Source of the DNA: Clavelina lepadiformis
Taxonomy: Eukaryota > Chordata > Ascidiacea > Aplousobranchia > Clavelinidae
NCBI RefSeq assembly: GCF_947623445.1
Contig: NC_135241.1
Location: 4,466,501 to 4,530,500 of the forward strand
Direction of reading: 5' to 3'
DNA: 64,000 bases
Notes under the pieces: model-generated
Databases searched by the model: none
Seen by the model: only the letters and a program-made list of their open reading frames with translations
Told to the model about the DNA's origin: nothing
Made by a program: the position numbers and the translations under genes
Shown here: positions 1 through 64,000 of the stretch, piece after piece
Numbering within the stretch: position 1 is the stretch's first letter
Layout: each line of letters opens with the position of its first letter

Positions 1-1081
1 ATTTATTATAAGATTCTATTTTTCATTGTCCTACCCACTGACTGCTTTGATGTCTTGAGCGCCCACGGGAAACATTATCGTCCGATCAAGAACCAGTGTT
101 CTAAACTAGGGCTTTTCGAAGTTAGTTCACGCGCAACCATCTCAGTTTGAGTATACAAGACTTTTTGTGACCTTTTGTAGTGGGAAAAGTTTAAGTTAAC
201 TATAGTATGATCTATAATACTGTGTGCATATAGCATTGGATGCCCATAAGCGACGGTATTTTTTCAGTCCCAAAAATGTTTACGTCACTTTCGGTTTAAA
301 AATATAGTAGGCATATACTATAGGCTACAGTACCTATCTTTTTTTACACCCTTGAGAATAAGAAAATAGGTTATACATATAGACTGCAATAACCCTTGCA
401 ACTTATGAAACATAGCGGGTCAAAATTAAAATTTACCGAAACTTTCATGTTTTTGTGTAACTTTGAGAGTTTTGGCAAAAGCGTTAGATCAAATCGGAAG
501 AAGTAACCAAAATATTTTTGTTCGGAAGTTTATGTAACTACTTTTTCTTTATTAAAAGTGTAACATTCTATCCAACTTCATGGAACTACCACATAGTGAT
601 TGGTTATAAAACATTATAAAAAATAGCAAATAATTCATATTGTGCCCTTACAAGGCTACTGAGCGCTGTTTTGAAAAATTTCGGGATGTTTATGAGTTCG
701 CGTCGCCGCATCTACGAATGAAATAAAGGAACAATAATGACCGTTATCTGATGGTGCGTGTGGCCGGCTAGGTATACCTATACCAGGTATAGTTACAGTA
801 GCCTATACAAAACATATTGGCCATAGGCAAGTGTATTGCCACTACAAACGGTGTTTTCTATAGTTGCTTATACAAGTATTTTTTCTGAACTAGTTAAAGT
901 CCTGTTGACTCCAAGTTAGAAAAACTGTTTTAAACAATAATGGCAGCTCGCTGGAGCACAAGTGGCGTTTAGACAATTACTGTTGCTCCTTACTTGATGT
1001 ATTTATAATTGCTTGCAAGTTCCTAACTGCTACGCCATGATTATTGTATGCAATAAAATAACACTTCATGAAGCCCCTATA
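1..1081. other. non-coding flank
   Basis: No coding signal, RNA gene or repeat could be supported here. The stretch is AT-rich with stops in all frames. Confidence 0.6.
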
Positions 1082-1089
1082 CTCCTGAA
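1082..1089. repeat. target-site duplication of foldback copy 1, left
   Basis: CTCCTGAA, repeated exactly at 1470-1477 immediately outside the other end of the element. Confidence 0.8.
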
Positions 1090-1469
1090 GGGTTCTACGA
1101 CAATTAACCGTTTGAAATTGACCGCGAACAAACTAACCGGGGACAACTGACCGTGACGTAAATTGACCTAGAACCAACTGACCGGAATCAAAATTGACCG
1201 GGAGGTAAATTGACCGTGCAAGTGCTGAATTATTGTGTTTAAGTTGATGGTTAGCTAGCAGGTCACGGTTCACAAATGATATAAATCATTATCACTTAAA
1301 TCATATAATTTGAATAAACAACAATGCTAATTTGGACTACTTATTTCATACAATTGTACGGTTAAAATGCATAGTGGTTGATTTGTGTGGCCGGCCAATT
1401 TGTTGCCGGTCAGTTGACCAAGACCAATTGTCGCCGGTTAATTTGTTCACGGTTAATTGACGTGATCCC
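1090..1469. mobile_element. foldback/MITE-like element, copy 1 (380 bp)
   Basis: Inverted arms are built from short degenerate units of the type GACCGNGAACAAACT / AATTGACCG on the left (about 1090-1240) and their reverse complement on the right (about 1376-1469). The left end reads GGGTTCTACGACAATTAACC and the right end, reverse complemented, reads GGGATCACGTCAATTAACC. The element is flanked by a perfect 8-bp direct repeat CTCCTGAA at 1082-1089 and 1470-1477, which reads as a target-site duplication. There is no coding capacity. An 8-bp duplication fits hAT, P or Merlin superfamilies; the GG(G) terminus does not match the usual hAT CAGGG end, so no superfamily is assigned. Confidence 0.85.
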
Positions 1470-1477
1470 CTCCTGAA
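1470..1477. repeat. target-site duplication of foldback copy 1, right
   Basis: CTCCTGAA, matching 1082-1089. Confidence 0.8.
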
Positions 1478-1828
1478 GAAGCCTAAGGAATTCTTTTGGA
1501 AAAATGTTAATCAATCTTCGTAAAGTTGAAGTATCCATTACGCAGAAGACGTGGCCTATGCGTCTATGTGACTACTACTACATGCTCATAATTTATAAAT
1601 GCAAGAAGTCTTCGCCTATATTTGTTCATTGCGGTGTTATGCTCAGTTCAACGAAAGGAAACATACATCCTCTTCTCTTGAAAATATAGGAAGCTAATTT
1701 GCAAAACGTTTAGGAAGCAGGATGATTTTCTTGGAGAAGAAAAATATTTTCCCAACCTTTCCCTACTGCATCCTTAGGCATATATGTGTTGTGAAGACTC
1801 ACGCGCACTTGACGACTTGGACCCACAT

Positions 1829-1836
1829 ACATTTTT
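1829..1836. repeat. target-site duplication of foldback copy 2, left
   Basis: ACATTTTT, repeated at 2525-2532 on the other side of the element. Confidence 0.7.
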
Positions 1837-2524
1837 TGGTTCCACGACATATGACCGCGGGAAAATGACCGCGAACAAACTCACCGGGGACAACTGAACG
1901 TGACGTAAATTGACCGCGAACAAACTGACTTTGATGTAAATTGACCGCGAACAAACCAACCGGGAACAGACTTACCGGAATGAAAATTGACCGGGAGGTA
2001 AATTGACCGTGCAAGTGCTGAATTATTGTGTTTAAGTTGATGGTAGTATATGATATGTAAAGTAAATATTGTTATTGCAATGTCCATTGTTATTGCAATG
2101 AGTCCATTGTTACAACATGAGATAGGCTACAACGCATTGTTTCATAATCTCATCAAACAACTCGTCTAGACCGGGAAAATGCATGTAACAATAGGAAATC
2201 TATGAATAAAGGTGAAAAACCCGTAGGGTCACCCTACACCCTACAAGGGGCCAAAAAACTCTACGAGTGGCAACCTTGACTGCAATACACATACTAAATT
2301 GGATAGTGACTAGATAGCGACTAGATAGTGAATTAGAATTTTGACCTTTTGACGGCCAATTTGTCGCCGGTTAATTTGATCGCCGGCCAATTTATCGACG
2401 GTTAATTTCATCGCCGGCCAATTTACGTCACGGTTAATTTGATCGCCGGCCAATTTGTTGCCGGTCAGTTGTCCACTACCAGTTGTCGCCGGTGAGTTTG
2501 TTCACGGTCACTTCCCGTGATCCC
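1837..2524. mobile_element. foldback/MITE-like element, copy 2 (688 bp)
   Basis: Same family as the element at 1090-1469. The left end TGGTTCCACGAC aligns with GGGTTCTACGAC of copy 1, the left arm repeats the GACCGCGAACAAACT units, and both copies share GTGCAAGTGCTGAATTATTG at the inner edge of the left arm. The right arm (about 2340-2524) is a tandem run of roughly 20-bp units such as GATCGCCGGCCAATTT. The 8-bp sequence ACATTTTT flanks it at 1829-1836 and 2525-2532. The core between the arms (about 2040-2340) has no obvious similarity to the core of copy 1. No protein is encoded; the short minus-strand frames here are artefacts of the repeat units. Confidence 0.83.
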
Positions 2525-2532
2525 ACATTTTT
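2525..2532. repeat. target-site duplication of foldback copy 2, right
   Basis: ACATTTTT, matching 1829-1836. Confidence 0.7.
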
Positions 2533-5212
2533 TATACATATCATCGAGTAAACAATATTTTGCTTTCATATAGGCCTAACAGTTATTAATTAATCAATAC
2601 TTACTGTACAACTAAACTAGTAAAAACCCGTGAGTCTTCGCACAACCAAAATGCCTAAGGGTGCTGTACAGCAAGAATGGGAAATTATTTTCTGCCGCGT
2701 GTCAAAATGTGCTGTAGAGATCGCGCGATCTGTACATTTCGTGAGCATGTAAACTGAAGACGAATATCGTGTAAGTGGACAGGAACAAATCCTCCTAAAC
2801 CTATTCGTGTGAGCAACAAACGACAAATCTTTATGATTTGTTGCACAGATTGTCTCTAGTAGAGCATAAAGTAACAGCTAAACAACCAGCTCTGTTTAAA
2901 AAGTGCTTACATTGTGATTGATAACCTCAAGGTTTTTGATTAATCACCTGGATTTCAAGGAACGCTCGCCCACCGGCTTATTTAGCACAAGCTAACGGCA
3001 ATGGCTTCTTATGACAAACTAAGTTTTATGGGGCCATAGACGTTTTACGACTTCGTTTTTTCATTCATTGCAATTTTTTGTTTGCTACTCCTAATCGTTT
3101 TAATCATAGACTGCTATTTTCTATACCATATCTTGCAATACTGTATCTAAGGCTTAGTCGAGTTATAAAAATAACTTTAGGTTATTCATATTTTTTAATA
3201 CAGCAATTAAAAGGAAATATTGTTACAAAAACTGTTAATGGTGTGAGTACGGATACCGCTCTTATACGCAAAATACAAGCTTTGTTCATCAGAAAATATA
3301 ATTAATCCCAGCAAAACAGGCAAGTCATACGGAGTCACAAAATCGTTGTGTCCATCATCTCAAAGTTGTATGTTGTAAAATGTCAGCTACTATGCGTCCA
3401 AATATGAAAATAGAGTTTGTTTCGAGGCGTTTTAAGCAGTTTTTGAGACTTAAAAGCACAAAATATTCGGTTGGGAAACACGAGGATTTTAGGTCCAACT
3501 TTCCAACAACTTGGTTCCCTTAACTCTTAACTTAACCTTAAATATGCTCCTGTGCTCACCCTACTCAGTGCTCACGTTAAGCCACTAAACAAAGTTGTTA
3601 TTTTGAACCAATTTCAATAAATGTAGTTTTAGGATTCACAAACAATCACGTTGTGTAAGTTTTAAAAGTGTTATTCGAACAACCATTTGCACAATCATGC
3701 ACTGCAGTGTCGTCACGCCCTGTTTGCGGTTTAGAACGAACAAAATAATCCTTATGACGATATTTGAAGCAGCCATTCCAAGCTATTCAATTGTTTTCTC
3801 ACCCTATCACTACTTTTGCGCCTTCCATATTTCCATCACCTGACATCATGTTAGCATCCATTACAATGATGCAGATGCAGGAAAAAGTGTTTTGCTAATT
3901 ATGATAATTGTGTAAAGCCTACTTGTGAGATGTTCAGCCTGATCGTAAACTTAACTACAGGCGAAGAGCAGATCTTAGAATTGTTTTGCAGCGCGAAACA
4001 CTATTTCTAACCGCTAAGTAGCAAGAATGTGTACTGCCCTAGATAGCCCAGGTTTGATTTGGTCTTCTTGCTAGTCTGAACGCGTAGTAGCCTACGCAGT
4101 TGTTAAGTAACTTAACGCAGCCTTAGTTTTGCTATAAGGCAAGTTGCATTGTATTATCACTTTGACTTTGAACTATCTCCAGCCTGTCATTGAAAACGTG
4201 TAGAAGTAGACAAAGACAAATATAATCGGTAGGCTATACAGCCTATGTGATGACATGTACTGAAATATGGTACCTTCTGATTTTAGCGATTTAATCACAT
4301 TTAGTATTGATCTTAACTTTATTTTTTACAACTGCATTAGTTGCTGGGTAATAAAAAGTAAAAAGATCCCATTTAATTAATTCCTAATTCCGGGATAACT
4401 GAAAAAATGCAGTAAGAATCCATAATAATCAATCAGACAAATTAACTTTGGAGTCTCTCATCAGGTTGAGGTATTTCGGCTACAATCCATTCCTGTAACA
4501 CGGCTCAGCTAATAGTAGTCAATTGAGCTCCATTCTGTCGTTTCAGATCGACTTATAGTGGCAATTTCAAATTAGTATCTGCTTGCTCTGCATGGACTGT
4601 CTGGCATCGTTGTCAATTAAATTTGTACCAACAAGACACCAAAAAATATAGTAGTAACTTTCTAATCGTCATGTAAACACAAAATATCGCATTACACACA
4701 CAAAGCCTGGTATAATGCAAAAACCACATTGAACTAAACTAGGATAAATCAGCTAGAAATAGTTATTAACAATATGTAACCGGCTTAAGGCAAGTTTTAC
4801 TGCTTATCACACATCACATATCATAATTGATAAGTCAAACAAGTTTTAGATTAATTTAGCGTATAGTATGTGACTTTTGTTAAGAATAAAACCAGATAAT
4901 TTTTTACTTACTTACTACTTTACTTATATTTTAATTTCGTACTTTGTACGACAATGCTTGCGGAAAACATAAAACAAAGCAGCAGTTGTGGACGTGCGTA
5001 GTGCACTCACAAACGATTTTTTGGATAAAATGCACTATATAAGACATACTTGCTAACCACTAACTACGTTGCAGCTATAATTTACTACATAAAACATAAA
5101 ATATTGCTACAAATGAAAGTCATGGAAGAAAAACGCGTTACACGTAATGTGTTGTGGTATATATACAGTATTACACTGTATTAACCGAACGTGAAGTCAA
5201 AATAAAAGGTGA
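2533..5212. other. intergenic, nothing recognised
   Basis: AT-rich sequence with only short, codon-unlike frames. The right-hand edge should contain the 3' flank of the SALL gene, which is read from the minus strand. Confidence 0.55.
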
Positions 5213-5218
5213 TTTATT
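5213..5218 (-). other. sall: polyadenylation signal of the SALL gene
   Basis: AATAAA on the minus strand, about 190 nt past the TAA stop at 5406-5408. It is the nearest canonical signal seen downstream. Confidence 0.5.
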
Positions 5219-5405
5219 GAAGAAAAATGGGTGATTGATGAACAATCGCTAATTGTGCCACTACGAGTAGTATAACTGACTGCGGAAGCGTTATAGATCT
5301 ATTTTTGACCACGTGACCACGCTTCTTGAAAGCCATTCATCAGTAGGCCTAAAATTTTGAATTTTTCCTGACACATCTTTGCATGCGCGCAATATCCGTA
5401 CATGC

Positions 5406-8400
5406 TTAATTCACTTGTTCCTGCGTTCTTTGATAAGCTTTCCAAATCCATTCTTGCGCAGCTGCAGCCATTGTTTTGCTGCTATCTTTTAAAGCAGGAT
5501 TGAGTGGTTGGCCAACAGAAGAAGCTGCAACGAACGGTAAATGCTGTGGTTAGAATCTTATATAGCAATGCGATTTAAAATAGTCATTGCAGGGAGGAGT
5601 TTAGCAATAAATTCTGTAATTGTACAAATAAAACAGACTTGTGTAATTGCACCGAAACATTTATAAGGAAAGTAACTCTGTTTACCTGCACTAGATGTTG
5701 CGACGTGGTTGGTCGGCAAAAGTAATCTCGCGGCCGCTGCGTTACTAAAGTTAAACATGGCATTTCCTTGAAGACGAACGTCAGTTGCCGCTTTAGCACC
5801 AACAAGGCTGGAAGCTAGCGCCGCATATTGCTGTTTGTCAAAGGTACCGTTTATTTTCCTATTAAAATCTATCCCATCGTTTTCATTTACAGACATTTAC
5901 GTCTTTTCTTACTTTAATTAAAATTTCAAAGTGATGTATTTCAGTAGTTAAGTTGATACTAAATCATTGCCTATTGGTTGTTGTGCTGCTGGACTGCAAA
6001 TTGATATTGCTCTTACTTGATACAATGCGGCTGAATCAGGAAGACTAGGAAGTTGTGGAGGCACCCTTGATCTAAGCGCAGGGTTCACCGCATTGCTACT
6101 TGACGTATTTTGCATCCAGGGCGATATGAGGGGGTTGTCCATTGAAATTCGACGTCCACGTCGTGATCCTCCCGCTCCCCAAACGTGTGTACCCATGTGA
6201 ACCTAAAATAAACGTAAGTTTATTAAACAAATTAAACCATTTCCGCAAGCAGGTTTTCACTATTTTAAAATATATTTTTTTTCAACTTGCAATTTCATTA
6301 ATAAAGCTGCTATATACGCCTATACAAACATGTGTAATGGTGCATGAAGTATGGGCAACGAATTGCCTAACCTTTAAGTTGCCTTTTGTTGTAAACGCTC
6401 GGCCGCAAACGCTACAAGCAAAAGGTTTTTCTCCAGTGTGTGTTCGGTTATGAATCTGCAAATTAGATTTATTTTTGAGAAAGAAGCCCTAACCTGAAGT
6501 GTAGGTTGCCATACATATTGGCGTTGTAGAATGACAATAACTAATTTACTTGTAATGAGCTTGCAGATGAGAATTGCTTTTGGCATATGTGGCACCAATG
6601 GCGTGGATAATTTCGCTTTGCTGCAGGTGCCGATTGTGATGCCTCAAGGGGGCGCTACAGAGTAAAGGAGATGTTATTGTTATCAGTATTATATTCTTTA
6701 TCATGTCAACCATAAGGAAATGAGCCTAATTTCAGACGTCGTGGTCTTTCTGACATCACTTACTTTTGCGGCACTGGTTGGAGTTCCATTATGAAAAGAC
6801 GGCGAATTTGATGGGCTGTTGGAATTGGCTATAATAAAAGTATCGTTGTTTTAAAGAGTTATAACAACGTCGTAGAGCTGTATAATTTTCATCGCTTTTG
6901 CAAACACGATGAACCAACCACCGACCTGTTAGTGGACTAGAAACAGGCTCTAACATTTCATCTTCCACGTCTGTGATGTTGTGAGTGAGTAGGTGTTGCT
7001 TCAAGTTGCCCTTCGTGGTGAAGCCTCTCTCGCAAACACGACATAAGAAAGGACGTTCTTTTGTGTGGCTTCTTAAATGTATCTGGATATATACTTTTGT
7101 CTGAATATACTTTTTCACCGGAGACTATACATGGGTCATACAAATATTCAAAGAAGTGCATTTTTAAAAACATCCAGTTTTGCTGTTTTAAACTACTATT
7201 ATATTGCGAAACGAAACCATAATTCATAACGTTGACCTTTTTGTCATGTAATGCTTCAAAATATTGGTCATTTAAGCACTACATCAACATTTATGCATTA
7301 TTTATTGCATCTGTTACCAAGACATTACCTCAAGCGCGCTTTGACAGGTAAATGGCTTGCTACATATTTCACACGCCGTTGTCATTTTTCGAGTGCGAGC
7401 TTCCTCACTGCTGAGGGATACTGGAAGATTCATAACGGGCATATTTGTGGGCCTCATGATGGCGCTGTAGAACAGAGGATTTATATGTGAAATCTAAGAC
7501 TACCATGCATTTTTAGTCAACGCTATATATTTATAAGCTATTGGAGAAATTGTTCATGTCACTCACTTGTGAGAAGCTAGATGGGCAAGAGCATTTAAAG
7601 AACTTGCAACAGTGTTCAATGATGACTGTGAATTTATGTCTTGCATCTCCTCCACGCTATCTTTTGATTCGGCAGATATGCCATCTTCCGGTTTAGGAAC
7701 GTTTTCCGTATGAGTAAGGTCCAAAGCCGTTCTGTCATCATCATTTCCCTCTGGATTGCTTAAACTGCCATGGTTTCTGGGTACGGGCGCGGAACTCTTC
7801 TCATCACAGTCATGATCACCGTTTAGGTTTTGTTCTTCCGTCATTGATGGTGAAGACCTAAAGTCTTCGCGCTTAGTGCTCGATGTATCACGGTTCTCAT
7901 TGCGAGATGCATAGTCTTCTGCATCATTTTCCAGGGTGTTATTTTGTTTTGGCAGATTTTCTTCGAACACATCATCGTTCTCCGTGGACTGCTGATCAGC
8001 ATCTACGTTCATATCATTCCCATATTGGTTGCTGTCGAAGCCTGGCATGCGACCAGGGAAAACGCTGCCAGCCATTCCCAACATTCTGTAGTCTACTGAA
8101 GGTCCGTTACCACTCATCATTTGCGTTACTAAAAAGCAATAAGAAGTTGATTGCTATGATTTGCATACAACGTGTATTGACAAACTACATAAACTTTGAA
8201 AAAGTTAAGTGTCTGATACGTTGAAGATTATTTCTAACACTATTTCTCGATACAATTACTATGTGAACCTTGTTGCTGCTGGTGTTGGCTGTGCATGAAA
8301 AGATGCATTTGCATGTGCTGTTGCATTGACTGTTGATCCATGAATCGACTTCCGCATAAGGGACACTGAAGAGCAGCTGTTCGACCGGAAATACCGCCAT

Positions 8401-11400
8401 GTGGTGGTGAATTTCTTAGCTGTTGCCGATGCACGCTGCTATAATGAGTTCGCAAGTTTCCGCGAGTAGTAAAGGCTCGCGAACATAAATCGCATTTGTA
8501 AGGTCTTTCACCTGAAAGCAAACGAATTTTATAATCAAATGTAGAAACGGCATGCCCAGCTTGCAGTTAGCAACACTTTAGTATGAAAAGATTTAACTTT
8601 TGTTTTTTTAGCCAACAAATTTCTTACCTGTGTGGGTCCGATAGTGCAGTTTCAATGCGCTTTGACAACTCAGCACACGGTGGCAAATATGACACTCATT
8701 TTTCTCTAGTGCCTTGCCTTTATCAATTTGCTCTACCAGTTGTTGAAGTTTCGATGTTTCTGACGATGGCATTCCGGGCCTTGCCAAGTTTAACCCGTCA
8801 CCATAAGGCAATAAAGCGGTGGTAATTGGATTAGATATTTCACTACTTGGTTTTCGTGATGAGTTGTCATCTGGCAATGCAGAGGAATGAGCGCTTGGTG
8901 AAAGCGAATTTGCTTGGTCTGTGTCTTCCTCTCCGATGGAGCGATTTGGGGAATTAGAAGGCATTTGAGAGGCTGCATTTTTTGCCTCATCTTCATAAAG
9001 ATCAGTTGCCTGGTTGCTTATCGGTGATTGGCTGCCTTCTTTAACCATCAACTCATTTGCTATTGCATTGCGGAAAGCGACTTCATCCAGCCCGGGTAGA
9101 AATTTTTCAGAACGCCGATGTGTAATGCTGTCGACAGAGTCTATAGCTTGAAATGGTGCTGGTAATTCAACATGTGGCTTGTCCGTCGTTGGTGTTGTGC
9201 TGTTTTCATCACTACTTTTGCCATCAAGATAATCGGGAACAACTGACATACCATATGGAATACCGGAACTCGTAGGAACGTTGTCAAGGTACTCTGGAAC
9301 CGGATTTGCGTTCATCTCGATGTGCGGGTATTTGTCTTGGTGACGAACAAAATGGACTTTTAGGTTTCCTTTGGTTGAAAATCTATTGGCGCAAATGTTG
9401 CATTTAAATGGTCGTTCGCCGGTGTGCGAACGAAGATGAATCTGCAGCGCACTGTCACTGCCGAATACTTTTTGACAGAAACGACAAGAATGCTTCATAA
9501 AACCGTTATCTGAGGCTGATTCAGAAACTTGACCACCGTTTGGCTTCATGTAAGAATCATTCACTCCATTCATCGGTGGTGCGTTGCTTGAAGCTTGTTG
9601 AAGCAGGGCCAGTGAAGACAGAGGATTGTATGACTCGGCGGAGTTTGGTTTGTCGGAACTGTTTCGCATCATATCTCGGCCTGACAAGTCTCCCTGCCTT
9701 TCCCTGGAGTCGTCGTTCTTTAAATCGGCAGGTTCCAGAATGTTTGTCGGGTTAATGGCGGAAGGGAAAAGCCCATTGGGTGGCAAAGTACCGGGTGCAT
9801 TTTGACCGGTCATTGATGCGGCTGCTGCGAGGATTTGAGGCATATTTTGCAGGTGGAGTCCGTTGATTGCTGAGGGATGAAAACTTCCGCTTTGGTTTCT
9901 CGGCGATTGCGGATTCGAAACCATGACAGAGAGTTGAAAATGCAAGTAGTTGAGCATTTGCACTTGGTACATATGTTGCTGCTGCAACATCCGGACTTGT
10001 TCCTTTATTTCCTCCAGTTCCTTGCTGTCGTTTCTATACTCTTTCATTTGTTCTTCGTACTTGAGTGATTTCCTTGTTTTTGCGATGAAATTAACCATTT
10101 GTTCTGCATGGAGGTTTTCTTTTTCTTCTTCCATCGCTTCGCCAAGTACTTTATCCAAGGTAGGTTTGCACGGTACGCTATTTATTGGTTCGTTCATTTC
10201 TAAAATATAATAAAGTAAATTTAGTAGAACACAGCAAAGGTAAAGCAACTCTTTTAACCAAAATATCAATCGTTGAACGTATATTTGCAACAGTCTAATC
10301 AGCCTACCGGAATCGAGATTATCCTTCAAATTGTCATTCTCGTTTGAATTTCTTGAGATGTCTGTTCGCGTTTCTTCGTCCTTCATTGTTTTATTTACAG
10401 CAACTGCATCGTCATCGGGTGAAGATATAACTGCTTCTAAACTGCCCTTTTTCGCTTGACTTTCCATTTCGCCGTTGACGCCGTCGTGCGCTGACAGATT
10501 GTAAGGTGGGAAATCGCTTCCGTTTGCTGTATGACAGTCGTCGCTGTCACCTATAATAGGCAAATTACTTTATGTAAATGCGCCATGCCGCCAATACATT
10601 TCAAGAGAGGAACTAAATTAGTGCCACCCTAACGCCATCAGCGCGTTTCATTTTTGTTTTGTATATTTCATGGCACTAAGTCTCTGTTGGAGTTATTTTT
10701 GTATGGCTGACTTGCAGCGCCAGTCATGTTTAGCTATGAACGCACATTTGTTATGAGTTATAATATTAAAATTGGCCACTTAAATTTTCGTTATGCCTCA
10801 CTTAAAAAAATAAACCGAGGAAAAGGTGAAGTATCTTACGAGTTCATACACTTGTATGGAACCAGAGGAGTTTTACTGAGATGAACGATATGCCGTGGAT
10901 GTTGTACATATAAATTTTTTGCGTATCGCAAAACATATAAACAAAATGTGCCGCGCTACCTGACATATCTATGTATTGTTGTGGTGTTACAAAACGGAAC
11001 ATGACACATTTCATTAAGATCACATGAAATTTTTATATCGGCCTTCAGACGTCGAATACATGTTTATCCAAAACAGAGCATAGTGTCCATTTCCCGTGCG
11101 GTTTCCCCTTCTTCATTCAAATACCGCATGAACTTATAGAGCATATTGGTTAATACCTAAATCCATAATCTGCTGTGTGCGCTATAATCGCCATTTTGGT
11201 AGACATTAATACGCCATATTGAGATAAAAAGTTTGCCGCTGACGCACATAATATCATTCTAAGTTAACAGGATTATCATTACTCTTTTTACTTTTATTAC
11301 AGCGCGTGCTAAATTAGTTGTCTGTTTTCCCAGAAAATCCCTGGGTAGTTCAGCTTCGCATATCATTTGACCTGTTATCTCACATTGCTCAAACCCATGT

Positions 11401-14400
11401 CGTTTAATTATGATGATATTAAACAAAGTCTTGTCACCGAATTGTGCTGCTGTGCCAAGTATGCAATGTTAGATGTCAACTTGGAATGTAAGGGTGGAGC
11501 GTGCACGCGACATTGGTTTCGAGTTTCCATTTGAGTTGGGTTATTTTATTAAAAGAGGTAATTAAATTCATAAAGTTAGTGAACCGTAACACTATACATA
11601 ACAAGCACGTGATCTACATAGGTCTGAAAAAATGACGTGTTTTTTTGGCATCTGTTTGTTGTCAAAGAAAGTAGATAGTTGTATGAAATATCACTTGGGG
11701 CAGGATATTGCGAACGGCGTCGATTTGTCGTATGATTGTGGTGTAAACAGTAGTTTTATTATGACGTTTATGGTGGAAGCTCTGCGCTTGCCCCTTAGAA
11801 GGAAACCTACGAAACAAAAGCATTCTAACCCTAGCCAGTGGGGACGCTGGGATAAAAGCAATCCCCGATTGCGGTTATGTAGCGCATGGACGGCGAATTC
11901 GTTGGCAATCCATCATAAAGCATGGGTCAGTTCGTCATTCATTATACGCGAGTGGGTCCAATCTCCCATGAAGTGACTAACTAATCGCTTTGCTCGACCG
12001 AGTAACATAATATTCCCGGTGACAGCTGATAAGGCAGAGACATATATGCACAAGTTAGCAGTCGTTATGAAGATGGTCTATCTTAATTGGATTAAACTTA
12101 ACACGCATTTTTAACACGCCCAAAGTCTTCGGAGCAAAAAGCTTTTGTTGGCATTGCCGATTCTGTTAACGACCACGTTTACAAAGATCAAAGTGCAGAG
12201 TCAGATTAGTTGCGAATGCGTGGTAAAATTTACAAGTTTTCGAATGTTTTAAGGTTGGCCTGGGACTTGAATTTTTGTACGCTGCAGACCTCAATCTTGA
12301 TTATCGTCTGTTTTATCAGTTTTGCCAAAAATTATTTGGTCTCCATTACCACCCCAACTTAATTCATCACTTATAAGTTATAATTAAGCGATACTATTTG
12401 CTGTGAAAAACTAGAAGACCAATAACTAATACAAAACGTACGTCATAGTCATCACCTGGAAACAATATGTTAAGGAAGGATTTTGGAAAATTTGCATAAT
12501 CTTTTAAATTTTTGCACCCCAAGGAACAGATTTTTGGTCAATTGTCTGACGTAATGCAAAGTTACCATGTAAAATTTCTCAGAACAATTACAGGTATTCT
12601 TTACCCCGCAAATTGCAGACAACAAACAATGAGTTAAGGAATTTCTACACAATATCTTTGATAAAAACAGTACGGCATTCAAAAACCTGCTATTTTAGAT
12701 GCCTGCAAAGAGGTGGTGAAGTTCACATGTAAATTAATACGCGTCCTATGGTTCGACTTAAGCGCTTTTTTTGTCAAATAGATGTGGTTATTTCAATCAT
12801 ACGTAATGATCCGTAACATTCCCTCACATTATATCTCATGCTTGCTAAACATCACTCTACCTATTGTTATGTGACAGTTCAGGTGTTTCACAGTATATTA
12901 TTACGTAATATCTCACTGTGTCATTTGACTTTTGCGCCCGACCAAATGTCCCGGTATGCAGCCTATAGACCTTTCGAAAAACAACAATTTTCTCGTTGAA
13001 AATAGAAGGCATAAAAGAAACCGTGTTTTGACAGAATAAGAAGAGCTGAGGCAGATAAATGGAATCTCCTTTGAAAATCATGCACAGCTTAAGCACATGA
13101 TCGTAATAACAAGAATAAATAGTGAAAAATGCCCATTACTGGATCATAACCGGTAGATTGTTAACAACGATGCGTGACGCGCCACACAAGACGGAAAAGA
13201 TTTTTGTTCGAATCTCATCCCTCAGCCAAAACTTGATAAGAAGATTGGCTTATTATGATTCTCGAGATTTAGCCCACTTAACTTTAAGCAACACTCAAGC
13301 GACTGACAGATTGGTATGACAGCCAATACGAATTACATGCTGCGTAAAACACGCGGTATTGAAATGCACAATTAAATATACGCCCTTGCCAGAAATTACA
13401 CGCCTATTCAACTTGCTGATTCAGTAAACAAACAATTTTCTGGGCATCCTGAAAAATATTAAAAAACATTATGACGTGTTGGCTGCACTTTATCTATATT
13501 TAAGTTTAAATGACAATGTAAAATTTCAACATTTGCACGTGCATTGTTTGCTGCTGTGACGTCAGTTTGTTGGACCTTTAATTGTTTTTTTCGTTTTTCA
13601 AATCATTGAAGGGATCGTATATGTGACGGTGACGTAAAGCAGTTTCGTAGAATTCGAACGAAACGAAATTGAGTGGAAGTGCGCAAATGTCAAGCGCGTA
13701 GGAATGACACGAATAAGTACAAGAGTCCTTCATAAGCGTCTTCGACTGGTTGTACGAAACATTTAAAGTTATGGCTTTCAAACAAGTATGTATCGAAGTA
13801 CTGGCGCACCGTATTTATTCAGCTGAATTGGCCTGGTGAAAGCTACTTATAGATTTCAATAATTAGCGCATAATTTGTCGTCATGTATTAGAACGGTTGG
13901 CTAACTTCGTTATGGAGTATTTAAACAAGTGTTATGTGAGTGCCTTCGAGAAAAATACAATATATCCAACTTATAACTGAAAAAGAACCTTCAAGGGTGT
14001 CTGTTATCCTGACACCGATTGATACAAGTTATCAGTTATTTTGACACCGATTCGCACCAGTTGTAATGATTTTGGAAATCTGTTTTCGAACTGATAACTT
14101 TGATAAGTGTAAATTCTTAAGCCCTATCTATAATTTTCGTTTTCTGTGTCGAATGTTGGATGATTTTTTAGAGGTAAATGTTGCGAATATCTCTTATCAT
14201 TTCTACTTTTATGCAATTATCTTAAAGGGTTGTTTGTGTGAGCGGCACTCGGTACCGGCTTTTAATGTGATGAATATCTCACGGTGATAATAAGGAACTG
14301 GTTGAAGAGAACACAAAAAGATCTGTAAATACTTGACGAAATTAACGCGCCTTTTATCTTGCGCGGCCATAAGCATACTTTTTTATAAAGTAGGAAAAGG

Positions 14401-17400
14401 CGTGCATTGTAATATAACAAGACCACTTGTGACGCTTAATTATTGAGTCAATAATGTATCAGCTGGCTTTTCTTTTTAGTTCCAATTAGCAGAAATTTGT
14501 TAAAGTATTTAACAACTTTTTCCTCTCTCGTTCAAGGATTTATAACAGACGGAAGCCAAACATTATCGCCACTCTCTGAACAAACACTATTTCTTCAAAA
14601 GAAAATCGATTTTTTCACTAACGTGACGTGAGAACTCGACGAAGGACGATTATTTGCGCAAACATAAAAGACGATTAATAGAATTAAGTTTCCTTTTACA
14701 AGATACCCCAAAACAGGTAACATGAATTGGATGCTGCGTAAGGCATAACCACGAAAAGAGATTTTCACACTGAAGAACCGGAAAACGTTACGCGTACCTC
14801 ATAAGGTTGCTTGGTGGCTTACGTCATTTTAAGATAATAATTTTTGATGAAAGTAACGTTTCTGCTTTACAAGCTTATCATCGTTTGATGATTTGCAGAC
14901 AATTCAAATTCAAATACGTACATCTGATATTTTAGTAACGAATTTTTTTGTCCTAAACACCGCGTATTTTTCTCGTCTTTCATCGGCTAAATATCAACTT
15001 GGACCTAATTATCAACAACGCATTTAATCTTGCTTAGGCCACCCATCGCCTTTAATGGAACAGATAGGCCTCTTGTTTTGTCATAAGCATCATCGAAATA
15101 TAGCGCCTCATAGCGATCCGGGTCTGCACAACGTCACAATACCGTTGTTTATGACGTCGGCTGAGATAAGGTGCGATATCTCAGAGTTAAAACTAAAGCC
15201 AAGAATGTGACAAGAAATATATTATTCACGCAATCTGTTTCATTTTTTTCTTAGCAATCTTTTAACTCCAAGGTAAGGCCCTATCGTGACAAAAACCAGC
15301 GGCCTTAAATATCGCTTGATCGATTGCCAATTTAGGAACAAGCTGTTATGCCATTCGATTTTTGCCGGTAACAGTTTTGAGATAAACGCGTAACAAATGT
15401 TGCATAAGGCGACTAAATTAAAAGTGCGCGCGAGAAACATTCAATTAGAGCGCGCGCGCATGTCGGAAAATTTTAACCGAGCGCCACTTGCACTTTAAAA
15501 TCGCGTCAAAAATCCATGGCGTCTTGTGGATTTTCGATTAGGATTTGTCTGATTCCACAATCGCGCATTATCGCAAACCTTCTGCAAACATGAAGGCTAA
15601 TCTTCACACGTATCGATGCTGGCAAAAGGCAGCAACGAAAAGCGGAGAAGTCGAGCCATTGTGAAAAAGAAACAAGATAATGGCATTACCCTAATCGGTG
15701 TCGTAATTATACATAACTCCCTTTGGTATATTAAAGCCTATGAATGGTTAGTTGTGTTGGACCGGATACGCATGGATTGGTTTAGACTGACAATCTGTTA
15801 AAACAAGGCGTAGTTATTGAAGCGTTGCCGATCGGCTGCTTTGATAATGGCCATTAAAGTTGATTTTCGGGCATGTCTGCTCCTGGGATATTCATACTTG
15901 TTGCGTTGAAAGCGCAATGTATATGAGTCTTAAATGTCCTCTAAATACAATTAATACCACAGCTAAAATCACGCATTGTTTTGCCGACAGCGTTAGTGTT
16001 TACTTTGGTATTTCAGTTCCGTTTACATTACACCGGAATCCTTACGATTGCGAAAATGCAAAAATTGCGAAAATACAGGGGGTGTGTGAAGGTGTATTTG
16101 TTCATCTGTACAACGACCACAACCGCCGCAAACTTTTGTAGCGTTTAACCCATTTTGCCTTTACGCAAAAATTCCGAAAGAGCGTTACCGCCAAACGATC
16201 TAGGATGCACAGACAGTGTGCAGTATATATGAAACACATTATTTACCTGTAGGAAACTTGTCCGGCAAAGAAGAACTTATAAGTTAGCCTACACTTAAAC
16301 TATAAACTGTCTTTCACACGACAATTTCCGGATTTGGAGTGAGATGTCGTAATTTTCAACATTATTGCCAGCCACGAACACTGCGAAACATGAAATCTGT
16401 ATCGTTCCAGTCTAATGAGCTGGTTTGCGAGGGTAGAAGTTACGTACCCGTTTGACTTGCTGGGTGTATTCATAACAATATTTGAACTACGGTTGGTAAC
16501 TGGTTTCGTCATAAACAAAAAAGTAATTTCTGGTTGTTTGACTAAGCTATAAACCGTGAAGGACCCAAAACAAAACGGTTTTGTTTTCATGTTGAACACC
16601 CAGCGTTAGTTGTAATCATTACTAAAAGATTTTAATTGAATAATAAATCTCGGAGTAATTTCTTAAAAAGAAAAATGATTCATTGGCCTGTTCAGACATT
16701 TTTTGCGCAAATTTTATTTCTCCCAAATAGCATTAATCACCAAACGTCTGCATATATGGCGTCGTCATAATCACTCATAAACGTTTATTTTATCGACATA
16801 ATTGCCGTAAACAATCAAAATTAGCGAATGTGCTATCCGTTGTTTGTTATTAGAACTACGGTTCCGATATATTTCTAAAATTATATTTGAAGATGTATAG
16901 TTTGTGAACACAACACGTGCAAAATCCCCCTTCAATATTTACCTAGTTTATAATGTGCATTTTAAGTTGTGGTATGAACTTCAATATCCGTATTGTGTTA
17001 TAATTAAAATCATTAACGTTACTTAACGTATGAACGACACTTATATTCTTACACGATAAACTTACCGCAGAAAATTCTTTTAATAATTTCGAAGATATTC
17101 CGAACAATATTCTTATACACTTCCGTGAGATTTTAAAGATATCAATATAGACAATTATATGCTAAAATGTAATATGCAATTATATTACTCATGACATTCG
17201 CCGATGACCTGTAATATAGGTAAATATTTCATGGTAATATTTAATTAACAATTCACATCGATCTAAACTGAAAACCACTTAAATTCAGAAATTAATTTCG
17301 TCTTTTCAATCTTTTTCTTTCTCGCAGCAAATACATAACCTGTCTGAGTAACACACCATGTAAAATTTTGATGCCTAATACTTCTTTTTTACCATTTTCG

Positions 17401-20400
17401 TGACTCTGTTAACAGCTTTGAGATCCGATTGCTTCCACGACAAAAACACGTTTACTAATAGCGAATTTATTATGATTTGCTTGTATTAATTCTCTCCTGC
17501 AATATACTTGTACAGGTAGGGAGCGCAGCAAAACACCATAATCTAGCTTTGAATACACGATATTTCCTAACTGCGACTCGATTAATGACTGGTTGACGTA
17601 GTCCTACACGATACATATCACTACAGCCATAACCATTAACTTTTAATTTCTAAACTGTATTGCATTCATTTCCTCAAGCTATATGTATTTTTTCTTACCC
17701 TGTTCCAAGAAACGACGTTGTCTGGTGTAAGACTCTTAAAATGTTGGCGTTATCGTTTATGACATAACAGAGACAGCTCTATTACGACATAAAAAAGCTG
17801 AATGCCCTCGTGAATGTCAAACGTGACGAAATACGAAGGAACGAGAAAAAAGTTTGGATATCGAATCCCTGAACCTAATTATCGCAAAGTTATCAGCTCC
17901 TTGACATATATTTTTGTACTTAAAATTACAGGCGAAGGTATCGGCAAACAACTTAACTCGGTCATCAACCGGTAAAACCGCAGCAAAGGAACATTGTCCG
18001 ATCAAAAGCACACTGTAAAAATTTTGACATAAACCCAATTATGACCGCCCGAATTTGGCACACAAGCTCTGTGTCAATAAATTATGTTTGTGATGAGGTT
18101 TGTGCAAGCTTACTATCTCTGGATTGCTTTGTAATCGCATAAACAAATAGATTTATTGCGTTATAAAATGGGTCGTTCACATCATTCTGTTAAATGTTTC
18201 TGATAAAAATGCAGCAACTCTGAGCGGGCAAAATGAGCCAAAGACCACCAAACCAAGCAGACGCGACTTCCACTGTTGCTAAAGTTCTCAGCCATATTAA
18301 AATTTCATTTGCATCAAGGAACGGAAAATAATATTCATTTGAGCTTTATGAAATGCCCGCTTTGATGACGTAATAGGAAACGTATTGGCGTAAGTTTTCC
18401 TTCGCACGTGTACAGGGTCATTCAGTAAAGGCACGCTCATACAGCAATATTGGGTCATTACAAGACGATGGCCGCGGCATTTTTGAAAAGTATACCATTT
18501 CCCAGAACAAAAGTATATGTCTAAAAGTCTCGCCATTTGACCAGAAACCATTGCGCGCTCAATTAGTTGATTAAACGGTCGAGGGTCCAGTTACATAATG
18601 ATTCGATAACGGTTATATTTTGCTAATGAATTGCCCGGGTCAGATTTCCACACTTAACGCGGTAGAGTGATTGGTAAAATTTTCCCTCACTTGTAATACA
18701 AACATTATGTACAATTTTGCATTGTGTTTTTCTACAAAGAAATCCGATACCTTTAGGATCCTAATACGAGACTAGCGTAGCGATACCCATCTACGCCATC
18801 GAATACATTTTGCTTAATATAATCTGGTTAACGCGGTATAAGTGATAAAAATCTTTCAGGTAGGAACCAGCGGTGAAAATACGTCACGGCTTCCAAAATG
18901 ATTCGTGTGATTAAATTTTGAAAAGAGTCGATTTTCGGGAAATTTTATGCCCGAGAATCCTTGCAAGAATGTTGGTTTAGTCGTTGAACAATTATTAGGT
19001 AACTTGTGTTTGGAAACATCAACTCAGTCAGGTTATAATACAGTTAGCGATTAACTCCCAGGGATCCCAAGTTACACCGGTGAATGGAAGGTAAGGTGTC
19101 CCGTTACGAAAAAGCAAACGACAGTCCATTGCGTGTTATAGAAGTTTGATATAAGTCCGTCTTTCACACAAATAGGTTTTGAGAAATTTTTTTCAGGCGT
19201 TTGTATTTGGGCTTTGATTGTGTTTTGTTAAGTCTGCTTCGTCCTTTTACAGGAAATCACATTTACAACGATGATATTTTGGCGTTTTGTTGACGCGGGC
19301 CTTTTTTTATTGCCCAACAGTTTTAGCAGCCTTCTGTTGCACTTCAACATTAACGTAAAAAGTCGAATTCGTATTCGCCTAATTGACTTGACAATCCAAC
19401 GACAAGGTTCATAAATGGCATTATGACGTCACATTTTACATCTGCTGCGTCACAATAAATTATGCGATCGGAATTTTGAAGTTGTGTGAGAACTTGAAAG
19501 AAAAAAAGTGAAAATAAAATTTGTGCAGCAGTTACATCGTCCCAGAGAGAGCGTTCGCTCGGCATAAAAACTGGCTCGATATTTGCATGATATTACAGCT
19601 TTCATCGCAGAGCCATATTGAAAGCTGAATATGACGTACCGGTTATCACTTCACGATCAGCGAAGCAATTCAAATTATAGAGGACGCTGCGACTCGCAGA
19701 CGCAGTTTTGCTTTTATTAATAATAATAATTACGATTTCCTTTGACAATCATAACAAATAACCCATGAGATAATGTACGTGGGACAGGAAAAGTATTACA
19801 CTCTGCTCCATATTTACCGTATCTTTATAATATCCAGGTCAAATTATAGCATCACAACCTGTTGTTATCATAAGTTATTTCTCTGTAATTTTGTGGCCAT
19901 TTGTTTACCAGTTTATTTTTGTATCTGGTTGCCAGCACCATGACAAAACATTCAAAGGTCAAGATGCAAACTGTACTATATGGAAAGCCGTTCTAGTGAT
20001 TCAGTTATTTCGTACATTATCCGAAAGTTTAGCTTTTCTTGCTTTGATTATAGCATCGAGTAGATCCATTTTCATTGACACATTTTAATGGAATTCTTTT
20101 GGGTTCGTTCTTAAAAAGTTTTGGTGCGTGGAGCGCTTTTTTCAACATAATGCACCAGTCAAGAGTCAAGACCCTGTGGTTAAAAAGATTAAAACTTGAG
20201 TCCGCATCTTGCTAAGCTGCTCTGCTCGGTACGCGAGGGATTCGTTTTTGACATGGAACAATCCCATGAATCATTTAACGAATTATAAATAATAATTCAT
20301 AAGGACAGCGGGGAGGGAGAGAGGAAAATTATGGAACGAAAGGCAAATTAATTGTGACAAGACAGAGGGACCAGGAGGAAAAATAAAAAAGAAAATTATA

Positions 20401-21286
20401 GATCGTTTCTCACCTTCGCTTCATTTTCCCCATTCATTAGGGGTCAATTTCTGTACAAGATACCGTTATGTCCATCAATTCATGAACGTAACGGCGTAAC
20501 GCCCATCCATCTGGGCTCTAATTTGTAATGTCGACCCTTCCGGTTAACACGAAAATGCATTATAGCCTCTCGCCATAAGGTAAAATTTCCCTATTTAGTA
20601 GTGCTATGATTGATGTATAATCGTATGGTGACGCACTTATGAAGATAATGTTAGTTTTTAGAAATACATTATTCATGCCTTTGGTGTTGTCTTTACGTCC
20701 GTAATCGTTAGACGAAAAATCGCTAAACTATATCGCTGAAATGCGTAATTTAACATAAAAGAATAACCTTTCTTAAAATTATAAACTAACCTTCTACGCT
20801 CCGACTTCTGTCTTCCTGTTCCTCATCTGGATTTGGGTCCTCTTGCTGACCTTCCATCGTCGATTCACCATTCGCCAGAGTTGCCTTGTGCGCGGAAGCT
20901 CCATTCATGTTTACTTCTTCCGCCGATTGGTCGCCATCTAAAGAAGGCGAGCTTGGGGTAGACGTCGTTCTCCACATTGTCGCTTCGCCTGCGCTTGGTG
21001 TAGGATTGTCGGCCGAAACTTGTTGAAGCGGTCGATGTGCCAACGCAACAAAAGCGTTTTCTGCATCGTCCGCATGGACTCCTTCTAACAGGGAAACACC
21101 ACAAGGAGAACTTGCGATTCCAAATACATTTTGCGGAAGATTCGGGAATGAAATCGGTCCCATGGAGCCCTGTAGATGCGGAATCGTTAAAGCGCCAGAC
21201 TGAGTAAAAACAGCGGCAGACTGATTCATAACTGTCCCCAGCGGTTCTTGAACTTGTTGCGGGTTAGACTGCTTCCTGCGTGACAT
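5406..21286 (-). CDS. sall: spalt-like (SALL) C2H2 zinc-finger transcription factor, complete, 13 coding exons
   Basis: Nuclear DNA-binding developmental regulator of the spalt/SALL family. Coding exons: 20791-21286, 10308-10550, 8628-10199, 8260-8511, 7567-8128, 7329-7464, 6926-7082, 6764-6828, 6550-6654, 6372-6455, 6017-6202, 5686-5830, 5406-5524. All junctions are GT-AG, the phases chain, and the sum is 4,122 nt (1,373 aa; human SALL1 is about 1,320). The start is fixed by the family N-terminus MSRRKQ, a motif known to recruit the NuRD repressor complex. A Gln-rich oligomerisation-like stretch lies near 300-340. Nine C2H2 fingers lie in the family order 2+3+2+2: 485-531, 749-798 with a third at 820-840, 1073-1121, 1182-1230, with HTGERP-type linkers and the spalt (T/S)TKGNLK signature. 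After the last pair, QYAALAS matches the vertebrate QYAAALS region. The N-terminal CCHC finger of vertebrate SALLs is not seen. The weakest junction is the exon 12 acceptor at 5830. Confidence 0.93.
8628..10199 (-). other. sall: SALL exon 3: Q-rich segment, finger pair 1, start of finger pair 2
   Basis: This is the largest coding exon. It opens with acidic/coiled sequence and the [11 protein letters not shown] stretch, then long Ser/Asn-rich spacers, the CRFC...CNIC finger pair, and CHIC of the next pair. The donor falls directly after HTG (phase 1), so the HTGERP linker is split between this exon and 8260-8511. Confidence 0.9.
10551..20790 (-). other. sall: SALL intron 1 (about 10.2 kb)
   Basis: It joins the MSRRKQ exon (donor GTTAGT at 20790) to the exon starting at 10550 (acceptor TTATAG). 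The remaining introns of this gene are 100-400 bp, so this one is an outlier. No protein-coding exon, tRNA or recognisable transposon was found inside it on either strand. A long first intron in a developmental regulator is a usual place for cis-regulatory elements; that is inference, since no site could be proven by reading. Confidence 0.7.
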
Positions 21287-24200
21287 TCTTTGACAAAGCA
21301 GGTCTCGGCGTTAAATCGACCATATATCACGCTATTTCGTTAAACAAATATCACTCTCAATTCTGAAATAATTACAGAAAATATGTTATTACCTTGATTC
21401 ATTCACACATCGCAAAATCACCCTACCCACCCATCTTAAACGGGCGACATGATGGTGGCCAAAACAATAACAAAGCCGTTTGTACAGACTGGACGCTTGT
21501 TTGCGCCCACATGACGAAAACAACGCCGTTCTTTGACAGAATAAAGAAACATACACGTCAGAAGATTAAAATTATGTACGTATGGCTTTTGCTTCAATCA
21601 AAGTGCCATGCTGTTAACTTTGCCTTGCGATTGCGAGGAGTCGCGTCTGATAGATAGAACAATACATTCTGATTGATATAAATTGATTTATTATACTGGT
21701 AACTTTTAAACACTTGCAAAATTAAAAAGTAGGAATCCAGCTGCTACAATTGCTCAATCGCTTCTTTTTCCTCTGAATATGACTGCCGTTAAACCCCTAA
21801 AAACGCAAACCATTTCCCGTTTTAGATGACGTCATTTCGACGGGTGTGCAGCAGCCCGCGCGTTACGAATTTTTATGTCGCAAGGAGAACTGATATTAAA
21901 CGCCCTTTTAACTTATTCCGGTTTGTAAAGAAAAAAAGACAACACCCGGCTGAACACTTGGTCGCTCGTTTACCGACGCGTTTCGTAGCCTTCAGAGCGA
22001 AAAATACAAGTTGCCATCAATCGATTTCGATAAATTGACCGAAGAATGCATCTTGTATGGTAACAAATACGCTTTTGTAAGCAATAACTCTCTTTTTACC
22101 TCACAATAGATGTCTCGGCGTATGAAAGATATGTGAGGTGAATTTTATACCGTGTTTTGTCGTCTCAAAACATGAGCCAAAAACGTCTCATATGAGGCAG
22201 TGTATTGCCTGCTGTCTATTATTTTGTTCTACATGAGTTTTGTTATCAGCTTGTCTCGACGCTGCGTGTATTGTATAAGGTACTGGCTTTCAATAAAGCA
22301 CAAAGGGTTTTGAAGGCTGCTGAAAAAACCACGGTGCTGCTTCTGGTAGGATCACCTGTTTGTCCTACGCGCAATGACTTATACTAATATACTGACATTT
22401 ATTACCCAATTTTCTTGTGCGGCTTGGCATCTTGTTTGAGGAAAGGGTTCATTAAAATCTGCATTATGTTGTTCATTTCTCACTGCAATTCTCTATTCAG
22501 TTTCACTTCACTACATTAGCGGAATTTTTGCACAAAAATCGAAGTCCCTCGCTAGACATCACAGTTATGACAAGGTAAAGGCCTACGTTTGCATGCCTTG
22601 TGATAACAGCAAAGTCAGAAATTGTTTTAGCCCTTGTTGCGTCATAAGCTGCTTACGGGTATCGTTTCTACGAGATGAACGAGTTCTTCACCAAGTGACG
22701 AAAAATCCTTTAAAGTGAATTTTTCTTGAAATTTTTTCTTTTTCCCTTTGTAATGATTTGGTATTGACAATTTTACTTCTTTTGTATTGCACAACGATTT
22801 TATTTCACATATAGGTCGTCTGGCAACGAAATGCGCGGCAATTTATCCTGGAGACGTGTAAACGCCATAATAAAAATTTCTAATTTATTGCCACAAATCA
22901 ATTCTAAAATGATTTTGCGTTAAACATTTCGTCGCTAAATTCGTTTTCATACAATAATTGATCGAGAGAAAACAAGCGAAATAAATTTGCCACCGTTTAT
23001 TAAGGTTCTGGGTGCCCTTCGCCATAAGCTTGCATCTGAAGTTATGAACAAGCCCTTCATATTTTCAAGCTTTATTTGTATTTTCACGGGAAATCTTGAA
23101 GTAGATACGATATTGCAAATCAACATTTCTTGCTACAGTAAATCCATCGATGCTTCCCGAAGTACAAGGCGTAAATATTTTGCATAACTCTTGAAAATGG
23201 GTTGCGAGTTACAGTTGGGAAAACCCAACTGAGCAAGTCGCGGTATATCCGAAATAATTGCTCTATGACAGAATAATGTTACATTATGACGTGATGACAG
23301 TAGTTTTACTACCGATTTAACCGCGTTTTCACGTTTATTGCGATCCTATTATGCTGGTTATTAATTTTATCAAATTATCCTTGAAGTGATGAGTAACATA
23401 CGTATTGCTAAAAGCAACAGATACTATGATCTTCTTATCGTTTCGCTCTGATAGAGGCTTACTTCATGTTAAAGAATTCTCATTTCTCACTAGGCACAAG
23501 TTGACTCCCCATTTTATATAAACTTCATCGAATCCTGTATTGTAATAAACAGTGTTTTCATCCACCGTTAAAGCTTCGAAATTTTAACTTGCAATTTCAA
23601 AAACAGACATTTCATCAGCGAGGTACAAAAAGTAGTCGACACCACTGCTGCGACCGTTTCAAGCTTAACCTACTCGACAAATGCCGCTATATTCTGACCT
23701 CACTATCATTAAATGACTTATTCAATTTACGATATTACATGATCCAGTTATAATACGTTTCCATTTGAAATCTGGGTCGTTCACCCCCGGGTTTATTGTT
23801 ATATGATGGAGGCTTAAGAATTTTATGGGTTGTAACGACATGGTATATTATAACAAAACAATAACTCGTTATAGATTCTTTTTGGCTACACCACCTGAGC
23901 TTCAAACACACGTTTCAGTAAAGCAAACACGTAAAGAGCCGATTAATGAGGCAGTAAAATCCAGGTTCCATATTCCAAGGAATTGTATTCGAACATTGCA
24001 GCTGTTTTCCTTTGATATTTGAAGGTTTTCCAAGGTGCATCGTTAAATTCAACTGTATCACTGAACTGCTATTTGCTCTTATCATATTCGGCGTAGTTTT
24101 ACCTGTAATCGTAACTTAGTCGTTATTGGTGAAAAAATAAACTGTATTGTACAATACATTAGTTATTGCTTTATAAAACGTCTTTTTTTCTGCCACTATG

Positions 24201-27200
24201 CTGTATACACTGAGAGCTATCCCCTTGGTCGTCATAATGGCCATAAAAATCATATGCCATAAAAGCAACCCCGTAGATTAACAATACAACTGAAAGCACC
24301 AAGCATCATAAATAGCATTATGAAACAACAATAAAATACGATTTATTGCTCTCGTTGACATTCTGCTTTGTCGTTATGACATAGCTGTGTGATATAGTAT
24401 TTTGTAATAAAACCGGTCGTTATAAATTGTCGTTGAAATATTCATATTGTATAATCAATAACTGAGCCATTTGCGTTCAAACTAGTATTTCAATACCTTT
24501 GACATTTGTCAAAACTCTAAAACGCTGAATAAATGTGTAGGTCGTAGTGTTGTTCCTTCACTTCTGTTGTACGTAAGTGGTGCATGGGAATTGTTCATCA
24601 AGCAAAGTGTAAACAGGTTAACTCATTAGCTGGGTGAATGTACGCCAATGAGCCACAACAGAACATATCATCCGTTAAATAACTTTAAACCTTTTGAGCC
24701 TAGAAACGTTCAAAGAATTCGAAAGAAAACTCTCACAAAATCGGTAATAATTCGATGAAAGCGTAGAATGTTTACCATCAATATGCCGATGATGAATGCT
24801 CTATTATGCTAGGCAATCCACCTGTTAAAACACTGATGTTTAGATAATTCCATAAATCTTGTTAGTCTTCACTTGTCCGTATTATTTTGCAAAGCGTACC
24901 GTGACATTGAAGTCTTATCTTGATGGATGGAGAAAAAACGTAATGAATTGACTAGTGTCACACTCCATATAATATTCGTCTTTAACTTAAAGTAAGAAAA
25001 GCATTGTAATTCTAAGAGACAGCGGTTTGAAAGGCTTTGGTAACAATTTTCTTATAATATTTCTCCTAACCCGTCAAATTCATTTGTGTAATATTTTATA
25101 AGTATTTCAAACTGCACCAGTATTACCATTTTAACGGCATAACTTATCATCTTAAATTTTAATCAAGATGGTGGTGATCAATCTGTTACCTGTACATCTG
25201 GTCAATAGGTTTCCGTAAACACACTCCCATATTTCTTCAATTTAATACTTATTTTCTTCTTGCACCACTTTTAATGACGGCATAACATAAAAGAGACCGT
25301 CATAGTCAATATTAATGATTTGTGATACCGTTACAACAAGCGTTCCCGTTGAAGGATTTGCGCCTGCATTTTGGCAATGTACCAGGAAGTATATTATACT
25401 TTGAACATAAGTCATAAACTTTTTCGTCTTTTTCAATGAATATTTTTTGATTATGAAAATTATAAGCCTATTATATTCAAGTGGGATAGTATTTCCTAAC
25501 TGACTCATGGACGTTCTCTCTCGTTAGCCCAACCTTATGTTGACGGATATATAGAGAAAATATGAAGTTTTTTCTTTCAAATATATCCGGTTTTTACTCA
25601 GGTCTTATTCAGGGCAAGGTGTTAAGTGAAAATAGCAATATGAAAAAAGAAAAATCTTCACAGGAATATTAAGAAATTAAAACCGTTAATTCACGAAAGA
25701 CCTGTAATGTTTATAATTTGGGGTTTTGTCAGCAAAGAGGTTCCTGTCAAGCTGCTTATATAAATGTCGGAGTGACAGTAGACCGTAAATCTGCATTTTT
25801 ACCCAAGTTTGTTCTGTCAATTATTTTACACAGAAATAATTTTGCTATACCAATGCCTCTAAGTTAAATTTATATTTGCAACTTGACAAAAATATACAAA
25901 TTTTGATTAAAACATAAACGTTTTATCGAATTAAATCATCGATAATCCTATAAAGAAATTAAAAAAAAACGGACAGAAAATTGAAAATAAATTTTGATCT
26001 TATAAAATCGCTGTTGTCTGTGTGTAGCAACAGAAGCAGTTTTAGATCAAAAGTTATGCCTTTCTTAATTTTTTTAGACGATTTTGATTAGAAATACCCT
26101 GATTTTTTGTGTTATTGCCCAGGCGGGATGCAAACTTTTAATCATAATTAAACATGAGTTTATTCGTCAAAGTCACACAGATACATCTATTTCACGTTTT
26201 CTTATACACGTTTGCCATTGGACCGGAATAATAAACTTATCATTTTTAATGTTTTGCTGAAATTAATGCCAGCCAAAAAGTTCATATAAATAATTGAACG
26301 ATTATATGACGCCTTGCATATGAAATAAAACTGCTCCTTAAGAAAAAGACACCGGTTGCTAATGGAGAAAAATGCCCGAGTGTGGCAAGTCACAGACAAC
26401 AGATGTCAATACATGACGATTTTCGTCATAAAAGTATATGAAAATTTATTATAGTGCGCTGCGGGACTATTCTTGGCTAAAAAATGAGAACAATTTTCGA
26501 GTTTCAGCGGGCCATGTTGGATGTTGGAGAGTGTAAGCATTTTGTCACTTCGCTATTAATCATTAAATGATTTCGAGTCCGATAATTTGCATTATTCAAA
26601 CGTCACAAAGAATCCCAATAATGGCGGGGAAAGTATTTAAAATTACCAACTATAATAGGTGTGGGGACAGTAAAGGGTGAAAAATATCAAGAAAATGTGA
26701 CATAAATTAGCGCCGGAAATTCCGAAGTCATTGTATTAAATTTTTGGAGAATAACTATAACCTACGGCTGCAAAGCAATGCCGACGTCGGAAATGGCGAA
26801 AAGCCAAAACTTAGAAGCGAAATAGTCACTTTGTTGAAAGTATATGGTTAGATTGTTTCATAAATATAACTGGCACATATAGTGACCAATCGATGAAAAA
26901 CGAATAAGGACGATATGAATAATAAATGAAATTGCTGGACAAGTCGCATGCCTTGGATGAATTCTTTCAGCCCTGCACCGGTGTATAATTAAATTTCTTT
27001 CAACAACTCCAGACATTTCTTTTTAGTTTTCAATTCCCGCAATTTGCTTTAATCAAATGTTCGCTTCACGCCATTTTCAGCTTTCGATAACTCGATAAAA
27101 CGTTTACTGGAATAAAATGCCGCTTTAACCGTCTCGCCGGGGACTGAAAGTGTTTGTCATATTTCTTTTGTCCTTTACTTATACGCGTGAATACGCTTCC

Positions 27201-28333
27201 TTGCGGACATAAGGTTTAACCGTTGCTTTGGGAAATTTTACACATCACTGCCAGTCTATCGCTATCCATAAACGAGATGACAACATCAATTCTTGATTTA
27301 CTACGGGCCTGTTTCTTCCCAAATCAAATGTGTCGTCATCATTTATGTCAGATTTCCATATGTCGCCTAAATGCTAACGAGCGCGTTACGCACGCTTCGT
27401 TTATTACGTCACACTGTATGTACTGCTTGAAGACGGAGGTCATTTGAGGAGTTTCAATGGTCATTTCAGTTTAAAGGATGGCATATTAATTTCTGTAACT
27501 AGGCGGTCGCCAAAGAATTCATTCATGCGCACATTTAATTGGTTTGGACATTTGTAATGGCGTGTCATTACCATATGCTGGATCTCTTTCCCAATTTGTC
27601 CTTTTGCTTAATTTTGATTTATTTTCATGTTTGATTTACTCAATTACAGAAGCATCTACATCGAACAGTCTCATGACCGCATGTACAAAGAGGCAATTGC
27701 TTTGGCGCTTATGTGTCTTTTGGTATTCCACACTAACTAAAGTTTACTAAACTCTTCCCCACCAGCTTTAACTGTATTGTTGGCTTCCGCGTTGAATTTG
27801 CTTTTTTTATGCTTCCTTTAATTGGCCAATGCTTGTAATTACATTTTGCGATTTAGTAAAAGTCTAATTATACGAAGATTATATCTAATTATTTACTTTA
27901 ACTTACGATTTTAATTACGTTTTAATGGCCACTGCTGGCCGTAATCGTTTGATTGAGTTTGCAATTTCAATTATTGGACTATACGATAACAAAATTTCAC
28001 CATAGGTTGACCTCTGTCACAAAGTTTTACGACCCCTAGGTGGTCAAAATTTCTATGTAAATTTTCCACGATTTGTTTATTGTATTCGTAATAGCTGTTC
28101 GTATTTGATGCTTCATTGCGCATTCATTTTATGCGCTATTGGTCACGTGATTGATGAAGAAGCGTTGAAATGAACGCAGTTTCATTGAGCCGACAAAAAC
28201 AGAATTGCGTGCCTTCGTTTGAGTAAATTGGTCAGAAAAAAAAAACATTCGCAAGCATAGTTTAAGTATAGGCTACTGCATTGATGGCAAAGTATATTTC
28301 ACGAAGCGTCCAAAACTGCTTCAAAACTCATTC
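21287..28333. other. intergenic, nothing recognised
   Basis: Upstream (5') side of the SALL gene. AT-rich, with no exon-like frame bounded by splice sites and no repeat family recognised. It should contain the SALL promoter next to 21.3 kb, but no TATA-like box was convincing. Confidence 0.5.
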
Positions 28334-28684
28334 TCACAGTATAAAGATGGTCGTGGTCCAGGTAACTTTGTCCCAGGTTAAGCGCGGAAATTTAGAAAGT
28401 TTAATGAAATATTGGTGAATCTGGTTCACGCGAAACGAAGCAAAAGCCGCAGTCGTCCTTTCGGATGAAATCTCCCGATCTTTCTCCAGTCTGACGTGAC
28501 TGATTTCCCCAGGTTTTGCAATGACCAGGCTAAACATGATCAATACCGTCACCAAGTGGCGGATGATACTAAACAGACAAGCAAAAATAACTCCTAAATC
28601 CAATAGAAAATGGATGGATCCCAAAACTTTTTCTAGCATTTCCATGGCTCGTTTGTCTTTATCACCTTTCGCGTTGGTACCCAA
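28334..28684 (-). CDS. small possible membrane protein, unrecognised (116 aa)
   Basis: Single open frame opening MGTNAKGDKDKRAMEML, with AACATGG around the start, followed by a hydrophobic block at about residues 22-57 that could form one or two membrane segments. A charged segment (RLEKDREISSERTT) and a basic/aromatic tail follow. Residue composition is more protein-like than that of other short frames nearby, and the reverse strand frame is only its shadow. No family is recognised. It could also be one exon of a larger gene. The only nearby AATAAA on this strand is about 250 nt downstream (28076-28081). Confidence 0.35.
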   Translation of the reverse strand: MGTNAKGDKDKRAMEMLEKVLGSIHFLLDLGVIFACLFSIIRHLVTVLIMFSLVIAKPGEISHVRLEKDREISSERTTAAFASFRVNQIHQYFIKLSKFPRLTWDKVTWTTTIFIL

Positions 28685-30659
28685 TGTTGTTCTTAGTGAC
28701 GAATTTTAAATCATTCCATTTTGACACGTTTTACGCACTTAACTCTGCCTATATCCAATTAATTTTCTGCAAATGCAAACCTAATCATTTCAAATAAAAT
28801 CATTTTAAAACCATAATTTAATTTCAAAATTTTAATTTGTTAATAAATTATGGGCCCTATTACGTCACAAATCTCGGAAAATACAGTACATGAATGGTGA
28901 AGTATTTGATGCATGGAAAAAATAACACGGTTTTGATCGATTGCGAAACGTGTAAAACAAAAACAAGAATGGTTTAAAATGACATTTGGAAACCTGATTA
29001 ATTCCAGAGTTATCTTTATGCGCTTTCATGTCGAAAGTTTTAATTTCATTTCGCCCGTCTTTTTGCTTTTTAGCCATTATTGATTTTTTCCAAATCTGAA
29101 TGTATGTATCCTTGTATAAACCGAGCTATTACACAGACACAAGGGAAATTATGCCGACCCATAGACTAGCCCTGACTTTACGAAAGATTCAACGCGATCT
29201 GTGCCGCGAAGCTTTGGCCCTATGCTCCTGAAATGAATCGTTGTGAATTTGAAAGGGAGCGACTTAAAATGTGTTTCAAGCAACCAAAGATATATTCAAT
29301 TTGCTTTCCGTTCGATGCCATTTAAGGATCGATATGTCGTCCATGTTAATAAATAGAGAGTCGCTTTTAATCTAGTTACATCTGTCCCGATCTATTAATG
29401 AAATCGGGACCTTTTGAGATTTTTTTTATGACAAAACTTTCTTTTTAAAAGCTTTTGAACACTCGGGTCTGCCCTCTAGCGTCGAAACAACGTATGTTTA
29501 ATCAGTGTCATTTATTTATTTGTTTTTAGAGTATCGCTTTAACCAGTATTTCTTTTATGGCATGATATTTTTTTTGCAGAAACGCATACATATATTAGAT
29601 AACGGCTTTCAAAGTGGTGTGTGAAATTTTGCGTTGCTTTTGCTCGCTTCATTTTGATAAAATAAAAAGTTCTTCCAAAATAAAGTTTCATAGATATCTT
29701 CTAACAAAGTAACTGCATTTTCACAGAAGTATGTTTGTTGATATCAAACTTGTGAATTATGTTAATTTTGTGGTTCTTCACACTTAAAGGTCACGGCTTG
29801 TTGTAACAAAACGTATCATCAGCTTGCAACACAGAAGCTTTGTTTGTCAGAAAACTTTATTGATTCTTGCAAAAGTGTTGAAAAGCATAACTATGTTCTA
29901 TGTGTACTTTCCAGCATAAAAATGTTATAGTGAAGTTGGCTATAAGAAGTTATATGCAAAAAGCATGCATGTTTGTTAGCGTAACGCTTATAAGTAAGCT
30001 ATACCCAGCATGAATTTTTTGTTAAAATGCAAACATATGATATAAACGTAACAGTCAATCATAACTATTCACATTCAAGTAATAGGTGTTACTTTTTATG
30101 TGTACTTACTGTTGTATGACACCGTTTGCCTTGCTGCAACGTGTTCTTATTCATCTTAACTTTCTTTATGTAGTTTATCGCTTGCATTTGATCACAGGTT
30201 TGCATTAAAATCTTATTCTGTATGATGTCAACGTTTTCTAGCAAATTTTGGTGCGCTGATATCAAAAATGCCATCCTTTTTGGCCTGTCACATCAGGTTT
30301 TAAAGTTAAGGTCGACGAAAAACTCTATATTTTTTCACTTTTACGTTTTACTACCCACTTTTTTGTCAAAAGGATATAATTTATCAAGATAAATTTTGTT
30401 ATCACAACGAGCTACGTATGTGCATCAAAGCTACGTATTTGGTACCAGAAAAAAACTCAAGAGCCTTCCCTTTGGCGTCCCTACGGCATGGAGGGAGCAA
30501 AAAAACCATCACAATGACTGTTATTTTTGTATGGTGTATTAAGGGGTTTAACAGAACAAACAAATCCAATATCAAGTACCCTAATTTAAAGTCAGCATTG
30601 AGGCCTGTACCACATTGTGATGAAATTCCCGTATCCTTTAGCAGAGATGCAAAGCTTCT
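28685..30659. other. intergenic, nothing recognised
   Basis: No supported gene, RNA or repeat. Short frames lack codon character and splice context. Confidence 0.5.
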
Positions 30660-31842
30660 GAGAATCTGAATCTGAAAGAAGTGCAGGTGATGGAGAGCAC
30701 TATCAGGAAGGAATAAACGATAACTCTCCAAAGCTGTTTTGAAAAACTCAGCTGAATGATCTCACAAGAGAGTTATATCTTTCAAAAGAATATGCGCAAC
30801 TTCTAGCGTCAAGATTAAAGGAAAAGAATCTTCTAGAAAAAAAGTACAAGTTTTGCTTGGTACCGCCACAGAGAGAAAAAATTTACAGAATATTTTAGTA
30901 AAGAAAGTACTCTGGTTTATTGTAAGGATGTTCAGGGTATAGTTGAAACATTTGGGATATCATATTCAGCAAAAGATTGGAGACTGTTCATAGATTCTTC
31001 GAAGACGAGCATGAAATGTGTTGCGGTACAATGGGCCAACTGTGCCATCAGTACCTGTTGCACATTCTACTGAGATGCCAGAAACGTATGAAAACATAGA
31101 AATTCTGTTGCAAATGATAAAGTACCATGAGCATAACTGGTTGATATGTGCTGATTTAAAGTTGTAGCTCTCATACTTGGGCTTCAAGATGGCTACACTA
31201 AATGTCCCTGTTTTCTTTGTCTCTGGGACAGTAGGGCGGATACTTCCCACTTTACTCGGAAATTGTGGCCAGCAAGAGATGAGTTTCTGCCAGGATCTAA
31301 GAATGTGAAGGCACATCTAGTAAGAGTGCATGAAAAACTTTGTGAAAGGTATGGACAAACACGGAGAAGGATTTAGGTACCTAAAAGAAAAGTTTTCGTC
31401 TTTATCCGAAGCTAAGCTGCAAGCTAATATTTTCACTGGACCTCAAATCAGAGAACTGTTGAAGGATGAAGATTTCGAAAAAAATTGTCTATAACGGAAT
31501 TGCAAGCCTGGAAGGGGTTAAAAGCTGTTATCCAGTAGTTCCTTGGAAATAACAGAGCCTCCAATTATTACAGATATGCTCGGTGCCTTTAAAAAACTTG
31601 GATGCAGGATGAGCGTCAAAATGCACTTTTTACACTCCCACCTAGACTACTTCCCAGGTAATTGTGGGAAGTTTAGTGAAGAACAAGGTAAACGTTTTCA
31701 CCACGAGATAATGGTGATGGAAGAACGCTATCAGGGTAAGTGGCATGTCAGCATGATTGCTGACTACTGCTGGTGTCTTAAAAGAGAAGACTCTACTAAA
31801 AATGTGAGAAAATCAGGTAGACGTGCATTTTCAATGAAATAA
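30660..31842 (+). pseudogene. decayed coding region of a repetitive, probably transposon-associated protein family
   Basis: The plus strand reads, in changing frames and with stops, as one recognisable protein: QLNDLTRELYLSKEYAQLL near 30750, DWRLFIDSSK near 30975, CPCFLCLWDSRAD near 31200, GFRYLKEKFSSLSEAKLQ near 31370, and then an intact frame 31543-31842 containing MHFLHSHLDYFPGNCG and ERYQGKWHVSMIADYCW. From memory this order of motifs occurs in multi-copy uncharacterised proteins of arthropods, cnidarians and other invertebrates, a pattern that suggests a mobile origin. I do not assign a superfamily. Several frameshifts and in-frame stops show it is not functional. No terminal inverted repeats or target duplication were found around it. 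Confidence 0.65.
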
Positions 31843-33445
31843 ATATCGAGGTAGTGAACCGCTGTGCTTTCAATAATAATCATTTTACTGGATTGCATGG
31901 CTATTGTTGTCATATTTCAAAAATCTTTCTTGTTTTATCATGAGAGGACAAAGATGTGTAACAATTCTGTGCAAACTGTGAATTTTTTCGAGTCAAGCTT
32001 GTTGTACACCTTACGTTATTTGCGATTATTATTCACCAAAAACGCTATATCACGTGTAACAGTTATCTCAAAAACCTGATGTGCTAGAATAAAAAAGACC
32101 ACAGATTCGGAATCAGCGCCACAAAATTTGCGATATTTGCATGTTTTTAGTGAAAAAAAATTTTGAAGTTGAAAAATGCAGGCCAGTGATAATTTGAGCA
32201 TGTTGTAGGTTAAGCTAAGCATACATCAAGCAAGGCTTTAACTTCAAAACTACATAGTGATCTCGAAGTGTCATATATTTATACAAAATACATGTAACGA
32301 ACGATCGACGTTCAGAAATGAATTCCTATTTCACGACGGTTGCATTCTCGAAAACAAAAAAACACACACAGACTATAAATAAAAGCCATTTTTATTGTCC
32401 CACAATAAATCGAAAAATAATGGATTGATACATTAAATTGTAGGTTGTAATTAACGCAAGCCATTGATTGTAAAAGCAAAAAATACAAAATTAGATATAG
32501 AATATCTACAAACACAGTATAACTGCTTGGAAACGATTACGTTCACAGAAAATAGAACACAACTACCAAAACGGTCATGTTAAAGTTAGGCAGTTCCATT
32601 GCAATGCCCGTTTTATAAAGAACATACAAACTCGCTAAAACATTTTGATATAAACTGCAAAAGTACGCGAAGCTTTCAGTTAGATCTACTTGGTTTTGCG
32701 TTTACTACACGTAATTGCAAGTTAACAATAAGCTGTAGCAGCTTCGGTGATTGATGTATACATTTATACAAACTATATTTGGCATTTTTGCACGTTTGGC
32801 TATTATTGTAAACAAAGTAGGAATGGTGCATGGTTTTTTACTTTAAAAATTTCACGCTAATAATAAACAAACACCGTAAAAAATATTCCTATTAAACAAT
32901 TTCTAGGTATATAGTGTATGTACAAATAACAGAAAAGTTCATCTATAAGTTCAAGAAATTGCATTACAGAAATTTTGAACAAATGGCTCGCTTTGTTATG
33001 AACACGTGAATATGAATAGCGTTTAATGCAAAAAATTACTCCATTCAAAATTAACAAAACTACAACATTACGTCGTTGTTTTATGTACATTTGACATTAA
33101 TGAAATATTTTACACATCATTACACATTACCCTGTTCAGAGGCCGCTACATAACTTCATTTGAAGCATGCAATTGCCTGGTATTTTGTACTTACGTAATA
33201 CAGTAAAAATTTTTAGTTATTTTAGATGCTTCTAGAACTGCTTTAATAAGGGTAAAATTGCCTGATATAATACATTAATTTTAGTTCATGATACGTAAAA
33301 GCATTGGACGATTTAACGATAAAATTAATTTACGTGAAGTATTATAACGTTAGATGACGCTATAGATGACGATAAGGATTTTGAGTTTTCGTTGTTCTGG
33401 AATGTTTCTGGTAAAAAGTTAGTAAAAATAAAATTATTTAACTGT
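31843..33445. other. intergenic, nothing recognised
   Basis: AT-rich sequence between the decayed ORF and the connexin 3' end. An ATTAAA on the minus strand at 33446-33451, about 45 nt past the connexin stop, may be its polyadenylation signal. Confidence 0.45.
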
Positions 33446-33493
33446 TTTAATGTCTTATTTCACCTGTGTAAAGGTATTTAATGGCTATAGAGA

Positions 33494-36048
33494 TCATATA
33501 AATCTATCTCCGTCGTAGTCATTGCCGCCCTCTCCCGACAGACTGCTACGTGCGTAGCCAACACGGATTCCAACAGCTTGTGGGTATCCCCTTGGGTACC
33601 TGCCGCCGCCACCACCCCCGTATCTGCCGTGGTTGCCAAAGTGAGGCATGTTGCTGGATATTTTGTATTCTTTTGTGATGTCTTGGCCCCTGGTCTTCCA
33701 TGCTTCCCAGATTTTTCTTGCTCCCAAATGGTAAAGTTCAATGACATTTAATACGATCATGACCAGGCCCGTTGCTGCAAAACCAACACGTTGTGTCAGA
33801 TCGAGTTTGAGACTGTCAAATATTTGCTGTTCTTTAAGAGTAGTTATTTCGAACGGGGTTATTTATTAACTTGACTCTCTTGCTCCCGCAAAAAGTTATT
33901 TATCGCTAGCCGGGGTGGAGCAAGACGTTTTGAAGTTTGCTCGGTAAATAGTGTAACTTTTCAAACATGTTTTACCAGACGTCGTTACGTGAGCAACATA
34001 CTTTTATGGTAGGCGTTAGCTTTGAAATGTTTTAAGCCCAAGATGGGGGAAAAAAGTTAAGAATAGGCGATTAAATTCACTTGTTATATGAACATGTTCA
34101 ACTTGAGAAACAAATTTTTAGACAACTATAATGCTTAACTACTCACCAAACATAACCCAAAGCATTATCGTCTTTTCTTTTGGTCTGGAAACAAAACAAT
34201 CAACCACGTTTGGGCAAGGCCATCTCGCGCATTTAAACAATTCGGGAACCCAAAATTTGAAAACGTAGATGTTGAATTGTACGACCATAAAACCGATTTC
34301 TACCGTCAGTCGAGATACAACCTGTTAATACATTTACTTTGATGCTACGATTGCAGTTAAACTATGAATATTTAATTTCTTAAATTTGTTTTTAAGCTTA
34401 TGACTTAACATTAACAACTCTTAAATAATTTGGTAAAAAAAGGAATTATTGTTTGATTACTTCATTGAAATTTTATATGAGTATTGTTAGTACATCTAAT
34501 GAGCTTGCATTCCACGACAATGCCAGAAACGCAAGCATGTGATATGTTTGCACATTTAGTGATTCACAAGGTTGATGTCCGAAGGTTCTGGAAATTTTAT
34601 TTTATGTCGACATGATGACTTCATCATATTTTCGATGTCACTCACCTGGGCAACGTAGGCAAGCATAAGTCGGGACGGGGTGTCAGAGTCCAACTTTGTT
34701 GCAACAACTTTGTCGTCATCATCTTTTTTTCCTGACTTATCTTCCTTTTCCTCTTTCTAAGCAAATATTTAAAAATTTTATGCTTTAGTTCGGTTATATT
34801 TAATAGTTTCATATGAGAAAATACATTCTCGACTTGTAAATAATATAACGCCAAGTTTGAGCTTTGAGGTTCTTTTTTGTACTTCATAATTACATGCTCG
34901 ACATGATTTCAGTTTTCGAACCAACATTCCAGAAGTGTTTCCGTTTAATCGATTCGAAAGAAAAATATAAAAGTACTTTGGTGAAATAATGTATTCCATA
35001 CATAACCTTAGTTGTAATACATTAAAACGTAATTTGTTCAATCTTGCGCAAATTTTTAATTCTATCCGATAATGTTACTTAAATAAACCATCTGTTGTTA
35101 ATACTTTAAACGAGCTCATAATGGACTACAACACATGAGCACACTTTGGTTTTAATTGATTTGTAACAGTTTTTTTATTCAATGAATAAGCAAAGTAATG
35201 ATTATTCTGCCACAGTAGCCGGAATTATAGGTGAAAAGTCTATATGCAGTGTACTAATTCAGTATGTTTACTTACAGCATTGTCGGCGGGTAAGAATGCG
35301 TCTTCTTCTACGGCACTGTAATCTATATTCACAAAAATAACATAATTATAACAATATCGAAGAAGTAAGAAGTGGATAAAAACTAAAAAGAATTGACAAT
35401 AACTTTGATCATAATAGATAAGCAATTCTTCAACGAATGAGCAGCTTGAAAACGGTCAGAAGTTACCTGGAGGTCCCCCTTCTTCCATGCGCCTCTTCCT
35501 CTCCTGCATCGCCCTCCGCCTTGCTTCCTCTCTAATTTTCCTCGCCTCTTCCTTTTGTTTCTTCTTTTTCTCGTTCTCATCTTGACGAAGCTTCTTTGCT
35601 TGGCTGATCTTTGCCATTTTGTGGGCCGTGTAAACCATGAAAACGACCGTGGGTAGCGAGACACATAATATCTAAAGTAAAGGAATTGCTTAATCTTATG
35701 ATCTGGTTCATTTTAATTGAATATTTATGTACGCAGCTGCGCCATATTTTAACTCTCATCGATTTACAAACTGTTTTGAATCGTAAAGCTGGTTACTAAA
35801 TCGTATACCTGAAGTGCCCAAAGTCGAATTAAAGATATCGGGCTAAAATCGTTGAAACAAACGTTTTGGCAACCAGGGGTCAATGTGTTGCATATAAATG
35901 AACCTTGTTCGTCCCCAAACACGGTATCGGCGATCGAGATAACCATTAAAAATCTCAAAACGAAGAAAAAGGTGACCCAAAACTTTCCAACTAAAGTTGA
36001 ATGTTCTGCAACTTGTTCGAGTAATTTCTCAATAATGTGCCACGCCAT
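33494..36048 (-). CDS. connexin (gap-junction channel subunit), complete, 6 coding exons
   Basis: Four-pass membrane protein that forms intercellular gap-junction channels. Coding exons: 35809-36048, 35467-35671, 35276-35322, 34646-34756, 34147-34321, 33494-33774. They sum to 1,059 nt (352 aa) with consistent phases and GT-AG ends. The N-terminus plus EHSTLVGKFW and FGDEQGSFICNT are connexin signatures. Extracellular loop 1 has C53-X6-C60-X3-C64; loop 2 has C232-X4-C237-X5-C243 within CARWPCPNVVDCF, followed by VSRPKEKT. Membrane segments lie near 22-42, 81-97, about 195-222 and 252-277. The cytoplasmic loop is unusually rich in Lys/Glu/Arg and spread over three small exons. The C-terminal tail is Gly/Tyr-rich (YGGGGGGRYPRGYP) and ends DGDRFI. 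Vertebrate connexins mostly have the whole coding region in one exon; tunicate ones are intron-rich. Orthology to a particular vertebrate connexin is not called. Confidence 0.95.
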
Positions 36049-39000
36049 CCCGGTTCAGTTGACTTTTCTGTGATGCTTTAAAATTGTTGCTTTGGTTGTT
36101 TAGTCTTTTCAGTAACCTAAATTATAAACCGGTGTTTTATCGTATCTCCTGTAAAGTATAGAAATATAAGAAATTCACAGCCATGCGGATTAATGAGCTC
36201 ATAAAAGCCCAATATACGCTAGATTACATTTTCCTCACTCAATCTGACCAAGTAGGCCTACATGGTGTAACATAAAAAATTCTAAAACTGTTTTACCTGA
36301 ACAAGATTGGAACGCAACAAGGCGTACACGCCTCGTAGTACCGTGCTAATATAACTCTTTCAGCCCTGTTTTTTATCAACGCTGTTTCTGTTCTACAAGT
36401 TACTAGTTTATGTAAGTTCTACGTCTGCTTCTCTCGCAAAGTTATTACTCCAAGTGGAGGTAGCCTAATACTCGCATCACTAAAGTTTGTTTTATACTCT
36501 TATATAAATATATGTATGGGTGAGCAATGTTTGCCCATTCTTCTATGCGTTAGTTTTAGATGCGCTTATTTGCGGTTTAAAGTTAAATTGCGATTGTGAC
36601 GTGTAGGCAAGTTAAACGAACTTTGCTTTACGTCGCTCGTTTTTCTCGACTGTATTTCTCCTTCAAGCAAGGTCGTTTAATAAACTTGGTTTTGGACTAC
36701 GTCGCCATCAGAATCTATTTTAAATATTTGATCCATCCTTTTTAATTGTTTTTTTCAAACACACTTTTTTTCGCTATAGAAGAATATTTCATTTGTTATT
36801 AAATTAAAGAATATTATATTTGCCCTCAGTCAGAAAGTTTAAATTCGTTTTTACGAAATAAGCAAAAAGCATATGTGCTTATGTTTTTCATAATTTTGGA
36901 CAAGTGTATTTCGTTTGCTTTAATGTTTTTAAGTTTAGATAAATTATTGTTTTTGCAAAAATTAAGCTATACTTCGGTATTGTATTTTGTTTATAAAATA
37001 ACGTGGCGACTTTTCAAATAACACAAACAAACGCACCTAATTACTCACGGAATCAGGGAACGTTCTTAGTTAAATTAACCTATCTTGGACTACTAAATGT
37101 CAATGGCACCATGGTGCTAATAACATCAGTTTTAATAAACATTATTTGCTGTGCATTTATAACCACCTAAAAGTTACGCTAATGCTCAAAGCCTTCATCA
37201 CAAACATCTCATGTATTTTAACTTTTTTACTTTAAACTTCATGTAGTCTAACAGAATAACTAAATGTTTCCAATTCAGCCAATACTTATATTAATAGAAA
37301 AATAGCTTTTACCACCTACCTGTAAAATGTTTGCGACTGCAATGTAAAATTTAAAAGTTTGACGAGGGAAAATGCTAGCCGATACGCATGAAACTCTGAG
37401 AGCAATATCTTGAGTTCCTTGTCCCACCGGTTTTAAACAATAATTTTACTTTAAACTTAATCTTGGTAATCCCAATGTTAGTATTTGTATGAATTTGAAA
37501 TTTTCTTAATTTTCAACCTTTCATCAAACTGTGCGGATGTAAATTTATAACTTCTGTTTTAAGTTGGGATGCATTACCATTAAATTTTGCTTGTCCCATC
37601 ATTCAGGTTATTGGAAGGATTTATGGAAACTTTTGCCAGCGAATTATGCCTCATATACCAGACGTTTCTACTTTGACGTCAAAAAACAACCTTTGCCTGC
37701 GATAAATGATAAATGGGGTTAGAATTGGGTAAATGTTTAACTAGCTGATGAAAGTCCAGCTCAACTATGTTCAATTCGCTGTAGAATTTACCACGGTTTC
37801 ACCGTACTGGGCTGCATAAATCAAAACCTGCTTGGTACAAGTTTTTGCAACGTTTGCGAATGGTTCTTGCTTTCTTGCTTTTACTGCAGCTGATGCTTCA
37901 TAGCGTGTATGTCATTTTGTTTGGAAAACTATTAAATGCTTTTCACGGAAACTTTTCGTCAAATCCTTCAGGGCCCAGTCACCCCTGAGTGTGACGTCAA
38001 AATATATGGTGACCCAATAATCCGGACTCGCCCTTTAGGCAAATAGACATTGCTGACAAAAGAACCAAACTTTACTTTTATTGCGAAGTCTCTTACGTAA
38101 AAGCGTTTGTTCCAATATCTGTTCAGCCTGACTTAGCCAATATTGAATTATTTCTAATCCTGAATATATTCTGTATGTAACCTGATAAACGTTTGAACAA
38201 AATCTAACCTATTCTTGAAGCAAGTCACTAGTTTTTTAACGTAGAAAAATATTTTTTTTCTGTCTCTCGCATTTTGCCACCTTGATTCCTAAATCGTTAC
38301 GAAAACAAATGTTAAAGCATTAAATATGTTTCTATTTCTAACAATCAAAGTTGTTCTTGGTATGCGGTTATGCATGTGGCGAAATACGCTTTGTATCGTT
38401 CACACAGTTATCTCTTTTTGCTGGTAGATGGTACTTGTTAAGATAATTATGCTTGTATTGGCCGAACAAGAGCTTTTGAAATGTAGTTTATGTTACGATT
38501 TGTTTTTCGAACGCGCTCTCGTCATGCACTTGATGATATAGCAGGTTTTAAAATTATGTTACGTCATATAGCCTGCTTATTCTTTGTCCGGCTTAATCCA
38601 ACGCACAAACCCATTTGTTTAGTGACTGTGAGATTTTCAGTTTGGACTTTAACTTTAACTTCGTGCGACGTGGGTCAACTTCGCCATCATTGTAAGTTGA
38701 ATATCACGTAGGCTACAGCAGTCTTCGTGTTACTGCATAAGCAAATATTGCCATACGCGAATCAGTTAAAGGTTCCTGAAAAAAATCGCGTTTTACACAA
38801 AGTCCATTCTCCCGTTCTTAATTATTCAAACCACTATTACAATAATTGTGATTTAGTCAGAATCATGGCCAATCTTTTTTTTTGTTTTAAATTTTTACCA
38901 AAATCCCCAAGTTATCAAAAATTATCTGAGTCATTTACAAATTTTAACTTTTGCTTTGCTATATCTCTTGTGTATTGGGATTATTCCGGGTTAGGTTTAG

Positions 39001-40247
39001 TCGGCATATTTTCCTACTCATAAGCATGTGTGGAAAACACTTTACAAATTGAATTATTTTTTCCGTGTGTTTTCTGTTAAAACGAAAATGATTTTTATGC
39101 AAAAAAACGTAAATTCTAAGACGTTTAACGATTAGTTTTACTACACGTCATTAAACAGACTTGTATACGGGCAATTGTAGATGGCTCGATACAATGTTCA
39201 GCTTTCCAATTAATTGAATTTGCGGTTTTAAAGTACATGGAGCTTTATATTCCATGATAAAATTCATTGTGCTCTCGCTTTTCATAGGTTTGATTGGTCC
39301 TACAGCTTCCCGCAATGGCTATACAAAGAAGCGTAATCTCTTTCTCCACTATCTCTATACAATTCAGCACCGGCAGCGTGCTATCTCATTCCTTATGAAC
39401 TCAAACATTGTCTAAAGAACGAGCGAATTTCTTCGCAACAAGATTTGCATTCACATTTATAATAACTTTCCTTCTGTCGTGGTCAATAAAAAATGCTCCA
39501 GTGAATACAATTTGTTTACTATTATAAACGTTTATCCTTCGTAGTCCCCCCCGGAGAAAACGGATTTGTTATTTTGCAAGCATAATGTTTAGCAATTAAC
39601 AATTTGCGTTGATTGCAAGTTACGAGGAAAACATTACGCCAGGAAATTAGTCCAAGTGGTACAGTAATGCGAATTCAATAACCAAACAACGGAAGGTTTT
39701 AGTTGTGTTTAATTATGGTAATGACGATTCTTACCATGCCATGCAAAGCTAACATATTTTACGTCTCTCATGCACGGTGCTGTTATGTAAGTGTAGTTGT
39801 TATAGCACTTCATCAATTCCAATTCTGTGTTTCCTCTAAGTAGCACTTAATGGCTGTGATGCCCATCTACAAGCCCGACATTACCGCAGTGGACAAGGGT
39901 ATAAATGATACAGCTGATGGTACTATGCATTGATAACTATTAATGAGCGAAACTTATAAATCCTTACTTAGATTACAATTTTGTGCCGGTGTTACGGTAC
40001 AACGTTGAACGTGTCATCAAATATGGACTCGACATTTGAATAAGTTTGATCGTCGAGCGACGTACAGCGGTCGTGTTTGACCATCAGAACGAGACATTGC
40101 AAATGAGATATTGTCTCCTACATATTCCTAGAGTCTAATTGCTTGCCTGGGGCAATAGATAACGAGCTATTTAAGCAGCGTAGATATTTGTGGGCGATGC
40201 ACTTTTGCAAGAGGTAGGAAGATGTTGTAACCAGAGGCCAGTGCTCA
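36049..40247. other. intergenic, nothing recognised
   Basis: This separates the divergent connexin (minus) and plakin-repeat (plus) genes and should hold both 5' flanks. Two short plus-strand frames near 38.5-39.0 kb are low-complexity translations without splice or codon support. No repeat family was recognised. Confidence 0.5.
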
Positions 40248-40253
40248 TATAAA
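40248..40253 (+). promoter_or_regulatory. possible TATA box of the first plakin-repeat gene
   Basis: TATAAA within CTCATATAAACATTC, about 55 bp before the ATG at 40309. The spacing is plausible for a short 5' UTR. Sequence evidence only. Confidence 0.35.
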
Positions 40254-40308
40254 CATTCAAAGTTTGGAGGTTTCTTTTATTTTTACTCAAATCGGAAGAT
40301 TTTTAACA

Positions 40309-43300
40309 ATGAATCCGGCGAGCATCGCTTTCATTGTGATTTTCGCTGTACTTTTTCCAACCATCGCTGTCTTGGTTGGATACTTGTTGTATAGACATGC
40401 CACTACAAGTAAGTATTTATGTTTTTTTGTATGTAGGCTACCAAAATTTGTTGCAAACGCTTTTGATCACTGATTTATGTGTCAGTTTATTCCAAGTTTT
40501 GTTTTAAGTATCATTTAAACTTATTACTACAAAACATTGAACTTATTGCTCCCACATAACAGGGCGTGTGTTCTTTCTTTGTTTATTGAGATGTATTTGA
40601 AAAATGTTAACTGAAGTGTTTTAGTTCGAAGTGTTTCATATAAAGAAAATTACCACTATAAGCTTAATTGACAGTTTCAGTCCGTCATTACCCGTTTGAA
40701 TAGCAATTATGGTTGTTAATTAATAGGTTTTTACTGTATTTCACATTGTAAGCATATAATATGCTACAAGTAGTTAACTCATCGGGAGTTTTTGTGTTTA
40801 TTGAAACTTATAGTTACGAAAATCATACACGAAAACAACAGAGAAATCGATTTTGTAGTCGGATAATTTTGAGCGTCCAAGTTTTATTCAAAGTGGTTTT
40901 AATACGCACGCCTACATTTTAAACACTTTTTGAGTAGGTACCAATCTTTTATTTGAAGCTTTATCACATTTCCATATTTGCACAACTGTTTGCATAATTA
41001 TCTTAGACTTGAAAGAAATGGACTGAATGAATTTTTGTTATAAATCACGTACCGCCTTGATAAATATCACAAACTTTGCAAAACGCATATGTCGAACAAT
41101 TTGCCCCGGGCATCTAAACTTTCTAAAGAAAATGTCACCCGGATTGTATTTTGACTATGGCGCCTACAGTTTGGTTTTAAGCTGAGTACTCAGTATGAAA
41201 TAACCTCTTAAATAACGTCATGACGCCCACTATTTATTACCTATTATTTCAACTCTAGAAAAGGAAAAAGACCTTGAACCAGATGGAAACGTTGCAACAA
41301 CTTACGATGAAACAGGGGAGACCAATGGCCACCTTCTCATTGAAAACAAGGTCGGCTTCGATTTTGAAAAATGCAAAATCTGAAACTTACTAAAGAGGAA
41401 TCTTATCATTATAATTAGTAAACCATAAATTAAAGATTACATAAAAGAAATATGAACAGGGAGTGACAATACAGCATTCTCACTTATTCAAATGTACAAC
41501 TGCTGTTTGCTTTGTTGATCTGCCGAAGTGTGCTAGCCGTGATGTGACAATAATTTTAATGTCTGGCAATAGGAACAAAAAAAATGACGACATAACTATA
41601 GCTCATCAAAATAAACAAAATCACACATCAAAGTAATGTCAAATCCTCTTTAAAGTTATTTGGTATCGGTATGATTCACAATGCCTACGCGAGACATTGT
41701 CTAATGTTACCTTGTTATTTTAGGATGCCCCGATTCACGAGGTCGCACCCGACTCTTCGTCAACGTCGTCTGGTAATTGATTTCAATTTTTTATGACATC
41801 ATATCGTTTGGTTCATTCTCGTGTGATCAACACTTCGTCCTCAAATTAAGTGTTTATATTTGCATTGCGCATTCCTCCAGATTTGAAAAAACGGCCAATT
41901 GATGAAGATTCGATCGTTATTGATGTCGAAGAAGAACAACCCCTTCACAATGAACCCCCACCAACTGTCATTGAAGTAGGTTGCATCCGTAGAAGCAATG
42001 TATGATTGAAATACTGACACTAAAGTTAAAATGACGTTTATGTGCTTTTGAAATCATAACATGCTACAGTGATGAACACGCTCAATACACAAAACTAGCT
42101 CTTGGCGTATATTTTAAAGTATCTTCAAACACGATAATTGATCTGCATTACCAGATGGATAAAGCAGCTGACGAAGACCCAGTCATTCCGGTCATTGTTG
42201 TGCCGGACAAGGAAGAACCTCTTAAAGTTGAAGAAAAGTCAACATTCAGCTCTGAAGATGAAGCTCCTGTTGAAGATTCAAAAAGTTCAAGCTCGGAAGG
42301 TGACCCTGATGTACCTGTAGTTGTTTCAGTTGAAAAAGAAAGCTCAAGTTCTGAAATTGAAACTGAAGTACCCGTGGTTGTTGCAGTTGAAAGAAAGACT
42401 TCAACGTCAAGTTCTGGAAGTGAAGCTGAAGTGACTATGATTGTATCAGAAGAAAAGAAGAGCTCAAGTTCAAGTTCTGAGAGTGAGCCTGAAACATCTG
42501 TGGTTATTCCAGTCGAGACAAAGAGTTCAAGCTCAAGTTCTGAAACTGAAACTGAAACTGAAATTCCAGAAGTTGGTCCAGCTGATAAGAAAAGCTCAAG
42601 TTCTAGTTCTGAATCTGAAATTTCAAAAGTTGTTTCAGCTGAAAAGAAGATTTCGACTTCAAGTTCAAGTTCGAGTTCAAGTTCTGAGAGTGAACTTGAT
42701 GTACCGCTGGTGATCCCGTTGGATAAACAGAGCTCAAGCTCTACTGAAGCCATTAAGCTGAAGCCTGTAGTTGCTCCGAGAAGGAAAAAAGCTCAAGTTA
42801 AGAAGACGAAGAGCTCTTCCAGCTCTTCTGATGATTCTGTCGAAAACTTTGTCACAGTAACGTCTACCACAATCATCGATGGTCCTAACGCTGAAGACGA
42901 AAAGAGAAAGGTCACAAAAATGACGATGCAAAAGCATTCGGCGACAGCCTCATCAGCCTCAAGTGATCAGGAAATATTTAATCACAAGAAGAAGACTCAT
43001 CGGAAGAAGATTATTCACAACATTGAGGAAGTGGAGATCATTGAAGAGCATGAAGTGAATCGCAAGCACAAGAAGATCATACGAAGGGGAGTGGGAGACA
43101 GTTCGTCCTCCACCACAAGTTCTTCAGAAGACGAAGACAGAGGCCGAGTTAAGACAAAAAAGAAGAAAGTGAAAAAGAAAAAGAAAGAAATTCCACCTAG
43201 TTCCTCCTCCGAATCGTCTTCCTCTACTTCATCAGGAGAAGAACCAGTAAAGGAGCCGGATGACACCAAATACTCCACGCAATATTTTTACGATGTCACG

Positions 43301-46300
43301 ACCAAAGATGACGAAAAGCACATAACCAGAACCATCATTGAGAAGCAGTTATCGCCAACCAGAGATGTTACGAAACACCACGTTTATCGAGAAGTTGTAA
43401 CAGAGGATAAACTAAAAGGTTATTTAGATAACTGTTGTGTTAATGATTTATGCTTGGATTACTTTTTATGCCTGTAGAAGGGAGATGTTGCACTTGTTAA
43501 GCAATGTCATTGTGCTTCTATAGTTCTATTGTAGGAATGTATTTAACAAAGGCACAATATTAAACGCCGTTTTATGCTTTGCTAGATGTAGAAATAGGAA
43601 TCAAAGAATCATCTTCGTCATCGTCTGAGAGTGATGTAGAAGTTAGACTGAGAAGCGAGAAAGAAATCCATGTTGTTTCTCCACCGAAAGTCCCTCCAAT
43701 GTTTGCAGCAACAGTCACAACTGAAGAGGATGGCACACCAAGTAATAAACTTTATAATAAATGGCGACAACATTGTGATTAATTCACCAAATAAAGGCGT
43801 GGTATTGCGCGTTTTTTACTTGAGGTAGTTTATAACTTTATTTAAAAAAGCAAGAATCTGCACCTATAAAATGGCTTCGTTGAACTTTGTAGAGGTTCAG
43901 ACCAGTTCTTCGTCTTCTTCAGAGTCGGATGTAGAAACACGAGTCCGGAGCCAGCAGGAGATCACTCTTCAGCCTGTTCGGAGGAAAACAACTTTGACAG
44001 GTAGGTTCCCGTTTATCGGTCACCTGAATCACTGAATTTTGTTTTCGGAGAGTTCATGCACGTCAATTAGCGATAACTAACCAACAATTATCGCTAGTCA
44101 TCTTTGTTGCCTTGTCATGATGGTGACGTCGGATAATTGTCATTCTTTGATGCAATAATTTTATCTCTAAATTAAATATTTAAAGCCACAATGTTCATGT
44201 TGTTTTGATTATTAGAAGCTGTTTGTGTAAAGGTTTTATAATTAAATTTATGTTACAGAGGAGCAGAAAATGTCGTCTTCTTCATCGTCATCTTCAGAAG
44301 AAGAGGAAGAGATTAGATTAAAGAGTCACAAAGACATCATCTTGAAAAAGAAAGGTAACCTATATTGTATATTGATATAATTATTTTGCCGTGAAAGTAT
44401 AAACTTTTTCATGTTATTTACTCATCTGATCCCATGCAGCGACCATTCTCTAATTGAACATTTTTTTCCTACGAAAATATCTCTTACAACTTTGTTCTAA
44501 TTTCGGACCAGATGTATTAGCATTATTATTTGTTATTGCCTGAAAACTGAAACAAAGCACATGTAGAACGCATCTGAAGAATATGCCAGCCAACCCGAAA
44601 TATTATTTACAGGCACAATGAAATGTACAGCAGAATTTAAAGTTTAATTGAATTTCAGACGACTCTGATATGTTTATAGAGCAAGAGCTTCCTGTTACAT
44701 CATCTTCATCATCATCATCAGATGAAGAGCCTGCAGTTCCACTTCCTCCTTTAAAATCGTCGCCATCAGTGGAAGAAAAAACTCTTGTAACGGAAGAGGT
44801 GATTATGCGAATAAGTTTGCTTATCGAACTACAGAAATTCTTTAGTATATTTTAATTAGTTATACATGAAATTTCATCATATGCGGCAGACGCAGGTTTA
44901 CAAACGCAGTTACATCCATGCATAACACGGTAGTGGGTGGTGCAATAAAAAGAAAAAATTTTTAGAATTATCACGTTGCAACCTTTTTGGGTTGCTAGCA
45001 GTTGTACTTAAAATGTTGTCGAAAACTGTTTCTAACATACAACAACAGACCATATAATAGTAATTGCTCATTGCAAGAGTTTGTTAATCTTAGAAGTAAC
45101 ACAAACACTTCCTTACGCAATCAAATGTGTCCGTCAAGTGGTCGTGTTTGCGTAAGATTGGATCACTACAATAACTTGTTCAGAATGGCAGATACATGAT
45201 TGTAGCATTGTACGAGATCTACGTAAGACGTCTAACGTTATCCTGACCTTAACATAAATTTCTGCTTTAGACAAGCTTGAACTTTGCTTGAATGTTAAAT
45301 TTCTTTAGAACAAAGTTTCTGGCAATCATCAAATTGTATTCGTGTTATATACAACGTTTTTCTTTAGCTTGTTATGTGCTGAAGTACAACTGTAGTTTAC
45401 ACTTGAACATGATGATCAGTTTTTTTGCAAGTGATCACCTTGAATATAAGTTTTGGTCCATACCACTAAATCATATTTTGTGAGCATGATAATGTTATTA
45501 TATAATGGGGTCCAGATGGATTGATTAAATTACAAACATTGTTCAAATCCTTTGTTTGCATGGTTAAGGTGATAACTCCGAGAGATTCCAGAATCGTAAA
45601 AGAATCGAAGTTGGATCAAGAAAGTGACACCGCTACAACCATCACCACCGAGGAGATTATTGTAACTACAACTACAAGAGAAAAAAAGTAAGATAGTTTC
45701 CATGTACAAACCTCGAAAATAAACACCACTCATAGCAAAAAACATAGCTTCGGGCTTCACATGTCTAACACCGTTTGAGCATATAAATAAGTGTGAATTC
45801 ACAATACACAAACTGTGACGTATGAAGCTGAACTATCGGATGAGATGAAAGTCAGTGTTTGACCTTTTTGATATGACTAATAATAATTAATTATATATTG
45901 TAGTTCGCTACAGCTAAGTATGGTACATATACACATTATACATTAATCACATGCTATATATACTTTATATGCATGTATGTATGTTCAAATTTGAATTTCA
46001 TTATAAACCTACCTATGTTTCTTTTGCGGTGACAAACAAATGTTGTTCACATCTTTACCCAATAATCAGAATGTATTCACGTATGCGCAGCAAGTTAACT
46101 GAATAATTTTAACAGGAAATCCCGGAAGGACATCAGGTTTACATCCGGATGGAAGAAGCAAGTCTCCCTGGAGAACCTCCTCAATGCAGGAGTGGTGACA
46201 GAATCAACCATCCAGGAACTGGAAGCAGGTGCTCTTGCAGTTGAACATTTCGAAGTTGCTCCTCTTTTATGCTGGTAAATTGTATCGATGCAGTTTCAGG

Positions 46301-49300
46301 CAAAATTTAACGCTTCCTCTAGGCACAATCCAGGAAAAAGATGTAGAAGCATCTCTTCATCTTTATCTGGTCGGAAATGAACCGATCGCCGGATTACTGA
46401 TGTCAGACACAGGAGAGAAGATTTCGATCTATGATGCCTGGAAAAAAGGGCTGATAAGAAGGGGTAAGAATTTTGCTTGAATAACGACTTTACACAAGAA
46501 CGCAAGCTCGGGCGAATGTGATATTGTTAATGGCGGAGTTAACTGACTTGCTCCTACCTCAATCCCAAAGTTTTAATGATTCTAACCAAGGAAAAATAAT
46601 CCTAACTGCACAGTTGTGACGTGATGTCTTTACTTCCATTTAAAAAAAATTCCAAAGCTAACCCAAATTTTTAAACTTATTTTATAATATCGAGATTATC
46701 AACTAGCTTTATTTTTTGCGGTGCTGTCTACTGTTTAGTCGATATGTGGTACATGTAGGTTTATGTACGCCGCCCTATCCCGGCTATTCCATAGCCAATG
46801 CCGAACGTTGGACGATACTGTATTGAAAACACTCATGACTTGTTTGGTGAAATTGCATTGGACAATTGCCGTGTGCAATTCTACTCTTTTTAAAGTTGGT
46901 TTAATGACCACAAGAGTGATTTGCTACACGTTATAAACAGAACTACAACGATGCGATATGACTTCACCAATGGTTCAGATAGCTCTGACATTTCGCCAGT
47001 AGACGCTTCAGGCTAAATTCCGACATTCTTTCAATAGTAAAACTGTGATATGTCAACATACATTGAACGGATAGCTTTTAACCTTCAGCTGAAAACGTAT
47101 TAAAACTTAATAAAGATGTCTTTATGAGTTTGTGTTTGTTGTAATACATTTGACATATTTCAGACATTTTTCATGAACAATGGGGACAAGAAATGCTTTA
47201 TGTAACGTTGTTTTTATTTATTACTGTAAATCGTTCTTTAAGCGCTTCAAGTTAACCAAAAGATTTACAGTTGCAGCAGCTTACTTACCAAGACAAGGGA
47301 ATGAGTTAATTTCGTTTGTTTTTATTCAGGTACGTCAATCAGTTTGCTCGAAGCTCAAGCTGCTACTGGGAGAATAATCGATCCCAAAACGGCGGACCGC
47401 ATGTCCGTGAACGAAGCGACTCAACAAAGACTGATCGACAGACAATTTGAAGCCGTCCTGGTGAGGTATGATACGTTGTGAAGCACAAAGTAGTCACGGT
47501 CTAAATGTAACATTACATTAAAGAGAACCTTTAAAGCGAATCTGTTTCAGCTGTAATATTAACACGCGATGTTGTCAGTCACAACTTGTAATGATCTTTA
47601 CACAATTGTAACATCATTTCTTTAAACAGAGCTGAACGCGCTGTGTACGGTTACACGACTAGACTCAGCAGTGAAACTCTCTCGCTATTTGAGGCGATGA
47701 AGAGGGGATTGGTCATCCAGAATCACGGAGTCCGACTTCTGGAAGCGCAGATTGCAACTGGAGGTGACATGAGATGAATAAGTGGTTGACGTTTTTGTTT
47801 CTGTTGATCAAAACGCATCAACGTAAATGCCTTTGAAAAACCGTGGATTTTGGGAAAATTGAGCGACATAACCCCGTTGTTTCTATTTATTGCCGCCGTG
47901 CTAATCCACTCAAAAGCACCTGTAAAAAGAAATCTTGAACCTTGCTATCTCTGTTTGATAACATGGTGCAAGATTGTTGTAAGATTGTTATTGCCGGTTT
48001 GGAATATTTCATGAGAAACGCCTAAACTTTCTTCTATCGCGCATTTGTTATTTAGATCCCTTCATTATCTAGGTTTGTTTGTGTTAATGCTGGTTTTGCC
48101 AATAGTTTTGCTTTGAAATATCCAGGAATTGTCGATCCAAACGCCAACCATAGGCTACCGGTAGAGGTCGCATATGAGCGAGGACTATTCGATAAAAGGC
48201 TGCACGATATTCTTGAAGATCCGTCTGATGACACGCGGGGATTTTTTGATCCGAACACTCAAGAAAATCTCACTTACCTCGAACTTATGGAGAGGTTGTA
48301 ACCACGCATTTTAATTTGTTTTTGCTTCGTATTTGTGTTTAGGTTTATACTTGTGTAAATGTTGACATGGCCCCAGGGTGTAAAATTGCTTTTGAGGGTT
48401 GGTCATTATTTTTTCCAATTTTGTCCGCTTTTGTCCGCTCCGCTCAATTTTGTAACTTATAGACCATTTGCTCGCGTTGTTTGATTCAATTTACAATACT
48501 CGACATTATTTTACGTCACAGATGCGTCATAGATAAAGATACCGGACTTAGGTTGCTTCCCTTCCAAGGCAAACGAAAAAAATCGGCGACCAAAGTTTCG
48601 AGGGTTGGTTATGTTTACGAAAAAACCTGTACAATTTAAAAGTTTGTTTAACCAAGATGGGATAAGTGTTATTGTTGTTATTGTTTTATACCGATTGCGT
48701 CCAGGTCGTCTTTGAATCTGCCAACAAAAAGCAAGTCTTCCTACAAGACATCCTTGACGCCGAATTAGTTGATTTGAAAACAGCCACGAAGTACGATGAC
48801 GGGCAGATGACGTCAGAGGAGGTTAGCGCCATGGTTGCGCAATTGAAGGTGTACGTGGACGGGACAATGCCAATTGCTGGGGTCATAAACTCGATTACAG
48901 GTAACAAAAGCAGCCCTTGAACGTTCTAAACAATCTATAGCAACCGACTCTGCCTCCGAGAAAAAAACTTGTTATTGCTTAGGAGAAAAAATGAGCATTC
49001 TTGAGGCTTGCCGAAGCAACCTGATTCGAAAGGGGACTGCTTTTGAATTGCTGGAAGCTCAAGCTGCTTGTGGAAAAATAATCGATGTGCAATCAGGCAA
49101 AGCGGTTTCCATAGAAACTGCGCTACGAACAGGCGTCATCGACAGGTATAAGGGGGATGAATAGTGCACTTGAAAACATGTTTCCTATCTCTTTGTTTTC
49201 ACATCTTCGCATCAATATGACTTATAAGTTTAGCTTGACATGGATCTGAAAAGTATAATTTTTGTGCCGTTATCTATTTTAAACTAATGATTCTGTTTAT

Positions 49301-51989
49301 TGGTTATCAGTTCCGAAATACAGTTGCAAAGTCACAATAAAACACACAACATTGTGCCACAGTGCTGCAATTTGTTATTAAATTTTCCGAAAACCTGTTT
49401 ATTGTTTTTCAGCGAATACGAAGATGTGGCCACCCGGGCCAATCGCGCCGTGATTGGATATCGAGAACCATTCAAGCGTGATGTATTGTCACTCTGCGAA
49501 GCTATGACGCGCCACCTTGTGGTAAAACGTCATGCAATTCGGTACGTAGTACATTGCATTGAAACGTGAAAAGAAATTTTCGACTGAAGAAAGTTTTAGA
49601 CGTGAAACGTTCCTTGGGTTGTGGTTTCAAAGTTACTTGATACATCAACCAATGTTAAAAGCCATAGAAAGTACAACAACAGAATTCATTTAAATCGATC
49701 ACTTGCATTACTAGTTGTTATCGACATATTATCTCCTTGCAGCTTGCTCGAGGCACAGATAGCCACAGGTGGCATAATAGACCTGAGGAGTCCTGTTCGA
49801 ATCAGTGTGAGCGTGGCACAAAAACGGAATCTCTTGGACTTGAACTTGGCGAAAAAATTGGAAAAGCGCGAAACGGCCAGTTACTTTGACCCAGTCACGG
49901 GCGAAAATCTCAACTATTCTGAACTGATGGGAAGGTGGGTTTCTTTTTTTGCTACTTACATGAAACCCAGGAGTTCTTATAGAAGTATTTAAACATCTCA
50001 ATAAACGTGGTGTTACACGGTTAAGGCGGTAACCCAAGGAGGGAGTGTTGAAGTGTATTTCAACTATAAAGAGTCTGATTTAAACACCGAGCCCAGTTTT
50101 GAAATTACGTCACGCGACACCTGAAGGCTCATCCACGGATTCATGTTTAAGAACTCCTTTATGTACCCAAAAATATTCATGCGGGTAAAACGCAGCTCGG
50201 AACAATGTGTGGTGAACCGAAACGAGTTGGTTTGTTTGCACATAGAGAGCGTTTCCAGCCCCCGTTGTGGATCGAAGTTTTACGTATTATCGCATAGTTA
50301 GATAACTTTGTCTATGGTTAAAAAGATTTTGCAATCTTTGTTGAAAAACGCGTGGGCAGTGTAACTACAAAATTAGGCCTCTATCCAAATGTAACCAACA
50401 CAAGAGTGCATTAACGATCCTGCTTATCGACCAAGCGAATAACTCTGACACATCGCTCTTGTAAATGCCTTGGTGCTGTTGCGTGCAACAAAGTGTATTG
50501 GATGAAAGGATTATTGTAACCAAAATAATTACACTTAAAAATTTTCAGAAACAAGGTGGTCACTAATTTTACGTGGTAATATGACGCCTAAAATATTTAC
50601 TATGTTTATGATTTTTGGGTCCATCCATTTTGTGTGAATCCATCACTAAGTTTAGCTTCAAACAATGAGTTTAAAAGCCTTCTAAGTTTTACATAGCCAT
50701 CACGACTTTTTATTGATTTGTTCATATTTTGCAGATGCGTGCTGGACAAGGACTCCAATCTTCTCTTCCTGATGGTGGAGGGAGGAACAGTGACTCAGAA
50801 CGTGAGGCCGTTTGAACCGGAACCAGATTCGATGAAAATTCGAGAAAAAGCGGCCGCCAAGTTAACGACTGAGGTTAACTGCAACTTATGTCAGATTAAA
50901 TGTGACCAACGCTATGAATTAGGCCATTTTGTCGTTGCTTGGTGTTTTAATTCAAAAAACTTTACAATTTCCAAAGCGTTGTCTGTATACTTAAAATGAA
51001 TCTTGGTTCGGTAGAGATAATCCGCAAATTGCTGCGAGGTATTCTTTGAGTTCGCTTTGAAAATAAGCTCAGCTTGCCTGGGAAATGTCACATTCAAGTA
51101 AGAATGTTGCATTGCGCCGTCTGTATATGTAAGGGGTAATTGCCTTGCCCAATACCAGCCTAGTCAAAACAAATCTGCGTGCAGTCAAACTCCTACAATT
51201 TTACGCCATGTGTTAAGAATATATTCTTTGTGACGTGTTTTGTACGTCATAATACCAGAGAGCGGTAAAGCCTGACATTTTTTATGACTATAAAATTGCC
51301 TTCGGAAAAAATCAGTGGTGTGTGCGGCAAGTTGCACCCATTCATGTTATTTAAAGTTAAGTCACCCGTGTTATATTTCTACCGATAGTTTCTCTTGTGT
51401 TTTCCCGTGAAAATATTTCTCTTATCTTCTATGTGGGCAGATTCTAGTGTATACTATTTCGTATGCTTCGTACTAATCTTGATATTATTATTCTCATTGA
51501 CACTAGTATTAAGTCGGTAGACTTTAAAAATTAAGGTCATTTTTCTTAATGTAACCTTGTGCCGTGAATTTAGGTTGTCCAGAGTAAGTCTAAATCTAAA
51601 CGACGAACTTCTTCCCGAACTGACCGACCAGGTATTGGTATTGTCTATACTTGCCTATATTTAGTTTTACAGATTAAGTTTGAATTCCTGCAAACGTTTC
51701 AAAAAAAAATTTGTTTTTAAAAGATTTTCATGCAGTTGTTAACAATAATTCTTTTGTGATACGTTTGGTTTACCTTTAAATATTTCACGTCTGGTACCTA
51801 GCATCCCCGACTTCGAGACCTAGCAGTCCACCGGCTATACTGAGCCGGCGAGTGGTGATTGTTGACCCGAATACCGGTAACGAACTGACGGTCCAGGAGG
51901 CTCTTGAATTCCAACTCATTGATGCAGAGACGGCCAGGCAACTTCTTGAGCAGGAGGGCGATTTTGAGGAAGGGAACACGAGCCCATAG
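40309..51989 (+). CDS. membrane-anchored, Ser/Glu-rich plakin-repeat protein, 23 coding exons (gene A)
   Basis: Exons: 40309-40408, 41259-41350, 41724-41772, 41881-41975, 42155-43418, 43586-43741, 43893-44000, 44259-44354, 44659-44798, 45569-45687, 46116-46228, 46323-46463, 47330-47465, 47630-47763, 48126-48294, 48522-48603, 48705-48900, 48983-49145, 49413-49541, 49743-49934, 50735-50873, 51574-51631, 51802-51989. Phases chain to 4,059 nt (1,352 aa). Residues 1-30 form a single membrane segment ([23 protein letters not shown]) with no clear cleavable signal. Residues about 113-700 are Ser runs alternating with acidic and basic blocks. Plakin modules lie at about 741-998 and 999-1271, with the diagnostic [30 protein letters not shown] and LTYLELM motifs. 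The C-terminus (1290-1352) has a Ser/Arg stretch, then [20 protein letters not shown], resembling the plakin linker domain. Plakin repeats bind intermediate filaments; membrane tethering of such filaments is inferred. No actin-binding, spectrin or rod domains are present. Exons 10 and 22 are the least certain. Confidence 0.87.
42155..43418 (+). repeat. coding repeat: Ser-run/acidic/Val-rich units in gene A exon 5
   Basis: This 1,264-nt exon encodes about ten irregular units of roughly 18-25 residues, each a Ser run plus E/D residues followed by a hydrophobic P-x-V-V/I stretch and K (for example [20 protein letters not shown]). It then continues into [14 protein letters not shown] basic blocks. 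The underlying DNA is a repeated (TCA/AGT/TCT)n with GAA/ACT triplets, a setting prone to slippage. Confidence 0.8.
43586..44354 (+). repeat. three tandemly related small exons in gene A
   Basis: Exons 43586-43741, 43893-44000 and 44259-44354 share phase 1-1 boundaries. They encode the same plan: [40 protein letters not shown] and [20 protein letters not shown], each followed by hydrophobic and basic residues. Exon 44659-44798 starts similarly with a Ser run. The pattern indicates exon duplication. Confidence 0.8.
46116..48603 (+). other. plakin-repeat module 1 of gene A (six exons)
   Basis: About 258 residues, from [12 protein letters not shown] through [15 protein letters not shown]. It contains several 38-residue plectin-type repeats with GEPIAGLL-like, LLEAQ-ATG-IIDP and [14 protein letters not shown] elements. 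The matching region of the downstream gene (55969-56885) has no introns, whereas this one is cut by five. Confidence 0.88.
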
Positions 51990-52627
51990 AGACTCTCTGA
52001 CGTCAAGCGCCTGATGACGTCATCATTTCTTACTATATTCTTGATGTTATTGTTTATCATGATCTCGGAATTTTTACTAATACTGCGCACATAGATGTAC
52101 ATAGGTCATCTAAAAGAAAGGCAAGCTTGGTATTTTTGAGTTAAAGCTTCTCAATTCATTAACAAACTAATTGTCTGTGGATTTCATATTGACGTGTCTT
52201 TTCTATCATTTGGGTGCCTAAGTCTCATGCATATCACGTGTTTATGCTTGCAGCGAATTTGTCAATTAGATCAGTGCACTTACATGTACAGTATACCGTC
52301 ATACCGAGATTTACTGCGACTGAAATGTCGGCCTTCAAGTTGCAGATGTCATTTATAAAAGAGATTAGGAATGCACCAATCGGAACGCTTTTATCGTAAA
52401 GCGCTTGTCAGAGATTAAGACATTAGCCATACGACATCTTCCAGCGTTTGACTTCAAAGAATTACGAACCTGCTTTCGGCGATCGCTTGAAAATGGTCGC
52501 TTTGAACGTCATGTGCAGTGAGCCGTGTCGAGCGAAGAAAGACTTTTTCGCCCAAACAATTGCGTTTGCTACAGCTATAAATGCTTACCTCTATCGTTGT
52601 TAGTTGTGGTGATGCTGCTGCGTTAGC
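51990..52627. other. intergenic between the two plakin-repeat genes
   Basis: About 640 bp with no recognised coding sequence and no canonical AATAAA for the upstream gene. It is too long for the tight spacing typical of trans-spliced operons. Confidence 0.5.
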
Positions 52628-55600
52628 ATGTATTCCCTTTATTTTAACTCGCTGGTAATTTGCTGTATTAGCCAAGTAGTTCAGGCGCAGGAATGCACGA
52701 ACAGGACCCTAACAGCGGCAATCCTCGCGAGCATATTTGCCACGATCGGAGTGGCGATAGTTGTTTTTTTAATTCTTTACTGTTGCCTGAAGAAGCGAAA
52801 AAGTAAGTTTAGTTGCATTTGTTGTTTTATGTTGATCCTATTTGTATGATTGTAAGTAAAACAACGCGTTAATTTTTTAACGTCCACCAGGGAACCAAAT
52901 GAAGTTAAACTGCAGTCTAGCAACGCGTGTTAGCGTCTAAACGCTAATGGCAACTAAAACTTTAGCTAAGGTAATAACGAAAGCTTTTCTACGGTAATTG
53001 CGGTTTCAATTAATAAATTTTAAATGAAGAGCAAAGTTTATTTCATTTTAAACTCATGTTAAATGATTGACACGTTATGTCAAAAAAAACCCACAAGACT
53101 CTCCGTCCTAATTTATTTCCAAGTGTTGTTTACTTGCGTCAAGACGTAGGCTAAATGGACGGCAGTTAGAACGAATTCAACTTCTCAATTAAAGTGGTGT
53201 TATCGGAACGTGTAAACCGATATGTGTGGGTTACTGATAAATCCATCAGCTTTCTAACTGATTCTCTATTCATCTCTTTGAAAGACCTAATGCGTTTGCA
53301 ATCGCCCCTAATCAAGTCAGTTTTGATGATAATGTTGGTATTATTAAAACTTGAAGCTGCTGTTCAACTAATATTATACAAGATACTGATTTTAAAGGCA
53401 TATTTAGGTGTTATCGCTTTTCGCAAAGTCGATCAAGTATGCAAAAGTAATAAAAACATACTTCTGGCTTCGATTCTTTGGTACACCGAGAATACAATTA
53501 TACATTCTATTTGCATATATCATCAGCATTGTGTTCGACCGCTTAACCGATATACCTAATTTCCTTTCAGAAAAGAATGAACTCAACACAACCGTTTCTG
53601 GTTACGATAATCCCCTGGTCATAGCGGATCAAGGTGTGGTTACGTCATACCTAATATTATTGTAACGTTTTGTTTAAAAGGCTGCAATATATTTGCCAAC
53701 GTAATAGGGTTTGGTCACTACGGAACAGTGATTTATTTGTAGGAGAAAAGACCGAACTCAAAGATGTTGTTACGGTTACGGATGGCCCAGTTAAGGGATT
53801 TCAATCGAACGAGGTTGGTTGGTTGGTATTGATATGGGAGCTTTTCGGCTTTTCGGCTTGCCTTTAAAGTTGATAATAATATAACGAACCTCTGATAAGA
53901 TTTATAAGTCTTATTTTTAATACTTGTATCCGGCATGTCACGTATACATACGGTCAGTCACGTATCACGTCAGTTGATGCTCGCCTGCGCGGTCAGTCAC
54001 ACAGTCACTTGTACATCGTTGTGTATATAAAAAAATAAGAAACAAAATGCGAATATTAACTTTTAGAGACGTTAATTTTCAACCCAGTGCTCAATTATTT
54101 GCCTAAATGTTAAGAAAATTAGTGCCAGCGGGTGCTTTTATTTTTCGTTGTTTTTTTCATATCCAAGGATCTGCTTTTCAGGTTGTCACAGTTCTGTTGG
54201 ACCAAAAGCAACCTGCCACAAATGGCTTTGACGTCATGAAAGGTGATCTGGGTGGAATTTTCATAGCACACGTGAAAGAGGATGGGCCAGCTTATAATAA
54301 ACTTTCGAAAGGTGACGATACGCATTCAGCAAAATTATCCTAATTTTACCTTGTTGCATCATCATTCTTAAAGTAGTACAATAGAAAGTTGCCCTGAACA
54401 CTTTGATTTGCATAATGTATACTTCACCTGTTTGTGTTGTCTTGCGTAGGTGACGTCATTGAAAGTGTAACTGTCTTCTTCGATGATATCAATTTTGAAG
54501 ACGCGGTCATGTTGCTTAGCAACGCTGCTCCTTATAAAGTCGCTGTAACGGTTTCAAAAATGGTAAAAAATTGCTAATAACATATGACACTGTGACGATG
54601 CAATAAATAGTTGTAAATGTAACGTTAGTAACCTGTAACGTTAGTAACTAGTTGTAACGTTGTAACTAGCAAAGTATTGTTCGCGTACGTCGGTTAAGTG
54701 CTAGAGAGTGGACACAGTTGTTTACAGCTTTGACCAGCTGTTTCGTCACCTTCTAAGGCGAGGAAGTTTGTTTCTCGCCTCAACCGGTTGCGTTCATTGG
54801 TTTAGTTCTGTTTCTGTTAAATGCAAGTTTGCAGTGAAGTAGTTTTTAGCAATGAACCCGTTAGAGAGTCTTTGTGTTAAAATGTTGTGTTGCTTTAAGA
54901 GTTCGAGTGGATCACCAAATCATCAAAATGGAACTTACGCAGGTTGGTGTTTACTGAAACGCATTCATGCGTCAACAACTATACACTTATACGATATGAA
55001 TACAAGCTACCAGATTATCTTGTTCTAACAGATGTTACAGCAAAGCAACCGTCAATTGCAAACAGTCCAAAACTACAAAATGTAAGGTCAGTCTAAGAAA
55101 ACGAAGAAAATTTTTTTCCTATGCTGCTTAGGATTCTTTCTTTCTTTAAATACTGGTACATGGCAGAACTAATGTTTTGTGGATGTTAGTTTGTGGTTTG
55201 TGTTATCTGAGACTGCATCTATTTAGTACTGAATACTGATATGTCTGATGTATTACTTTGCGGTAGTTTCAAATGGACATAAAATGCTAGTTACGTATAC
55301 GTTAAAAGCCTGCCGGCGGTGGATGGATGTAATTTAATGAAATGTGACGTCATGCTCTTCACAAAGCGGTTTCTAAAGATCTATCAATAATCATTGTATT
55401 TTCAGATCTTCACAAGAAGAAGCAAAACCATTGCCTGTCGTGGTCAAACTCGCCGAAGAATCGGTATATCTTTCGCCGCCTGATACGGTTCAAACAAAAT
55501 ATTCAACTGATGTTTCCACCCCAGACGCAAGAGACAAAGCTATTTCCGGTGATGCTTTATCGACCACGTCATCGAATACGTCATCGTGTAGCAGTGAAGA

Positions 55601-56885
55601 AGTTGCATACATAACACCAACGCTAAGTCAGGAAAAAATAGCTTCCCCCTTTCTCGTTGATGATGATAAAGTTAAAAATTCTGAAGCTTCGGAAAAACTT
55701 TTCGAAGAAACTGTAACAACAGCGCCACTAAGCGACGATATGTATCAAGCCCAGATGTCTCCCAATGGCACTAAAAGATCATCAACTTACTCTTGTTCCA
55801 GCAGCGATTCCAGCGACAGTTTACAAGAAACTCCATCTCAAAACATTTTACCTCCAGGTTTGGCCATGTGCTTGCTTGATTCAGTTACTATCATTTGTGC
55901 TTCCAACAATACAATATACACATACTATATATGCTGTATACTTAATATTACTTGTGCGTTGTTTACAGAAAACAATGTTGTTCTAGAAGAAAAGGAATCA
56001 GACAACGGAGAAGGTCCAAACTCGGATGATGATGAAAAAGAAAAATCTTCAACTGTGAAGTCAAAACTTGAGGAGATCAATTCCGTTTCAGATACTCCTG
56101 AAATGCCCCGTAGACGAAAACGAGAGGACATTGTTTTCCAATCAAGCTGGAGGAAACCAGTAAAGCTTGAAGACCTCATCGCAGCTAGATTGATCACGGA
56201 TCAAACCGCGGAAGCGTTGGAGAGCGGAGAGTTGGAGGAAAGCAAAGTGGCTGAGAATCTGCGTCAGCACTTGAGAGGAGACGAACCCATCGCTGGACTT
56301 CTGCTGATGGAAACAGGAGAAAAAATGTCGCTTTATGACGCAACAAAGCAGAACATGGTTAGGCGAGGAACTGTCCTTAGTTTGCTGGAAGCTCAAGCTG
56401 CCACCGGGAGTATTATTGATCCTTACACTGGAGAGAGGATGAGTGTAGACGAAGCGAAAGCAAGAGGACTAGTGGACTCGCAGTTGGGAGTGATGTTATT
56501 GCGAGCTGAGAGAGCGGCACTCGGGTTCAAAAGTAAAGTCCAAGATAAACCTCTGTCCTTATTTGAAGCGATGAAGCGCAAGCTGGTGGTCGAAAACCAC
56601 GGAATTCGTCTCTTGGAAGCCCAAATTGCTACAGGAGGCATCATCGATCCTCAAGCTAATCACAGGCTCCCGGTAGATGTCGCGTTCGAGCGTGGTTTGT
56701 TCGACGAACGTCTGAACAAGATCTTGGAAGACTCATCGGATGACACAAAGGGATTTTTCGATCCAAACACGAACGAGAATCTGACTTACTTGGAACTTAT
56801 GAAGAGATGCGTAATCGACAAAGATACTTCCCTGAGACTGCTTCCTCTTTTCAAAACAAAACAACCGAGAGGATACTGGAAGTGA
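52628..56885 (+). CDS. single-pass membrane protein with periaxin/AHNAK-type PDZ and plakin-repeat module, 9 coding exons (gene B)
   Basis: Exons: 52628-52802, 53571-53633, 53743-53813, 54182-54311, 54450-54562, 54900-54942, 55032-55086, 55406-55857, 55969-56885. Phases chain to 2,019 nt (672 aa). Residues 1-20 look like a signal peptide ending VVQA. A very short ectodomain (QECTNRT, one N-glycosylation site) precedes a membrane segment at about 30-53 and CCLKKRK. Residues about 104-183 form a PDZ domain: GDLGGIFIAHVKEDGPA as the carboxylate-loop/first half, then GDVIESVTVFFDDINFEDAV and LLSNAAPYKVAVTV, a pattern close to periaxin and AHNAK PDZ domains. Ser/Thr-rich sequence follows, then one plakin module (about 420-672) with [39 protein letters not shown] and [18 protein letters not shown]. 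The module is very close to module 1 of the upstream gene, so the two are tandem paralogues in the plakin part. Exon 6 (43 nt) is the least certain. Confidence 0.85.
53743..54562 (+). other. PDZ-domain exons of gene B (periaxin/AHNAK type)
   Basis: Exons 53743-53813, 54182-54311 and 54450-54562. The frame runs VVTVLLDQKQ, GGIFIAHVKEDGPAY, then GDVIESVTVFFDDINFEDAV with an APYKV ending. Generic PDZ domains have GDxIxxVNG at this place; here the FF(D/E)(N/D)(I/F) replacement is the periaxin/AHNAK variant. The upstream paralogue has no equivalent exons. Confidence 0.8.
54605..54672 (+). repeat. short imperfect tandem repeat in gene B intron 5
   Basis: Several near-copies of GTAACGTTAGTAAC(CT) and GTTGTAACTAG in a row, about 45 bp after the last PDZ exon. 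No function is suggested. Confidence 0.6.
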
Positions 56886-58441
56886 ATCAGCCATGACAAT
56901 CTGTTGTACATAAGCTTATACTGAGCATATGAGTCTTCCACTTTTTTCACTTCCCTATCTAAAACTTAACCCTAACTTATATGGCGGATAAACAAATGAA
57001 GCTATTTGGTAACTTACAATAGTTATTTTACTTATGTTACTGCAAACTTGATTAACACTAAATATAACCAGTTAAACACTTGTAGTTTTGTTTAAATATT
57101 CTTGAGCAATGCTGCTTGTAAAACGGAATAAATTGCCATTGTAGCGACCTACGCTTATGACAAATAGGATGAATGCAGTTTTGTGTCGAGGTTGCAGTTT
57201 CAAGAAAAAAAAATATGGCGCCAGATCTAGACAAGGAGCCAAGTCACATTCAAGCGCTAAGGACGCCCAAATAGTTTTGGTTTTGGCATGTATTTGAGGA
57301 AGAAAGTTTTAAGGCTTGAAATAAGATCGCTGCTCATGCCGCTTTTTCCTTAGCACAAGCCTACCTTTTGTTAGGGTTATTGCGATCATGTAGCAATGGA
57401 ATCGTAATAAGCCGACTGATTTGCCTATATAGTTATTCAACCGAGCGGAGTAGCCACCAAGCGTGGCAACACAGCGGTACTTCATTTATTTGTTAGCACG
57501 TTTATAAAAGTCTTCAACAAAAACTTTGCCATTGAAGTTCACAGGACACAGGACAGAATTTGCCAATCACGCTGAAAATTTTTTTTTCATCCATTCTTGT
57601 TTTTTTGACGTGCTGCTTTTTACTTTTTCGTTTACCTTGTTTTTAAGTGCGGTTGGTGTAGCCTGCCATCCCACTGAGTCGGATACTTATGACGCCGGGT
57701 GGATTGACAAACATTTCTGGCCAGCGTTGGCTTAGACTATACTGGTGAAAGGGACAAACCTTTAAATGAAAAAGCCAATGACGACCGATGCAAGCTGATG
57801 TTATAGTCGAACAAAAACAAAAGCAATAGATCTTAAACATGTAATGCTTTTGCACTAATGCACCACACGTGACCATGTGAACAAATTGTAGGCAACTGAG
57901 GATGTATCTGTTTTAGATACAAATTCCAGACGGCTTCACCTAAAGCAATGTAGTTGATTTTGCTTGATTTAATCACATGACAAAGTTGTAGTTTGCTGTT
58001 ATGCAACATGTTGTGTTACAAATTTCTGAAATTCCTTTTTGTCCTGTTTACCGTTGATTTACCTTGTTAGATCCGTGTAAACAAGTTCTCAACCTATTAA
58101 AGCAAATAATAAAAATATTAAACATGTTAAAAATATCATCATCTGCGAGAAGAGTTGCCGGAGCGTTTTTGTTTTTGAAGAATACTGGTGGTTGACAAAA
58201 AAAGCAACCTATCATCGAAGATACCGTAGAGGTTTTGTTTGATGCAAATAAATAGTCGTAAGTAGTTAAATCGTTAACTTTCACGTTTGTGCTCGTTTCA
58301 TGTGAGCCCTTTCAAACTTTCACAATTACGAGGTTGCTGAGTGGAAAGCTGACAAGGTTTCCAACCAACATTCATTCGTTTGTCGGGCTTAAAAGGATAT
58401 CTTAGCTGGAGCAAAGACTGACCACTAGTGTTAATACAGAG
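56886..58441. other. intergenic; 3' end of gene B on the left
   Basis: Contains the probable polyadenylation signal of gene B at 57127-57132. Nothing else is recognised. A short plus-strand frame near 57.5 kb has no splice or codon support. Confidence 0.5.
57127..57132 (+). other. polyadenylation signal of gene B
   Basis: AATAAA about 240 nt after the TGA at 56883-56885; the first canonical one downstream. Confidence 0.5.
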
Positions 58442-59084
58442 ATGTATTTCGACGAGGAAAGCTGCGCATCATCCTTGGACAGTTCATCAGTCGCTTCAAG
58501 TGAAAACCCTAGACGATTGGCTGGTGAGATGTTTTGCATGTTTTGGTAGCAGTAAGGGTCAAATCTGTTCAGATAAATTTTGTTAAAAGTTAATCTTCTT
58601 TTTCGAACTTTTAGGCTGTTCAAGGAAGTCGTGCCTAATTTGGTGGTCGTTATTTGTCTTCAGCGCAATGTTGGCGTCAGGATTTATTATGTGTGCATTT
58701 GGCGGCGGATTCTCAGAATACTATTATACAACAATAGGAATGATTCTCTTGGTTGCATCTGTCTTGCCTCTTTTGACAGCTTGTGTGCCATTATTGTTGC
58801 GGTGTATGAAGCACAGGCTGATCCCGAGAAGTACACCTGCACAGACGTTTGTCCTTACTGACATAAACCGAACAGAGCCGGTTTATTCCCGTCATGTGTT
58901 GCCAGTCGCCGAGTATTATGATTCCCGGTATTACTCAAGAAGTACACAACAGAATAGTGCCCAGTCCACAAGATTTCCCGTGGAATCGACGCCAACTAAC
59001 TTGTGGCAAAACTGCTCGTTTCAAGAGAACTGCACCCCGCCCACCTACCAGGAAGTAATGGCAGCTGAAACCTCGCAGAAGTGA
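58442..59084 (+). CDS. two-pass membrane protein with PPxY motif, unrecognised family, 2 exons (183 aa)
   Basis: Exons 58442-58523 and 58615-59084 with a 91-bp GT-AG intron; phases fit. The N-terminal cytoplasmic-type segment is Ser/acidic (DEESCASSLDSSSVASSE). Two hydrophobic segments at about 34-55 and 66-88 are separated by a short Gly/Tyr loop (GGGFSEYYYTT), and a long polar tail ends near PPTYQEV (PPxY at 169-172), a class of motif bound by WW domains, for example of Nedd4-type ubiquitin ligases. The TACAG just before the ATG could be a trans-splice acceptor, as many ascidian genes use a spliced leader, but that is not established here. No named family is recognised. Confidence 0.75.
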
Positions 59085-59201
59085 CGTGATTCTTTAAAAA
59101 GTAAACCGGCATGCACTTTCTCAACGCGGAAACAAGTCATCAAGTAGCTTATAAACGAAATTTCGATAAAACTCTGTGCTATTTTCCGCATGAATGCGAC
59201 G

Positions 59202-59214
59202 ATTAAAGATTAAA
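59202..59214 (+). other. polyadenylation signal(s) of the PPxY protein gene
   Basis: Two ATTAAA hexamers, 59202-59207 and 59209-59214, about 120 nt after the stop. Confidence 0.4.
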
Positions 59215-59238
59215 GGATTTTTGTCTGCGTTTGTAATT

Positions 59239-60704
59239 GGTTTGGTGACACTTAATCACGCGACACTTTATCACGCGACGCTTAATCACCGACACATAAT
59301 CACTAGGACATTTAATCACGCGACACATAATCACTAGGACATTTAATCACGCGACATTTAATCACACATTTACAGTATCGGCTACCGTACACACTAGGTA
59401 ACAATGTCATGCATGGGAAATGTAAGCAACTGCACGAAGATAAACTAAAATCTCGCTTGACAGATAACGGTCAACTGTGTCAACACGATGACTGTCATCG
59501 TGTTGGTGATATTTCTGGCTAAATAACAAAGAGTTTCTAGCTGGTGGAAGTCAACTTTAAACCAATGTTTTCTGAATTTGACGGTTTAATTTAAATTATC
59601 ATTAGAATTGTCGCGATACCCATCTATGCGTATATGTGGTGTACTTCGCTTTTGCAAAACTTTGTTTTAAGAAAGGTAATAGGTAAAAAGTTTTTTCTTC
59701 ACGTCAGAACCGTTTTGATGGTACTTTGATCAAGAGCTTCGGTGACAATAGAATAATATTACATATTACATAGGTTATACGTAGCAATGTAAAATGACAT
59801 GTTATTTCCTGATTGGCTAATGTGTTTCTATAAAAACTAAGGTTTGGTTAAAATCTCTTCTTCTTGTCTCTACACATAATATCAGTTTTACCTTCTGGAC
59901 TGTTCATTACTGAATTGGAGTTATAGTTTTGTTTAAATGTGAAAAGATGATGAAAATGTTTCTAATGTGATACAACTTATTTCGGACAATATAACAATTA
60001 GACTTTATGAAGCTGGTGTTGATTTAAAGAAACATTATAGAGAAAGCCGGCGAAACGGAGTCAAAGACAATTGTCGGGGAGTTCTAAAAGAAAGACTAAT
60101 AGCCTTTGGCTTTAGGCCAACCTTAAAAGCAATCCACATCGCCATCCCCACAAAGAGATGCACACGAGCTTGAATTACTGAATTTTCCTCACGTTTTTCC
60201 GACATTCGTTCTCTACAAAATAAATTCAGGCTATTCAGTACTCCTTTTGATGAGGACGCCAATACCATTCCCGAAAAATTTCAAATGGACCTTATTCAAG
60301 TGTGAATACATATATTTTGCTCTTTTTGTGATTGGTATGATTGAGATTGCAGCAATGTAGCGTAATATACTGAAGTGAGTGTGAATTATAGTATTAATGA
60401 AAGTTCCGGCCCGCCAAAGAGTTGTACACTCGACATTTGGCCTGTAACTAGCAAAAGGTTGCCGACCCCTGCTATAGACAAAGGCGCTGTCCAAGTGCTG
60501 TCGCATCCAAGTGATTATGTGTCGCGTGATTAAATGTCGCGTGATTAAGTATCCAAATCGCGTGATTAAATGTCCTAGTGATTATGTGTTGCGTGATTAA
60601 ATGTCCTAGTGATTATGTGTCGCGTGATTAAGTGTCTTAGTGATTATGTGTCGGTGATTAAGTGTCGCGTGATTAAGTGTCGCGTGATTAAGTGTCGGTA
60701 CACC
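59239..60704. mobile_element. foldback element with TTAATCACGCGACAC subterminal repeats (1.47 kb)
   Basis: The left arm (about 59239-59370) is a run of units such as TTAATCACGCGACAC, ACATAATCACTAGGACA and ATTAATCACGCGACA. The right arm (about 60500-60704) is their reverse complement. The ends are GGTTTGGTGACAC and, reverse complemented, GGTGTACCGACAC. Outside them lie TTGTAATT (59231-59238) and TTGTAATC (60705-60712), an 8-bp duplication with one mismatch. This general design (GG terminus, 8-bp duplication, tandem subterminal repeats) matches the elements at 1.1-2.5 kb, but the repeat unit is different. The core carries a hAT fragment and no complete ORF. Confidence 0.8.
60190..60471 (+). mobile_element. 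3' fragment of a hAT DNA transposon, nested
   Basis: A plus-strand frame at about 60193-60303 reads RFSDIRSLQNKFRLFSTPFD followed by IPEKFQMDLIQV and a stop, a sequence typical of the C-terminal part of ZBED/hAT-type transposases. It is followed by non-coding sequence that ends GGTTGCCGACCCCTG at 60471, the reverse complement of the CAGGGGTCGGCAACC hAT terminus. The matching 5' end was not found, so the copy is truncated. Confidence 0.7.
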
Positions 60705-61063
60705 TTGTAATCAACGTGTTATATCGTAAAGTTAATAACCATCACTTATGTTGACAAAAGTTTCTAAAATTAATGAATCTGGCTTAACGTAAAAATTTGA
60801 TGTAGATACCTTCACTGGTTGCGAGGAAGATTTGAGCATAGGAAACTTAGGTTTTATACAGGACAGCGGTGTATACTTTAGACGAGTGTCACAGGATAAG
60901 ACCAAGCGTAAAGAGACACTGTGTTCAACTAAGTTTTGGAGATGTTATGGATAAATTAGATTGTTAACGAATAATCAATTGCTGCCATATGTTTGTATTT
61001 GTAACTTTTACAGTTGAACGTCTAATTTTTTTTTGAAGTCTAAGCTGTCTCTGTTTGTAAACA
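60705..61063. other. 5' flank of the Toll-like receptor gene
   Basis: About 360 bp with no coding signal. It should contain the promoter and 5' UTR; no TATA box was convincing. Confidence 0.45.
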
Positions 61064-64000
61064 ATGAGAAGTTATATTTTTACCTTGAAGATCATAGTTG
61101 GCTTTCTGCAAATTTCTTCTGTAGAACTTATTACTTCAAACGATCCTTGTGATCCTCTGACTCACAACGTAACGTTACGCCAAATTTGCCATAACTGGTA
61201 TGGCTTCGAGGTTTTCCTGTCACTAATGGACTATCCAAAATGGACAGAAGCCGGCTTAAACGTCATTAGATGTGACTTTAGAGGAGTCACTAAATTTCCT
61301 TTGTCTGTATCTAAAGACGTACAGATTTTAGATCTGACGGGTAATTTCATTCATCACTACAGAAAGCAGGATTTGACAGGCTATGAAAAGTTGGAAGTTC
61401 TATTGCTGGGAGCAAACTGCCTAAGAGTTATTCGACTCGGACTTCCATACTGTAACTCGATAGTAGTAATTGAAAGGGACGCGTTTAGAGCTTTAATTAA
61501 TTTAAAGTATCTCGACCTAAGAGGAAATGTCTTAGAAATATTTCCTTTTAGGCTGCCGCCTTCTCTTAACGTCTTGTACTTGTCATTCTCAGGAATCGAA
61601 AGGTTCAATGAAACTGATTTTGTTTCGCTGAAAAATCTTTCCTTCGTTTTCATGAAAAACCTTTGCTTGGGAAATCCGCCTATTTTTCAAATCTTTACTT
61701 CCATAGCTGCCAAATGTTTTCACGCTCAAAACAATCTCATTGGATTGGACTTATCGCAGAACTATTTTCGTAAAATACCCAGAGATATTTTGAGAAGCAC
61801 TCTATTGTATTTCAACATGAGCTTTAATTACGTTGACGCCTTGCTTGAAGACGACTTTGTGAACTCTTCTAATCTACGTCAGCTGGGATTGTCAAGGTTA
61901 ACGTTCCTACAGCAGCCTATCCACCTTAACAAGTTTGCTTTAAAACCTTTGAAAGAATTGGAAAGATTGTACATGGCTTTTAGCAGAATTGCTTTCATAC
62001 CGGAAGGGTTTTTCTCGTACAACAAAAAGTTAACGCATTTGGATCTAACTGGAAATTGCCTGTGGAAGTTTGTAGAAGACCCTTTCTTTTTGCCGTTGGA
62101 ACATTTGATAGAATTAAATTTCGGTTTCAATAAGTTTTGTCTATTTCAAGGCCCTGTCCGGTCTGATGAAGCCCGAACCAACCACACTTTGCATTTGAGC
62201 AGTGTTTACTCTAAAATGAAAAACTTGTCGGTGCTGTCGTTCGGTGCTTCGCACCATTTTCAGGCTTTTCCATCCTACCAAACCCATTTAAACTTTCACG
62301 CAGTTGGTGCTCTGAGCCTATCAGCATTAGAAGGTTTGCCTCATCTTTCTAGAATTGAGCTGTCACATTGCAGAATAAAACTTTTTGACGCGAATGCTTT
62401 CAACTATTTAACTAGTCTTGGCTCAGTAATTTTTTTGTCGTACAACAGTATAGGAATGAAAAATACCGATGACAATTCCAAAGCAGATGATAGTAATGGA
62501 AATTTTGGCGGAAACTTTGAAAAGGAATTAGAGAAATTTTTTGATAAGAGTGCACACCTCGATGACCATTTGGCGCAGATCACGTCAAACAGGGTTGAAG
62601 CCAATAAACAAACAAACAAACACGTGGAAAAACTTGGATCATCAAGAATGTGACCTTGGTTCAGTTCTTGACTTTTCGTCAAATTACATACTAAAAATAA
62701 AAACGTATCTAAACAGGGCGACATGTCGTTTGTCTTCTCGACATGTCGTTTAATTCAATTGAACGTGTCGCTAAGGACGACTTGCTGAGTGTCAAGAATC
62801 TTTGTTACTTGGATTTGCGTTCAAACCCAATAAAAAACATTCACCCAAACGCTTTTGCCACTTTAACATCTGCAAACGTTGAAGCTAAACAGCCCTAAAA
62901 TTGTAAGCAAGTCGTTACTATTTCTCTCACAATTTCAGCATCCTTTGAAGCTTGAATACCGAGGCAGCGGAACTTCCCTGTTTTCTATTCTTGTTTTGAG
63001 CGCAAAGTTGACCGCAGCCGAAATTTATGATGTTGATTTTTCGGACAATATCATGTCGTTTGAAGACGAATTACTGCTCACAAAAATTTTCCGGATTTTT
63101 CCTGCCGCTCGGAAGATTTCCTTGCGAAAATGCGGAATCTCAAACCCAAGGATTTTACTAAGAAATTCGCAAGTAACCAGCATTGACCTGAGCGAAAATA
63201 AGTTGCCAGAGTTGCCCATGGAAACCCTGTGGGTAATGCGCGATTTGCTTGCCCTGTCCATATATTCGAACAAAATAAGTCAGCTGGACCGCCGTATGTT
63301 CGACTCAGTGCCACGCCTGACCTATCTCGACCTTTCGAACAACGAGATCAGTTACATTTGCCGAGATTTTTTCGCGGCAAACGCCAGCAATCTCAGAACT
63401 CTCTTTTTGAGAAACAACTACATATCTCAGATAACTAGCGACATATTTCCTATGAATTTTTTGGAGCACATCGAATTTCTTGATATCAGGTTGAACTCGA
63501 TCTCATGCAGTTGCGAACTGACCACAATTTTTGGTAAATGGCTTACGAAAGCGCCCTATACAATCGTACAACGTGTAGGGATCCTTCCTAAATGTACACC
63601 GTTAATCGACAGCAATTATGGTGGCTGCGTGAAGTGCTTTTCTTCAGGTTTATTTGCTGATCAGTCACTACTCAGTTATTCTGCCAACATCACCTGCCAA
63701 AGCGACTTTTATTTTAATATTTGCGTCAGTTTTTCGTCTTTTATCATCGCCTTTATTGTAGCGGGACTAGTCTTCACAAGCAAGCGTTGGAAACTGTGGT
63801 TAGCCAGTTACGCCACGAAAGCAATCATGTTTTCTGAAAAAAGTTATGACGACGACGACAACGACGACGACGACGATAGTTTTGCCTTCCACGCCTGTGT
63901 GGTTTATGACAAGGAAAATAGGAAAGTAGGAGATTGGGTAGACCAACACATGATTCCAAATCTAACGAACTGTCCACCGTTTTTTAAGATGACCGTTAAT
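61064..64000 (+). CDS. Toll-like receptor (LRR ectodomain, TM, start of TIR); frame interrupted, 3' end outside window
   Basis: Pattern-recognition receptor of the Toll family. The first open frame (61064-62653, 529 codons) starts with a signal-peptide-like MRSYIFTLKIIVGFLQISS and carries many leucine-rich repeats (LDLTGN, LDLRGN, LDLSQNYF, LDLTGNCL). A second open frame (about 62870 to the window end, no stop) continues with LRRs (IDLSENKL, LDLSNNEI), an LRR C-terminal cap with CSCEL and two further Cys-containing stretches, a membrane segment (FNICVSFSSFIIAFIVAGLVF), an Asp run, and the beginning of a TIR domain with a divergent box 1 (FAFHACVVYD). Both frames are in the same register. Between them (about 62600-62940) LRR coding moves through the other two frames, so the gene is either frame-broken, contains a short intron there, or has sequence errors. 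Ascidian TLRs are few and often intron-poor. The TIR domain is completed outside the window. Confidence 0.85.
62600..62939 (+). other. frame-shifting LRR segment or candidate intron inside the Toll-like receptor
   Basis: Relative to the flanking frame, LDFSSNYILKIKTYLNR is read one base on, LDMSFNSIERVAKDDLL and CYLDLRSNPIKNIHPNAF two bases on, and LQTLKLNSPKIVSKSLLF back in the original register. The three +1 steps sum to zero. A duplicated CGACATGTCGTTT (62720 and 62740) marks one step. A strong 3' splice-site-like sequence, TTTCTCTCACAATTTCAG, ends at 62938, and in-frame GT codons upstream (for example after AACAGG near 62593) would give a phase-0 intron. Confidence 0.6.
63848..63880 (+). 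repeat. GAC/GAT triplet run encoding poly-Asp before the TIR domain
   Basis: About ten GAC/AAC/GAT codons between the membrane segment and the TIR start, giving an acidic juxtamembrane linker. Confidence 0.75.

Follow-up and report, generated by a model that had tools for sequence, protein, structure and literature searches.

A candidate membrane-anchored plakin-repeat protein with a periaxin/AHNAK2-type PDZ domain in the ascidian Clavelina lepadiformis

Plakin modules are known from the ends of large cytoplasmic linkers, and these connect to the membrane only through several partners. Here we ask whether nine exons of Clavelina lepadiformis, at 52628-56885 on the + strand of the 64,000-nucleotide stretch of DNA that we analyzed (the window), join such a module to a transmembrane segment (TM) and a PDZ domain in one protein, as a first-pass annotation proposed, or whether they belong to two adjacent genes. 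Judging from sequence, we consider it quite probable that the TM, PDZ and plakin parts form one protein. The nine-exon TM-PDZ-plakin model, hereafter the main gene, looks like the PDZ-bearing member of a membrane-anchored group of plakin-repeat genes in this genome.

The exons and their phases, like both domain assignments and the architecture of the paralogs, are observed on the DNA. When recomputed, the proposed nine-exon chain was indeed open over 672 residues with no internal stop, with GT-AG borders at all introns and with exons joined in phase (0>1, 1>1, 1>0, 0>1, 1>0, 0>1, 1>2, 2>1, 1>stop). Exon 1 (52628..52802) encodes a signal peptide (recognized by eye), an ectodomain of about ten residues that includes a single Cys and an NRT sequon, and one TM followed by a CCLKKRK stop-transfer sequence; the hydrophobic segment reaches 2.93 on the Kyte-Doolittle scale over 19 residues, in agreement with the single TM annotated earlier. 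Exon 2 (53571..53633) carries the cytoplasmic tail with GYDNP, exon 3 (53743..53813) leads from the tail into PDZ strand 1 (placed by comparison with periaxin), and exons 4 (54182..54311) and 5 (54450..54562) hold the first and second halves of the PDZ, the latter with VFFDDINFEDAVMLLSNAAPYKVAV. The bridging exon 6 (54900..54942, 43 nt), SSSGSPNHQNGTYA, has an AAG acceptor, and exon 7 (55032..55086) shares its phases with the 52-nt exon 2 of a paralog, C2p. Exon 8 (55406..55857) encodes an acidic, Ser-rich linker; exon 9 (55969..56885) holds further acidic linker, a basic PRRRKR stretch, a complete PRD-B-type plakin module (about 56121-56882) and the stop. An AATAAA lies about 240 nt 3' of this stop (57127..57132), a hexamer that occurs here at 1.14 per kb. 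Further TM-like first exons with a phase-1 end, assigned to no plakin gene, were seen in sense coordinates at 39254, 53290 and 58668 of the window and at the loci C6a (15803 and 16144) and C3a (19465), and also at L019 (3017).

The firm support for the PDZ comes from its match to solved chains rather than from Pfam. Among PDZ chains in the PDB, periaxin (1.1e-11, 47.8 bits) and AHNAK2 (1.3e-9, 41.2 bits) are the only good matches, with 41 and 36% identity, respectively, in the aligned stretch (4cmz, 4cn0), and the next best is ZO-1 (6.2e-3, 20 bits); these matches support the earlier assignment to the periaxin/AHNAK type. Pfam PF00595 gives 23.3 bits on the excised PDZ and 18.7 bits on the whole 672-residue protein, against a cut-off of 23.2. 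With the periaxin PDZ as the query in the same genome, a ZO-1-like PDZ scores higher (31.7 bits) than either half of the main PDZ (21.9 and 18.0 bits), a point against the preferred explanation given below. The predicted structure of exon 4 alone (43 residues, half a PDZ) is a lone helix with a pLDDT of 59, and we left it out of the evidence.

The plakin module, likewise proposed in the first-pass annotation, proved complete and of the desmoplakin PRD-B type. Pfam PF00681 matches it at 7.2e-46 on the last open frame and 4.1e-45 on the spliced protein. The comparison with desmoplakin PRD-B (1lm7; also 5dzz) gives 1.3e-73 with 121 of 238 residues identical (51%), including the N-terminal PR-like stretch, and covers 235 of 253 residues, i.e., a full PRD. 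All three groove arginines of desmoplakin PRD-B (R2309, R2366, R2385) are kept in the main module; at the five envoplakin groove positions, two residues are basic in the main module versus three in desmoplakin PRD-B. Pfam on the whole protein returned Plectin, PDZ and two weak chance matches, and no plakin domain (spectrin repeats with SH3). The module modeled alone has a pLDDT of 51, and although Foldseek matches it to desmoplakin (5.1e-11), the TM-scores are 0.25, so that these matches reflect sequence; predicted structures add nothing to the case for the main gene. In a tree of 11 modules the only resolved group joins the main module with that of C2p (support 89/90), and the main module seems to descend from ordinary PRD-B modules. 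Given this module and a largely flat tree, the suggestion that the locus bears on plakin ancestry is weak, while a link to periaxin and AHNAK survives as a possibility that hinges on one PDZ.

A membrane plakin is no oddity of the main locus. We modeled six plakin-repeat genes in this genome (main, W1, C6a, C6b, C3b and C2p), with joins based on phase and order, and all of them except C2p begin with an exon that encodes a TM and ends in phase 1, so that such exons precede four of the five paralogs; the background of such exons is 7 in 354,704 strand-bases. The upstream paralog W1 (40309..51989, +; modeled without the stretch 43474-46126) begins with a TM exon (40309-40408, 0>1), followed by exons at 41259-41350 (1>0), 41724-41772 (0>1) and 41881-41975 (1>0), a Ser-rich exon from 42155, plakin modules at 46126-48594 and 48705-50771, and a further repeat at about 51858. 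Exons 1-3 and the next one have the same phases (0>1, 1>1, 1>0, 0>1) in C6b, C3b and the main gene minus its PDZ. Among the six genes the PDZ is present in the main gene only, and its two exons form a symmetric 0-0 unit in a phase-0 intron, flanked by exons with the same phases as their counterparts in C6b and C3b. Both the recurrent TM first exons and this symmetric insert between paralog-like phases favor one gene.

Sequence likeness between the main gene and the tail and TM exons of its paralogs is weak, a point against the single gene, so that position and phase have to carry the case for their kinship. Across 15 pairs of tail exons, main versus paralog comparisons gave p values of 0.10 to 0.90, none significant; C6b-W1 and C6b-C2p gave 0.007 and 0.017. 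In favor of the single gene, block shuffling gives p about 0.01 for the resemblance of exon 1 to a second TM exon that lies upstream of C3b; exon 1 is not clearly like the other paralogs' own TM exons (p values of 0.05 to 0.56). A seventh plakin-repeat locus, C3a, has many exons and was left out of the set as a likely plakin of the ordinary kind; by eye, the frames upstream of it look helical and spectrin-like, with nothing over a cut-off in Pfam or the PDB.

The single-gene reading turns on exon 6, which is the sole bridge from exons 1-5 to exons 7-9. Its acceptor scores 3.0. No other AG scored from 54603 to 55030, between exons 5 and 7, reaches this value, which falls within the spread of 21 plakin introns that we sampled, six of them clearly lower; the sample comprises 21 of 23 introns, as two inter-module jumps in C3a were dropped beforehand. 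In the window, 16% of all AG sites score at least as high. The base at -3 is A, which none of the 21 sampled introns has (15 C, 6 T).

Just 5' of exon 6, and in frame with it, lies an alternative start (54852..54899, +) with an ATG, Cys-Cys and MNPLESLCVKMLCCFK. One gene could have two promoters, the first giving the long TM-PDZ-plakin protein and the second a short Cys-Cys protein that starts at 54852, with C2p having kept the short form only. C2p consists of three exons, a Cys-Cys start (0>1), 52 nt (1>2) and a large Ser-rich and plakin exon (2>), which parallel the main gene read from ATG 54852 in start exon and phases, and neither a TM exon nor a PDZ turned up upstream of it within the 20 kb examined. 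Two promoters would reconcile the paralog phases with the Cys-Cys starts, but the codon usage of 54852-54899 (-0.25 over 16 codons) is not separated from that of non-coding sequence, and we regard this reading as possible but doubtful. As regards the long form, it is counted inside the preferred explanation.

Less probable still, and in our judgment unlikely, are two adjacent genes. Exon 5 would then read through to an alternative end (54563..54577, +) with the four codons VKNC and a TAA at 54575, closing gene A, whose product would be a membrane protein of 188 residues that carries the periaxin-type PDZ; gene B, read from ATG 54852 or 54882, would encode a plakin-module protein that begins with Cys-Cys and is possibly lipid-anchored, like C2p. 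That the sister of the main module lacks both TM and PDZ suits this division, as do the in-frame Cys-Cys start and the unusual AAG acceptor of exon 6. An AATAAA at 54602 (+), just 3' of the alternative stop, would suit it too, but we rejected it as a gene-end mark given the hexamer frequency noted above; it also occurs in three other introns or exons of the main gene. Moreover, each of the other four paralogs begins with a TM exon, the phases of main exons 1-3 recur in C6b and C3b, the acceptor upstream of ATG 54852 scores only -0.6, and the Cys-Cys exon of C2p is equally readable, by eye, as a shortened exon 1 (FLILYCCLKKRK). Finally, the short exons 2, 3, 6 and 7 carry little signal and in-phase bridging exons are easily found (seven candidates), yet it is very unlikely that these exons are partly false and the real protein tail different, given that the first PDZ strand comes from exon 3, exons 1-5 have ordinary splice scores and exon 7 has its counterpart in C2p.

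The preferred explanation as a whole, namely one gene encoding a type I PDZ-plakin membrane protein that acts as a filament tether, has in our view nearly the same, fairly high probability as the single protein. We infer a joint transcript and a type I topology in which the 672 residues would run from signal peptide through a tiny ectodomain and one TM to a cytoplasmic part with a short tail, the PDZ, the acidic Ser-rich linker and the single PRD-B-type module. The PDZ would dimerise like that of periaxin, and may also bind membrane partners; its dimer would place two plakin modules side by side, with their basic grooves holding intermediate filaments. Filaments would thereby be tied straight to the membrane, without the cadherin-plakoglobin-plakin chain, and a short form from 54852 may exist alongside the long one. 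The likely role of the main protein is to tether intermediate filaments at the membrane, with PDZ dimerisation doubling the tether. The genome also contains intermediate-filament genes, PF00038 matching 22 times at six or more places.

Several known proteins share parts of this design. In desmoplakin, a large linker of the cytoplasm, a coiled coil is combined with three PRDs; the main protein instead combines a single module with a TM and a PDZ, and its module is followed by no linker. AHNAK2 has a long disordered tail, and to our knowledge neither it nor periaxin has a TM; the main protein is alike in its PDZ but differs by the TM in front and by the Ser-rich linker and plakin module behind, in place of a long repetitive disordered tail of the periaxin/AHNAK type. 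Some dystonin isoforms have an N-terminal membrane segment, a first exon making a membrane-bound plakin; they resemble the main protein in this anchor, but are giant spectraplakins with no PDZ. A literature search, with subscription papers mostly outside its reach, found neither these isoforms nor any paper on a transmembrane plakin, and for plakins and intermediate filaments in tunicates it matched natural-products work only. In one source, periaxin is described as having a long disordered tail and the intertwined PDZ dimer as common to periaxin and AHNAK2 only (PMC7072810). Epiplakin, according to another, is a plakin-family protein in which the plakin domain is absent and for which that study found no Ciona or lamprey homolog (PMC8782857); it shares that absence with the main protein, but differs in its many modules and its lack of TM and PDZ.

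What is new here is that five of six modeled plakin-repeat genes have TM phase-1 first exons, one of them with a PDZ. Tentatively, and with somewhat less than even confidence, we suggest a group of short-circuit desmosome-like anchors at five or more loci, each with a TM and its own filament-gripping plakin module, one having gained a dimerising PDZ of the periaxin/AHNAK type by exon shuffling. Desmosomal cadherins and plakophilins are described as vertebrate innovations (PMC3013132), so that filament anchoring in an invertebrate chordate would become directly testable. If the reading is true, a membrane protein with a built-in module would represent the minimal form of a filament anchor and offer a simple reagent for work on how a PRD grips filaments, and periaxin and AHNAK2 would gain an outgroup in the main PDZ. 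Where desmosomal cadherins are absent, animals would then use single small proteins to tie intermediate filaments to the membrane, and the PDZ of the periaxin/AHNAK type would predate the vertebrate proteins that carry it.

The gene at 52628-56885 (+) could be rebuilt as the first-pass annotation had described it: nine phase-chained exons (0>1, 1>1, 1>0, 0>1, 1>0, 0>1, 1>2, 2>1, then open to a stop at 56885), with GT-AG at every border and a spliced translation of 672 residues. Exon 1 encodes a signal peptide, judged by eye, about 10 outside residues, a lone cysteine and an NRT sequon among them, and a single strongly hydrophobic segment (score 2.93) followed by CCLKKRKKK, which would place the remainder of the protein in the cytoplasm. 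The PDZ domain lies on exons 3-5, a Ser-rich acidic linker on exons 6-8, and the plakin module on exon 9.

The periaxin/AHNAK character claimed for the PDZ was borne out against solved structures: periaxin (4cmz) matches best (47.8 bits, 1.1e-11) and AHNAK2 (4cn0) second (41.2 bits, 1.3e-9), versus 20 bits for ZO-1 in third place. VFF, an acidic EDA helix and PYKV are common to this domain and the periaxin/AHNAK2 PDZs. Pfam scores it at 23.3 bits when excised and 18.7 bits within the whole protein, with a cut-off of 23.2. When the periaxin PDZ is used as query in this genome, the top match is a ZO-1-like PDZ (31.7 bits), followed by a match on C7 (24.5 bits) and then exon 5 of our gene (21.9 bits), with exon 4 sixth (18.0 bits); the score per exon is lower because the domain is divided between these two exons, whose matches sum to 39.9 bits. 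Working from this domain outward, we claim a probable kinship with periaxin/AHNAK2; given the mixed ranking of the reverse search, the claim does not extend to its being the genome's only such PDZ. One review describes the periaxin PDZ as an intertwined dimer, a trait common to AHNAK2 only (PMC7072810).

The plakin-repeat module is likewise upheld, with desmoplakin PRD-AB (5dzz) and PRD-B (1lm7, 1.3e-73) as best solved matches and plectin, envoplakin and PRD-C structures far weaker (~1e-30). According to PMC4726743, 1lm7 is PRD-B, PRD-B modules have an extra N-terminal repeat-like motif, and desmoplakin arginines 2309, 2366 and 2385 are part of a charged groove. Our alignment to PRD-B, identical at 121 of 238 residues, runs through the extra motif; all three arginines and Gly2375 are conserved. 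Paralogs C2p, C6a and C6b carry Arg or Lys at each of these three groove positions. At the five envoplakin groove positions given in PMC4782060, two are basic in our module and three in PRD-B. On these grounds the module looks able to hold filaments; the intermediate-filament family PF00038 has 22 matches in at least six places in this genome.

PF00681 has at least 28 matches at seven loci in the 209-Mb assembly. One, the many-exon locus C3a (C3 about 5047019-5055286, L017/L018, minus strand), whose upstream frames look helical and matched no Pfam family, was excluded, and the six remaining genes were compared. W1, C6a, C6b and C3b are each preceded on the same strand by a TM-encoding first exon of end phase 1 that connects in phase, and stop-free, to the following exons; with the main gene, 5 of the 6 have such an exon, as allotted by position, order and phase. 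Chance seldom produces exons of this type: control sequence yielded 7 in 354,704 strand-bases. The tails of these genes show no significant likeness. Exon 1 of the main gene clearly resembles only a further signal-peptide and TM exon (0>1; L019 3017-3193; p ~0.01), which lies 3 kb upstream of the nearer C3b TM exon, separated from it by three tRNA-Ala genes, and is either an alternative first exon or another gene.

The upstream neighbour W1 (40309-51989, +), which has a TM first exon, a Ser-rich exon, two or more plakin modules and one further repeat, is a larger membrane-anchored plakin-repeat gene. The inverted neighbour C2p (C2 about 4533597-4537262, L011/L012, minus strand), past the window's right end, encodes 1046 aa: a Cys-Cys, Lys-rich start exon, a very long Ser-rich part and one plakin module. 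Neither TM nor PDZ was found for it in the 20 kb searched. Its module is the closest paralog of ours (68% identity, support 89/90, in a tree where no branch reaches the tool's star mark). The window also has a small gene (58444-59084, +) that encodes several hydrophobic stretches and a PPTY tail and that genes upstream of C2p (L012 about 4651-7194) resemble by eye; a leucine-rich repeat receptor (61061-64000, +; LRR_8 1.1e-28 and 1.6e-13) that continues past the window end and whose final part looks by eye like a TM and the start of a TIR; and a C2H2 zinc-finger gene (5561-10569, -; zf-C2H2_4 8e-9).

A joint TM-PDZ-plakin protein is the probable reading, on the following evidence. Without the PDZ pair, the main gene has the phases of C6b and C3b (0>1, 1>1, 1>0, then 0>1). 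The pair itself (0>1, 1>0) is symmetric and therefore insertable into a phase-0 intron with the frame undisturbed, as by exon shuffling. A local profile search of the window and five paralog stretches found a PDZ in this gene only (63 bits for each half, the next at 6). Finally, the exon 6 acceptor is the highest-scoring AG in 54603-55030 on a matrix built on 21 of this genome's plakin introns, a level that 16% of the window's AGs also reach. Two strictly separate genes, a PDZ part and a plakin part, seem unlikely. In their favour, this acceptor is AAG, seen in 0 of the 21 sampled introns, exon 5 can read into a stop, and the in-frame ATG 54852 yields MNPLESLCVKMLCCFK ahead of exon 6, reminiscent of the Cys-Cys start of C2p, the closest paralog, which has the same exon phases from that start onward. 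The acceptor immediately upstream of this ATG scores -0.6. Codon usage there does not discriminate either way. Both sets of evidence would be reconciled by a second promoter.

Taken as one gene, it is a new arrangement of known domains, and those domains and their order are evident in the DNA. We know of no described protein with the order TM-PDZ-plakin, and none was found in the literature searched, which covered few subscription papers; the group of membrane plakins in this genome also seems undescribed. In vertebrates, filaments are anchored to the membrane through cadherin, plakoglobin, plakophilin and desmoplakin. PMC3013132 calls both the desmosomal cadherins and the plakophilins vertebrate innovations. 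Single PRDs bind weakly, and several PRDs, or a PRD with its linker, more strongly (PMC4726743); our protein has one module with nothing behind it, so PDZ dimerisation would matter. The protein would be membrane-inserted with its tail facing the cytoplasm, its PDZ pairing two chains and perhaps binding the end of another membrane protein, and the Ser/acid-rich linker would act as a spacer that may regulate by phosphorylation, while the two modules would clasp a filament by their basic grooves.
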